From: Odiellus spinosus
Lineage: Eukaryota > Arthropoda > Arachnida > Opiliones > Phalangiidae
Assembly: GCA_963920705.1 (NCBI GenBank)
Contig: OY987225.1
Coordinates: forward strand, 5,649,372 to 5,713,371
DNA: 64,000 nt
Direction: 5' to 3'
In this document: one piece after another, positions 1 through 64,000 of the stretch
Layout of the letters: each line of letters begins with the position of its first letter
Position numbering within the stretch: position 1 is the stretch's first letter
Translations under genes and position numbers: made by a program
Notes under the pieces: model-generated
Told to the model about the DNA's origin: nothing
The model's input: only the letters and a program-made list of their open reading frames with translations
Databases searched by the model: none

Positions 1-1618
1 TTAGAGTAAAATTAATCCAAACGCTCTCCCTGAATTATTACAAAAGAAGGAGGATTGTTTCACTTTCACGAAGAAAGAAAGGTATTGGCTGTTGAGTCAC
101 AAGCGGATGAACATCTATTTTTTAAAGCGAGTAACGTTATGACAAAGAGCGAAGACTTATGGCACCAAAGATTAGGGAATTTGCATATAGCTACCTTTCG
201 GCGCGAAAATCTACATACGGCCTGTTTCTTCTCTTTTCCCTTCCTAGCATAGTAGATAGAATAGACGAATAGATTGAAACTGGTTTGAATAAACATGACG
301 AATAAATCAATTTCCACGCTCCACATTGTCTTTTAAATTTTTAATTATTGGTGTATAAATACATCACCTAATTTAGCACTGTATCATTATCGTTTTAAAA
401 CTTAAATAAAAATTTCAGAATAAAAATTTCACAACAAATTATATGTGATAAATGTTTGCACACGCTACCAACTTAAGTTGATAATTATTTTTTAACTTAA
501 AAACTTCTTACCCTAAAATTATGAAACCTTTTTAAGGAGTTAAAATAAACTAATTTGTAAAACATATATTTTAATTGTGGCTTTTAAAAATCATTAAAGT
601 CCTGAAAAGGGCAAAACCCTTCAAATGTGGTCAGTTGCCCCCCTTTGAGACGTTCATCAGTTTGGTGTCTTTTTGTAAATCTCGAGAATTCGTCATTCGC
701 GTTTTTCGGCCGATTGCCGGGGCTTCAATAGCGCGAGCGCAGCCGAAGCGCGTGATCGAGGAGGCTATGGGTAATATAAACTATACTATACACGAGAGCG
801 CCTATTGGTCTGATGTTTTTCTCGGAAATTGAAGCACATGGACTCCATGCCTTTTTTTAAGCCGACAACGAAGTCCGATCTTTAAAACCTTTTCTATTAT
901 ATTTAGGAGATGCTTAAAAATAAGAGTTGATATTTTTCTTAGGTTTTCGATAACGTAGATTCAGAAAAACCTAAAATCAAACAAGATGGTCAAGCTATAG
1001 GAATAGCTAGACCCCTGACATTGTAAAAGAGGCTGAAAGGAATGATTCTATAGCAGGGGCTTGTTGTGCATGCATAAACGCTCTTTAAATAATTTGAATG
1101 GCGTCTCGAGATTCCTTTAAACACGAAGTTGCGGAAATTTCTCGAGCCGAATATATGACCGTGAGCGTTTTTATTCGATATATTGAGAAAGATGAATATC
1201 CCCACAGTCATTGCATTAAATCATATTTTCCAAATCATGTTTTCCAAATCATGTTTTTCAAATCATGTTTTCCAAATCATGTTTTTCAAATCATGCTTTC
1301 CAAATCATGTTTTCCAAATCATGTTTTTTATTACTGACAGACTAGAACTCAACACGCATAAGCTCCCTTCGCGACGACTTTTTCATTGTTTTTGAGTTTT
1401 CATTACTTACAGACTAACACAACTCGCATAAGCTCCTTACTATCTCGTTCGCGACGACTTGTTTATTATTTTCGAGTTTTCATTACTGACAGACTAACAT
1501 TCAACACGCATAAGCCTCCTTATATCTCTTTCGCGACGACTTGTTTATTGTTTTCGGGTTTTCATTACTGACAGACTAGAACTCAACACGCATAAGCTCC
1601 CTTATTATCTCTTTCGCG
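1..1618. repeat. Left arm of 1.6 kb inverted repeat IR1
   Basis: This stretch is the reverse complement of 13687-15305, with only a few substitutions and a one-base length change visible by eye. It starts at the first base of the window, so its true outer end lies outside. I recognise no protein family in it. It contains the short repeats described at 1218-1330 and the first copies of the 83 bp minisatellite. The arm pair encloses 12 kb holding Polinton-like late genes, so it could be the terminal repeat of a Polinton-like element, but the outer boundary needed to show that is not visible. Confidence 0.9.
1218..1330. repeat. Short tandem repeat, 13-15 bp unit
   Basis: About eight tandem copies of a unit close to TTTTCCAAATCATG, varying in the length of the T run. 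The same array, reverse complemented, lies at about 13978-14088 in the other IR1 arm. Reading frames across it are low-complexity and not genes. Confidence 0.9.
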
Positions 1619-1880
1619 ACGACTTGTTTAGTATTTTCGAGTTTTCATTACTGATAGACTAAAACTCAACACGCATAAGCTCTCTTACTACCTCGTTCGC
1701 GACGACTTGTTTATTGTTTTCGAGTTTTCATTACTGGCAGACTAGAACTTAACAAGCATAAGCTCCCTTACTATCTCGTTCGCGACTACTTGTTCGTTGT
1801 TTTCGAGTTTTTATTACTGACAGACTAGAACCGAAACATTCATAAGTGACCTTTTAATCTCGTTCGCGACAACCCCTTAA
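1331..1880. repeat. Minisatellite, about 83 bp unit, 6-7 copies
   Basis: Each unit contains ATTACTGACAGACTA, then CACGCATAAGCTCC and CGCGACGACTTGTTTATT. Successive copies of the ACAGACTA core lie about 70-85 bp apart. The left array continues past the end of the inverted arm (1618), whereas the right arm has only about four copies (13690-13975). The two arms therefore differ in copy number at their inner ends. Confidence 0.85.
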
Positions 1881-4800
1881 TAACGACGATTTGTTTTCTG
1901 TATCGAACACCTCTGAAGGTATAAGGGATTTTTCTCTCGTATTATGTTAAGTACACTTGGTAACGGGGATCAGTGTCCGACACTCGATCGTATAGCGTGC
2001 AGCGTCGAGCGCTACGCGATCCTGGGAGGGAGACCACCTAAAAGTCATATATATTAAATACAACTATATATTTTAAATTTGTATCGGACATCACGTCGTG
2101 ACGTCTGGTGGGTAAGAGACGATGTTTTTTCGATTCGATGACGTATTTCGTCTTTTTGCACAACGACAACGTGAACGCCGACGCCTCAGTGAATACAGTA
2201 CCTAGACCCCACTAGGGTTGGGTCTAGCTAAAAAGTGATATATCAGTTTTAATTTACCCTTTAGTCTAATTAAAAAAAGTCGAATAATTAATTTAAAATT
2301 CGAGATAGTTTAGAAGATATTTAAGAAATTGTCCAAAAATTTAAATAAATGTGACCGTTTAAGGCTCTTCTTCCCTTAAAACGACGTTTTTGTGCTTTGG
2401 TTATATCAACTTTTAATGCAGTTTATTACAGTTAGAAATACCAGGCTTTCAAATATTAAAGAAAAATGTCTGCTTAATGTATTGGTGCTAGATGTTTTCT
2501 TATGACATATCGTGATCATTAGTTATAATTATCTAAAATCAATGAAGATTTGGCCTTACATGACTCCCTTTCATCCTACCGTTTTGTAGAACTAGCAAAC
2601 CGATTGGTCCGCGAAATGTGACATTTAGATCAAAACATTTGTACGTATGATTTGAGTACTTTTTGATTCTTTTATCTTTATTATTTTAAAAGATATTTAG
2701 GTTTAAAGTCAAAATTTAACTTTTGCGAAAAATTGAAGTTTAAGTTATCGGCCTGTAATTTCATTTCTAAATAATCTCAAATCATAGATCGAAATCACAC
2801 CTTTTTTTGACATGTTAATAGAAAATTACGCTTGATTAATTTTAAATAAACTTAGGATGAAATACACCCTTCTAATTTCTCCATCGAGTTAACCCAGATT
2901 CCTAGTTCCGAATGAAAATCGCCAGAGGTAGACGGTGTTTCCAAAACGGAGAAAATGTTTTCTCCCGCTTAGAAAGGGGAACTATGACCCTTTCTTTGCA
3001 ATAGATAAGATCCATTTGTGTGGCGTGCGTTCGGACCGTCAGGTGTTTTCTTCTTCACGATATCCCAACGAAAAAGGGGATCCCTTGTTCGATGTTGAGC
3101 GCCATCTAGTGTTTTAAATCGGCAGCTTTTGGCGGAAAAGCAAAATTAATACCAGTTTGAGTTGGCAGCACGCGCTAACCCATTTTCCATACATATCATT
3201 TAGTCAAAAAAGCAAAGGTATAACGGGTGGTATTGGCTTAGGCTTGCTGCAAACTTGCGGTGGATTGAAGAATCTAAATAAAAGTGCGTTTAAACGGGTA
3301 TCCAAGATCCCACAGTCCACTGAATTCGAATTAATAAAGACAAAGGTACTTTGACAAAATTTGATAAGACTTATTTTGGGTACGAAAGTATCTATGGTTA
3401 AAAACAGATTTCAATAATGAAATATTGATAAAGTATATGAAGTTATAGATAGTAAGGTGCCTGAATGGGTTACGAAAAGATTAAAACATAAACCTATCCG
3501 AGCTTATTAAGTAGTTCTAAATTGATGACCAAAAATTTAATTTATTAAACAGAAGGTAAGCTATTTTTAATGGTATTTTTTATCGATAACTGAAAATTAC
3601 ATTCACTGGGTTCTTCTACTCGGGTAGCCCTCTTCAGCCCTTTAATTCTGCCATGTTATATCATGTGTATCCCATTAAATTCACCTTGATTCACCGTAAT
3701 CAAAAAAATAGGCTAGATGTTCTCATCATTTGATTTTTTAACTTTAATAATATATCTCTTCTCGGCCTATATAAACGAGATTTACAGATTCGGTACTCAT
3801 AGATGCACCGCACCAATGGCTGGTTTACGTTAGCGTTTAGAATTGCGGTGAGCCATCTCGCTTGCGCGATGGTGTCGTCTTCGATTGTATCGGCAATCGT
3901 TTCTCACATTTATTTCGGTGATAAGAGGCCTCTAAATTTCTCACGATCTTTCGGGTAGAGTACTCGAATAAACCGAAGCGATTGAATTTAAATCGCATTA
4001 CTTAGAAATGTGGCTAATTTAATCTATTATGTCTCTGTAAGAACATTACACAATGAAAGGGCTAGTGATTAAATATCACTTGTGTGTTAAATAACAGATT
4101 GAGTGTTCATCACTTTTTTTGAATAAAAAAATGCGCATCTGATGTTGGAGAAAACAAATCTAAAAAATGGCGTCAGTTATCTCCACTATAAAGCCGGCAA
4201 ACATTTCCCAAAAAAAGTCATTTCAAAAGCAGGCGTCTCCAGTGAAGTTCGTTAGAGAGCAGAGCAGAAGTAGTAAGAGAGCTATAAAGATTTAAGTCAT
4301 GTTTTTATTGGATTAGAGATAGTTATTATGGTAATTGACTGCTGTTACCTTTGGACTTCGATTTGTTTGTGTATGTTACTATCGTTCAGATAAATTGTAG
4401 TTAAATATAAGTTGGAGGTTTAGGAGTACTGAATAGCAGTTAAACTTCGTGAAGACCTTGTCAATATAGATCAACCACCGCAGAATGTCATCACCATTTC
4501 AAGTCAACAGAGCAACTTCACTGGTGCCATTTCCATTCAACAGCAGGAAGAGACGGCTTGGCCACAAGAATTGGGACATAAAGCAGGGTTTTGAGACTCG
4601 ACATGTTAGATGCCTACCATCAAAAGTCTGATAAGACTTCATACAAAAAGTCCTTAACTGGCGCCCGGTTCTTGCTTTGGCTATAGAAAACATGTAATTT
4701 ACAGTGCAGACGACGCTAGTCTACAGCACCCAATGAGAACGAGATAGCTAAATTCAAAACTAGCCAATAGCTAGGCGAGTTATACGGAAGTCCTGAAAAT

Positions 4801-5582
4801 AGTACGAAGGGAGGTTTATTTATTTATTTATTAGGGGGGACAACGTACAAGGGGCCTTGAAGGCCCTTAGTGCATGGGAAGGGCAGGATAGTAAAACATT
4901 GACAAGTTTCGGGGAATGGAGGTTTCTTAAATGTAAACAAACGTTTAAAAAGGATTAATTGCGATTTAAAAGTTTAAATAGTACGAAGTGAGGTTTCTTA
5001 AATTTAAACAAACGATTAAAACTCGGGCGTTACGTCTTTAAACGATTTTTTAAATCAAGATGTTTCCTTAAACATTTCTTAGCATCAGGAAAATAATTGA
5101 TATTTCAAAGTTTTTATTCAAACCCAATTCAATAGTTCAAAAAACTTATTACATTTCATTTAAAATTAGTTTAAAAGTAAAATAGGTTTACTTACAAAGT
5201 TTTGGGAGTCATAGTGGTGAGAATACCAAAACAATGCAGCAGACGAACATAGTGAAACAACCAACAGCGATTCATGTGGTTAAATCAGGCCAATAATCGT
5301 TTAATAATTAATATTGCTAATTAATTCTTGACTTAAAAACTTTCTATCGGAAAAATTGCTTTGAATTTCATTTCTTATTTGTTACCATGACTTTAAAAGT
5401 GGTAAAAGATGTCTTATATGTAAAAACCGGGGGAACTACTTTTTGCAACGCGTAGCCACTAATTTCATTAGATGTTTGGTGAAGTGGCGCAAAAGTCACG
5501 TGATTTTAGGTGCCGCTTTACAGAGATATCTGCCTACGCGTAGAAAGGGGAAAGCACTGAAAACAACACGTTTCAGGCCCCT
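1881..5582. other. Gene-poor stretch, no recognised gene
   Basis: The stretch is AT-rich with scattered short ORFs (for example 2935-3117 and 3157-3354) that show no motif I recognise. A TTTA microsatellite followed by a small GGGCCTTGAAGGCCC hairpin lies near 4816-4867. A 44 bp segment at 4621-4664 recurs inverted at 5583-5626. I see nothing else supportable. Confidence 0.6.
4621..4664. repeat. 44 bp exact inverted duplicate (partner 5583-5626)
   Basis: The 44 bases beginning CAAAAGTCTGATAAG are reproduced without mismatch in inverse orientation at 5583-5626. The second copy ends about 4 bp before the left end of the P-like element at 5631. It may be part of a dispersed repeat that served as target. 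Confidence 0.85.
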
Positions 5583-5630
5583 GCGCCAGTTAAGGACTTT
5601 TTGTATGAAGTCTTATCAGACTTTTGCTAC

Positions 5631-7251
5631 CATAGATATATGAAAAATAAGCTAGATCCACTACCCTCACGGCCAAATCGGGGGGGGGGGGGGAACGTCG
5701 GGAGCCGAAGGCTGCCATTTGAGGGACATTATGTATTTAGCGCCATCTAGTAAACACTTTAAAAGGGCAAAACCGCGGAAAATTTGAAGGGATGAATTCT
5801 CGTTTATGAAAGCGCGGGAAACCTAAAGATGCTAATAAGCCATTTGCGTAAAAGCAAAAGCTCGGGAAATTACAAAATGATTAAGCAACTTTTTGAGGTT
5901 TGAGAGCTTGGGTAAAGGCGAAATAATAGAAGACTAAAATGGTTAAAAGTTGTGCTTTTTTGCATTGTAAACGCAATAAGAGAGTCGGGAAAGAACATAA
6001 GTGTTCATTTCATAGGTATAATATAACATTTTAATATAATCATTATGTACAATAACCGAGGTGCATTTTTACTATCAAGATTTACTCTGGGCAATAGGGA
6101 GTTGCTATGAAAATGGATAGCTGTGAAAGATCGAGACAATTGGAATCCATCTTCATATGATTCAGTGTGTAGTGAACATTTCCAGGAGGAAGAAATTTAT
6201 GTTCAAAACGGAAAACACTGTCTTAGAGATAATATTGTTCCAACAAAGGTTAATAACTAAAATTAAGTGGTTGATTGTGCAAAAATAACGTAAAACCGAT
6301 GAAGTTTTCGTTTATTATAATCAGAATTTGAAAGGGATTCAAGTAATTTATGTTGCAGAGGAACACCCAAGCCAATTTTCATCGTCTAGTGTAGGTAAAG
6401 TTTTGTAGTCTTGAAATAACAAAAAAGGCTCAAAAACTTAAGGATATTTCAGAAAACATACGGGAAAAGCAAACCATCACCTTCATCCAGTATTCATGCA
6501 GAGTTAACTGGCAACGAAGATAAACTGATAGAGAGTGAAAAGGAAAATGTGGAATGTCGCGTATAAATTGCTGTTATACGAAAGTTGGTAAATGCAAATG
6601 TATTTAGCGAGCTTCAAGAGCACATGTTCGATTTTGAAGTTGGTATCGAACACCATCGTAATAGATTAATGAAAAACATTATTAATTTGTACGCAAAGGT
6701 TCGCCTTCACAAAATAGCCGAAGATAAGAACCTACAATTAAAAAAGCAAGCCATTAGACATAACTATCAAAATTATTTTGGTTTGAAGGGAAATAAAGCC
6801 TGTTAAATTCCTTTACAATTCCGCTTCCCTGTAATTTATTTTGTGGATTCTTTTCAACGCCGATACATAAATCTTCTTTTACTAAAACTAACAAGTAGCA
6901 TCCTAATAATATTAATTATAACAATAATAAAAGGCATCGGGAATCTAAAATAACGTTGCCTCCGTTATAATGGAGGCAAGAAATATAAAATTTTCAACAA
7001 TGTCTGTACTCTCGGCTTTTATAGCAGACGAAATACGTGTTCGCCATATTTTCGTTTTTATTCGTAGCATCAGGTGGCGCGAGCATACACATGAAGGGGG
7101 TTGCTCATATGGGGGCGAAAGTGAATTAAATATTTCAGTTCTCGCATGTCAGATGGCGCGGAAAACGGATTGTCCCTCAAATGGCAGCCACCTGGGTCTG
7201 ACGTACCCCCCTATAGGGCAGTGGGTCTAGCTTATTTTTCATATGTCTATG
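5631..7251 (+). mobile_element. P-element-like transposon, 1.6 kb, non-autonomous
   Basis: The ends form imperfect terminal inverted repeats: left CATAGATATATGAAAAATAA, right its reverse complement with one change, continuing through AGCTAGA(T/C)CCACT(A/G)CCCT. A second inverted match around TGCCATTTGAGGGACA lies further in at about 5714 and 7170. The bases outside the two ends (TTTGCTAC and ATGCCTAC) match at five of eight positions, as expected for a decayed 8 bp P-type target duplication. Inside is a single THAP-domain gene and no transposase catalytic core, so the copy would be non-autonomous. Confidence 0.65.
5939..6806 (+). pseudogene. THAP-domain DNA-binding protein, broken
   Basis: THAP domains are zinc-coordinating DNA-binding domains of P-element transposases and related host proteins. 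The first exon (5939-6015) encodes the start MVKSC with the CxxxC pair and the R/K-rich stretch. After a predicted intron, 6080-6248 supplies the W..AV, W.PS, VCSEHF and VPT positions of the domain. An in-frame TGA at 6108-6110 interrupts exon 2 just before KWIAV. A further small exon near 6359-6397 is possible. The last part, 6585-6806, has the helical C-terminal segment with VRLHKIAED seen in small THAP proteins. With no RNase H-like region it would bind DNA but not transpose. Confidence 0.65.
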
Positions 7252-9835
7252 ATGCCTACAGTCACATATAAAAATAACTATTCAAGTGTAAATACTAACG
7301 GTATGGAATTTAGTCTTTATTTTTTATTTATTTTATTTCAGGGTTTTTAAAATATTTTTTTATTTTAGGAGTGCAGAAGAAGGTCTTGTCCGCCTGCCAG
7401 CCGTTTTGGATTTTTCCAATGACTGAAATCATTCACACGTATGATGAAAACATCAGCAATGGTCCTCAATTAGAACGTCAGAACAAGAAATTCAGACGAA
7501 ATCAATACCGAAAGTATTGCCAATCATCTACCGAGGGAAGGCTAATGGAACTTGCAGTCTAGAATATCTTGGGTTTGTCCAAGAGTAACTTGGAGAATCT
7601 CCGTCGTTTTATTTTCGTCTCTTCCGGACCGAAGCCACCCCAGAGTGAATCATTCGTTTTTATCAAATCATTTAATTAACAAAAGATAATTGCGCAGTAC
7701 AGCCTAATGATACCGATGGATTTATTTATATTTCTATAATTTGTATTCCACTTATTTCTATTTAAAATAAACATTTCATTGTGTGTGTCTCTACTCATCC
7801 TACGACCTGACATAAAATAAGGTCACGGGAAATTTGAGTACGCTGAGTATAGGGAGAAAATTGTTATACACTGTAACATAGAGGCGAAATAAAATACTGG
7901 CAATAAAAAGCACCATGATCCATACTCATCCTAATTCTTTACATACTCCATCTTTTATTTAAAGTAGGGTTAGGTTAGGTTAACGTTGTCGGGGAGGTAA
8001 TATTTTGGTTTCCCAACTTGTATTCTTTGTGTAGGGGGAAAGCTAGAATACGCAATCTTTTCTAAAGATCAAAGTTTTGTTTTGTCTGATACGTACTCCC
8101 CTGAAAAAAAAAATTAAGTCAAACTTAATGTTAAGGGTCAATGGGAGAAAATTGTCTTTTAAGTTGTTTCTGATATATTTCCGAGTGAATAAAATAAGTT
8201 ATTTTGAAATTAGAAACTCTAAATCCTGTCAGATTGTGAGGATTGTGATTATATTTAAAATTTTAAGATTTAAAAGAAAACTTTATTATCTGTAACTTCG
8301 GCAAGACGAAATCATAACATGTCCTTCTAGGTCTTTGTTCCCAAAGATATTTTTGATTTAATATCTGTCACTTCAGCCATCCAAAATTATAACGTGTCCT
8401 TCTGGGTCTTTGTTCACAAAGACATTTTTGAAATAATATCTGTCACTTCAATCTTTCAATTTATTGTAAACCCCTATATTATTAGACTTGCCCTTAAAAT
8501 TGCTCAGTTAAACATTTAATTTAAAATTCTGGACTAATTATTCGTTTATGAATACCAATATTCAAAATCAACACACTAAACCCATTGAAAGGATGAAGCG
8601 CAGCCAAATATTTAATTTCAAATAACCCTTGGCTAGATTTGTGTTGCTAGAGGCAATAATCGGTCTAGTTTTCCTTAAAACATCTAAACCAACTGGAAGG
8701 GTGAAGAGTAGCTGCATTATTAACAATTTTCATCTAAGACTTATCAATCAAAGACTTCTTTTAACTTATAGGATTTGATTACTCGAATATCATTCTTACA
8801 GTCATTTAGCACTGCGCGTTTAATAGTTATAAAAAGGTTTTCTCCTCCGTTCTTAAAATTCAACTCCCCTTTTTACAGGCTCAACCTCTTACTACTTATA
8901 TACTGTCATTAACAAATAAGAGATATCTAAAACAAACATTACTAAAAAATGTCAACTCGTCAGCTCGTCTATTTTAGGTTCATTTTTTATTTATTATTTG
9001 TGTTCGAAATAACGACATCTAGTTTTGGGTGGCACAGATTTAAAGAGGCAATAACATATCTAGATTACATAAAAGCCCGTAACTCTACCAGAAAGCCGAA
9101 GTGCAGTTTCATCTAAGCCTTGCCTAGTTTGAGGTTCCTAGGCCTGAAAAATTCAAGAGGTTCGAAATTCAAATTCTGCGTTTGAACTCTTACAGAGGTT
9201 ACGCAAATCACACATCATTTGGCTACTTTCATTTTAGTTTAAACATCTCGATACAAGCAGACATCAATTTAGACAATTTTGGTGTTAAAATATTGCCAAA
9301 TAGTGATTTATTTTCACTTTGGTCAAAATATTAAATTGTTTCTTAATTGGGTGCAGAAGAAAGGCATTTTCTTCGTTAGAACTGACCACATTTAACTATC
9401 ATACACAGTTTGAAAATTGTCATATTATTTTACGAGACTTGCCCTTCAAAAATATTTTTTGCCCAATTGGAAAATTTGAACACTTAATCTTACGTTAAAA
9501 ATAATTTATTTTAAAAGTTTCGGCAAACTTTAACTATTTCCGTTGGTTCCCATTAGTACGTAATTACGCCAAAATTAACCTAAAATACAATCTACGTATT
9601 AAATGTTTTAAGGTTTTTATTTCTTTCAATGAACCTTTAAAAATGGTTCGCGATACTAATTTGGGTAAAGGCCCCACTTACATTATTAAAGCTGCTATTT
9701 CTGGAAAATGTGGTTGCGAACATCAAACCGATCAATGTTAGAGTCAAAGAATGAAAAATGTACATAAATTAGAAGGCAAAATTACTTATTGTATAAAAAC
9801 AAATGTATTAATTATACCAACTCTTAAGCTACTGG
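7252..9835. other. Gene-poor stretch
   Basis: Only short ORFs without recognisable motifs (7371-7562, 8077-8295) and AT-rich sequence. A short TTAGG run lies at 7965-7980 and a two-copy 75 bp tandem repeat at 8287-8440. A reading frame of about 50 codons at 9591-9739 ends in a CGCEHQTDQC-like stretch that I cannot assign. Confidence 0.6.
8287..8440. repeat. Tandem repeat, 75 bp unit, two copies
   Basis: TATCTGT(A/C)ACTTC begins at 8287, 8362 and 8437, and the intervening units both contain GTCCTTCT(A/G)GGTCTTTGTTC. The array is two full copies plus the start of a third. Confidence 0.85.
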
Positions 9836-11165
9836 GTCATTCCATACGCTTTCACTTAGGCATGCAACCATGGGTCGGCAGATGTTTATGAAATTTGGTA
9901 CACTTGTTTCTATGCTTAAAAAACTAGGATTCCCAGATTTTAAGATGAAAATAAAAATAATTGAATTTTTGGGGAAATTTAGAGTTTTTGGCGAAATTTA
10001 GAGTAAACCCCCAAAATTTTTAGAACGTCAGCGAAAAAAAATTATGCTCTTTCGTAAATACTAATATCTTACTGGCACTTCTGTTGATTCTTTGGAATTT
10101 ACTCATGTTTATAGATTAATAGACGACGAATTCGATGGTCATCTCGAAAATGGTCTAACTTTAGTTTTTAATGGCCCCACTTTTAAAATTTTTATTTTCA
10201 CTTTATTCAAGACCCCGAGGTCACATCTTTCACCTAATATATATTTGGTTCTTCGTATTTGTTTCGTATCTAACTGCTAATCAAAAACAAAAGTTTGTAC
10301 AGGGTGCTTCGAAAATGGCTGTAGGATCGAGCTCCAATGGGTTCTATGGGCCATTCTTAGACGAAAATGTTCTATGACATTTTGTCCTTCGGGGCGTCTT
10401 TTAAGAGTTACGAAATTAATCATGTGCGGATGACGCGTATACTCAATGATAAAATCAATTTTTATCAAGCGCGTGCTTTTAAACGTATTTGATAATTGAG
10501 TAATGTACGTTAAGGGGTCATCCGCACATGATTCATTTCGTAACTCTTAAAGGGCCACCCGTAGGACAAAATGTCATAGAACATTTTCGTCTTAAAATGG
10601 CCCATAGAACCCATTGGAACTCGATCCTACCACCATTTTCGAAACCCCCTGTACGTATTATAAATATAAATATTCCAAAAATTTGAAACTTTTGTTTTTG
10701 ATTAGGAGTTAGATACGAAACAAATACCAAGAACCAAATATATACTAGGTGAAAGATGTGACCTCGGGGTCTTGAATAAAGTGAAAATAAAATTTTAAAA
10801 GTTGGGCCACATGACGTCACACGTCACAGCATAGGACACCCCGCGAAATTTAAAAAATTAAAAACCAAAAAACTAAGAGTTAGAAAATTTTCGAGATGAC
10901 CATCGGATTCCTCGTCTTTTACTCTATAAACTTGAGTAAATTCCAAAGAAACAACCAAAGCGCCAGTAAGATATTGGTTTTTTGGCTGACGTTCTAAAAA
11001 TCTTGGGGGTTTACTCTAAATTTCGCCAAAAATTCAATTATTTTTATTTTCATCTCAAAATCTGGGAATCCTAGTTTTTTAAGCATAGAAACAAGTGTAC
11101 CAAATTTCATTAACATCTACCGACCCATGGTTGCATGCTTAGGTGAAAGTGTAAGGCATGAAATT
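9836..11165. mobile_element. Large fold-back element, 1.3 kb
   Basis: The halves are inverted copies of each other. CCATGGGTCGG at 9868-9878 pairs with 11120-11130. The GGATTCCCAGATTTT stretch and the stretch around the two CCCCAAAATTTTTAGAACG-like blocks also pair. Identity is visibly lower than in IR1, so it is older. A 352 bp MITE sits close to its centre. Frames inside are shadows of the inverted copies, not genes. Confidence 0.75.
10300..10651. mobile_element. MITE with long inverted repeats, TA-flanked
   Basis: The element begins CAGGGTGCTTCGAAAATGG and ends with CCATTTTCGAAACCCCCTG, with TA on both outer sides, as in Tc1/mariner-type MITEs. The inverted repeats run about 150 bp. The left-end sequence (GGGTTCTATGGG, GACGAAAATGTTCTATGAC) recurs in each unit of the tandem array at 23768-26280, so the family is dispersed. 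Confidence 0.8.
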
Positions 11166-12373
11166 TTTTTTTCTCTCTCGTTAGGGCTACTACCCCCTTT
11201 TGCTACTACTATATAAATATACAACATTAGGATATTTTCATTGTAGTCAGATATCTCAGTACCATTAGAGACCAATTCTAGAAAGCAAAATAATTGATAG
11301 AGATCAAACAATGAACAGGACTTGATGCTCCAATTACAGGGTACGAAACATAATTAAGTGTACCATTATTCGGCATCGACGATTGCAATGCAGTTTCTAA
11401 CAGCAAAATAAAGTACAGCTGAACTGAAAATCACGATACTTTTAAACTTCACCTTCGTGCACAGGTGGGACTTAATCGAAGCTCTTCGCGAAGCACTTTT
11501 TGACGATGCGCTTAGATAGTCTTCCACCGTAAATACACCCAGCGAAGCACTTCCGCCACTGCATTCGTATAAATACTTTTAATATGCCCTTTTTATATTC
11601 ATAATAGGAATAAATAGACCATAAAGATAAACTTACTGGCTATTAAAGCAAGCTTGGCGGTGGCATCATTTAAGACCAAGGCTTATCTGTTACAAGCTTC
11701 GGAAACATACTTCTAGCAGATTTTGACAGTTTTTGCTGTAAAGCTTGGCTTCCTAATGATAAAAAAAGCTAGGAAACTGTTGCGAGGTCTAATCGTACGC
11801 TCTTCATTTTCAAAAACCTTGTTTCCTTTTTTTTCTTTTTTTTTTTGAAAGGTAAACATGTCTAATATCAATATCGCCAGACTACTGACAATGAGAGCAG
11901 ACGCCTGAACCACCCACCCCATCTATTTTTTAAGTAAAACGCTCTTAGGTAGCGTTCTATAGTTGAGGAACCAATTTGTTACTCGAATGCGGTAACATAG
12001 ACATTTTAAAATACTAACTTTCCTGATCTTGATGAAAATTCTTATGGTACATAAGTGAATGTTTTTCTCTTATTTAAAAATTAAATTAGCCTTTAATTAA
12101 ATGTTTTGCACTTATCTAAAATGGAATAAGACTTAAATAACTTAACTAAGTCATTGGAAATTTCACTCTTTTTTTAAAAAACAAGGGTACTTTTCAGGGC
12201 GGGTAAGTTAAAACGTCTGTTAGATTTGGTTTTTTGAAAGAGACTTGCCTTTTAGATTTATTTTCTAATGCTTAAAGATTTTTTTAAGGGTTGGATTTTC
12301 ATTGAAATATGAAGTTCGTTTCAAGCTTTATTTCATAATTTTACACCGATTAGTTCGCCTACAATCTATTTAT
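11166..12373. other. No gene seen
   Basis: AT-rich sequence with a long T-run block near 11820-11845. Short ORFs on both strands carry no recognised motifs. Confidence 0.6.
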
Positions 12374-12392
12374 TGTTATTTTATGATAAGGA

Positions 12393-12778
12393 GGGCCATG
12401 AAACAAAAATCAATATCTTTATGGACTATGGAGGTAGAGTATGTAGGACTATCGGAGGCGGTCAAAGAAATTTTGTGGCTCAAACCTATAGTAGAAGAAC
12501 TAGAATTATTTAATACAAAATTACCAAAACCAATTCTTTTCTGTGATAATAAATCTGCAATATGTTGTTCAAATAATGAAATCGAAAATCAGAAAACAAA
12601 TCATATAGATATCCGACATCATTTTGTGCGCGATAATCTAAAGAATTAGAATTTGTTCCGTCCAAACTAAACGTTGCAGATATATGTCCAAAAATATTAC
12701 AGAAGACTAATTTTAATAATTGTATAAAAATGTTGAATTTAAAATAATTTGTTTACATTTATGTCAAAATAGGGGGAG
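12393..12778 (+). pseudogene. Ty1/Copia RNase H fragment with 3' end
   Basis: From 12398 the frame reads MKQKSIS, then a degenerate form of the ST.EAEY block, then LSEAVKEILWL, FCDNKSAI and HIDIRHHFVRD. These are the ordered landmarks of Copia-type RNase H. A frameshift near 12645 moves the final segment (EFVPSK, NVADI) to another frame. A purine-rich AGGGGGAGTG follows at 12771-12780, like a polypurine tract. No LTR is visible. The fragment is bounded by 19 bp direct repeats (12374-12392 and 12779-12797). Confidence 0.8.
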
Positions 12779-12984
12779 TGTTATTTTATGATAAGGAAAT
12801 TTTGACCACGGCTCGTAAAAAGCGATTAGCTAAATATAAATCGCTCATACGGAAGTTAGCTTCGCCCAAACTCTCCCGAAAAACCAAACGTAAATTATTG
12901 CTCAATCAAAAAGGCGGATTTGTGGGTACTTTATTAACTACTTTGTTACCCTCTTTAGTGGGTTTAATCGCGCGTCAATTATGA
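12779..12984 (+). CDS. Small basic/hydrophobic protein, Polinton late-gene-like
   Basis: About 68 codons, open from the Copia junction (no ATG in the visible frame) to a TGA at 12982. The N-terminal half is strongly basic (ARKKRLAKYK, SRKTKRK). The C-terminal half has the glycine-rich/hydrophobic pattern LLLNQKGGFVG then LLPSLVGLI. This layout is familiar to me from short core or membrane-active proteins of Polinton/Maverick elements and adenovirus-like viruses. That is family recognition from memory, not a search result. The start is probably displaced by the Copia insertion. The stop overlaps the next ATG by four bases. Confidence 0.55.
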
Positions 12985-13319
12985 AATCAATGATTCTCGT
13001 CCCCGCTACCTCTCTCACCGAAAGTAAAGTTTTTCAAACGCTTGACGAAGAAATTGAGCGAATCTTAAAATCAAACGCCCCTTCTTCAGCTAAATTATAC
13101 ATTAATATGGATATGCTGCGCCGTTATTTAGATATGAAAGAAAATATTCCCTTGCCCAAGTTTGAAGTTAGTAATTTATCAGCCCTAACCCACTGCGCCC
13201 TTAACTCCCGGTTTGCAACCTCTAAAAGCTTCACCACAAACTTTTATTACGCCGAGATATCCTACTACAAAAGGATTCCGCGGGAGGACGTCGCGTTCAA
13301 AGATTTCCCCTTTATATGA
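12981..13319 (+). CDS. Putative Polinton-type late protein, 112 aa
   Basis: ATG at 12981 overlaps the upstream TGA in the string ATGA, a tightly packed arrangement typical of viruses and virus-like transposons. The first 60 residues form an amphipathic alpha-helical pattern (KVFQTLDEEIERIL, then LRRYLDMKE) like the small conserved late proteins of Polintons. The C-terminal half (residues 70-112) is not recognised and may be read-through of decayed sequence. Function unknown. A capsid-associated role is only inferred from the neighbour. Confidence 0.45.
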   Translation: MKSMILVPATSLTESKVFQTLDEEIERILKSNAPSSAKLYINMDMLRRYLDMKENIPLPKFEVSNLSALTHCALNSRFATSKSFTTNFYYAEISYYKRIPREDVAFKDFPFI

Positions 13320-13350
13320 AGAGCATTCGACTCCATTGTCAAAAGAATAA

Positions 13351-13449
13351 ATGGAACAAAAACTCGGCCCGCGTTACGTTTCTGATTTGATAAGAGACGA
13401 GGGGTACCAATCAAAGATTAACCCTTCCTTTATTCAGGAAGAAAAGTAA
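13351..13449 (+). CDS. Short ORF, 32 aa, unassigned
   Basis: ATG at 13351 to TAA at 13447. It begins MEQKLGPRYVSDLIRDEG, a plausible coding composition directly downstream of the two Polinton-like ORFs. I cannot assign it. It could be the start of a truncated late gene. Confidence 0.25.
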   Translation: MEQKLGPRYVSDLIRDEGYQSKINPSFIQEEK

Positions 13450-13640
13450 GTAGAATTATTAAATTATTAAATCGTCATAAATTGCCTTTTTACATGTAAC
13501 GGGGTAGTCTACAACGGTCGTCGGGGGGATTTATTCGAGATATAGATAGTTTTCTCTAAAGGGGTAAAAGTCGTTTCCCCCAGTTTGCCACTCATTTGTG
13601 AGTGCAGAGATAAAGGCTAGCTGGAACTGATCTGTTCTGA

Positions 13641-13686
13641 ACTGCACTCACAAGCTCCTGGGTTTCCAGGAGCTTGTGAGTGCAGT
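13641..13686. repeat. Perfect 21 bp-arm hairpin at inner edge of IR1
   Basis: ACTGCACTCACAAGCTCCTGG, a four-base loop (GTTT), then its exact reverse complement. The hairpin ends one base before the right IR1 arm begins. Its GTGAGTGCAG core also occurs once upstream at 13599-13608. Confidence 0.95.
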
Positions 13687-15305
13687 CGCGAAAGAGATAA
13701 TAAGGGAGCTTATGCGTGTTGAGTTCTAGTCTGTCAGTAATGAAAACCCGAAAACAATAAACAAGTCGTCGCGAAAGAGATATAAGGAGGCTTATGCGTG
13801 TTGAATGTTAGTCTGTCAGTAATGAAAACTCGAAAATAATAAACAAGTCGTCGCGAACGAGATAGTAAGGAGCTTATGCGTGTTGTGTTAGTCTGTAAGT
13901 AATGAAAACTCAAAAACAATGAAAAAGTCGTCGCGAAGGGAGCTTATGCGTGTTGAGTTCTAGTCTGTCAGTAATAAAAAACATGATTTGGAAAACATGA
14001 TTTGGAAAGCATGGTTTGAAAAACATGATTTGGAAAACATGATTTGAAAAACATGATTTGGAAAACATGATTTGGAAAATATGATTTAATGCAATGACTG
14101 TGGGGATATTCATCTTTCTCAATATATCGAATAAAAACGCTCACGGTCATATATTCGGCTCGAGAAATTTCCGCAACTTCGTGTTTAAAGGAATCTCGAG
14201 ACGCCATTCAAATTATTTAAAGAGCGTTTATGCATGCACAACAAGCCCCTGCTATAGAATCATTCCTTTCAGCCTCTTTTACAATGTCAGGGGTCTAGCT
14301 ATTCCTATAAGCTTGACCATCTTGTTTGATTTTAGGTTTTTCTGAATCTACGTTATCGAAAACCTAAGAAAAATATCAACTCTTATTTTTAAGCATCTCC
14401 TAAATATAATAGAAAAGGTTTTAAAGATCGGACTTCGTTGTCGGCTTAAAAAAAGGCATGGAGTCCATGTGCTTCAATTTCCGAGAAAAACATCAGACCA
14501 ATAGGCGCTCTCGTGTATAGTATAGTTTATATTACCCATAGCCTCCTCGATCACGCGCTTCGGCTGCGCTCGCGCTATTGAAGCCCCGGCAATCGGCCGA
14601 AAAACGCGAATGACGAATTCTCGAGATTTACAAAAAGACACCAAACTGATGAACGTCTCAAAGGGGGGCAACTGACCACATTTGAAGGGTTTTGCCCTTT
14701 TCAGGACTTTAATGATTTTTAAAAGCCACAATTAAAATATATGTTTTACAAATTAGTTTATTTTAACTCCTTAAAAAGGTTTCATAATTTTAGGGTAAGA
14801 AGTTTTTAAGTTAAAAAATAATTATCAACTTAAGTTGGTAGCGTGTGCAAACATTTATCACATATAATTTGTTGTGAAATTTTTATTCTGAAATTTTTAT
14901 TTAAGTTTTAAAACGATAATGATACAGTGCTAAATTAGGTGATGTATTTATACACCAATAATTAAAAATTTAAAAGACAATCTGGAGCGTGGAAATTGAT
15001 TTATTCGTCATGTTTATTCAAACCAGTTTCAATCTATTCGTCTATTCTATCTACTATGCTAGGAAGGGAAAAGAGAAGAAACAGGCCGTATGTAGATTTT
15101 CGCGCCGAAAGGTAGCTATATGCAAATTCCCTAATCTTTGGTGCCATAAGTCTTCGCTCTTTGTCATAACGTTACTCGCTTTAAAAAATAGATGTTCATC
15201 CGCTTGTGACTCAGCAGCCAATACCTTTCTTTCTTCGTGAAAGTGAAACAATCCTCCTTCTTTTGTAATAATTCAGGGAGAGCGTTTGGATTAATTTTAC
15301 TCTAA
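13687..15305. repeat. Right arm of inverted repeat IR1
   Basis: Reverse complement of 1-1618. It carries about four minisatellite units (13690-13975) and the short TTTGGAAAACATGA array. The match to the window start ends only because the window does, so homology may extend rightward past 15305 with a partner off the left edge. Confidence 0.9.
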
Positions 15306-15714
15306 CTCCCGGACTGAAACAAGAATTAGAGTCCTTGTGGATTCTTCGACAGTATTTAGGTCGAAGCGTTAGACGACGGTGGTTACTTTTCCATCTTTCA
15401 GGAAAATTGCGAGCTACCAATATTCTATCTTTCAAGAAATAATAAGGAGGCAGCGTTAAAGTTTAAAACGACAACAAATATATTTTATTTTAAAGTGACC
15501 ATTAGGGTCTGTCCATGAGAAAGGTTCAGACGATTCTGATTTTTACATAGTAAAACTCTCCCTTTTATCCAAGGAGAGCGTGAGAAAAGAGCCTAAAGTT
15601 TTTTGTATACACAATTTTAAAACTCTAGGCTTTACATTGCTTGTCAATACATGAACTTAAGGCGCGCCGTTCAGTCGCCAAAAATACCCTTTATACCTGG
15701 GAAAATTCGATCTT
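15306..15714. other. No gene seen
   Basis: Short minus-strand frame 15211-15435 without motifs. Possibly a further part of the IR1 arm. Confidence 0.5.
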
Positions 15715-16086
15715 TTGGCGTTCTTTCGTGAAAACCCCATTAGCGGCTACTATTTGAATTTTCACCCCTATTTTTATTTTTCTTTAGTTGACCAGGGTTT
15801 TTTTCAGTGTTATACTCTAAACAGAATAGCCAATTCATTTGATATCGATATCCAATTTACAAACGAAATTGAGATAAATATGTCAATCCCGTTTCTAGAT
15901 GTAAGATTAAATAGAAATATAAACCACTTAAATTTCGCTATGTATCAAAAACCAACACACGCAAAAATTTATTTAAATTATAATTCTTCACATAGTGAGA
16001 AAATTAAAATAGGTTTAGTTAAAAGTATTAAATATAAAATTGAGAAGCTGTCTGATAAACCTCAAATTGATATATATTTAATTTAA
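15715..16086 (+). pseudogene. Penelope-like element reverse transcriptase fragment
   Basis: The frame contains IQFTNEIE, SIPFLDVRL, YQKPTHAKIYLNY and a closing K.GLVKSIKYK region. In order these are the landmarks following the catalytic core in Penelope-like reverse transcriptases (the FLDV and KPTH..YL.Y.S blocks). The YxDD-type active site and the GIY-YIG endonuclease are absent. Upstream residues look degraded. Confidence 0.65.
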
Positions 16087-16649
16087 TTAGGATAACACTT
16101 GAAAATAAAATTGTAAAAATACTTACATTTGTTCGGGATTCTCTTGACGGCACATTTTCGGTTAGTTTTAAATTTGAATGAGATTTTAAAGCTCTTTGCA
16201 GAGTGGTATGATTTTTTGTATAAAGTCGACCGCTTATATAGTCGATTAAGTCAAGGTTATATTAGCTCTCTATAGAACTTATATTCGAGTTTTCTAATGA
16301 GATACATTTTTTATATATCTTAAGAGATACATTTTTTATACATATATTAAACAGAAAAGCAAGTGAATATTAATAATATAAGAAAATTCTTTACCAAATG
16401 TTAAATATGCCCCTAGGCGTCTTATGAAGTTATAGTTTTAATATGATCCACACCCTTCTATACTTTTTAAAAAAACCCGATCTTGAAACGCTCTTTAAAT
16501 ATTTTAATTATAGTTAGATTACATGGTGAATAGAAAGAAAAACCTTGACATTTTAAAAAAAATTGAATATATTTTTGATTTTTTTATATAGATTTCCATC
16601 TAACACGCAATTACCGCGGAAAAAAATTATAAAAGAAAAATGAAATTCC
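16087..16649. other. No gene seen
   Basis: AT-rich sequence without a supported feature. It includes a repeated AGATACATTTTTTATA at about 16301 and 16325. Confidence 0.5.
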
Positions 16650-16860
16650 CCAGTGTCCTTCATGCGACATAACAACTTATGCTGTGTGTCATACAGTAGA
16701 GCAAATTATCCATTTCTGCCTTAACCCCACGTGATATGTGTTTAAAGAAGCCGTATATCTTCAGCGGGAAAATGTTCTATTGACACAAATATCCTTTCCA
16801 CCCTTAGAATATTTACCGTTAAATGATATTTGTGTCAACTGTAAACAGTTTTGTCCCCCT
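16650..16860 (+). pseudogene. Possible non-LTR retrotransposon 3' remnant
   Basis: One frame reads CPSC, then an H about 11 residues later and a C after the segment IIHFC, resembling the CxxC...H...C zinc motif at the C terminus of R1/Jockey-type LINE polyproteins. There are no other domains. A 14 bp inverted pair (TTGACACAAATATC, about 16780 and 16823) lies in the same stretch. Confidence 0.3.
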
Positions 16861-17140
16861 GAACAAAGCGTGTGCCGTTTTTGAAAGGGAGAATAAAGCG
16901 AATTATCACTGCTGCCGCTATCCCAAAGATTAGTCTTAGGATAAGCCCTTTCCTTCTTTCTATTATTTTAATCTGTCCATCCTTCCCATTTCTTTCCTCT
17001 CTTATTTTATCCTTCAATTTCCTTACTAACATTAATTAATCTTTCCTTTTCAGCGCTTATTTTAACTTGATCATCCTTTTAACATCAACCTTTGCACCCT
17101 TTCCGAATCCCATATCTAACCTTATATCTCTCTTTGACAA

Positions 17141-17530
17141 ATGTCAAGGGTTAAATTTACTTCCGTGTGCTCTACGTATAACTGTGGGGGTTTAGAATAT
17201 GTAAAAGACAATCTCAAAATTAAAGTGCCGCGTTTAGGGACGCTTTGTCTCATTGAGATTGAACATAAACGCGAGCAATATGGTGAAAAATTTCCAAATA
17301 TAATTGAAAAACTTGTGTTTCTTGAAATGTTGAAGAATTCGCGTCCGCCAAATATTATCATTGAAATATCTTTGACAATTAATCTAACTTTTACCGCGTT
17401 CCATCGGTTTTGTTCGCGAGACATTGGAAATCGCGTTATATCAAGAAAGTGTAAAAAAGGGAGAATTCACAAATATAATTCCCTAATTAGTTCTACGCCT
17501 ATGTACTATGTCGCGTATGTTCAACTTTAA
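17141..17530 (+). CDS. Uncharacterised ORF, 129 aa
   Basis: An open frame with basic C-terminal residues (CKKGRIHKYN). I recognise no domain, and coding status is doubtful because the complementary strand is also open over most of the length. Confidence 0.25.
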   Translation: MSRVKFTSVCSTYNCGGLEYVKDNLKIKVPRLGTLCLIEIEHKREQYGEKFPNIIEKLVFLEMLKNSRPPNIIIEISLTINLTFTAFHRFCSRDIGNRVISRKCKKGRIHKYNSLISSTPMYYVAYVQL

Positions 17531-18984
17531 TTACGTCTGAAACAGATTATAGCTATACAGTCCTTCGCGAGGTTAGTGGAAAAATCGGGAAAGATCGAAC
17601 GTGTTTTTTTCTGGTTACGTATTCGGTAAAAATCTTGAGGGAAAGACACTCTTACCTCTGAAAGAAAAATTCTAGAGGGAGGGGTCAAAGCCAGTATTTG
17701 GACAGTTTAAATTATTTTTCTCTTAATTAAATATATATTTTTGATTTAAACCGTCGATATATATTCGGCTTCAGCGTAAGTTGTAGCGTGCAAATAATAT
17801 CATTAGATTGTAGAATAAGATAGCAACACATAACTGTCGGTAACGCTTTAAACATATTTAATCATGCATTTTGAAAGAAAATTATGTTTAAAGACTTATA
17901 ACAAACGTTTATAATACGTTATTTTTGAATGATTTGGACTGTTTTAATAAGCGTAAAAAATGATCGAATATCAACTTTTTTGAGGGTAATTTACAATTAA
18001 TTAAGAGTCTCACTAAGCCTAAATTAATTTTTAAGAAACTTTACCATGTAACAATTCTATGAGAAAAGTTAATTGCGCATACCATTGAAATATCCCGAGT
18101 ACAAATATTTAACAATTTCCAACCCTTTGTATGAAAATTATCGTTACGTTCCAGAAATAACTACGTCAAATATCGAAAAATATTATCTATCCTATATATT
18201 ATTTACATTTTCATTTTGAAAACCCATAGGTATAAAATTTTGAATATGACGATTTTAATAGTATAAAACTATAAAACTTCAAAAAAGGGGTGAAAACCTC
18301 ACTTTAAAAAGATAATTAACAGTACTCGAAAGCTTCAAATGCTTAATGGGGAATAAACGATGTCAACCCTCCCAAAACCGGCGAAGGATCTCGTACCGAA
18401 ACCCCGCCCTAAAATAGGGCTCTAGAATTTTTGAAAGAACCTTGGTCATATTCCTAAAACCACAGAGAAGCTTCAGTGACCTTAAATCACATGAGGCATT
18501 TTCTATTTATCCTTTGAAGCAAAAACCATTAACTTTCACCCCTATCCCAAAGGAATGTAAGGGGCTACACCGTCTATATGGTATAGAGAGGGATATATTT
18601 TGCAAGGGGGCACATATTCGCCAAAAGTAAAGGAGACTTTGCTTAAAAAATCCTAAGCCAACAACTAACTTTTCTCGCCCCTCCCCTCCTAACTACAGTA
18701 CTGGATTTGACGTGCTTGGACGGTCTGAATAAATAGACGATGCGGGAAAGAAGAGGTGGAGTAACTAGACGACTAGTTTACGGGAACAGATAGAAAATAT
18801 CGGACTCTTAAGGCGAGTTCGAGGTAACTTTAAAAATCTACTTCTATTTCACGCGCCGTTCGCAGTGATAAAGTGATATATCAATTATTAGTCAAACCCT
18901 AGTAAAAACTTTAACTTAAAAAAAAGATAATCTTAAAGTCGAGGAATCTAACTTGTTTCACTCTACAATTCACAATCTGAAAAC
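17531..18984. other. No gene seen; leader of downstream ORF
   Basis: AT-rich sequence without motifs up to about 18600. The last 140 bases (TAAAGTGATATATCA onward, near 18869) resemble a stretch near 2234 by a short shared GTGATATATCA, which may mark a common leader family. Confidence 0.4.
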
Positions 18985-20124
18985 ATGGACGCGAACGAGA
19001 AACCAACGAAAAATAACGCCTACACAGACGTGGCAACCTCTGGAGATGAGTCTGCGCGCGATAGACCATTTCGGCTAGATAATATATTTAAAATTGGAGC
19101 CAAAGCAATTAAACCCGAAGAATATCTGGAATTCGAGAAAATACGGAAGGACGTCATAGCCAATCTGAATTTATTCAAACATCCGACCAATATTTCGAGG
19201 AAAATGGACGAATTTCGAAAAGCTTACGAGAAACATCAGTTGTCTTTACAAGATATTACCGTTCGTGCGAAATTTGTATATTTAACTGGTTCGATCAATT
19301 GCGAGTGCTCGCTATGCTTTCCTTTTAAAGTTTATAAGAAACCAAAGGATTTTTCGTTGCTAACAGTGAATTTAGAAGCTATGCTTAACGAAAGCGAAAT
19401 TATAGTCGATAAGTCGCTACGAGATGTAGAGTTACGGACGGCGATTAGTAATATTCCGTATCCGCTCAATTCTTCTTCCGATCTTGAAACGCCCATAGAA
19501 AACGTAGATAATTTCATTGTGTCTAACGCGTGCGAAATGTATTTTCAAGAACTTGATCTTAACAGCGAAGAAACAAATTTCGCTCTTCCAACGTCACAAG
19601 TCATGCCAGAGGTAAGGAATTTTACCCAATCAATAACCGAGGCTATGATGGCTGAAACGGCGTCCAGTATTTACAATGAATATGTCGTCGGCGCGACTTC
19701 GCAAACGGAATCGTCTTTCGATTTAAACGCAAGAATTCAACTGGAATATTTCGGTGGAACGGCCGACAATCACTTGGTCGCCGAAGGAATCGACGATCTT
19801 GAGAGCTTATTTAAAGATATTTCAGATACGAGGGACCATAGCGATATACGCCAACAAGACGAGACCGGTAAAATTCCCGAGAAAAATCTCGTAATCGAAG
19901 AAAGGATTGTCGGTCTTCAAACCTCCTTAAACAATTTCCCAGCTACCCAAGACCATCGCGATAACCCTCTGGATATTATTGAATTAACACCTATTTCTCA
20001 AAATCCTACCAAAGTGTTAAAGAGACTATCGCTGGATTTGACAGTTTCGACTCCCGAAATACGAGAAAAAATGAGCCTCGTCGATGTCCAAGAAGTCCCC
20101 GGCGATCTCGTTAACCGATATTAA
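18985..20124 (+). CDS. Gag-like or unknown 379 aa protein
   Basis: The longest clean frame in the window, from an ATG 140 bases after a purine-rich leader. The protein is hydrophilic and acidic. Residues 100-120 include GSINCECSLCFPF, a possible Cys pair, and the C-terminal third has Ser/Thr-rich segments with a KVLKRLS motif. Out of frame and overlapping its end (from about 20084) the sequence continues in a similar style with a second KVLLKRLS. This suggests either programmed or mutational frameshifting within one longer protein, or an internal repeat. Position upstream of Gypsy integrase suggests a structural (Gag) protein, but I see no retroviral capsid or zinc-knuckle signature. Confidence 0.45.
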   Translation: MDANEKPTKNNAYTDVATSGDESARDRPFRLDNIFKIGAKAIKPEEYLEFEKIRKDVIANLNLFKHPTNISRKMDEFRKAYEKHQLSLQDITVRAKFVYLTGSINCECSLCFPFKVYKKPKDFSLLTVNLEAMLNESEIIVDKSLRDVELRTAISNIPYPLNSSSDLETPIENVDNFIVSNACEMYFQELDLNSEETNFALPTSQVMPEVRNFTQSITEAMMAETASSIYNEYVVGATSQTESSFDLNARIQLEYFGGTADNHLVAEGIDDLESLFKDISDTRDHSDIRQQDETGKIPEKNLVIEERIVGLQTSLNNFPATQDHRDNPLDIIELTPISQNPTKVLKRLSLDLTVSTPEIREKMSLVDVQEVPGDLVNRY

Positions 20125-20340
20125 GGAAGGGAGCAATATCGTAGTCGAAGATGGGATAGACGCCTCTTCTCTACGAACACTTAGAGAAGAGGGGTTAAAT
20201 CATAGCGTTATCACTAATGATCATCTTGTAGAAAATCCCAAAATAACGCCTTTAATAAAGAGAAATATGAAGGTTCTATTAAAGAGATTATCTACAGGAT
20301 CGACAAACTCACCCTGCCCAACCCTTAGTTCCGATAACGT

Positions 20341-21040
20341 TGCTATAATGAAAGGAACCCTTGGCCAGTTGAAGCTATTAATCGTTGACGAGATATCCAT
20401 GGTTTCTTCCGTCATTCTCTTGTACATTCATTTGAGGTTAAACGAATTCTTTGAACTGAACAAACCTTTCGGGGGTAAGGTTTCAGTGCTTGTTTTCAGA
20501 GATTTTCTACAATTACCACCAGTCCAAGGTAATCCGGCGTTTGTAAAAGTCACTGGTCGAGAAGCTAGGCTGAGATTCAATAGCTTGGGTGTGAAAAATT
20601 CAACTTTCAAATGCTCCAAGAATGTCAACAACCTGTCGAACGACTGATTGCTGAAGATAGGCTAGCTGATTGCAATAAAAAAAATGACAAAAAACGTCGT
20701 GAAAAGATTGAAAATGCTTGATAAGAAAGCTTCCAAAACAGGAGGTTTGGAAAGTGAATTACTTCTCTGCGTGGGATGTCGAGTCATGGTCAGAAGACAC
20801 ATCAGTTTCGAAGATGGAATCGTCAACGGCACGATGGGGGTTGTCGAAAAATTTAGAAAAAACAATCTAGGAATAGTCGATGGCATTTTTATCAGAATTG
20901 ACGCAAACTCTAACCTATTTCTGTTAGAGCGAATTAGCGTGAAATTCTTGTTGATGGCCAAAACTTACGTGAAACGTTCCCAATTTCCCATCATCTTCGC
21001 TTACGCCATCACGATTCACAAAAGCCAAGTTGATATTCAA
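20341..21040 (+). pseudogene. PIF1-family DNA helicase fragment
   Basis: PIF1 helicases are 5'-3' superfamily 1 DNA helicases, also carried by Helitrons. Visible: motif II VDEISM (about 20385), motif III DFLQLPPV with the preceding Gly replaced by Arg (about 20500), the LQECQQP region in a second frame (about 20610), GCRVMVRRHIS..DGIVNGTMG (about 20775) and YAITIHKSQ of motif VI (about 21000). Motif I (Walker A) is absent, and at least two frameshifts separate the parts. The right end runs straight into Gypsy integrase sequence in one frame, so the fragment is fused to it. Confidence 0.85.
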
Positions 21041-22916
21041 AATGCTCAATCTGAGGACCCAGACATTTCCCAAATTATTGACACTCTTAAGGACAAAATA
21101 CCCCCTTACAATCGTTTAAATGAATTGACGAATAATATTCTATATCATCGCCCGATTAGAGGAGGCCCGAACAAAATCGATTTGCCTATTTCTCTTAGAC
21201 TTGAAGCTCTTAGGCTAATACATGACCCTCCATTATCAGCTCACCGAGGAAGAGATAAAACTTTACTTAAAATCAGGAATAGATATTGGTGGCCATCCTT
21301 AAATAATGACGTATCCGACTACGTCCGTGGATGTAGAATCTGTCAAGAATACAAGTCCAGAAATCGACGTAAACCTGGGCTAATGATGTCAACAGAACTC
21401 ACGGCTCCATGGAGTATGATCGGTGTTGACATCATGGGTCCATTACCCCGCAGCCATACTGGTCACGTCTATATATTGGTCTTTGTTGATTATATGACCA
21501 AATACGTAGAACTGATCCCCTGAAGACAGTAACAGCGGATGACTGCGCTAAATCCCTCCGAAATTTAATTTGTAGATGGGGTGCCCCAGATAAGATCCTC
21601 TCGGACCGAGGTACCCAATTCACTTCTCAACTTTGGGCATCTACATGTCGCCTCTTTAGAATCAAACCAATTTTTACCACCCCTTACCACCCACAGACAA
21701 ACTTAACTGAACGAGTAAATAGGGTGTTGGTTGAAACAATTTCTATGTACGTTGGGAGACACCATAGGCGATGGGATTTAAATTTACCACTGTTAGCCTT
21801 CGCAATTAACTCTTGCCCTCATGGTACTACGGGACGTTCACCGTTCTACCTCAATTATGGAAGAGAACCGCGAAATCCCTGGGAAATTGATCCTGAATAT
21901 GAGCTACAAATTCCAGAAACTCTAGATAGCTCTAAAACACTTAAAATTCTAGAACAACTCCAATTATCACGAGAATTAGCAGGAATAGCTCAAGAAAAGC
22001 AAAAATTGTATTATGACCAGAAGAGAGAACCGATAGAATTTAGTATAGGAACCCTTGTTTGGAAGGAAACTTTCCCCATTCCCAAGCAGCAGCAGGTTTC
22101 ATGGCGAAATTGAGTCCAAAGTGGAAGGGAATATATAAGATAATAAATAAGGAATCCTCTTTAGTGTACGAGTTAGCAGATACGGAAACAGGTGAAAGTA
22201 TAGGAAAGGTTCATATATCGCAACTCAAACTGTATTGGAGCAATGAAACGGTTTTCCCAGAAGAAAGAACTAGTGAAGATAACAGTGCGTTACCAGCAAC
22301 TGAGAATTCGACTGATCAATCGATTTCTCCATTAACATCCTTAGCTGAGGTCGGGATCCAGACTCCCACTGATATCCCCACTGTCCCTTCCGACGGATCT
22401 CCGGATCAGTCAGCTCATACTACCCTAGATTATGACTCTGCCCCTATTAGAAACAAAATTGATGCATTACCATCTTTAAGTGAAGCAAGCCCCGCTAGTT
22501 CACGATGCTCCTCGATACAATCCCTTATAAGTTCCTCGGCACCAGGGTTTGAATTATTTTCAGATACCCCTGTTATCCTCCGAACTCAACATGACATGAG
22601 ATTGTTTTCGTTACCTTCCAGTTCCGAAAGTAACAACGACACGAATGATCCAACTCTGATCATTAGTTTAGATGAACGCTATAAAGAACCCTTCAGAAAG
22701 GGATGGGTGAGGCAAATAATGAATCGTAAAACAATTAGGCCTAAGGGACCAACTCTAGATGTATATTATCGCCCTCCAGGGCCCAAAAAAAAAAGACTCT
22801 GTTCACCTTCCGACATAGCCCAATATCTTATAGATAACCCCTCGGATTTAAGAACTAACCAGTTCTATTTTAAGAGAAAACCTATATCCTCCCCTCCTTG
22901 GGAGATTATAGCTTAG
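21041..22916 (+). pseudogene. Ty3/Gypsy integrase with MBD-like C-terminal tail
   Basis: Integrase inserts element DNA into the genome. In order: the N-terminal HHCC zinc region (H near 21221 and 21242, CRICQ near 21335), GVDIMGPLP with the first catalytic Asp (21424), LSDRGTQF with the second Asp (about 21600), HPQTNLTERVNR with the catalytic Glu (about 21700), FAINS and SPFYLNYG, then a GPY/F-like block KLSPKWKGIYKI (22083-22130). Frame changes at about 21520 and 22090 divide it into three frames. After a Ser/Pro-rich linker the third frame ends in an MBD-like domain (separate entry). Protease, reverse transcriptase and RNase H are missing upstream. Confidence 0.85.
22689..22880 (+). other. 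Methyl-CpG-binding-domain-like region
   Basis: Within the third integrase frame, about 64 residues read in the order GWVRQ, RK, a Gly/Pro loop, DVYYRPPG, KKKR, SDIAQYL and NQFYFKR. This follows the MBD/TAM consensus: GW.R, RK, G...DVYY..P.GK..RS, L..YL and a final F.F. In known MBDs the DVYY strand and following Arg contact methylated CpG. The Arg-Ser after the Lys run appears here as RLCS. A targeting role comparable to integrase chromodomains is inference. Confidence 0.65.
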
Positions 22917-22949
22917 GATTCCCCTCTTTATGAGGTTATATGAGGAATT

Positions 22950-23957
22950 GTGAAGTTATATGATCAATCTTTAAACCAATACAGTATAAAGGGCAAGCTT
23001 AATAATTCCATGATCTTTCACATTCAGATTGCAAAAGCTTATCCCTCCTCATCGGAGGACGAACTTTCCTTACACCCCTCGATGGAAGAGGTTGAGACAC
23101 TTTGTTTCTATAACACAACCCTCAAAATTGGAACTGATCCCATCTTTGAGAATCAAACGAAACCGTTGAAGAACCGACTGTCGCACATTCCATTGGCTTT
23201 CGATCTTCCTGCCCTCATCCGGTTGGATCCACGTCCCGATACTAGTCGCAACCACACAGGCCTTACTTCGTCCATTAATCCCTTCTATGACGACGATATA
23301 ATCATCACACCTCAAATGATATTGGATGATACAGCTAAAGACTTATTACGTCAACAAAATCTGTCCCGTCAAAGATCAGTGGTTCAGTCATTAACGCCTA
23401 ATCCTATGCACGCACTGGAAACGGACAGCTCGACCTTGACAGCATATTCACGTTTCCGAGACCAAAGACAACGTGAGCTAGAAGCTCAATCAAAGCATTC
23501 CGTGGGAACACAAACGGAAGACGAAATGGAACCATCCTCACCGACAACACCAAAGGCACAGTGCCTTCTGCCCCAATCGGGTGAATTAGTCCGCAGTGGA
23601 AACTTCCTAGGCCAATACGCTTATGAATTCGGCAGACGTCTCACGCGACGCGAAGAAGGTTGTCAACGTCCCTGGTGGGATGATGGACGGGCTGTGGTCG
23701 GTAAACCCCCGAAGGGCTATCGATGCCATAATTGCGAGCTGATGAATGACCATTATGACAGACACTGTCCTCATAGACTCCGTCCGAGAGGGTATTCCGT
23801 TTCACCAATAGAACCAGTCCACTATCCCCCTGGAAGACGCGCTCTCCCTAGAGACTTTAAAGTACCACCTGTCCTCCCTTCGACATACGATGAAATACAG
23901 GGTGTTTCGAAAATGATGGTAGGACCGAGCTCCAGTGGGTTCTATGGGTCATTTTAA
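22950..23957 (+). CDS. Downstream ORF with zinc-knuckle-like motif, 335 aa
   Basis: An open frame 30 bp after the integrase-MBD stop. It is hydrophilic, with a SVGTQTE segment and, near residue 270, GYRCHNCELMNDHYDRHC: a C-x2-C-x5-H-x4-C array, one residue longer than a canonical CCHC knuckle. The last 20 residues lie within the MITE-derived sequence that begins at 23899, so the natural stop may have been lost. The first ATG-like codon in frame is uncertain. A nucleic-acid-binding structural protein is possible. I do not recognise the family. Confidence 0.45.
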   Translation: MKLYDQSLNQYSIKGKLNNSMIFHIQIAKAYPSSSEDELSLHPSMEEVETLCFYNTTLKIGTDPIFENQTKPLKNRLSHIPLAFDLPALIRLDPRPDTSRNHTGLTSSINPFYDDDIIITPQMILDDTAKDLLRQQNLSRQRSVVQSLTPNPMHALETDSSTLTAYSRFRDQRQRELEAQSKHSVGTQTEDEMEPSSPTTPKAQCLLPQSGELVRSGNFLGQYAYEFGRRLTRREEGCQRPWWDDGRAVVGKPPKGYRCHNCELMNDHYDRHCPHRLRPRGYSVSPIEPVHYPPGRRALPRDFKVPPVLPSTYDEIQGVSKMMVGPSSSGFYGSF

Positions 23958-24058
23958 GACGAAAATGTTCTATGACGTTTTGTCGTACGGGGCGCCGTTA
24001 AAGAGTTACGAAATGATTCATTTACGGATGACCCCTTATCGTACAATAATAAACGTAT
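23899..24058 (+). mobile_element. Half MITE (CAGGGTG end), repeated in each unit
   Basis: TA followed by CAGGGTGTTTCGAAAATG and GGGTTCTATGGG matches the left end of the MITE at 10300. The right end is not found. Copies begin at about 25012 and 26069 in the other units. The start of the MITE falls inside the upstream ORF. Confidence 0.75.
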
Positions 24059-24110
24059 ACTCAATGCTAAAATAAGCTTAATTTTATTTAAGCTTATTTT
24101 ATCATTGAGT
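24059..24110. repeat. 23 bp-arm hairpin
   Basis: ACTCAATGCTAAAATAAGCTT and its inverse with one mismatch, separated by six bases. Copies lie at about 25172-25223 and 26229-26280. The third copy is exactly where the tandem array stops. Confidence 0.9.
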
Positions 24111-26280
24111 ATGGCTGGTTTTTTTAAAGCGCGCGCGCTTTATAAAATGTTCCATTTCAATCAAAATCAATTCTCGCGCTTTGAAGAGGTCGCCTGCACC
24201 GAGTCAATGAAAAGGGAGCTAAATGGAAAAATTACTTATAAATTTGAACCAAAATGGGCCAAACAAGAAAATTTCTTCTAAATTCGAGGAAAATTTAAAT
24301 TAAACCAAATTTGACCAAGTGAGAAAATTCCTTCTAAATTCGAGGAAAATTTAAATTAAACCAAATTTGACCAAGTGAGAAAATTCCTTCTAAATTCCAT
24401 TGAAAATTGGGAAACTCAATTAAATACTATTAAAAGGACTAAATGTAAAATTTTAGGCAATTCGAAATCTAATAAATTCGAGGAAAATGGACCAAATTGG
24501 TATAGTACTATTAAATTCGAGGAAAATGGACCAAATTAGTAAAGTACTATTAAATTCTACATTTTTTTGTGCTAAAGCATTTTGATCGTGGACCATGAAA
24601 GTGATAATTTTGCACAATTCCTTTAAGAATTTTCTTAATTGTTAAAGAAATTGTTGAAAATGCCCACCGTCATGGTCTATGCAAAGTCGCGGTTAGTCTG
24701 TCAGAATTACGCTTTAAAAAAACCGGATTAAACTGCCAGAATTACGCTTTAATAAAAGTGGATTAAACTACCAAAACTACGCTTTAAAAAAAAAGCGGAT
24801 TAGTCTGCCAGAATTACGCTTGAAAAACAGCGGGATCGGCGTCACCCAGATTATCGGGTAATTTCAAGAACCCTGGCCAGTCCTCATAGACTCCGTCCGA
24901 GAGGGTATTCCGTTTCACCAATAGAACCAGTCCACTATCCCCCTGGAAGACGCGCTCTCCCTAGAGACTTTAAAGTACCACCTGTCCTCCCTTCGACATA
25001 CGATGAAATACAGGGTGTTTCGAAAATGGTGGTAGGACCGAGCTCCAGTGGGTTCTATGGGTCATTTTAAGACGAAAATGTTCTATGACGTTTTGTCGTA
25101 CGGGGCGCCGTTAAAGAGTTACGAAATGATTCATTTACGGATGACCCCTTATCGTACAATAATAAACGTATACTCAATGCTAAAATAAGCTTAATTTTAT
25201 TTAAGCTTATTTTATCATTGAGTTTAGCTGGTTTTTTTAAAGCGCGCGCGCTTTATAAAATGTTCCATTTCAATCAAAATCAATTCTCGCGCTTTGAAGA
25301 GGTCGCCTGCACCGAGTCAATGAAAAGGTAGCTAAATGGAAAAATTACTTATAAATTTGAACCAAAATGGGCCAAACAAGAAAATTTCTTCTAAATTCGA
25401 GGAAAATTTAAATTAAACCAAATTTGACCAAGTGAGAAAATTCCTTCTAAATTCCATTGAAAATTGGGAAACTCAATTAAATACTATTAAAAGGACTAAA
25501 TGTAAAATTTTAGGCAATTCGAAATCTAATAAATTCGAGGAAAATGGACCAAATTGGTATAGTACTATTAAATTCGAGGAAAATGGACCAAATTAGTAAA
25601 GTACTATTAAATTCTACATTTTTTTGTGCTAAAGCATTTTGATCGTGGACCATGAAAGTGATAATTTTGCACAATTCCTTTAAGAATTTTCTTAATTGTT
25701 AAAGAAATTGTTGAAAATGCCCACCGTCATGGTCTATGCAAAGTCGCGGTTAGTCTGTCAGAATTACGCTTTAAAAAAACCGGATTAAACTGCCAGAATT
25801 ACGCTTTAATAAAAGTGGATTAAACTACCAAAATTACGCTTTAAAAAAAAAGCGGATTAGTCTGCCAGAATTACGCTTGAAAAACAGCGGGATCGGCGTC
25901 ACCCAGATTATCGGGTAATTTCAAGAACCCAGGCCAGTCCTCATAGACTCCGTCCGAGAGGGTATTCCGTTTCACCAATAGAACCAGTCCACTATCCCCC
26001 TGGAAGACGCGCTCTCCCTAGAGACTTTAAAGTACCACCTGTCCTCCCTTCGACATACGATGAAATACAGGGTGTTTCGAAAATGGTGGTAGGACCGAGC
26101 TCCAGTGGGTTCTATGGGTCATTTTAAGACGAAAATGTTCTATGACGTTTTGTCGTACGGGGCGCCGTTAAAGAGTTACGAAATGATTCATTTACGGATG
26201 ACCCCTTATCGTACAATAATAAACGTATACTCAATGCTAAAATAAGCTTAATTTTATTTAAGCTTATTTTATCATTGAGT

Positions 26281-26862
26281 AATAGTATCATTCAGTAATA
26301 AAATCACTAGTTAATAGCTAATTATAACAGTAGATAGGCCCGAATAAGTAATGAGAATTTGTATCAGTAGCTTTAAACTCAAATGATAGGATTCATTAAA
26401 GGGGAAGATCAGGATGTATAAAGTATAAGCCTGTTACACTTATATTCATTTTTAAATTTATTCGTTATTTGGCCACTCCTATTTCTCTCAATTGTAACTA
26501 TTTACGATGTGCAGCGGAGAGATCCAAGACTTAACCGAGATTACGTAAGACAAAATCGAAATTTAAATATAGTATGTAATAACTGAAGTATTCTAGTTTG
26601 GGAAGGCATCGTAAACAATCAAAATGATTCGATTAACAACTTTTTACCAGTATTTTTGAGCAACTCGGCAAGTAACGTTAACATTCAATTAACGGATTGT
26701 GTTTATTACCATTTTATGGAACATGAAAAATAAATCAACGAGCATCTAAGAAGTTATAAACCATTCATACGGTTTCATAGTAAACGAACTTTCGGCCGGA
26801 ATTATTGAAAATAATCAAGTACGACCAATACACTTATCTGAGTTGTTTCTTTAAAAAAATGC
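26281..26862. other. No firm gene; one degraded frame
   Basis: A plus-strand frame around 26420-26740 reads through a hydrophobic stretch (FVIWPLLFLSIV) followed by basic residues, broken by a TGA near 26584. It may be a decayed membrane protein, but I cannot assign it. Confidence 0.3.
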
Positions 26863-26907
26863 GTGTTACTATCTCTTATTTCGCTAAACTTTAGTTTACC
26901 CAAAAAT

Positions 26908-27003
26908 TCTGATAGTTCGAAACGAAAAATTACTTCATTTATGAATTTAGAAAAACTAATTACACCAGATGATAATGTGTTTCTCGAGGCTGTAAAAGAA
27001 AGT
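26908..27003 (+). pseudogene. Fragment of virus-like gene C
   Basis: Encodes SSKRKITSFMNLEKL and the following PDDNVFLE stretch, nearly the same as residues in gene C (32524-33176). The fragment ends abruptly at segment X (27005-27072). It shows that gene C has existed in more than one copy here. Confidence 0.75.
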
Positions 27004-27004
27004 T

Positions 27005-27072
27005 GTACCGTCTACTTCGGGTCTTTCCTTTGTTTTCTTCAACATTAAGTTTCATAAATGGGTGACAAACTA
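27005..27072. repeat. Segment X, 68 bp (second copy 28763-28830)
   Basis: GTACCGTCTACTTCGGGTCT onward, ending GGGTG(A/G)CAAACTA, is shared with one difference by two places. In each place it directly truncates a different viral gene fragment (gene C here, Rep at 28763). Confidence 0.9.
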
Positions 27073-28631
27073 TATATTTATATATGAGATAGGGAATTTG
27101 ATTCTCTCGCTTCCACCACAAGCGAGTCTCTAAGCGGGAAAGGTGTTCAAACTCAGTGATTGTTCAACTTCAAAAAGGTTTTTCCTATAACAATCGGAGC
27201 TTGCCATTCCCTCGCTTTCTAGAAGTTCGACTGACCCACTCTTGTTACTGCCCCCGTAGTCGCGTATTCTACGCGGAATATATGTCTTCCAAGTTTTGTT
27301 GGCGCATTGAAGGTAGTAGATGTGTCTATGATGGAATGTATATATAGTTTAGTTTAAATTTAAATTATACATACCATGCCAACCTTGGGAATAAACTGAG
27401 ATACGCGAGGAGATGCGCGCGAGTGGTCGGTCCAAACTGCTCGGCGAGGAACGCGTTCGGGCTTAAATCATTGTTTGTTTTTACTGAATCCAGGAAGTCA
27501 GACAAGAGTTTAACAGATAGAAATAGGAGCTCAAAAATACTTTATTATAGTATGACCAAGAGTATATAGTGTACGTGAGTTATTATCGACCTAAATGATC
27601 TTGAAGTAGATTTTATATCCCACAGTTTCAAATTTTCTTACGACTATGTGCTTTTTTTCGAGATTCATTATGGGGACACATCTCGTGCATTTTTAAATTA
27701 TTATGTTTACAAGTTCCCGGTTGCTCGCATTTAACCGGTTTCGTGTCGTACACAGCCGAATAATCAATCAACTTTATTCATTAAGTTTTAGAACAAAGAA
27801 ATAAAAGACTTTAAAAAAAAGCACCCTTACGGATATTTCGGGGTTTATCGACTTTGAAATTTTGTTGTCCAATCGAAGTTAAACGAGACTCGCTTTTTAA
27901 GAAACGCGCAGCGACGCGGATGAACTATAGATTTAAGTTTAAAAAGTAACGCGAAACAATTTTATTCTATTAATAAAATTCTTGATAAATATTCCATGTG
28001 GCATTTGACCTCCCCTCAAGGTACAAAGCTGATTATTGGCATTGTTCAATGTCAGTCAGCCCATTGGGTCCATTGACAGAATATTCATTCCATCCTGTTT
28101 GTTAAGGTATTGAAGCATTGAGTAGTTTTTGCACTAACATTTCTGTATTTCAGCATATATTTATATAATATTTAATTTATTGCTAAAGAGTGCGCGTTTG
28201 GAACGAGTCGACGGTGGAAGAAACTACACATTGTGTGGGTGTTGTATTAGTGAACGCGGAAGTTGAAAATTTAACATTTGAAAATCACAAAGTTTTGATT
28301 TCTGCGAATGAAGAACTCTTTTCGTTCGGCTTCGATACAATTATTGATTTTCGACTACAAAAGCTCACTTTAAAAGTCCACTGCTGAAATAAATTCAATT
28401 AAAAAGGTTATTTAATACCAGGTATGTAAACTTTAACGGGACAAAGCTTTTCATTAGGGTTGCGCCAGTACTCTGACTCACAACCCGTTTTCCCAGGCCT
28501 CGCGCGATTACTTGAGTCCTAAACCAACGCTAAAAATATACTCGATTAGGACTCGCAAAGAGATATAAATACCAAAAGTTTGGGGAAGTTCATAATTAAC
28601 AGCAGTCTCTATAGTTTGTTAAGTTTACAAC
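27073..28631. other. No recognised gene
   Basis: The ORF at 28190-28387 (65 aa) follows a TTTCAG acceptor-like site and has a plausible coding composition but no known motif. The rest shows nothing supportable. A CG-rich patch lies near 27410-27470. Confidence 0.4.
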
Positions 28632-28758
28632 TGGAACTACCTGACGGGTGGTATCAAGCTCATAGATCAACAATTTTGCGACTTATTGATAATCTTCCGA
28701 TCACAATACATAAAAAGTACGTACAGCCCACCGCTACCATCTTTAACGGATACATTAT
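28632..28758 (+). pseudogene. Rep helicase C-terminal fragment
   Basis: Encodes ELPDGWYQAHRSTILRLIDN and on to ATIFNGYIIFV, nearly identical to the C-terminal part of the Rep gene at 33666-34725. It breaks off before the conserved SN of motif C, at segment X. A degraded extra copy. Confidence 0.85.
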
Positions 28759-29120
28759 CTTTGTACCGTCTACTTCGGGTCTTTCCTTTGTTTTCTTCAA
28801 CATTAAGTTTCATAAATGGGTGGCAAACTACTACATTGTAAGTCAGAATATAAAGGCTTGAAGGTTTCATCTCTCTTCTGGTGTTTTGTACGTAGGAGCT
28901 TAGCAACGTTTTCTCTCTCCTCTAGTAAACCGTAATACACTTTCTATCTCTCCATTATCAAAAAACTAGGTTACTTTTTAAAGCGGTTGTGCCACGGGGG
29001 AAATAAAAATCGTTACTTTTACCTTATAATTTAATTTGAATAAAATTGTTACTTTTACCTAATAATCTCATTTAAATTACTTTAAAAAGGCTTCTCAACA
29101 ATATTAAATTTATAGTCACC

Positions 29121-29915
29121 ATGGCTTATTTGACTGAATCATCCGCTCCAGGTGCGCGAGCCCATCGATTGGAAGGAGTTTTATCCCTCCAATGTTCAGC
29201 TTTCGCGGCGGTTGAATCTTGTTACGTATTACAAACGAGTCACAATACGGACGATTTTCACCCCGAAAAATTCGAAACGAAAACGAGACTATTAGTCAAG
29301 TTATCCCAACCCGTCTTCATTGAGTGTTACCAGCTGTTATTGTCTCTTTCTTACTCACATTTCATAACGCCTGAATTTGGTAAATTAAATGTGGGAGAAT
29401 TTGACAATTATTTGTTTCATCCTCAAGCCATATTATGGGGTTGCAATGTTAAAACGTTTGGTGATAAAGCTTTAACAGTTTGTTCTTATTTCCATTACAC
29501 GAACCACCATTGTCCGTATAAAGCTTTAAACTTTATGGGATGGGAGTTCCATAACCAAGAAATGTTCCATCAATTTATCTCGTACAAAATTGTCATTTTT
29601 GCTTTAAAGTATGTCTATTTTTTATCAACAAATTAGCAATTGAACTAAAAAATGACTTTATATTAGATACCGCGAATTCTTTGACGGTCAGTATATTTCA
29701 ATTGCGGATTATGACTCTAAAGTGTTAAGATTAGAAGAAAAGGTATGTAGTTGAAAATACTGTTTAAAAAATTAAATATTAATATTTAATTTTTTTTGTA
29801 GATCCGTAAATATTATTGTAAATCTAAACAACTAAAAAAATGGCTTAAAGATTATATTTTCAACTATAAAAAATTCGACACAGATGAAGAATATAGTGAT
29901 GAAGAAATATCTTGA
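29121..29915 (+). CDS. Gene D: Cys/His-rich protein, 225 aa, three exons
   Basis: Predicted exons 29121-29608, 29667-29742 and 29802-29915 join in frame (226 codons including stop), with GTATGT donors and TTAG/GTAG acceptors. The protein has scattered Cys and His (LQCSAF, FIECYQLLL, WGCNV, TVCSYFHYTNHHC) and an acidic Ser/Glu tail (DEEYSDEE). Intron positions match those of gene A: the first is just before a YRE motif, the second after the short middle exon. D and A are therefore paralogues. An AATAAAA 31 nt before TCATTT (29068-29073) is a possible promoter. Function unknown. I noted a loose similarity in layout to adenovirus E4 34K-type proteins but cannot support it. Confidence 0.7.
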
Positions 29916-30474
29916 AAATAAAAATACATTTTGAATTAAAAAAATGTGTGTTATTATCTCTTTATTAAGAAAAAATACAAAATGTTAGCCTACCAATGAA
30001 AAAAGGTTTGTGAGGCTCGCATTTTCTGTCAATTGACGTTAGTAAGAGAGTAAAAAAAAAGTCTAAGAAGACTACATTTCTTAAAACAGATCCGAGGGGT
30101 AGAACGCCATTTTATATTTTATTTTCTCAGGTATGTAAATTTATTTTTGTTCGTTATTTTATATTTAATTATTATATTTTATTAAAATAGTGCTGGCTCT
30201 AACGGAAAAATTCAGTTTCTCGTTTATATTAAGAAAAAGATATGACTAAAAGCTTTGTTAAAAAAGGTTATATAGATATTAATATTTTTTTCTGTTTTTT
30301 AAAGCTCACTACATCACGGAATGCGAAAAAAGATTCGGCTATGGACATGCAAAAGTTTATAATGGATTAAAGTAGTTAAAAAGTAATGAAAAATAATAAG
30401 TCATCAATTCACGACGAGATAATAAATTAAAGGTAAAATCAAATTTAATCATTTTTTTGAGCGGTCAATATACA
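29916..30474. other. Convergent intergenic region
   Basis: AT-rich spacer between the converging ends of gene D and dUTPase. AATAAA-type poly(A) signals are possible on both strands. No ORF of interest. Confidence 0.5.
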
Positions 30475-31058
30475 TTAAGTACTTGAGCCAAAACCGCCAA
30501 TGCCCCTAACGGTTGTACTCAATTCCTAACAAATTCAAAAAATGTTTTTTAGTAAAATTAAGTTTTAATATTTTTTAAGAAAAACATACCGTGGCTTCGC
30601 AGAGAACTGGGATTAATATTGGGGTAATTACTAATTGGGCTATCTTGTCACCGGCTTTAATGGTATATTCCGTTTCTAAGTTGGTTCTTAGCATGATTTG
30701 TAACACGCCACGAAAGTCGGAGTCTATAATCCCTGGGTCGATAAAAATACCCTCCAAAAGTTTCGCTAAAATAGAAATTTTAGCTATAATTTTAAAAGTT
30801 AGTTTTAAGTTTAATATTGTAAAACTTACACGATCTGCCCAGCAGCGTCCCCACGGTGTAAGGGGGTAGTTCGAGTGCAATCCCCGTGTGTACTTTGACA
30901 AGTCCATTCACGGGGATTACTGTGTCATACAATGAGTAAAAGTCCAAGCCTGCTGACCAATTCGCAGCTCTAGTTGGTGTAAAAGCGGCTGGACTTAATT
31001 TTAAATATTCTAGAAAGGGGTAAAACGGTTGCACTACGGCAATATTTTTAATCAACAT
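30475..31058 (-). CDS. dUTPase, intact, three exons
   Basis: dUTPase hydrolyses dUTP to dUMP and keeps uracil out of DNA. It is common in DNA viruses. Predicted exons 31058-30830, 30765-30590 and 30525-30475 give 151 residues. All five trimeric-dUTPase motifs are present: SAGLDFYSL (I), GRSS created at the first splice (II), G.IDSDFRG with Phe for the usual Tyr (III), GDKIAQL (IV) and RGIGGFGSS in the last exon (V). The start ATG is chosen because the other copies also begin close to it. Two further copies on the plus strand (36949, 48326) are broken. A TATATAAATA lies about 60 bp upstream. Confidence 0.88.
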
Positions 31059-31435
31059 ACATTTAGGTTTGGTAAGAAGATTCAATAGCGAAAAAATGAA
31101 CCTTATTTTTGCGTATTTATATATTCTGTGGCTTAATATAAAAAAAGTGGTTATCTACATATGTATATTAATGACGTGAAAAATATAGAATGTTATTTTC
31201 TTCAATGTCGTCCAGTTTTAAAATTTTTATTCTAATATAAAAATATTAAAATTATACACGTAGTGGTTATTATAATTAAGATAGATTATCTAGTCATATA
31301 GAATTAATATACAAATTATGAAAATATACACTATAATTACATTTAATTGGTATAATTATCATTTTAGAAAAATAATATTTTTTGAAAGAATATATTTATT
31401 ATAAAGGAATAGTTTCACAAAGAAAAATTGCAAAG

Positions 31436-32149
31436 TTATAAAATGCCATTAAAAGAGGTATAAAGTGTAATTAAAAGTAATAAATTGGTCCATTTCTGGT
31501 TCTAAAGTTAAATATCGGGCTTTCATTTTCTTCATCTAAAAGTAAAGAACATTATAATCTCAAATAAATTTAAGTTTTAAAAAAAATTACAAACCTGTCG
31601 ATTAAGATAGTTATAATCTTTCTTCTTATTTTTCTCATTTCAAGCGTAGGGTTTTTGCAAAAAATATTGAGTACCCGATATCTAAATAAGGATATCATTA
31701 TTTTTTGATAACAAAGCTGGTATTCATTAAGTAACGTACAAGGTAGCAAAAATGGCCGCTTTATAGTAAGTCCAGCCACGTATATAATAGCTGGTATGAA
31801 TTTGAAACGTAGAACAGCGAAAATGAAGGAAGGGACAGGTAGGATGACCAATATGCACCTCAAAAGGACAAAAGGGAGGAGGGATTTCTAAGTCACAATT
31901 ATATCTATTGAAACGAAAAAGTCCATGTTTTTCGGCTATAAAGTAGTTATAGTCTTTTAAAAGTTCATAACACTGATCAAAAACGCGTTTACCTATTATA
32001 TTAACAACGTTATCGCGCTTTTCTACGGGTAATTTGTTAAAAAGAGCATTTTTATCACATATGTGAAAACTAAGTGCGGTTAATGACAAAATTGTCTCAA
32101 AAGGCTCGGTGTTTTTAATATCGCAATTTACACTTAAACAGAAAGCCAT
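31436..32149 (-). CDS. Gene A, copy 1: Cys-rich protein
   Basis: ATG at 32149. Exon 1 32149-31740 with donor GTACGT, exon 2 from 31681, last exon ending near 31436. The protein carries FHICDK, VFDQCYELLKD, FRFNRYNCDLEIPPPFCPFE and a CPF.HFRCS segment. Near the end of exon 2 this copy has two extra bases relative to copy 2 (36026), which shift the frame, so the C terminus is altered. It lies directly upstream of dUTPase on the same strand, and is divergent from gene C across 374 bp. Function unknown; conserved Cys pairs suggest metal binding. Confidence 0.6.
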
Positions 32150-32523
32150 TATTTTATCGAGTTCTTATGTTACGAAGACTTTAAAAATGCTAATATTTTT
32201 TAGCTTTATATATGGAAATAAATGGGTTATATCTATGTAAAAATTGAACTAGAGGGGATAATTAGAATAGATTAAAATATTTTTATAAATAGGCGTTGTA
32301 CCTTAAAAGGATTTTTTGATACATATTAAAAAACTAATTATCTTTGTACGTGATTTAAAAAATATTAAATTCTAATTTTTGAAAAACAAAAAATATCTAT
32401 TTTTTTATTTATTTTTGAAATTTTCGTCTATATAAAGATAGACCATAACGTGTAAAAGTTTATTTTCAGTCTTTGGGAGTTTAGCGTCGATTAGGTTTTT
32501 GTCTTTGAAGAAATATCCGGAAT
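32150..32523. promoter_or_regulatory. Divergent promoter between genes A and C
   Basis: On the minus strand CCATATATAAAG (about 32204-32214) precedes gene A, and the same box precedes copies 2 and 3. On the plus strand TATATAAAG (32429-32437) is followed by TTTTCAGTC (TCAGT at 32466-32470), a spacing slightly longer than the classical one. Both genes would start from this 374 bp interval. Promoter assignment is inferred from motif and conservation among copies. Confidence 0.5.
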
Positions 32524-33176
32524 ATGAGTCAATTACTCGAATCCCAGGATATATTGGATTTGTCCAGCCCTTTACCATCTCCCGACATTACAGTAGAAGA
32601 AGCGGAATGTAATGAATTGCCAGACATCAATCGACCCAGTACCTCTCATAAATTGAGTAGTTCAAAACGAAAAATAACTTCGTTTTTAAATTTAGAAAAA
32701 TTAATAGCGCCTGATGACAATATTTTTCTTGAAAAAGTAAAAGAAAGCTCTACTGTTTCAACACTTGGCCCAGAAAGTAGCGTGCGTTTAAGGCTAAATG
32801 GTAATTACTACGAATCAAAAACGAATGGGCTGTTTTATATAGAAATGAACTTATATAAAATGGAGGACATTGGAAACAGTCCCATTGACGAACTCTGGAA
32901 AGCGGACCATAAAAAATTAAAATACGTGTAAGGTTTTTAAATTACAATTATTAATTTTGTAGTGTGACTGATGAATCGGATCGAGGTGGTGTAAAATTGG
33001 TCAACGACTTTTACAAATGTTGCGAAAGCTACTATTGTTCTAATCTAAACTGTAATTATCTTTTCGACCTAATCGCCTTTAATAATCTTCAAAATCTTTA
33101 TTATATCAATGTTCTAAATCCATCTCCCGAAACTGAGCTAGCAACCTCCTTAAACCTTTCTTTTTCTATTGTCTAA
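32524..33176 (+). CDS. Gene C: acidic N terminus, zinc-ribbon-like C terminus, 205 aa
   Basis: Exon 1 32524-32927 and exon 2 32963-33176 join in frame across a 35 bp intron (GTAAGG...TGTAG), unusually short. The N-terminal 60 residues are acidic and Ser/Pro-rich. SSKRKITSFLNLEKL follows and is duplicated at 26908. Exon 2 has CCESYYCSNLNC, a possible zinc ribbon, and ends in a hydrophobic segment. A minus-strand ORF at 42500-42754 shares the YYC..xxC pattern and a following I.VL. An acidic activator-like plus zinc-binding layout suggests a regulator, which is inference. Function unknown. Confidence 0.6.
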
Positions 33177-33527
33177 AAATTCAACTGTTCTATAATTTTA
33201 CCTCTAAAACTAAGTTTAATGTTATATAATTTCTAAACTGTATACGTTGTATTATATTTAAAAACTGTTTAATGATATTTTAATGTATATATATTACTCA
33301 TTTTGAAAAGAATTATGTACAAATTGAAACTAAATATTCTACTTTACTTATGCTAAAAAAGTACTTATATGCTAATATAGTCAATTTATTTATATAGAAA
33401 ATTTTAGTCTAGACACTTTTTTATGTCGATCTAAACCCACAAATTTCACCCCTGACAACAACATTTAAATATCTCTTAAACGTGGGTATGAAGAATTTTT
33501 TTAATCAAAGAACCTTGAGTTAATTAG

Positions 33528-33566
33528 TATATAAACATTGTAAGTCTAATACTAATATTCATTTGA
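33528..33566 (+). promoter_or_regulatory. Core promoter of the Rep gene
   Basis: TATATAAA at 33528-33535 and TCATTT at 33559-33564. The initiator A (33561) is 31 nt from the T of TATAAA, matching the arthropod TATA/Inr spacing and the TCAKTY initiator consensus. The ATG of Rep is 105 nt downstream. Confidence 0.6.
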
Positions 33567-33665
33567 AACTTATTCACTCTTTTGTATACTCTCTCGCTTA
33601 TTTTATCCAACCATTTACTATCCAACTAAATAGCGGCAAGTCTCTCTAGTAGTGTTTGCCTGAGT

Positions 33666-34725
33666 ATGCCGCGCGAATCTGGATGCTCCTACGCCATTAC
33701 AATTACTGGACAACTACAAGGCCTAAATGTCGGATACATCGAGGAAAGAATACGCGTCGAATTACTCGACATTACAAGGTATGATTTTTATATTTTTATG
33801 CAAATATGGACGCTGTGTGCGCGCCCGCGGCTAACTCGCCGCCGGAATCGCTGCGCGATTCCTGCCTTATATAGGCTCCTCGTCATTAGGCGCATGCATT
33901 ACAGTTGTCGCATGCATTTACAGTTATGTCCTCACTGAGGAGCAGTCTAACGACGATGTCTATCACCACCACTTCTGGTGGAAGTGTCCTCAGGCATATG
34001 ACTACTGTGAAATCAAAAGATGGCTTGGTGCGCTCTACGAACCTGGTAAAGAAACATACACTTTATCCTATGACGTACAAGGCTGCAAGAGCCCAAAACG
34101 TTGGATTTCCTATATTACTAAGGATGCGGGAAATACATGCTATTCCAATCTATCATCTGGTTCATTTCACTTTAATTGGAAACTACGGAGATATGCTGAA
34201 ACTAACCCCACCTTTTCCTACTGTCATAATTTCGTCGTCACCAACTGTCATAGACACCAGTTCATTGCACTGTATCATCAGGAATATCAAAGAGTACGCC
34301 TATCAACCCTTCTTCCATCTGGTCTCCATACAATGCATCAGACTCGGATTGCTATGGCCTTGCAACAGAATAACGGAAGTAGCTTTTATATTTGGGGACC
34401 CAGCGGAAGTGGAAAAACTACTGCAGTCGAAAGGACATTGGGACCGATATCTAAAAGTGTACTATACCTCTCTGGTATGTCCTCAACTAACTGGGACTTC
34501 GGGGGCCTTACACCAGAGACTAAAATTATATACCACCCGGAATTACCTGACGGGTGGTATAAGGCGCATCGATCAACGATTCTCAGACTTATTGATAATC
34601 TTCCGGTCACCGTACAAAAAAAATACGTACAACCCACCGCTACCATCTTTAACGGAATCATTATCTTTGTTTCCAACTATCCCCTCCCTCACAGGACGAC
34701 GCTTTCGAGCGAAGATTTCATATAA
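33666..34725 (+). CDS. Rep: HUH endonuclease with SF3 helicase, 304 aa, one intron
   Basis: Rep proteins start rolling-circle or hairpin replication by nicking DNA and unwinding it. Exon 1 33666-33778 and exon 2 33924-34725 join exactly in frame. Visible: motif 1 YAITITG (residues 9-15), motif 2 YHHHFWW with the metal-binding His pair, motif 3 WISYITKD with the nicking Tyr and Lys, Walker A GPSGSGKTT, a helical ILRLIDNLP stretch, and motif C IIIFVSN. The length is that of CRESS-DNA virus Reps. The Walker B acidic pair is not obvious: the site reads KIIYHPEL. Helicase C-terminal fragments also occur at 28632. It sits beside protein-primed polymerase and dUTPase remains, a combination reminiscent of bidnaviruses and adintovirus-like elements. 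Confidence 0.85.
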
Positions 34726-35189
34726 TCAAAACAGACTTCGATGGTAGCTCCACGGAAGAGGACGTATTCGAGATTCCGCCGTCAGTGGCGGCGGTCAGTG
34801 GCGGCGGAAAAAACCGGTTTACAAGGCCGCAAACCGTTGGCGGAAATTTCGCCGAACAAGAAAAATTAGGCCTAAACGAAAAAACTTCGGTAACGGAAAA
34901 AATAACTTTCGGATCTTTTATACTAAAGAAACTATGCTCTATAATCAAACTTTCGGTCAAGATGCTAACATTCCAGAAACAGAAAAATGTAACTTTCAAT
35001 ATCGCTACAGAAAACAACTAACCAACGTTGTCCCAAATAGCAGTGAAACTAATAACGGTTTCATAGCTAACAATTATAGATACAAAAAATTAATGTGGAT
35101 TAAACTTCAAGTAAAATCATTAAGAATTAACCGAGCAAATATGGTAATTCCTCAATCTTCATTATAAGGAAGTTAATCGAACTGAATTT
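34726..35189. other. Unassigned coding-like stretch
   Basis: Overlapping frames at 34785-35021 and 34934-35167 have Asn/Lys-rich composition and no recognised motif. A 15 bp GGCGGCGGTCAGTGG-type repeat lies at about 34782-34806. Possibly a decayed viral ORF, perhaps the lost N-terminal part of the following polymerase. Confidence 0.3.
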
Positions 35190-35823
35190 ATTGCCTTTTC
35201 TAATTTATGACGGTTCTCATCTCATTGAAAAATTTACAGTTAAGATTTGTTGACAGTTATTCCTACGTCGCTGCCCCTTTAAGAAATTTTACGCAAATGT
35301 TTGGGCTTGAAGATGACGTAGTAAAAGGGTATTTCCCTTACTCTTTTTACAATAGTTCGACTTTATATTATAAAGGGGCACTGCCACCGAAACATTATTT
35401 TAGCCAGGAAAAAATGAAAGATCAGGATTTTTAAAATTTTGAAAAATGGTATGAGAGTCGTGAGAAAGAGGAATATAACATTCAGAGGAATATAACATTC
35501 ACGAAGAAGTTTTAAAATACTGTAACCAGGATGTAAAATTGTTACGGGAAGGGATGGTAGTTTTTCGAGACATTTATTTAAAAATTAAGGGTTTTGATAT
35601 TTTTAGTTTGCCAAACGTAACTATAGCCGGGTGTTTGACTACCATTTTTCTAAACAATTATCTTAAACCGTATACAATGGGAATTGTTCCTCCTAACGGA
35701 TATCACAATCAATTTGTCTATTCTAAAATTATTTTAAAATATTTGCCTTGGTTTGAAAAACAAGGCGTAAAACTCAAACAGCTTTATACGGAGGGGAAAA
35801 ACAAGTTGGTTAATGCCGATTAG
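35190..35823 (+). pseudogene. Protein-primed DNA polymerase B, exonuclease region
   Basis: The frame from 35207 shows FVDSYSY...L..FTQMFGLE, KGYFPY.F and GALPP..YFSQEKM, the ordered hallmarks of the Polinton/adenovirus-type polymerase exonuclease region. After a break at about 35434, YCNQDVKLLREG (exonuclease motif III) and the T.AG...IFL.NYL segment follow to a stop at 35821. It is truncated at both ends with at least one frame break, and no polymerase palm motifs remain. A C-terminal fragment of the same family lies at 49606. Confidence 0.8.
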
Positions 35824-36025
35824 ACGGTTATTATGTACCAAGAAACCCTTTTAAGATACAACGCCTATTTATAAAAATATTTTAATCTAGGCTACTTATC
35901 CCCTCTAGTTCAATTTTTACATAGTGATAACCCATTTAGTTCCATATATAAAGCTAAAAAATATTCACAATTTTAAAGTCTTAGTTCTGTTTAAAGTCTT
36001 AGTAACATAAGAACTCGATAAAAAA

Positions 36026-36723
36026 ATGACTTTCTGTTTGAGTGTAAATTGTGATATTAAAGCAACCGAGCGTTTTGAGACAATTTTGCCCTTAACCGTG
36101 CTTAGTTTTCACATTTGTGATAAAAATGCCCTGTTTAAAAAATTACCCGTGGAAAAGCACGATAACGTTGTTAATATTATAGGAAAACGCGTTTTCGATC
36201 AATGTCGGGAACTTTTAAAAGACTGTACCTATTTTATAACCGAAAAACAAGGACTTTTTCGTTTTAATAGATATAATTGTGACTTGGAAATTTCTCCTCC
36301 CTTTTGTCCTTTTGAGTTGCATATTGGTTATCCTACCTGTCCCTTCGTTCATTTTCGGTGTTCCACATTTCAAATTCACACCAGTTTATATATACGTGGC
36401 TTTACTTTCTATAAAGCGACCATTTTTGCTACCTTGTACGTTACTTAATGAATATCAGTTTTGTTATCTGAAAATAATGATATCCTTATTTAGATATCGG
36501 GAACTTAACATTTTTTGCAAAAATCCTACGCTAGAAATGAGAAAAATAAGAAGAAAGATTAACTATCTTAATCGACAGGTTTGTAATTTTAATTTTAAAT
36601 TTTAATTAAAAAAACCTTAATTTATTTAAATATTAATATGTTATTTACTTTTAGATGAAAAAAATTAAAGCCCGATTTTTAACTCTAGAACCGGAAATGG
36701 ACCAATTTATTACTTTTCATTGA
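36026..36723 (+). CDS. Gene A, copy 2, intact, 187 aa, three exons
   Basis: Exons 36026-36435, 36494-36578 and 36655-36723 join in frame (188 codons). Exon 1 has the same 410 nt length as copy 1. Features are as in copy 1, with NCDLEISPPFCPFE and a final exon rich in Lys and acidic residues. TATATAAAG at 35945-35953 is its likely TATA box, and a partial repeat of TTAAAGTCTTAG follows it. The first intron precedes YRELN and corresponds to the YREFF position in gene D. Confidence 0.7.
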
Positions 36724-36885
36724 ATTTTATAACTTTGCAACTTTTCTTTGTGAAACTATTGCTTTATAATAAATATATTCTTTTACAAAAAAATATTATT
36801 TTTGTAAAATGGTAATTATACCAATTAAATGTAATTATAGTGAATATTTTTATAATTTGTATATTAATTCTACATGACATGAATA

Positions 36886-36920
36886 TATAAATACGAAAAA
36901 ATAAGGTTAATTTTTTCACT
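36886..36920 (+). promoter_or_regulatory. Promoter of dUTPase copy 2
   Basis: TATAAATA at 36886-36893 and TTCACT with its A at 36918, 32 nt apart. The same arrangement precedes copy 3. In copy 1 the initiator A is G. Confidence 0.5.
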
Positions 36921-36948
36921 ATCGAATCTCATTACCAGTTATAAAATT

Positions 36949-37395
36949 ATGGCTAATAAAAATATTTCCGTTGTTCAGCCTTTTTACCCCGTTCTTAAAT
37001 ATTTAAAATTAAGTCCGACTGCTTTTACACCAACTAGAGCTACAAATTGGTCTACTGGTCTAGACTTTTTCTCTTTGTATGGCACAGTAATTCCCGTCAA
37101 TGGGCTTGTCAAAGTGCACACGGGTATTGCGCTTGAACTACCGCCCTACACCGTGGGGACGCTGCTTGGAAGATCATGTAAGTTTTACCTTATTAAACTT
37201 AGTTTTACTTTTAAAATAATAACTAAAATTTCTATTTTAGCGAAACTTTTGGAGGGTATTTTTGTCTATCCCGGAATTATAGACTCAGACTTTCGCGGAG
37301 AGTTGCAAGTTATGCAATATACAATTAAAGCCGGTGATAAAATAGCCCAGCTGATAATTTCACCCATATTATTTAGAGTCGACTCTTTTATATGA
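36949..37395 (+). pseudogene. dUTPase copy 2, damaged
   Basis: Exon 1 (36949-37177) is the same 229 nt length as in the intact copy and has motif I as STGLDFFSL. Exon 2 (37241 on) keeps motifs III and IV but lacks eight residues after DFRGELQVM, and the sequence diverges after the PI residues. The exon carrying motif V is missing, so an active trimer is not expected. Confidence 0.8.
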
Positions 37396-37599
37396 TATTT
37401 TCATCCCCTAGCGAGTGAATGAGTCATTGGCCCCCAGTCTTTTTGGCTACAGAATCCCTCTTTTATATCCGGAGTCATGCAGAAAAATGACGGAGCAGGG
37501 ATGGAAAAATAAAAAATAAATGAGCAGGAACGGAAAAATAAAAATTGGTGTCAGTCCTTGAAAATGGTTTTTTCGGTCAGGGGTCATACAGGGTATTAC

Positions 37600-37845
37600 T
37601 GGACGGTCCGGGCGGGGCTAATTAAGCAAATTTTTTGACGAATGAGCTGTTTATTGACGGATGCGCTGTTTGTTTATTTTGAGGGCGGGGCTAATTAGAA
37701 AAATTTGTAGCCTTTGGGGGCGGAGATGACGCAAATTTGTTGACGGATGATGTCATTTGTTGTTTTTAGGGGAGGAGATTATGCTAATTTGTTGATTTGA
37801 TGACGTCATTGGTTGTTTTGGAGGGGGGGGTGGAAAGATAAGTGT
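37600..37845. promoter_or_regulatory. GC-box / CRE-like direct-repeat block
   Basis: Four or five degenerate units of GGGCGGGGCTAATTAG followed by CAAATTTGTTGACGGATG and a GTCATTTGTTGTTTT-like tail. Contents include two exact GGGCGGGGCTAATTA (37613, 37684), a full TGACGTCA (37801-37808), a near copy GATGTCAT, and ATGCTAAT. The block is distinctly richer in G than its surroundings and directly follows the last gene of the cluster. Candidate enhancer or terminal region of the viral element, by analogy only. Confidence 0.5.
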
Positions 37846-38241
37846 TTTCCCCTTGCACTTTGTATAGGAATAAACTACTTTAGTGGGCCTCTCTTTTCAC
37901 TATTTAGCGAAGTTCAAAGTTAATTTAAAAATTATAACTGTAATTGAAAATATTTCTCGAGGAACTTATAATGTCTGTAGTGTGAACGAGGCTAATACGC
38001 GTAAAGCCCAAACGTTTACCCTTTTTAAAGTGAAAATTGTATTGTTATTTAGGACCACATTGACAAAATGGACTTTAAAGATTTAAAAACATACCTTTGT
38101 GGTCGCCCAGCGGGTAATTGAGCAGGACGGCCTCTTGGAAGAAGGTACATTCAAATTAAATTCTTATGGTTACAATTTTGCTCCCAATTTTGTTACCAGT
38201 AGTGGTTATAATTGTAACAATGAAAATATTTTTATTCCAAA

Positions 38242-38624
38242 GTGATTGAAAAAGAAGTAGAAAAGGAGTTAGAAAAAGTGTTTGAAGATTTTCAAGTCCC
38301 TACCACTATCAAGCACATGATGAGCCCCTATACATCTTCCTCCTCCAAGTCTGACGCCAATCCTCTAGAGACAACCCCCGCCATGGCCTCGATGGGAAAA
38401 ACTAATGGCGATGGAGAGCTTTCTCTGGGCATTAATTGGTGTGTATGTGGGCACTGTGCCGAAATGCCAACAGCCACCGAGAACGTCTGATGCGGGTACA
38501 GAGAGCGGTGTATTGGGCATCGGCCAATTTTTGAATTATTGTGCCTAGAGCTAGCAGTTCTAGTATTGGTTATAAGAATTCGGCACGAGATATATAATGA
38601 TGTAGAATAGCTTGATATAGCCAA
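38242..38624 (+). pseudogene. P2X7-type zinc cytoplasmic-domain-like fragment
   Basis: WCVCGHCAEMPT..E is followed by a TGA exactly where a conserved Cys pair would start (V, stop, C), then RC, FELLCLELAVL and IYNDVE. This matches the Cys-rich domain shared by the P2X7 receptor tail and many transposon-associated animal genes. Preceded by a Lys/Glu helix and a Ser-rich segment. Another copy of the domain type is at 58374. Confidence 0.55.
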
Positions 38625-40255
38625 TTTTAATATGAGATACCTGGGCTATTCCAACCTTTGTCTATGGCTATATGGCAGGTTAGGCATTGGAAACCGGACC
38701 GCTCTGCCATCCTGCTGCGTTTTACACATAAGGGATAGTTATCCTGCTTCTGATTGACTTATGTAGGATATCAAGAGGTGGAAGACGTTGAAAATGGTCG
38801 TGGTCGTGCCCGAAACCGAGGGGGCATTTTCGTCGTGGTACTACCACCCCGTGAAGCACGCCCATTAATGTTATATATTAATTATAGGCGCAAATTGAAA
38901 ATTTAGGAAGTAATAGACCTCTTGCGTTTATTTTGACCCCTCCAAAGGGAGTATCCGTGCCAGTGATCGTTAGTACGGCGACGTCATTACGAGAACATAG
39001 TAGTCGATTCCGAAAGTACCTTAAAACTATAAAAATGAAAAATAACCATAATAACTAACACACGCACGCACGCACGCACGCACCCACGCACAGACACACA
39101 GACACACACACGATCAGGACAGAACCTCTCCATGAACTAAAGTTCACTCGGAGAGGTAAAAATAACTGTTGAAGCGGACACTGCTTTATTCGTAGTACCA
39201 AAAATTGATCGTATCCATAAAACCAGTTTCCAAAACCTTTTCATAGAGGGTTATGGGTTTGTTCGTGCAGGGAGATTGGCAGGGTGGATTCAAATAGCTC
39301 CAAAACTATTGGATCGTTTCACCAAAAAAGGAGTTATCCTAAACGCGTGTTTGCCATCGGAGACTCAGGGAAACGTCCTAAAGTTTATGAGAAAAAAAAA
39401 CGAAAAGTTTCGGTATAAGAGACAATGAAAATATCAAGATAACTCACAACGGCTCTAATCTTCGTTCTTGAACGAACTGGTTTCTCCGTGTACCGCTTTC
39501 ACTTTACTTAACGGGCTTTAAAATTATTTCTATCGGATACTGAAATAGTTTATGCTATCCGTCATCTTGGAATATTTACATTCAAGTTTCATCGAACTAT
39601 GAGTCTTAGACATCTTCCCCGTTTTGGTAAGTTGAAATTTCTACGAAATATTAGCTGTTATAAGAATTAAAAATATTGTAGCCTAGAATCAATCCTTTTT
39701 AAGGAAACTAATTTAACTCATTCGATTATATATTCTCTTAAAAAGCACATGTTGTTAGAATAATATAGATTTCTCGGATCTACGTACAAGACTAATGATA
39801 GTATTCAATCCCGATTTATTATCAGGAAAATTCATTTACTAATAATATTTTTAAGCATTAATTAAATTTGTAATTTGCAGTTATGGATACGAAACCTGTA
39901 CCGGAAACCCACATCTTCATATAACGCCCCGTTCCCGATAGCCGAATTACCCTTTGCTAGTCGTGCTATAAACACCTACCCTCTTGGTCTATCCGGTATT
40001 ACATGTAATAGCGGAGATGTATCATACTGGAATATCTCAAGCCTCTATTCGTCAACTACTTTTCGCAGCTTCGTCAATATCTATTCCCGTGGGGAGGAGA
40101 AGTGCGCGTTGGCAAGCCGAATTTTCGGCAAACCCACGTACCATATTAATAGCATTAATTGTCCGAAAGCGGGTGAGAGCCATAAGAAATGCGATTTGCA
40201 CATATCGCGTTCATAGAAACGCGCGAGGGCCGGTGCAATATATTACGCCACCTTT
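38625..40255. other. No supported gene
   Basis: Low-complexity AC-rich block at 39058-39115. The frames at 39875-40283 overlap each other, have Arg-rich composition, and carry no recognised motif. Confidence 0.45.
39058..39115. repeat. ACGC / ACAC microsatellite
   Basis: Repeated CACG units passing into CACAGACACA units. Confidence 0.95.
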
Positions 40256-40360
40256 ATGGCGCGAAACCCCGAACTGTGGTTAGATGATTCTCTAACCTCT
40301 GAAGATGAATATCCGTCATCAGATTCTTCAGAATCCGATGATTTTGGGAGGTATTCGTAA
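40256..40360 (+). CDS. Short acidic ORF, 34 aa
   Basis: MARNPELWLDDSLTSEDE onward, a Ser/Glu/Asp-rich end similar in style to the tail of gene D. It may be the last exon of a spliced gene whose upstream part lies in the overlapping frames before it. Weak. Confidence 0.25.
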   Translation: MARNPELWLDDSLTSEDEYPSSDSSESDDFGRYS

Positions 40361-40763
40361 AATCGTAAAGAAAAAGTGAAAAAAAAAACCATAGAATATA
40401 ACAATAATAATTCTTAGTCTTATGTTAATAATATAAGAATTATATGTTAAATAGGTGAAAAACCTTTAATTTGTACGTTATTTCGTTAAATTTTGTGTGC
40501 TATCAGAAATTAAACACTCAAATTCTAACAATTTTGCGTTTTTATTCTTAAGCCTATCACCATTAATTAAAAAAACACTACCCTAATTGTTTATAGTCAA
40601 GATTTTAAATTCCTACACCGTACTTTCAAAAGGTACTTTTTTTTAGAAAATTAGGCTTTTCCCTCGATTTCAGAAATGGAAAAAAATCATTCTCTAGGCG
40701 TATATAGAAATTTTAGAAAGATTTTTTGTTCTTTTTTGGTGAATTTAAATGTATATATACATC

Positions 40764-40883
40764 ATGAATTATGTTTACTTCAGAGAAAACGACATGGTAT
40801 GTAAATAGAAACTATACTTAAAAAAATAAATATAGTTTCTATTAAAATACCATGTCGTTTTCTCTGAACTAAACATAATTCAT
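40764..40883. repeat. Long hairpin, 53 bp arms, 14 nt loop
   Basis: 40764-40816 and 40831-40883 are reverse complements at 50 of 53 positions. The arms include CAGAGAAAACGACATGGTAT and its inverse, and the loop is A-rich. There are no obvious flanking target duplications. It could be a small MITE, a precursor of small RNAs, or a replication hairpin. Confidence 0.95.
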
Positions 40884-40888
40884 ACTAT

Positions 40889-41107
40889 ATGCTCACCATG
40901 GTAAATAATAAGTTTATTATATATATACACTGTTGTCACAAATCTAGAAAAACTGGAAAAGTCAAGGAATTTCAAAATAGTTCTTTAAAGCAAGCTTGGG
41001 AACTTTCGTACAGGCTTAGTGACCTAACGAATGTAAATGAAAGTCTCATTAACGGCGACTCTTCCCGTCAAAATTATAATTCTAGAGTTACGAAACTTTG
41101 TATTTGA
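40889..41107 (+). CDS. Unassigned ORF, 72 aa
   Basis: Contains HCCHKSRKTGKVKEF, loosely like an N-terminal Cys/His segment of transposon proteins. Too short to assign. Confidence 0.25.
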   Translation: MLTMVNNKFIIYIHCCHKSRKTGKVKEFQNSSLKQAWELSYRLSDLTNVNESLINGDSSRQNYNSRVTKLCI

Positions 41108-42499
41108 ATCGTGTACGAATTTTGCTTATTTATTCTAGTTCTTTTTACGGTGTGTACTGGTCTAGGCAACTTGAAGGTTTGCGTTGCGAATTTAAAGTTC
41201 TCTTTGCCGTACATCTGTCAAAATGCTGGCTATGCTTTGAATTCAGCAGGTACCAAGTTTTACCCTTTTTCTCGAAAAAACGAAATCTTAGCGCCGAGGG
41301 TATAGCCTAACTTCGTTTACGACGTACATACTGAAATTTCAACCCGACGACAGTGGCGTCGCTAGGATATTTTCTGAGACAGGCTGATAAATTTGAGGCC
41401 CCCCGGACCTGAAATTTTTGCCCCCCCCCCGGATAATTTCTGTTTTTTTTTTTAATGAATTCTGAGCTCATTCAATTTTTTTCCCACCACAATTTAAAAA
41501 TCTTTTTATTTATTAAATTATTCCTCATTTAATGGCGGCGTTTCGCTTACACGCGTTACACGAACTCAGATATTTTAGAAAGTCTAAGTTATACTGTCGG
41601 GGTCCGATTGAACTGTTTGAACTTTTATTTTGAACCGCTCTGCACTCTCCCAATATACCGTAACGATGCAGCTGGACGATTTATGGCGCCGGTCTCTCTC
41701 TCTCATCTTATTTCGAAGATATCTTCGAGATTCGCCATTAGCGTTGAAATGCCATCTACAAGGTCAAAGGCCAAAGGCTATTAAAAAGGACGCCGCTAGC
41801 TTTCAACGGATCGCCCCCAATAACGAACCAAAAAGCCCGGGAACTTATAATATTCTGATTGGCTCGGGATATAGCCCCCGTTGGCCTGACACCAGAAAAA
41901 GATCACGTGGGTGAGCTCAAGGAGAGCACGAAGAAGATTGAAAAAAGTCACTCTGGGTACTGGACTGGTCAGGAAGACGACATGTACAGAAGAAACAAAA
42001 AGTACTGGGTCGGCATATTCTCGGACCACTACGAGTCTCGAGTTTGTTTAATTAAAACAGTAATTCTCGGGTTGTTTGACGCCTCGCATAATTCAATCGC
42101 GCCGAGAAAGAATACGAACGGTCCCGGTAAAACGACGAGAGTGCGTGTGTGCGACGGTGTTAGAAAGAGAGAGTGAGAGCGAACGAATCGGTGATGTACT
42201 ATAGTGTTTTCTTTTAATTTCGTATATAATATTTTGGAGGGATTTTAAATTGTTTATTTATCGTTTTATTTAAACTACGAGTCACGGAAAAAAAGCAGCA
42301 TGCAAATTAAATAGAATTAAACCCTAGCTAAATAGATATAAAGGGATAGATGTGTAATAAGTTATTTTAGAAATGTCAAAGATAACATTAATGGTTAGTT
42401 AATTTAAAATAAAGTTAAAAGCTAGAAAGGTTTAGTTAAGTGGTAAAGCTAAAAGCTAGAAAGGGTTAGTAATAATGGATAGTTATTTGGGATATAAAT
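41108..42499. other. No supported gene
   Basis: Homopolymer C and T runs at 41400-41450 next to GTGGCGTCGCTAGGA, a type of sequence often seen at transposon ends. ORFs at 41630-42176 on both strands overlap and lack motifs. Tandem AAGCTAGAAAGG(G)TTAGT-like repeats lie at 42417-42465. Confidence 0.45.
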
Positions 42500-42754
42500 T
42501 TAGAGGTACCAAGGAAAATGGAAAGTAATCGCGAGATTATAATCGCTATCGTTATCCAGAACATTTAAATTGATAAAAATAGGCTCGCCGGGAGACTGGA
42601 TAACCATAGCGATAAGAAGTTCGTGAAAGCGGCATTCGGGATTCATGCAATAGTAAACTAAATAGGGAAAGGTCCGGATAAGAATCTCGTAGTTTAATTC
42701 GACCGATTGACAGAAAGAGCAGGTGGGATTTTCAGGCATTCTGCAAAGAAACAA
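42500..42754 (-). CDS. Small zinc-ribbon-like ORF
   Basis: A frame entering from a TTTCTTTGCAG acceptor-like site at its 5' end. MPENPTCSFCQS then YYCMNPECRFHELL gives two CxxC/CxxxxC pairs, and FINLNVLDNDSD follows. The Cys spacing and the trailing hydrophobic/acidic stretch resemble the second exon of gene C (32963-33176). Possibly another member of the virus-like gene set. An upstream exon is expected but not identified. Confidence 0.45.
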   Translation of the reverse strand: MFLCRMPENPTCSFCQSVELNYEILIRTFPYLVYYCMNPECRFHELLIAMVIQSPGEPIFINLNVLDNDSDYNLAITFHFPWYL

Positions 42755-43134
42755 ATTTTAACGTTAATTTTTCTAATTTTAGATTCATTGAAGAAATCCC
42801 TGGTAGTGGATGCCCTTTTCATGCAAGGGAAGGAAGTATTTAATAACAGACGCTTAAAAATAGGTCGTTTTCAATAAAGCTTGGTTTTGAGCTTCAAGCC
42901 GCAGGCGCAACGATTTTGCTTGAATTTTTGTTCAAGCTCATATCTATCCCGCGTAGATATTTGCCGTAAGTTGGAGATGAAGCTTACTGACGTCATTTCT
43001 AGTCGTCCAATAGAAATTCATCACTATCCCCCGCTTCTCCTCCTTGGCTAAATAAAACATTCTCGCCAATCGCCATTTTCAGTGGACACGAGTGGAGTGG
43101 TCTGTTTAGTTTTATATTTTTTTAATAATTGAAA

Positions 43135-44170
43135 ATGCCGACAAAAAAAGAATTGCAGGAAATGTTAAGGAAAGAAAAAGAAACAATTAAAAAGGGGGCA
43201 GCCGATGAAAAAGAGGCAATAATAGCCTTAGTGAGAAAAAATGAAAATTTGTGGAACCGAGGCTTAGTTTCGTATAGAGATCGAGATCTAAATGAAAGGT
43301 CTTGGACGGAAATAGCCAAAGAAATGAAATTGAAAAGTAAGTACACAGTCTTTTAATGGCTCTACATTCCATGATATTTAAAACAATTTATATTAGAGGA
43401 TGTATGCAAAAAAAAATGGAAAACCTTGTTTGACCAGTTTCGGTCACACTACCAGACTGTGACGGTTTCCAAGAAGTTGACGACTCTGTGTTTGATTCTG
43501 TGAATTGGCCATTTTTTAAATCTTTATTGTTTTTAAAAGACATCGTAAAGAGAAGGGAGTAAGTACAAGAGTATGAATTAATATTACAATATTATGAAAT
43601 AGTACCACGTCAAATTTCTCAGCCGTGGAATCGACAGATTCCGAGGAGAAAGTACAAAATGATGTTAAAATTGTACCAGAGACGTCATTTACATGCAATT
43701 TCATGGGAAAAGACTATGAAATTAACCATGATATCTCTGACCATGAAGAAGAAACAAGCAATGAAAGAAATGTTTTGGACTCGGTTATTGACATGGACAA
43801 CCCAGCCCCCGGGCCATCAAGCCGAAGCGAAGAGACAACTTCGGAAGAGTGAAAGATCTCCGAAGAGAAAACTTGTACAAGAAAAATTTGGCAAGAAAAA
43901 TAAAAAGGAAACTACTTCCATTCCACCCTCATCTGTGCTAGAAGCATTAGCACATTGCAATAAGTAATTAAACACAATTTCACCCTCACTTTAAGCAAAA
44001 ATATTTTTTTTTTACTATTTACAGATAACTTAATAAGCCCGACGATTCGGCAACTGCTTTTGCAGATTATGCTGCAAGTTTGCTTAGAGATGTTGATAAG
44101 AAAAAGAGAAGAAAATGTGAAAGAGAAGTTATAGACACAATTATGGCATTTATAAATGAAGACGAGTAAA
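43135..44170 (+). CDS. Harbinger A Myb/MADF-like DNA-binding partner
   Basis: Harbinger elements encode a Myb-like protein that helps transposase enter the nucleus and bind ends. Exon 1 (43135-43337) ends in ENLWNRGLVSYRDRDLNERSW and EIAKEMKLK. A predicted intron leads to 43396, EDVCKKKWKTLFDQFRSHY, completing a MADF-type domain. A frame change or extra intron follows, then NWPFFKSLLFLKD and a GTAAGT donor at about 43559. Later segments 43625-43852 (acidic) and 44032-44170 (a BESS-like LLRDVDKKKRRK) finish it. Exact exon structure between 43440 and 43620 is uncertain. Confidence 0.6.
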
Positions 44171-44245
44171 AATTTGTAAATAATTTTTTTAAACGAAGAA
44201 ATTCAATTTTTAATTTTTATTTGAAATAAAATTAACATATTTCAT

Positions 44246-46017
44246 TCAAATAAAATCGGGTCTCTTTACACCTTTTAAATCCCATTGCCATTCAACATTG
44301 CCTGCTCCTACAAAATATTTGGCATAATTATCCCTGATGGATGCTACTTCTCTGCTAAAATTTCTTGCGGAAGTACCTCTCACTTTTTTAAATCCTCTAG
44401 CGGGATCATTTTTGAGTTCTTCGTGCCATTTTCCTTTCATGATATTTCCAGTTTTTTTGTCAAGAACATCTGCGAAATCATTTGGACAGTAATGCTTTTG
44501 CTGCAATTTTTCTTCTTCTATCATTAAAAAATTGTGAAGCACTACACAAGCTCTGATAACTTTGTCAACATTCGACGGCTTCAAAATAAGAGGTCTTCGA
44601 AAAACCCTCCAACGTGTGGCCAAAATACCGAAGACGTTCTCACTGCACCTCCTAAAACATTTAAACTTAGTTAAAGAACAATAAATACGGCTTAGCGAGT
44701 AACAAGACTGTTACGAGTACTCGAACCAGAATTCATTGGATTACCGAGTAGTGTCAGTAGAAACCTAATAAATACTCTGCAAATTGAAGCATTTTGCACC
44801 ACTCGATAATCACAACGATAAGGCAATAAAATTATTTAAATTTAAACCTACCTAGCTCTGCTTAAACGGTAATTAAAAATAATTTGAGAATTTGTAAGAC
44901 GACCTTCTCGAGAATACGGCTTCATAAAATTTGGCAATAACTGGAAAGCATCATCTCCGACAAGCACATGTGGTGAAATAATGTCAGTGTTGGGCAAAAG
45001 AACCGCTGGTGGAAATCCCGCTTTATCATTTTCAACGGCTTGACCAAATGAGGAGGACTTAAAAATTCCTCCATCGGAATGTGACCCATATCCAGCAATG
45101 TCTACGACTAAAAATCTGTATTTAGCGTCTACAACTGCCATCAAAACAATGGAATTGAAACTCTATCAAAAAAGAAAGAAATTAATTTCAAATATTTACT
45201 ATTAAAACCGTATAAATTACTTTGTAATTATAATACAAAGTTCCACTGTTTGAAGGTTGCTGTATCATGACATGCTTGCCGTCGACAGCTCCGCAACAGG
45301 TCGGATAGTTCCATCGTGTGCAATATTCTGCTTCAGCCTTCTTCCAAATATTTTCAGTTGGTTGCTAAATAATAAATTAAGACTTAAAAATAGTCTAAGA
45401 ATATTATGAAGAACAAATTTACCGGTAAATACAGAGGCTGTAAAACATCCCAAAGTGCCTGACAAGTCTCTTTAATAATATTGTGTGCCGTAGTTTTACC
45501 GAGGCGAAAAGCGTATGCCATCGAATCCAACCCATCTCCAGTTGCCAAGAATCTAAAGTATAAATTAATATATTTTAGGCCTCATCAACAATATTTAATT
45601 ACAATACAAGTTACCGTAATGTTAGAGCAAGTCTTTCTCCGGGAGGTATAGGTTTACGACCAAGAGGATTCTTTACAAGACGGAGCTTTACCAATTCCAA
45701 AAGTTTATCAAACATAATTGGTTCCATCCTCGTAAAGTTTGAAAATTTCCTGTGGTCAGTATTTCTCATTGTTTTCATCTAATCAATTCACAAGACAGAT
45801 TTAAATATATTTTGCCAAGGCTTATGAATATAATAAGAAATAAAAATACCAGAGTCCTATAGTGTCCTTCCGTACTTCGTTTCTTCCAAATAGGATGAAC
45901 CCACCATCTCTTGCGTGTATATTTCTTCTTGGCATTTAATGTAAGTTGATAATATAGTTGAATTAAGAGCAATTTTCTTCGCATTAAAATACGCCGCCTC
46001 CTCGACGTGACCGCCAT
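44246..46017 (-). CDS. PIF/Harbinger transposase A, six exons, apparently intact
   Basis: DDE transposase that cuts and inserts the element. Predicted exons 46017-45850, 45778-45615, 45552-45423, 45364-45221, 45162-44852 and 44651-44246 join in frame to 440 residues. Markers: RWWVHPIWKKR near the start, a helix-turn-helix-like exon 3, GAVDGKHV (first Asp), AGYGSHSDGG (second Asp), VGDDAFQLLP, FNYRLSRAR and RCSENVFGILATRW with the catalytic Glu. No stop or frameshift seen. The second copy at 62088-63859 is identical over the segments compared. Confidence 0.88.
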
Positions 46018-46331
46018 TAAACTTTTGAGAAATTTTGACTCGGAAATACACGCCTATCGCTGTCACGTGATGTCGTTCCCCCGATTGAAACCCTTTGCCC
46101 GGCCGGATTGAAAACGACCTTCAATTCTCGCTTTTGCTTTTCTCTCTTGCGGCAGCGCCGAGATGGAAAATGCGATTTTTTCCCCTCTTTCAATCATAAG
46201 GTAAAAGCGTTGAATTTTCTTTATTGAAAACGGCCCTTAAAAGTACAACGGAATTGTTCCATAACGTAACGGAACCAAATGTTAAATGAGAGTTTTTTAT
46301 TAGAATTATTTCTTTTAAGAGAAAAAAAACA

Positions 46332-46448
46332 AAAGACTAGCGTGGTTTAAGGGTAGGAAATATTATTTTCATCGAAGGGGATTCGAACCCCGGACTTTTT
46401 TTTTTTTATAATATTACATATTTTTACCCCTAAACCACGTTAGTCTTT
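46332..46448 (-). repeat. Fold-back element with tRNA-like boxes
   Basis: About 117 bp with ends AAAGACTA(G/A)CGTGGTTTA and the inverse. On the minus strand the left part gives GTGGTTTAGGGGTA, close to a tRNA A box. About 40 nt on is GGGGTTCGAATCCCC, an exact T-arm/B box pairing. There is no full cloverleaf. It resembles a tRNA-derived SINE or MITE. The inverted partner is at 61657-61773. Confidence 0.65.
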
Positions 46449-47264
46449 AATTTTACAGTCATATAATTTCGTTTTTTTTTCTTTTAGCGGACTGTAAACA
46501 CCTTTGGCCGTATATTACCACTCTTTTATGGCCAGAGTGTAATATATATTTTTATGTTGGGGCTACCAATAAGGTATAGGGGGTGTAATATATTTTTTAC
46601 TTTAATTATTACTGCGCATGGCCTGTCTCTTTCTTTCGGACTACAAACTCTTATTTTTTTATTGCTTCTCATGTCTTTGCTCTGTCTTTTGGACGGCAAA
46701 CAACTTTATTTCTTTTGCTTGTCATATCATTTCAAACAATTCGCATATGTCCTCTGATTCGTCTAATTTTTTTATTAATCCTCATATTTTTGGTCTTTTT
46801 TTTTGAGGCTTTTCATCTTCTACAACATTAAGTTTCATAAATTGTAAAATTGAATGGTTTTACTTTCTTCTTCTGCCACTTTTTTTTGGAGCTAAATGTT
46901 TTGTGGTAATCTTATAGTTTTAGTTTCTTAAGCCTTAAGTTTGATTTTCATTCCAATAGTATTTGATGTGGTAAATTGACTCTTTTGCATGATTTTAGTA
47001 AAGCTTACTGGAGAATTGAAAGGTGTAGCATTTAGAACCATTTTCACTTCCAATTTCTGTCAACACCTTCTACACCTTTTGATTGAGGAGCATCCAGAAC
47101 AAAATGGGTACCAAGAAATCCTTTTAAGATACAAAGCCTATTTATAAAAATATTTTAATCTAGTTCAATTTTTACATAGTGATAACCCATTTATTTTCAT
47201 ATATAAAGCTAAAAAATACTAACGATTTTAAAGTCTTAGTAAAATAAAAGTTTCGTAAAAAAAT
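46449..47264. other. No gene; promoter of gene A copy 3
   Basis: AT-rich. Frames at 46554-46806 are low-complexity hydrophobic and mirrored in the other arm. From about 47107 the sequence matches the upstream region of gene A copies 1 and 2, including CATATATAAAGC near 47200. CAACATTAAGTTTCATAAAT at about 46823 is shared with segment X. Confidence 0.5.
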
Positions 47265-47945
47265 ATGGCTTGTTTGAGTGTAAATTGTGATATTAAAGCA
47301 ACCGAGCCTTTTGTGACAATTTTGCCCTTAACCGCGCTTAGTTTTCACATTTGTGATAAAATTGCCCTGTTTAAAAAAAAAACCCGTGGAAAAGCGCGAT
47401 AACGTTGTTAATATTATAGGAAAACGCGTTTTCGATCAGTGTCGCGAACTTTTAAAAGACTATAGCTATTTTATAACCGAAAAACAAGGACTTTTTCGTT
47501 TTAATAGATATAATTGTGACTTGGAAATTCCTCCTCCCTTTTGTCCTTTTGAGTTGCATATTGGTTATCCTACCTGTCCCTTCCTTCATTTTCGGTGTTC
47601 CACGTTTCAAATTCACACCAGCTATTATATACGTGGCTGGACTTTCTATAAAGCGGTCATTTTTGCTAACTTGTACGTTATTTAATGAATACCAGTTTTG
47701 TTATGGAAAAATAATGATATCCTTATTTAGATATCGGGAACTTAACATTTTTTGCAAAAACCCTACGCTAGAAATGAGAAAAATAAGAAGAAAGATTAAC
47801 TATCTTAATCGACAGGTTTGTAATTTTTTAAAAAACTTAAATTTATTTAAGATTAATATGTTATTTACTTTTAGATGAAAAAAATTAAAGCCCGATTTTT
47901 AACTCTAGAACCGGAAATGGATCAATTTATTACTTTTTATTACAC
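47265..47945 (+). pseudogene. Gene A, copy 3, frameshifted
   Basis: Starts at ATG 47265 and follows copy 2, but a longer A run at about 47378-47387 shifts the frame after residue 40. The remainder (47388-47685), the YRELN exon and the last exon are recognisable. Confidence 0.8.
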
Positions 47946-48325
47946 TTTATAACTTTGCTATGTTTCTTTGTGAAACTATTCCTTTATAATAAATATATTC
48001 TTTAAAAAAATATTTTTGTAAAATGATAATTATACCAATTAAATGTAATTATAGTGAATATTTTCATAATTTGTATATTAATTCTATATGACTAGATAAT
48101 CTATCTTAATTATAATAACCACTACGTGTATAATTTTAATATTTTTTTATTAGAATAAAAAATTTAAAACTGGACGGCATTGAAAAAAATAACATTCTAT
48201 ATTTTTCACGTCATTAATATACATATGTAGATAACCACTTTTTTATATTAAGCCACAAAATATATAAATACGAAAAAATAAGGTTCATTTTTTCACTATT
48301 GAATCTTGTTACCAAACCTAAAAGT

Positions 48326-48716
48326 ATGGCTAATAAAAATATTGCCGTAGTTCAGCCGTTTTATCCTGTTCTGAAATATTTAAAATTAAGTCCAGCCGCT
48401 TTTACACCAACTAGAGCTACAAATTGGTCGGCAGGCCTGGACTTTTACTCGTTGTATGACACCGTAATCCCCGTCAATGAACTTGTCAAAGTACACACGG
48501 GTATTGCTCTTGAACTACCACCCTACACTGTGGGGACGCTGCTTGGAAGTTCATGTAGGTTTTACACTATGAAACTTAAAACTAACTTTTAAAATTATAG
48601 CTAAAATTTCAATTTTAGCGAAACTTTTGGAAGGTATTTTGTGTATCCAGGGATTATAGACTCAGACTTTCGGGGCGAGCTACAAGTCATTTTAAGAACC
48701 AACTTAGAAACCGATC
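48326..48716 (+). pseudogene. dUTPase, copy 3, truncated
   Basis: Exon 1 from ATG 48326 has SAGLDFYSLYD and GLL-type motif II start (GSSC in place of GRSC). A base is missing early in exon 2 (T run near 48636), and the sequence stops at 48716, directly joined to Harbinger-type sequence. Confidence 0.8.
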
Positions 48717-48810
48717 AATGGAAGGAAAGATTGTTGGCTTATTGGTATGGGCTTAATAAAATATACATTTGTTTCACATTGTGTATTATATTAATAAATT
48801 TACTCAGGTG

Positions 48811-49105
48811 ACAGTGGCTACCCTCTAAAACCATGGCTAATAACTCCAATCACTCATACTCCAAGAGGATACCCGAGGAGAGATTTGACAGCGCCCTAAC
48901 AAAAACAAGGCAACTTGTTGAATGCACCATTGGTGTATGGAATCAAGTTTTTCGTTGTCTTCTTTTGCATAGGACACTTCATTACCACCCAACAGTTGCA
49001 GCGCAAATAGTATATGCCTGTGCTACCCTGCATAACATGCGCAGAGATGCCGAGCATCGGGAGGCTGATGATTTATTCACAGACACTGGATCGTCTAGTG
49101 AGTGA
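48811..49105 (+). pseudogene. Harbinger transposase C-terminal fragment
   Basis: After a TTTACTCAG acceptor-like site one frame begins GDSGYPLKPWL. A frame change leads to RQLVECTIGVWNQVFRCL and ACATLHNM, the catalytic Glu region and C terminus of a Harbinger transposase different from A and B. Confidence 0.75.
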
Positions 49106-49605
49106 CTCAAATGAGGAGTTAAATGAAAGGGCTACGCGGTTTAATAATGACGAGAAGGCAAGTTAGAAGAGAAAGAAGGGCCTTAGTTTTGGATGGACCT
49201 GAACATATACCCAGGCCTAAGGAAACTTGGCTTCTAGGAGGTCAAGTGGCACCTTGTAAGACGATTTCGCTAAGGTTACAAAAAAGGCCATTTTTAGGGC
49301 CATTAATTGGGTGGATGAAAAATAAATGTTTATTAGCACCAAGCCCTATTTGCTGGAAAAAAATAGGCGAGTTGAAACATTTGATCCGTTTCAATCTCTT
49401 TGCTTATAGTGAAAATATTATTTTTCACTTTGTATTTTCAACACAGAATAAAAAAATCGACTTTTAGTAAAGGGAACTTGACTGATGAAATGTTTCAAGG
49501 CAGTTTAACTCACCTCGTTTTTCTCAAACCAAAATAAATAACTACTACCCGCTAGTGCCGGAGAAACGAGTCATATCCACCAACGGATTATATCCGTACA
49601 AAAAT
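49106..49605. other. No gene seen
   Basis: The frame 49123-49467 has no recognised motif. Confidence 0.5.
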
Positions 49606-49950
49606 CAATCGTGTATTCAAATTCATACAAGTCCCGTGACCTATCGAAACTCCTGATGTACAGATTCCATTACGACATCATCCGGGCTCAATACTGAGAG
49701 GCGGTGAAGAGTCTCTTCACCGATACCCTCTACCGGGATTTGGCCGGCGAGTTCTACGACTTTTCCGGTTACTCTAAAGATCCTCTTTACAGCGAGGTTA
49801 ACAAGAAGGTGCTGGGAAAGTTTAAGCACGGCACTCCCGTCCAGGATTTCTGCCAGTTACGCCCCAAAATGCATTCCATGCTGTGGCGAAAGAAAACGGC
49901 CAAGGGAATCTGCCGAAGAGTGTTGAGAAATACAGTTCGTCACGTTCAGT
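49606..49950 (+). pseudogene. Protein-primed DNA polymerase B, C-terminal fragment
   Basis: Contains LMYRFHYDII, SLFTDTLYRDL, FYDFSGYSKD, NKKVLGKFK, LRPKMHSML and KTAKGI in the order found at the end of Polinton-type polymerases. The Asp-Thr-Asp catalytic triplet of the palm is not present as such; a stop codon lies just before this region. Codon use is G+C-richer than its neighbours. Confidence 0.75.
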
Positions 49951-49957
49951 ATAATTA

Positions 49958-50345
49958 TTGATTACTCAATCGAAAATAAACGAAACCTCTACTGGGTTCT
50001 CTCCTTTTTATTTACATCATGGGTACGAACCTAATCTACCTTGGGATGAACGTGTGTTTAGAGGTATCCCGGATAATTTAGAGGAAGCTATTAATGATTA
50101 TGAACAAGGACCACTACATGAGTGGCAATTATCTATAGATTTGGCTCATGTAAATGATTTGGCCAGTGCCAAACAGAAATATTTTTATGATCGTAATTAT
50201 TCAGGAAGTGAACTGGAGGTGGGCCAATTAGTATGGAAACAGCTGCTGCATTAGACAGTCTGTGCCCCAAAGTTTTCAGCTAAATTTGCGCCTAGGTTGG
50301 AAGGTCCTTTCCGGATGGTCGAAAAACTCTCCCCAGTGAATTAAG
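49958..50345 (+). pseudogene. Gypsy integrase C-terminal fragment
   Basis: TGFSPFYLHHGYEPN, then a helical region, AKQKYFYDRNY, VGQLVWKQ and, after a frame change near 50255, a FSAKFAPRLEGPF GPY/F-like block. Not the same family member as at 21041. Confidence 0.75.
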
Positions 50346-50657
50346 TAATGGTCACTCACTAAAATTGAATAGAACATATGCTCCAACACTTCCTACCATT
50401 GGAAACAAAGCAGGGAGTAGAACAGATCCTCGAAAAAATTTTAAATGAAAGAGAAAAAAAATTTGTAAATCTAAAACATTTGGTGACCAAGAATTGCAAG
50501 TCGTTCGCAAAGATGTCGAAGATCTTGGAGCTGGAAACTTAAAACCGGCCCAAAACTTTAAACACAGAGCAGATGAAGAGAATGAGGCTTACTACAATTT
50601 GATTGAACTAGGCAATGGGCCATTTAAAAATATAATTTTTAGTGTTCCAGAGATCTG

Positions 50658-51080
50658 AAAGCTTCATTTGAAGACCCTGACTTCGAACAGGTTATTCCTT
50701 ATGACACAACTTTTGAAGTTGGAAATTTTTACGTTTCCATAGTAGCAATGAAAAATACAGAAATTGTAGGAAACCCTTTAATACCGGTGTTTTGTATGAT
50801 ACATGATCTCAAACTCACGACTACTCATGCTCATTTCTTCAAAAACTTTGAAGTCCCCATTTTGGAACTGGACAAATACGGGCAAAAAGTGCCAATTATT
50901 TGTGACAGAGAAATCGGATTGATAAAAGCCATTTCAAATAGTTGTGAAATTGGTCAACAGAACCTATTGCTTTGGCATAACCACATAAAGAGAAATGTCA
51001 CAGATTGGATTGCGAAAACGGATGCAAATGATGTGGATAAAAAATTATATTCCAAGCATATCAGTGATTTGATAAATTGA
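50658..51080 (+). pseudogene. MULE-like transposase domain fragment
   Basis: IPYDTTFEVGNFYVS, then NPLIPVFCMIHD, HFFKNF, ICDREIGLIKAI and LLWHNHIKRNV follow the order of MULE/transposase family blocks (first Asp, second Asp, C/H near the end). The flanks are open only in short frames. Similar domains occur next to SWIM zinc fingers in animal transposon-derived genes, which fits the SWIM/YqaJ gene nearby. Confidence 0.5.
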
Positions 51081-51967
51081 GAGCCTTGAAAAGTTCGATT
51101 AATTTACAAAATGTTTAGCGTAACCTGAAGTGAAAAATTTAAGGCATACGCCAATAAAAATATGAAAAATTATTTACGGACAGGCTGCAATATAGCTGTA
51201 ACAAACAGATTTGTTGCTTTGTTTCCAGGAATAACTCAAGTCAGACTTCAGGGTGGCTTCAAAGGCTACATAGACCATAAACAATCTAGACCAAACTCAG
51301 AAAAGGTTTTAAAAAAATTTTAAAATTTAAATCGCTCTTTTTCTAACAATTAATTTCGGCCCCTTTTAACGCATTTGACCCGAACTTTTTGTAAAATAAA
51401 TTTCTAGAGCAATTTCACAAGTTGACTACGAAGCTCCGATAACCTCCGTTATAAACGATTCTCGTCGTGTTGTTCTTGTTTTTCAATAGAATCATCGAAC
51501 CTCGTGGATCCGTAACACCGGCCCACAGCCTAAATAATTCTACCGAAGTAATTATTCGTTTCCAACTGTTTAGTCTTATTAAGCCATTAATTACAAAATC
51601 TACAAATGGGCCGAATCGATATCTAACCGATAAATTTACCCGGAAGTAGGCCGAAAAAAGCAGGTATAGGGAGACGGCGAAAAGCCAATGGGGAAAGAAA
51701 GCCAGATATTAACGGAGCCCTTTACTCGGGGAGCGCTTTTAAGGGCGAATACAGTAACTCTCTCACTAAGGGGGATGACACCGAGGTAGAAGATAAAAAC
51801 TTCTGACGTATCAATGTCTCCCTTGCTAACTCCCTACATCATTTAGCCTTGTTAAGGTGACGTCACTTTTGGGGTTTTCGTAAATGGCGAAACTTTGGAG
51901 TTTCATTGAAACTCGAGAGTTAAGAACTTCGCCCTAAACACTTCCTTAAATTGTCATAATTTTCCAG
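51081..51967. other. No gene seen
   Basis: Short frames only. TTTTCCAG at 51960-51967 is the acceptor of the following exon. Confidence 0.5.
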
Positions 51968-52075
51968 GAATACACGCGAAGAGGGCTTCGCAACTTGGGT
52001 AGCACGTGCTTTACGAATTCGGTTATTCAATGCCTATTGAACACGAAAGAACTCTTCGAAGGACTAAAAATTAAC
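51968..52075 (+). pseudogene. Ubiquitin-specific protease Cys-box exon
   Basis: Directly after a TTTTCCAG acceptor the frame gives [20 protein letters not shown], the USP catalytic Cys box (GL.NLG.TCF.NS..QCL), then a stop at about 52073. The His box and the rest of the protease are missing. The end of the exon overlaps the 3' end of the opposite-strand YqaJ gene. It may be a captured or truncated host exon. Confidence 0.6.
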
Positions 52076-53001
52076 TAGCTTTGGCAACATATCATTTTTA
52101 AAGAATTCCTTGTTATAATCTATTCTTTCTATAAATGGTGCATCATCCCCGCAATCAACGATTAAATCGCACCATGAAAGACCACTAATACCCATTTGAC
52201 CCTGCATCTGATAGTAAAAATTATGTTTCTTATCACAGGTTAAGGAACCATTTTCATCTAGTTTTAGAAATTTGGTAGTTGGTTCATTTCTTTTAATGCC
52301 TTCGTTGATAGAAATATTTTGAAATTTACATTTTGACAGAGTTTTTATTTCTAGGAGTCCATATTGGCCCGTTGTCTTATCTAAAACAAGTCTTGCCGGA
52401 GATGCGCCTAACATTGGCAATGATGGGTTAACGCAAAATCCTGTTGAGAATGTCTCTATGTTTCCTCGTAATACTTTGTACTTTTCCGTAGCGGCTTTTT
52501 CATTGTTTAATCCTTCTTGGATATATTTATTTCTCGATATATCGGCACCTGTTATAAGATTTTTCAAGAAGCTTTCAGTTGCCGCTTTCTTCCGTTTGCA
52601 GACGGCTCCAAATTTGGAAGCGGTGATCCTTTCTGCGCGTTCAGCTTTCCACAGACCACAGTTAGACTGATCTTTTGTTTCAAATTCCAATTTTTGCGCA
52701 GCATCTAGCGTTATTTTAAGGACAGACGTAGTTTTTCCCATAGCATCTTCAATAAGGCGGAGAGATTGTTCATTGCACTGACTAATGTCAAATATCTTCA
52801 CTGGCAATGATATTCTTTTGGTGAGATCAGTTTGAACAACAATCAACTCGTCGTTATCTCTGACAATAGCAGCGGCTACCTCAGGAACGAAATGGTTTTC
52901 TTCTTGTATACGAGTCAAGAATTTGCGTTTTGAAGCATTCTTAAATTTGTCACAAAGCTTCTCAATCCTACGTTTCATGTTGACATTATCATCTTCTGGG
53001 G
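52064..53001 (-). pseudogene. YqaJ-type exonuclease domain (3' half of split gene)
   Basis: YqaJ/lambda-exonuclease proteins digest DNA in recombination and belong to the PD-(D/E)xK nucleases. Visible: WKAERAERITAS, a glycine-rich LGASPARLV, GLLEIK and HNFYYQMQGQMGI, in order. The first catalytic acid, normally Asp after SP, is Ala, while the E-x-K pair is intact. The frame is open to 53001, where Harbinger B begins; codons past that belong to the transposon. The 5' half resumes at 56377. Confidence 0.8.
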
Positions 53002-53310
53002 GGCTATTCTGTAAGCATCGAGAGCGGATTTGTGATCGACAAATCTCATGATCTCGATCTCGATGTCGAAAATTACTGAAATAGTATTCTATAAGTACAT
53101 TTGTCGACATCGAGATCGACAACGTTCTCGATAATCGAGTGTGTTGTAGATGTCTATGTCGACAGGGCAAAACGTATCGAAAACGATGTCGACATCGTTT
53201 TCACCCAATCACAGAGTTATAGCGAAGGGAAGAGAAGCAAAGACTATATACCGCATAGCGTTACATCATATGTAGTCTTTGCTAAAATTGTTACCGAAGT
53301 AGAAGAAACA

Positions 53311-54706
53311 TGGCAGTGTTAAATTTAGTTCGTCTCGAGGTTTTGAATTTAGCTCTAAACATAGAAGGAAGAAGAGATTTACGTAGGCAAAGAGTAATTT
53401 TGAGCTATCAAATCTAAATTTTAGACGGCTTTACCGCCTAGAAAAATGTATAGTTTTAGAGCTATGCCAAGAATTACGTAGGCCTTTGTTGGGCCAAAGA
53501 AGCACAATGTTGCCTGTAGACAGAAAGGTAAGTGTTTAGAATTAAACAATTGTTTTTATTATTAACACAAGTTTTCGTAAATATTTTTAGATATTAATTG
53601 CGCTTAGATTTTTTGCTGTTGGGTCATACCAAATGTGTGTTGGACAAGACCTTTATTTGGAAGTTAGTCAACCAACTGTTTCGAGGGTAATAAAGGATGT
53701 AACAAATGTTGTACTAGAGGTTTTGGCCGCAAAGTGGATAAAGTTCCCTATAACAAATGTTGAAAGGGTAGCAACTCAAATCAGGTAATTTTTTAATTAT
53801 ATATTTTAGTCAGATTATTCTTAAAAGCGAAATGTCTGAATTACAGGTTCATGGAAAAGACCAATTTTCCAGGCGTTATAGGCGCGATTGATTGTACGCA
53901 TGTTGCGATTGTTCCCCCTGCCCAACTTAATGGTGAAAATCGTGAGTATCTTTATGTGAACCGCAAAGGCTACCATTCAATAAATGTTCAACTGGTAAGG
54001 CAACATTTCATGGTATAAATTTGTAGAAGTCAGCCTAAAATATTTTAACATTACTTTTGCAAAGATCTGCGACTATGACTTAGTCATTTCACAAGTCAAC
54101 GCAAAGTTTCCTGGCTCCACGCACGACACCTATATTTACAAAACAGCGATTTCTTCATATCTAGAGAAGAAATTCCAAGACGGAGTTTTAAAAGGAAATT
54201 GGATACTTGGTAAGTTCCGGTTATTATTTTAGGTTATATATAAGCGTCAAACATAAATATGGAAATATTCCGTAGGAGATGGAGGATACCCACTACTCCC
54301 ATGGCTAATGACTCCGATTGTAAAACCAGCAGCTGGATCCACACAGGAGAGATATTCACTATGTCAACAATCTGCAAGAAGTGTTATCGAAAGGTGCAAT
54401 GGTGTTCTTAAACAACGTTTTCGATGTTTGTTAAAAGATAGAGTACTACACTATGCCCCAGAAAAAGCAGCAAAAATTATTAATGCTTGTGCAGTTTTGC
54501 ACAATATTTGCATTTTAAGAGGGGTTCCGAACGATGCTAATGAATTGGACCCATTAAATGATGTTGTATATGGTGAGGATGATCGAATATTGGTAGATGA
54601 TCAACCGTGGGAAGACGTTGCCCGACCAATTGCTCATGTTACAGATAAGTGGAAATTGGCAGGGCAGCAGACACGTGAACAAATTATACGCCGGAGATTC
54701 ATGTAA
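53311..54706 (+). pseudogene. Harbinger transposase B, probable single frameshift
   Basis: ATG 53311. Later exons 53591-53784, 53847-53994, 54065-54209 and 54276-54706 join in frame (306 codons with stop). Markers: QPTVSRVI, GVIGAIDCTHV (first Asp), GSTHDTYIY (second Asp), GDGGYPLLPW and SVIERCNGVLKQRF (catalytic Glu). The first exon runs out of frame near 53410 (stop after SYQI) while FRRLYRLEKC continues in another frame, so the copy seems to carry one small lesion at its N terminus. Confidence 0.8.
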
Positions 54707-54797
54707 TCATTTTTATTTATGCTTGATTTGTTATTCGTTTTTTTTGTTAAAGCTTGAATTAAACTTAAAAGATGGTCATTTGTTCGTTTTTGATTAG

Positions 54798-56061
54798 CTA
54801 GTTGTAATTTAGCAATAAGGTTTTTTCAATCTTAAGTTTAACTAATTCTTTTTGTTGTTCAGCTATATCCTCTTTTGCTTTTGCGTGTCGGGAGAGTGAG
54901 TTAGCCATATCCCTGAATACATCATTTTGAGATTCTTGTAATTTTTCTAATATTGCAGAAGTTTCGGCTAATAGAATTTTAGGTTTCTTGTTTTGAGACT
55001 TTCCTTCATTCATACGATTTTGCCGCTTCGCAAGGCTATCTTAAAGGGGTAATATATATATTAATAACATATAATTCTCCCCATTATTAATGAACATTAA
55101 AACATTTACTTTCCGCTGCTGTTTCAATGTTCCTCTTCCTTTCCGCATTTGAATCAATAAATTCTCTCTCACCAATTTGATTACTGTCACTCTCTTCTTC
55201 TACACTAAATTCCTCCAGACCCAAATAAATCTCCGATTCCTTTAATTTGTTGCTACTACAGCTAGGTTCATTAATATCATCAGAGGAGGAACAGTTCTTT
55301 TGCGTAGATGTGATATTTATTCCTGACGAAGATGGTGTAACTCCACCAATTGGAGATTCACACTAAATTGCGAAATGTTTTGGTCACTTATATTAAAACA
55401 AATAATGTATAATATGGAGAATGGATTGTAGCGAAGACAAAAAAACTCCTAATGGCGATGCTTATCTTAGTATCAACTCTCCATGATCATTGCTTGTACT
55501 TACGGAAATACCATATTCTTCAGTTTGAGGAATTCCGTCCGTCAATTCTTTCCCGTAAACAGCCAAAAATCTCTCTTCGATATCCGTTTACGTTTCCGTA
55601 GTTTTTTCACCGCCTCCAGTTGCATTCATTGATTTCTTAATTCTAGCTGATTTTCCCTTGGTGTTGCTCTTCCAGTCAGTTAGCATCTATTTATATTAAT
55701 TGAAATTAAGGTTGGACAAAGAAAGACTGCTATGTAGTTAAAAATTAAATAAATCAATGGTATTAATTGACCATAAAAGGATTAAATATTTTTTAACAAA
55801 TTTGAAAATAAATTATTTTAAGTATGATTTAAGTGGTTTACTTACTTTCTTCCATTTTTCAATACTTTTTGAAGGGCCAGTCCCATCACAGTTGAGTTTT
55901 TGTGATAGGTTTTCCCATAACCTTTCTAAATTATCACTAGTAAATCCAGCGGAAAACTTTTTAGTTTTAAACTTTTCATTATTAGCTAAAAAACTAATAA
56001 TTGTTTCTTGTTGGGTAGGAGAAACACGCTTTTGCCTTCTACTCGCCATCTTCCAACCCAA
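54798..56061 (-). CDS. Harbinger B Myb/SANT-like partner protein
   Basis: First exon 56061-55813: SPTQQETIISFLANNEKF and SDNLERLWENLSQKLNCDG plus SKSIEKWKK, a Myb/SANT-like domain. A predicted middle exon near 55690-55560 has WKSNTKGKSARIKK. The final part, 55013-54798, is a coiled-coil Lys/Glu-rich tail (LKIEKTLLLNYN). The intervening part (55050-55560) is Ser/Glu-rich but exon limits are uncertain. Confidence 0.6.
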
Positions 56062-56376
56062 ATGATCTAAAACAGTCCATAGTTTCTCTTTTTACATTCA
56101 AGCTCCAACACGTGGTTAAGTTATGTCGTCTCCTTAGAGGATTCATCCTCTAATTGGTCGGCTATTTCACGTGAATGACCACGTGCGCTTTAAAGATACC
56201 TACTATAAAACGGAAGTACGTCATCAATCGACATCTTTCTCGATGTCGATATACGACAACTCCGGTATCGATGTCGATCAAACCGTCTTACAGAATTCCA
56301 GTTTTCAGTCTCGATCGATACGGCGATCGTCGATATCGACATCGAAATCGAAATCTAGAGAAATTACAGAATAGCC

Positions 56377-56979
56377 TCCCTGAACCATGATTCCGTAGAG
56401 AATTAAATTGCTTCAACTGGTCAGCCTTTTTCTTTAGAGTTTCACTTGATTTGTCAGGTACGTGTCGTACGAAGTTAAGATTTTCAAACTTTTTGGTTAC
56501 TAAGGCATCCTTGGCATTGGGGACACCCAACACTCTCTTCTTTTCCGTACAAGCTTGATCATCTGGAATGAATTTGCGGTCTTCACGATGACAATCCAAC
56601 ATATGCCAGAGGAGAGCTGACACATGAATACATACGCCCCTTTACCAGCTTTACAATTGCATTTGACCTTTTCCACCATTCCAGTAGATCCGCTGAGTTT
56701 ACTAGCGACCTCATACTTCGTAGCCAAGGTAAAAGAGGCCTGGACTTTACTTTTGATAAATAATGGATAACTATGGTTGCGGGTTAAGTCAATTGTTTTT
56801 CCACCAATACTAAGCTGCACATTTGACACCTTACCCGCCTTAAACATCCGGTATCCATTTTTGAAATGCTTTTTGGCTTTGTTGCGGTTGAAATGTTTTT
56901 GAATACAACCTTCGCTGAATTTCTTAGGGAAGTATATCATTTGCTTGGTCCAGTTACCCTTTGGTAGAGTAAGGTTCAC
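56377..56979 (-). pseudogene. SWIM-type zinc domain (5' half of split gene)
   Basis: The frame 56979-56590 gives CNCKAGKGA, the first half of a SWIM CxC...CxH zinc motif. A frameshift near 56620 joins to HVSALLWHMLDC. The second Cys position of the motif appears replaced. The sequence then continues as LKKKADQLKQF up to 56377, where the transposon interrupts it. SWIM followed by YqaJ is a layout seen in many animal transposon-associated genes. Confidence 0.65.
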
Positions 56980-57766
56980 TTTATCTTCGTTACTTGTTGC
57001 GCCAGAGCTATAATAATTAACTTCTTAATCAATCAATCTTAAGGACCTTAAAACTAATTTGTGTTATAATAAGAATTATAGCTTACCTTGAATCCATCTC
57101 AAGTACAGTAAATTTGTAGAATAATAATAAGAAGCTGTCAAGGCCTTTAAGAAAAAGAAAACAATATATAGTCTCAATCCATGCTTCATGATCCACACTT
57201 ATAACAAGGCTTAAAATACATATATATATATTCTGATCATAGTTTTCCAACAGGAAAAACCAATACCACGAATACTAAATCACAAGATAAGGCAGAATTA
57301 AATAATATTTATTTAAAATCAAAAATGAAATAATCAGCTTAGAATCAATCAATCAAACAAGAAAATACATTTAAACCGACTTACCAAAGTTTTTTAGGAC
57401 CCTTAACAATCTTCCATGGAATCCATGCCTTAACCCGAGACTTCGAAGCGTCTGCTCAAAAGGTCACAGGGAAAAAAATTCACGTAGCGACATATGGTGT
57501 CGAAACAGTATATAGTGCTTTCCCCCCTAAATTTTTTCCCTCTTCATATTTTTTACAAACACCTATTCAACCACGAAGAAATCCTCACCTCCAGAACAAA
57601 GCTTCGAGGAAACACGATTTCTTCTATACCGAAGAGAAGTAGAAGAACAACAGTTAGCCGAACAAGAGGAAACAAGGAGGAAAGATTTAAAAAGAGACAT
57701 CACCGAGAAGAACAGAAATAATCAAGAAGAACCCGAAGGGAAACAATCTGAAAAGGGGAAGATGAA
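56980..57766. other. No firm gene
   Basis: The 57600-57760 stretch encodes Glu/Lys/Arg-rich low-complexity frames only. Confidence 0.4.
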
Positions 57767-58075
57767 ATGAAAGTTAAAAGACAATTTGAATACGATGTAA
57801 AAGCTGATCAAGTTGTTGGAGAACACGATCAAATGCAGGTGGCTATGGTCAGAGGGCTATTTTCTAACTGGAAACAGCCAGTTTATATTGGTTTTGATAA
57901 AAAAATGACAAAGCAACTACTGTTTGAACTTATATCTAAAGTTTATGAAGCTGGCTATCTTGTAGTTTCTACAGTCTGTGATATGGGTGGAGGCAATATG
58001 GGATTGTGGAGAGAGCTAGGTGTTAAAGGAGAAGTTCAGGATACCTTAAACATAATTTTAAATCTCAGGCTGTGA
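57767..58075 (+). pseudogene. P-element/THAP9-type transposase fragment
   Basis: MKVKRQFEYD, DQMQVAMVRGLFSNWKQPVY, TKQLLFELI and VVSTVCDMGGGNMGLWRELG are the core of the RNase H-like domain of P-type transposases. The THAP domain and the GTP-binding insertion are absent. Confidence 0.85.
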
Positions 58076-58373
58076 TACAAGAGTTTCAAAAATAGCATTA
58101 ATTTGGGTTTCTTAATTAATTTTAGTTAATGAGAAATTAAAAGGCGACTTAAAAACAACAAGTAGGACGGCGCCATTTTATTTTTTCAAACCGTTTACGT
58201 AGTTTAGTACTTGGTGTGCGATTGGCTACAGAGGAGGCCTCTCTCGGAGCGTCTAGTCATTTCCGCTTATAAATAAACAAGCAGATAGCAGTCGAACTTT
58301 CTCCAAAGTATTTATTGGTTTTGTTCACTATTTGAAAAGCCTCAGTCGGTGATATTTTAAGCAATTAAGTAGA

Positions 58374-59082
58374 TTGATCAACCAAATGAATAGAAATCGT
58401 GGTATGAGAGTACAGGGGTACGAATTTGAACCCGAATATACGCCAGAGGAGCTAGAAGAACTGAGAAACCGTGCTGAAGTTGCTAGGCCTTTGCCAATAA
58501 ATAATGTTGATATTGACCAGATTAGAGAAAACTGTGCCTGTGATCATGGGTGTATTAAAATACCTCAAGAATTTGAAATAACTTGGAAAGCGGTTTGAAA
58601 AGATTATTGAATGGAAATGACGTTAATATGGGTGTTGTATGCTGCCATCAAATACCTGATATCATAAGGTTTTTAGCCCAGCATCCGAATCAACCAGGAG
58701 ACCCAAAGTGTATCACCGAGAACCCAAATTTCAAAACTTTGTGCTTAAACACTGTAGTTTTAGAAACTTTCTATAAATCTTACCTTCACTATCGTAAATT
58801 AGAGAATCGAAATAGACCTGCTATCGGTAAATATATAGATTGTTACTTTTATATTAATCATTGTCTAATTCATGATTTTTTGATATAGAACTTTAAGATA
58901 CTCTGTCTACCGGAATTTTGTCCATATGGTTTTTGATAAGCTTGGTAAAAATAGCAGAAGAATGCTACCACTATGCGCCTTAATAAAAAACAGGTTGGAG
59001 TTTCTTGAAGAAAACGTAGAAGAATATGTTGGTTATAAACGCTTCGGGGTACCGGAAGATCAATATTCTTTGAATAATTGAT
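58374..59082 (+). pseudogene. P2X7-type zinc-domain protein, frame-damaged
   Basis: An acidic start (PEELEELRNRAE), then CACDHGC, a frame change near 58590, CCHQ, KCITENPNF, LCLNTVVL, and further on YSVYRNFVHMVFDKLGKNSRR, LPLCALIKNRLEF and GYKRFGVPEDQ. This is the Cys-rich domain found in the P2X7 tail and in many animal repeat-associated genes. A GTAAAT...ATATAG intron near 58836-58888 is plausible but does not restore frame. Better preserved than the copy at 38242. Confidence 0.6.
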
Positions 59083-59118
59083 TTTAACTTAAAATACTTA
59101 CAGTTGATGAATGTGATA

Positions 59119-59272
59119 ATTTCTAAACTCCCCAAATATGATAATTTTTTTTCTGAACTCCCCAAATGTGATAATTTCATTTCTAAACTCCTTAAATGTG
59201 ATAATTATATTTCTAAACTCCCCAAATGTGATAATTATATTTCTAAACTCCCCAAATGTGATAAATTTTTAA
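59119..59272. repeat. 30 bp minisatellite, about five copies
   Basis: ATTTCTAAACTCCCCAAATG followed by TGATAATTAT, repeated with few changes. It translates as ISKLPKCDNY but is not a gene. Confidence 0.9.
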
Positions 59273-59371
59273 TCAAACATTTGACAATAAAACTAAGTTC
59301 CAAAAGTTAACTGAAGGTTTGGTTTATTAATATATGCAAACAAACACAAAATTACGTACAAGGATTTAGAT

Positions 59372-59830
59372 TTAAAATTTTAATCTTCTCCTCTTTGCAG
59401 CAGATATTAATTCGTTTTTCGTAGGTCGAGGAATTTGGGCTATAATTGGCATCACTGTGAGTTTCTTTCCATCATTGATGTGTTGTATTTTCCTAGTAAT
59501 TATATTTTCAAGTATCTTGAAAATATAGAAGTATGTCTTTGGTTCTTTAAGCGGACGAGCGTGCCATTCAGATGTTGCTTTTGAAAAGTAATATGTGAAT
59601 TCCTCTTTATTACTGGAGCTGCTTTCTGAGCCTTCATTTAATTCAAATAATGTTTGGCGTCCAACATTGAAATTGTGATCTAAAGCTGCCAATTGAAGTC
59701 TGGCTTCCATGGTGTCGTGATCAAAATCAAGCTGCTTTGGGCAATATTTGTTTACAAGGCTATGATAGTTCTCGAGACCGGAAGTGTGAGAGTACTTGTT
59801 TACTTGCGCAAGATCTTTTAATAGCTTGGT
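59372..59830 (-). pseudogene. Transposase-family C-terminal fragment, family unsettled
   Basis: In two frames: KDLAQVNKYSHTSGLENYHS, KYCPKQLDF, MEARLQLAALDHNFNVGR, then W and KEPKTY..IFKIL. This is a recurrent C-terminal block of repeat-associated proteins in animals, in my memory linked to Kolobok/THAP-type elements. The family name is tentative. It joins directly to the IR2 right arm at 59833. Confidence 0.45.
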
Positions 59831-60164
59831 GTTCGTATTTATATATTTTGTGGCTTAATATAAAAAAGTGGTTATCTACATATGTATATTAATGACGTGA
59901 AAAATATAGAATGTTATTTTTTTCAATGCCGTCCAGTTTTAAATTTTTTATTCTAATAAAAAAATATTAAAATTATACACGTAGTGGTTATTATAATTAA
60001 GATAGATTATCTAGTCATATAGAATTAATATACAAATTATGAAAATATTCACTATAATTACATTTAATTGGTATAATTATCATTTTACAAAAATATTTTT
60101 TTAAAGAATATATTTATTATAAAGGAATAGTTTCACAAAGAAACATAGCAAAGTTATAAAGTGT

Positions 60165-60841
60165 AATAAAAAGTAATAAATTGATCCATTTCCGGTTCTA
60201 GAGTTAAAAATCGGGCTTTAATTTTTTTCATCTAAAAGTAAATAACATATTAATCTTAAATAAATTTAAGTTTTTTAAAAAATTACAAACCTGTCGATTA
60301 AGATAGTTAATCTTTCTTCTTATTTTTCTCATTTCTAGCGTAGGGTTTTTGCAAAAAATGTTAAGTTCCCGATATCTAAATAAGGATATCATTATTTTTC
60401 CATAACAAAACTGGTATTCATTAAATAACGTACAAGTTAGCAAAAATGACCGCTTTATAGAAAGTCCAGCCACGTATATAATAGCTGGTGTGAATTTGAA
60501 ACGTGGAACACCGAAAATGAAGGAAGGGACAGGTAGGATAACCAATATGCAACTCAAAAGGACAAAAGGGAGGAGGAATTTCCAAGTCACAATTATATCT
60601 ATTAAAACGAAAAAGTCCTTGTTTTTCGGTTATAAAATAGCTATAGTCTTTTAAAAGTTCGCGACACTGATCGAAAACGCGTTTTCCTATAATATTAACA
60701 ACGTTATCGCGCTTTTCCACGGGTTTTTTTTTTAAACAGGGCAATTTTATCACAAATGTTAAAACTAAGCGCGGTTAAGGGCAAAATTGTCACAAAAGGC
60801 TCGGTTGCTTTAATATCACAATTTACACTCAAACAAGCCAT
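60165..60841 (-). pseudogene. Gene A, copy 4 (mirror of copy 3)
   Basis: Same A-run frameshift as copy 3 (about 60725), so the damage preceded the inverted duplication. The dUTPase that follows copy 3 is missing here because the arm ends at 59833. Confidence 0.85.
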
Positions 60842-61868
60842 ATTTTTTTACGAAACTTTTATTTTACTAAGACTTTAAAATCGTTAGTATTTTTTAGCTT
60901 TATATATGAAAATAAATGGGTTATCACTATGTAAAAATTGAACTAGATTAAAATATTTTTATAAATAGGCTTTGTATCTTAAAAGGATTTCTTGGTACCC
61001 ATTTTGTTCTGGATGCTCCTCAATCAAAAGGTGTAGAAGGTGTTGACAGAAATTGGAAGTGAAAATGGTTCTAAATGCTACACCTTTCAATTCTCCAGTA
61101 AGCTTTACTAAAATCATGCAAAAGAGTCAATTTACCACATCAAATACTATTGGAATGAAAATCAAACTTAAGGCTTAAGAAACTAAAACTATAAGATTAC
61201 CACAAAACATTTAGCTCCAAAAAAAAGTGGCAGAAGAAGAAAGTAAAACCATTCAATTTTACAATTTATGAAACTTAATGTTGTAGAAGATGAAAAGCCT
61301 CAAAAAAAAAGACCAAAAATATGAGGATTAATAAAAAAATTAGACGAATCAGAGGACATATGCGAATTGTTTGAAATGATATGACAAGCAAAAGAAATAA
61401 AGTTGTTTGCCGTCCAAAAGACAGAGCAAAGACATGAGAAGCAATAAAAAAATAAGAGTTTGTAGTCCGAAAGAAAGAGACAGGCCATGCGCAGTAATAA
61501 TTAAAGTAAAAAATATATTACACCCCCTATACCTTATTGGTAGCCCCAACATAAAAATATATATTACACTCTGGCCATAAAAGAGTGGTAATATACGGCC
61601 AAAGGTGTTTACAGTCCGCTAAAAGAAAAAAAAACGAAATTATATGACTGTAAAATTAAAGACTAACGTGGTTTAGGGGTAAAAATATGTAATATTATAA
61701 AAAAAAAAAGTCCGGGGTTCGAATCCCCTTCGATGAAAATAATATTTCCTACCCTTAAACCACGCTAGTCTTTTGTTTTTTTTCTCTTAAAAGAAATAAT
61801 TCTAATAAAAAACTCTCATTTAACATTTGGTTCCGTTACGTTATGGAACAATTCCGTTGTACTTTTAA

Positions 61869-64000
61869 GGGCCGTTTTCAATAAAGAAAATTCAACGCTT
61901 TTACCTTATGATTGAAAGAGGGGAAAAAATCGCATTTTCCATCTCGGCGCTGCCGCAAGAGAGAAAAGCAAAAGCGAGAATTGAAGGTCGTTTTCAATCC
62001 GGCCGGGCAAAGGGTTTCAATCGGGGGAACGACATCACGTGACAGCGATAGGCGTGTATTTCCGAGTCAAAATTTCTCAAAAGTTTAATGGCGGTCACGT
62101 CGAGGAGGCGGCGTATTTTAATGCGAAGAAAATTGCTCTTAATTCAACTATATTATCAACTTACATTAAATGCCAAGAAGAAATATACACGCAAGAGATG
62201 GTGGGTTCATCCTATTTGGAAGAAACGAAGTACGGAAGGACACTATAGGACTCTGGTATTTTTATTTCTTATTATATTCATAAGCCTTGGCAAAATATAT
62301 TTAAATCTGTCTTGTGAATTGATTAGATGAAAACAATGAGAAATACTGACCACAGGAAATTTTCAAACTTTACGAGGATGGAACCAATTATGTTTGATAA
62401 ACTTTTGGAATTGGTAAAGCTCCGTCTTGTAAAGAATCCTCTTGGTCGTAAACCTATACCTCCCGGAGAAAGACTTGCTCTAACATTACGGTAACTTGTA
62501 TTGTAATTAAATATTGTTTATGAGGCCTAAAATATATTAATTTATACTTTAGATTCTTGGCAACTGGAGATGGGTTGGATTCGATGGCATACGCTTTTCG
62601 CCTCGGTAAAACTACGGCACACAATATTATTAAAGAGACTTGTCAGGCACTTTGGGATGTTTTACAGCCTCTGTATTTACCGGTAAATTTGTTCTTCATA
62701 ATATTCTTAGACTATTTTTAAGTCTTAATTTATTATTTAGCAACCAACTGAAAATATTTGGAAGAAGGCTGAAGCAGAATATTGCACACGATGGAACTAT
62801 CCGACCTGTTGCGGAGCTGTCGACGGCAAGCATGTCATGATACAGCAACCTTCAAACAGTGGAACTTTGTATTATAATTACAAAGTAATTTATACGGTTT
62901 TAATAGTAAATATTTGAAATTAATTTCTTTCTTTTTTGATAGAGTTTCAATTCCATTGTTTTGATGGCAGTTGTAGACGCTAAATACAGATTTTTAGTCG
63001 TAGACATTGCTGGATATGGGTCACATTCCGATGGAGGAATTTTTAAGTCCTCCTCATTTGGTCAAGCCGTTGAAAATGATAAAGCGGGATTTCCACCAGC
63101 GGTTCTTTTGCCCAACACTGACATTATTTCACCACATGTGCTTGTCGGAGATGATGCTTTCCAGTTATTGCCAAATTTTATGAAGCCGTATTCTCGAGAA
63201 GGTCGTCTTACAAATTCTCAAATTATTTTTAATTACCGTTTAAGCAGAGCTAGGTAGGTTTAAATTTAAATAATTTTATTGCCTTATCGTTGTGATTATC
63301 GAGTGGTGCAAAATGCTTCAATTTGCAGAGTATTTATTAGGTTTCTACTGACACTACTCGGTAATCCAATGAATTCTGGTTCGAGTACTCGTAACAGTCT
63401 TGTTACTCGCTAAGCCGTATTTATTGTTCTTTAACTAAGTTTAAATGTTTTAGGAGGTGCAGTGAGAACGTCTTCGGTATTTTGGCCACACGTTGGAGGG
63501 TTTTTCGAAGACCTCTTATTTTGAAGCCGTCGAATGTTGACAAAGTTATCAGAGCTTGTGTAGTGCTTCACAATTTTTTAATGATAGAAGAAGAAAAATT
63601 GCAGCAAAAGCATTACTGTCCAAATGATTTCGCAGATGTTCTTGACAAAAAAACTGGAAATATCATGAAAGGAAAATGGCACGAAGAACTCAAAAATGAT
63701 CCCGCTAGAGGATTTAAAAAAGTGAGAGGTACTTCCGCAAGAAATTTTAGCAGAGAAGTAGCATCCATCAGGGATAATTATGCCAAATATTTTGTAGGAG
63801 CAGGCAATGTTGAATGGCAATGGGATTTAAAAGGTGTAAAGAGACCCGATTTTATTTGAATGAAATATGTTAATTTTATTTCAAATAAAAATTAAAAATT
63901 GAATTTCTTCGTTTAAAAAAATTATTTACAAATTTTTACTCGTCTTCATTTATAAATGCCATAATTGTGTCTATAACTTCTCTTTCACATTTTCTTCTCT
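61869..64000 (+). mobile_element. Harbinger A, second copy, cut by window end
   Basis: Begins GGGCCGTTTTCAATAAAG after CTTTTAA, the same end as at 46236, and runs in the opposite orientation. It includes the transposase and the start of the partner gene (63890 on, minus strand). Confidence 0.9.
62088..63859 (+). CDS. PIF/Harbinger transposase A, second copy, six exons
   Basis: Mirror of the gene at 44246-46017. Exon limits follow from subtracting those coordinates from 108105: 62088-62255, 62327-62490, 62553-62682, 62741-62884, 62943-63253 and 63454-63859. Same DDE residues, no lesions seen. Confidence 0.88.

Follow-up and report, generated by a model that had tools for sequence, protein, structure and literature searches.

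The question raised by this locus is whether five genes lying within 5.6 kb of one another in the Odiellus spinosus genome belong to a single virus. They stand in a 64,000-nucleotide stretch, here called the window, and an earlier note took them (D, dUTPase, A, C and Rep) for one cluster, the core of an undescribed integrated DNA virus or virus-like transposon. The best explanation is very probably another: the locus is the fossil right end of a Polinton/Maverick element whose accessory genes appear to be spliced, and a separate Rep/Cap-like remnant stands alongside it (Table 1). Judged from sequence comparison, the D-dUTPase-A-C block forms the accessory zone at the right terminus of an adintovirus-like provirus family of the Polinton/Maverick kind, and the window copy is a dead, decayed fragment of it. 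The cluster thus divides at 33026, where Polinton homology gives way to the separate Rep/Cap-like segment, and its four Polinton genes are an accessory end of an element whose core lies elsewhere in that element.

Table 1. Features of the block and its surroundings, in window positions.
Feature	Position	Strand	Details
Fragment of C	26911..27012	+	sequence comparison
Rep fragment	28628..28764	+	86% identical to 34534-34670
Polinton/Maverick right-end fragment	28939..33026	-	blastn to L031/L032, 79-85% identity
Gene D	29121..29915	+	exons 29121-29608, 29667-29742, 29802-29915; exon ends from sequence reading
dUTPase	30575..31058	-	exon 1 31058-30830, exon 2 30765-30575, 64-base intron; ends from sequence reading
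Gene A	31449..32149	-	exon 1 32149-31740, exon 2 31681-31595, exon 3 from 31535
Gene C	32524..33026	+	exon 1 to about 32928, then partial exon 2 to breakpoint
Foreign segment, Rep and Cap-like frames	33026..35157 (about)	+	97% match to L049
Rep-like gene	33666..34725	+	putative exon 1 33666-33780 (by eye only); main frame 33835-34725
Cap-like frame, arginine-rich start	34748..35167	+	label from resemblance only
Polinton PolB fragment	35157..35831	+	PF03175 28.7 vs 25.8 bits (35479-35823); tblastn, reference PolB residues 513-736
Second A and dUTPase copy, inverted relative to the first	35832..37395	+	inverted repeats I1-I7

The right-end fragment holds C, A, dUTPase and D, colinear with the full-length element and inverted relative to the reference copy on C6. 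The dUTPase lies above the PF00692 cut-off in both exon frames; it and D are the two window genes whose exon lengths close in frame, as read from the sequence. All five genes of the earlier note are present, but its description of their frames as full or nearly full has to be qualified. In C, second-exon homology to L031 ends at 33026, where the gene is cut and the frame continues into other sequence; A has a small frameshift in its second exon compared with both the second window copy and L032; and the last residues of Rep are in a different frame from its 97% relative at C1:6.53 Mb. The broken copies said to surround the cluster were found, namely the second A/dUTPase copy and the fragments of Rep and C. 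Within the window, the AGTAGT end motif was not found at up to 3 mismatches, and integrase gave no match.

Further copies in the 443-Mb genome are about 20.7 kb long and have inverted ends of ~150 bp of the form AGTAGT...ACTACT. The copy on C6 spans L047:2700 to L032:3415 (L numbers denote stretches of the genome), and a 155-base match between its two ends is 98.7% identical. Target duplications of 6 bp were found in all three copies examined at both ends (TACGTG on C6, AAGAGA on C22 and GGTATC on C18), so that the shared ends and duplications the earlier note had proposed looking for exist, and its view of a virus-like, integrated, multicopy entity is borne out. Pfam matches above cut-off were obtained for the integrase (rve, PF00665; 44.8 against 32.6 bits), an adenovirus-type cysteine protease (Peptidase_C5, PF00770; 25.6 against 21.3 bits), PolB, a family B DNA polymerase of viral/organellar type, in L031 (DNA_pol_B_2, PF03175; 152.4 against 25.8 bits) and a BIR protein encoded beside PolB (56.3 against 22.9 bits). 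The A32-like ATPase (PF04665) reached 20.9 bits on one exon frame, below the cut-off of 22.8, and three capsid-region frames of 411 aa (open to the stretch end), 795 aa and 202 aa, candidates for the double jelly-roll major capsid and penton proteins of such elements, had no Pfam match at E 0.1; because Pfam support is below cut-off or absent, the names of these genes rest on position, size and family habit. Over 9.6-10 kb, L031 from the C6 copy is 99.87% identical to L039, 99.67% to L041, 99.33% to both L034 and L038, and 99.11% to L036, and L047 and L048 agree at 99.0% over 7.3 kb. Likeness between copies is lower in the rightmost 3.4 kb, which carries A, dUTPase and D (92.5-99.9%), than in the rest of the element. 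Among 4913 candidates, 27 relatives of PolB were found at E 1e-10; the best of those with a virus name, in third place at 34% identity, is Larimichthys croaker adintovirus. An IMG/VR scan with the integrase confirmed no relative.

The earlier note had proposed searching the same genome for the five-gene synteny, with genes found only singly at unrelated loci as the outcome that would tell against it. C, A and D stand together in one constant arrangement, with both C and D in place, at 59 of the 106 merged A loci, and dUTPase sits between A and D in the copies examined. For these genes the synteny is real; for Rep it is not, and in substance Rep does occur apart.

The introns proposed earlier, short and AT-rich, are supported in D, A, dUTPase and C, because the splice dinucleotides are conserved in most copies while intron lengths vary by non-multiples of three. 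The first intron of D has GT near its start and AG at its end in 10 of 10 distinct intervals; for the second, two of nine (L018 and the window) failed the splice-site check, and the window acceptor was then read from the sequence. For dUTPase, a count by eye over 21 distinct intervals gave a donor GT in 20 and an acceptor AG in all 21, the anchors of the scripted count lying off the splice points. The two introns of A keep GT and AG in 18/20 and 13/15 distinct intervals, and that of C measures 37 bases in the window against 64-71 in 13 other distinct intervals. The ATPase is apparently split as well, inside Walker A, since in the one copy read this motif is complete only across a putative intron. 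The literature searched, with partial coverage, yielded no earlier report of introns in these Polinton genes. A recently mobile Polinton lineage with spliceosomal genes, among them a packaging ATPase in which Walker A is made only by splicing, could use host nuclear splicing as a switch between transposition alone, integrase and PolB being single uninterrupted frames, and virion production, although this reading is speculative and rather unlikely.

No Pfam family was found above cut-off for D, A or C, as the earlier note had anticipated. A had no relative in one word-based protein search and D no confirmed relative in IMG/VR; C was compared with its own genome and Pfam. A and D are likely distant paralogues with matching intron positions: hhalign gave a probability of 94% (E 1.3e-7) from shallow alignments (Neff below 1.4), with control values of 0.4% for A-C and 0.1% for C-D, tblastn with D matched a copy of A (25% identity, E 5.7e-5), and the two genes break at matching points. 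Constraint is indicated by dN/dS values of 0.126-0.192 for D against 8 other copies and 0.064-0.292 for C against 7, and by values below 0.56 in every one of the 36 comparisons made for D, C and A between non-identical copies; copies with stops, coverage below 90% (30% for Rep) or an identical protein were dropped from this set, whose copies are not independent. AlphaFold models of the first exons were too poor for use (mean pLDDT 43.8 for A and 40.9 for D). D, A and C would be small helpers under constraint; their place in the accessory zone and the absence of any known match prompt the guess that they are host-interaction factors.

Rep is considered foreign to the element because it has 13 genome matches, compared with 148 for A and 108 each for C and D. 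Contig C1 carries twelve of the 13; the remaining one, on C8, is weak (42%) and lies well away from the C8 element. A single undescribed integrated virus that has all five genes as its core and replicates with Rep is highly improbable. The crowding of the five in the window would favor such a virus, as would C1:6.53 Mb and C1:0.68 Mb, where Rep and C share a strand and lie within 12 kb of each other. However, the gene following C at C1:6.53 Mb is PolB, the order of a normal element, and Rep stands about 9.7 kb away; in the three stretches covering the C6 copy, nothing matches the Rep part of L049. Gene order in these two places rules out a five-gene unit. Rep adjoins C (within 2 kb) only in four alternating, near-identical segmental copies of the window locus, assembled at C1:5.60-5.80 Mb, by distances taken from genome match positions that include Rep fragments of those same copies, the junction itself being read in the window only. 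A functional link between C and Rep was rejected, as the close pairing is confined to these four copies. Counting against a separate origin, Rep loci lie near Polinton pieces more often than chance would predict: of the 12 merged loci, 11 are no more than 12 kb from a match to A, C or D, against expectations of 0.016 over the whole genome and 0.057 on C1. Most of these loci are segmental copies, however, and the proximity therefore amounts to few independent events.

The foreign segment could also have been acquired by the element itself: a Polinton sub-lineage would have picked up a Rep-Cap cassette of small-DNA-virus origin, kept it for a while and left remnants in the window and at C1:6.53 Mb. 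The junction of Rep-Cap with PolB near 35157 is common to these two loci at 97% (positions 863-3203 of L049, C1:6528300-6533300, match window 35360-33026), the pairing of a Rep fragment with D recurs at C1:7.30 Mb, next to a 96% D copy, and at C1:0.68 Mb an integrase fragment (68% identical) abuts a 75% Rep. Capture is nevertheless improbable: with every Rep locus on C1 except the weak one on C8, segmental duplication explains their sharing equally well, and no Rep locus in the stretches examined has inverted ends and a target duplication. Probably, instead, the Rep and Cap-like frames represent an endogenous remnant of ordinary type, from a circular ssDNA virus, which landed within or next to a Polinton fragment. 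The Rep helicase piece only just passes the PF00910 cut-off (21.7 against 21.5 bits; 19.1 for a longer frame) and is followed by an arginine-rich frame, which has no Pfam family above cut-off. An endogenous densovirus lies beside another Rep piece, which shows that contig C1 collects virus remnants. Against this origin, Rep found no relative at E 0.001 among 289 protein candidates and none confirmed in IMG/VR; its six matches among solved structures (best E 0.14) were not convincing. A nonanucleotide origin of the TAGTATTAC type is a feature of CRESS viruses, and none was found on either strand between 32800 and 35400. By eye, the Rep N-terminus contains HxH-like and YxxK-like strings, which we take to resemble HUH endonuclease motifs; two N-terminal pieces had no Pfam match at E 10.

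For a Polinton/Maverick fossil beside a separate remnant, the following history may be proposed. By analogy with its family, the element would replicate from its inverted ends, with PolB and protein priming, be inserted by its RVE integrase and perhaps package itself. The role of the dUTPase would be to prevent uracil from entering nascent DNA, and that of the BIR protein to delay host cell death; the genes with introns would need transcription and splicing in the host nucleus. The Rep/Cap-like frames would be what is left of a separate small virus, trapped in a repeat-rich stretch and later joined to C by rearrangement.

The element is of a known animal virus-transposon kind, and what is unusual in it is the apparent presence of introns in several genes. 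With many near-identical copies, introns, and matching intron positions in two likely paralogues, intron gain in such elements becomes testable, as does, through the apparently split ATPase motif, whether splicing limits virion production. This locus further illustrates how a repeat-rich region can juxtapose unrelated virus pieces and mimic one new virus.

Among known systems, the window Rep resembles remnants of circular Rep-encoding ssDNA (CRESS) viruses in having an SF3-type helicase followed by an arginine-rich frame, and differs from them in that no sequence relative was found among the candidates and in IMG/VR. With adintoviruses, the family shares its best virus-named PolB relative, RVE integrase and protease. 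Adintoviruses are defined, in PMC11071296, by a PolB with an OTU-like N-terminus and a Hexon recognisable by BLASTp; the main text there mentions splicing or introns twice, neither time about adintoviruses. Drosophila-associated adintoviruses are treated in PMC8363768. Polinton/Maverick elements (vertebrate Mavericks in PMC8097293, Polintons in PMC4028283) encode PolB, RVE integrase, adenovirus-type protease and ATPase, have inverted ends (AGT)2...(ACT)2 and 6-bp target duplications, and measure 12,723-24,620 bp with accessory regions at their flanks. The present family shares PolB, RVE integrase, protease, AGTAGT/ACTACT inverted ends and the 6-bp duplication with them, and falls within their size range; it differs in the dUTPase, D, A and C of its accessory region and in having a BIR gene next to PolB. 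Intact vertebrate Mavericks are described as intronless in PMC8097293, which states agreement with Kapitonov and Jurka (2006); this is a description of those elements and not a defining feature, and the family differs from it in that four accessory genes, and apparently the ATPase, contain introns.

Of the 106 A loci, 59, a number that includes segmental copies, have C upstream and D downstream within set distances and on the strand opposite to A, so that C, A and D travel together; at the others, C only (14), D only (9) or neither (24) was found. These loci, and 91 for C and 93 for D, result from merging adjacent genome matches, which are lower bounds of at least 148 for A (148 of 148 candidates scored), 108 for C (150 of 251) and 108 for D (111 of 111). 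The linked set D-dUTPase-A-C-Rep proposed in the earlier note stands for its C-A-D part, while its Rep-C link falls away as a local rearrangement. Purifying constraint is suggested by dN/dS values, taken against the window copy, of 0.126-0.192 in 8 rows of D, 0.064-0.292 in 7 rows of C and 0.117-0.551 in 21 rows of A, in copies not independent of one another, after rows with stops, less than 90% coverage or identical protein were dropped.

The carrier element is represented by the reference Polinton/Maverick copy on contig C6 (~20.7 kb). Left of A, copies on contigs C8, C149, C22, C84 and C275 share 99.1-99.9% identity with it over 9.6-10 kb. Over the right 3.4 kb, holding A, dUTPase and D (L032:1-3415, part of the C6 copy, and counterparts), identity is 94.9-99.9% in those five copies and falls to 92.5% on contig C5. 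This end is less alike between young copies than the rest, as if exchanged between lineages. The copy on contig C18 (L045:6553 to L046:1619) is a 5.07-kb internal-deletion derivative with both ends kept, one extra AGT at the left, and only the C-A-dUTPase-D end of the element retained, and is a non-autonomous mini-Polinton. Target duplications of 6 bp were found in 3 of 3 copies with both ends (TACGTG, C6; AAGAGA, C22; GGTATC, C18). In the C6 copy an A32-like ATPase scored under the Pfam cut-off, the capsid-region frames had no Pfam match, and the BIR frame, measured from stop to stop, overlaps the last part of that of PolB. Among PolB relatives that bear a virus name, the best is Larimichthys croaker adintovirus (34%, third of 27). 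By analogy with the Polinton family, the element would use protein-primed replication, integrase insertion and packaging, and dUTPase and BIR would act as in their families; for D, A and C any role is guesswork.

Features of the element, the window and other stretches of contig C1
Feature	Location	Remarks
Polinton copy, C6	C6:17434099-17454814	span computed from end motifs
RVE integrase	C6 copy	
Adenovirus-type protease	C6 copy	
BIR (inhibitor-of-apoptosis) protein	L031:4652-5173, minus	C6 copy
PolB	C6 copy	1283 aa
Polinton copy, C22	C22:356560-377300	span computed from end motifs
Homolog of element's right end	window 28939-33026	order inverted
PolB fragment	window 35479-35823	Pfam scan, ten pieces
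Second A + dUTPase copy	window 36.0-37.4 kb	
Further A + dUTPase copy	window 47.3-48.6 kb	
Additional A copy	window near 60.4-60.8 kb	
Inverted repeat pair	window 1-1620 / 13685-15305	
Inverted repeat pair	window 44105-48274 / 59832-64000	
Polinton gene fragment	window 12.9-13.4 kb	inside first inverted pair
YqaJ + viral alkaline exonuclease domains	window 52064-53200	378-aa frame; PF09588 49.9 vs 22 bits
Endogenous densovirus (L050)	C1:681500-686000	NS1 piece + 516-aa VP4 frame
Small cysteine-containing gene family	L050:3202-3537, minus; window ~16.1-16.9 kb; L049 3348-3644	

The window (C1:5649372-5713371; genome 443 Mb, 286 contigs) holds the locus, which occurs four times on C1 at 5.63-5.78 Mb, with copies of alternating orientation and 99.2-99.9% identical over 3.4 kb. 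Either a recent amplification as palindromes or an effect of the assembly would account for this. The two long inverted pairs within it have identities of 99.7% and 99.9%. The Polinton end motif AGTAGT was not found anywhere in the window. A Pfam scan of ten window pieces found PF00692 (dUTPase) in three frames and a weak helicase in Rep, with D, A, C and the Cap-like frame all below cut-offs. None of 16 Polinton pieces tested matches the exonuclease-like frame. PolB would be expected after C, but at 33026, inside the second exon of C, the sequence switches. A 97% relative of the segment beyond this point lies at C1:6528300-6533300 (stretch L049), and there too a PolB fragment adjoins the Rep and Cap-like frames; C is ~9.7 kb from them there, followed by PolB as in a normal element, which makes the window's C-Rep neighbourhood a local rearrangement. 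The cysteine-containing family has at least 150 matches (L050 query; 150 of 327 candidates scored), and by eye both the frame in L049 and the sequence into which C's frame continues past 33026 resemble it.

Of the 13 genome matches of Rep, four are the segmental copies, one stands at 97%, two (73-75%) belong to a single locus, five are short fragments, and the last is a weak match on C8. Its helicase piece barely attains the PF00910 cut-off, and a protein search and IMG/VR scan found no protein relatives. Its dN/dS is 0.55 between the window and C1:6.53 Mb, from 12 changes, and 0.235 against C1:0.68 Mb over 124 codons, which fits, without proving, a virus gene constrained before capture and weakly after. 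A neighbourhood by chance is countered by the A, C or D match that lies within 12 kb at 11 of 12 merged Rep loci, where ~0.02-0.06 would be expected. Most of these loci are segmental copies, but the one at C1:0.68 Mb is separate, and capture by a Polinton lineage is kept as an improbable rival for that reason. Densovirus NS1 and VP4 frames (PF01057, 38.4 vs 20 bits; PF02336, 81.2 vs 27) beside the 0.68-Mb Rep piece, a 75% match, indicate that contig C1 collects virus remnants. A fragment of a Polinton integrase also neighbours the densovirus there.

Putative introns were counted as the distinct intervals that separate matched exon flanks. For D intron 1, 10 of 10 intervals have a GT close to the start and a terminal AG; GT/AG occurs in 7 of 9 for D intron 2, 18 of 20 and 13 of 15 for A introns 1 and 2, and 14 of 14 for the C intron. 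For dUTPase, the script scored 0 of 21, its anchors having missed the splice points; the printed intervals, read by eye, gave donors in 20 of 21 and acceptors in 21 of 21. The intervals have a mean GC of 0.12-0.24. Conservation of these sequences suggests that the genes are spliced, and a splicing step would form part of the working model. A and D each have two introns in matching places and the same phase, as read by the author; their first exons align with an hhalign probability of 94% (E 1.3e-7) in shallow alignments (Neff < 1.4), against 0.4% and 0.1% for the A-C and C-D controls, and tblastn of D found an A copy. In the one ATPase copy read, a GT...AG stretch parts the first portion of Walker A from GKST; integrase and PolB are each one uninterrupted frame. 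Vertebrate Mavericks, in the excerpts of PMC8097293 consulted, agree with this element in (AGT)2/(ACT)2 ends, 6-bp duplications and size. The same excerpts report that introns were not seen in intact elements, in agreement, according to PMC8097293, with Kapitonov and Jurka 2006, whereas D, A, dUTPase and C here appear to carry them.
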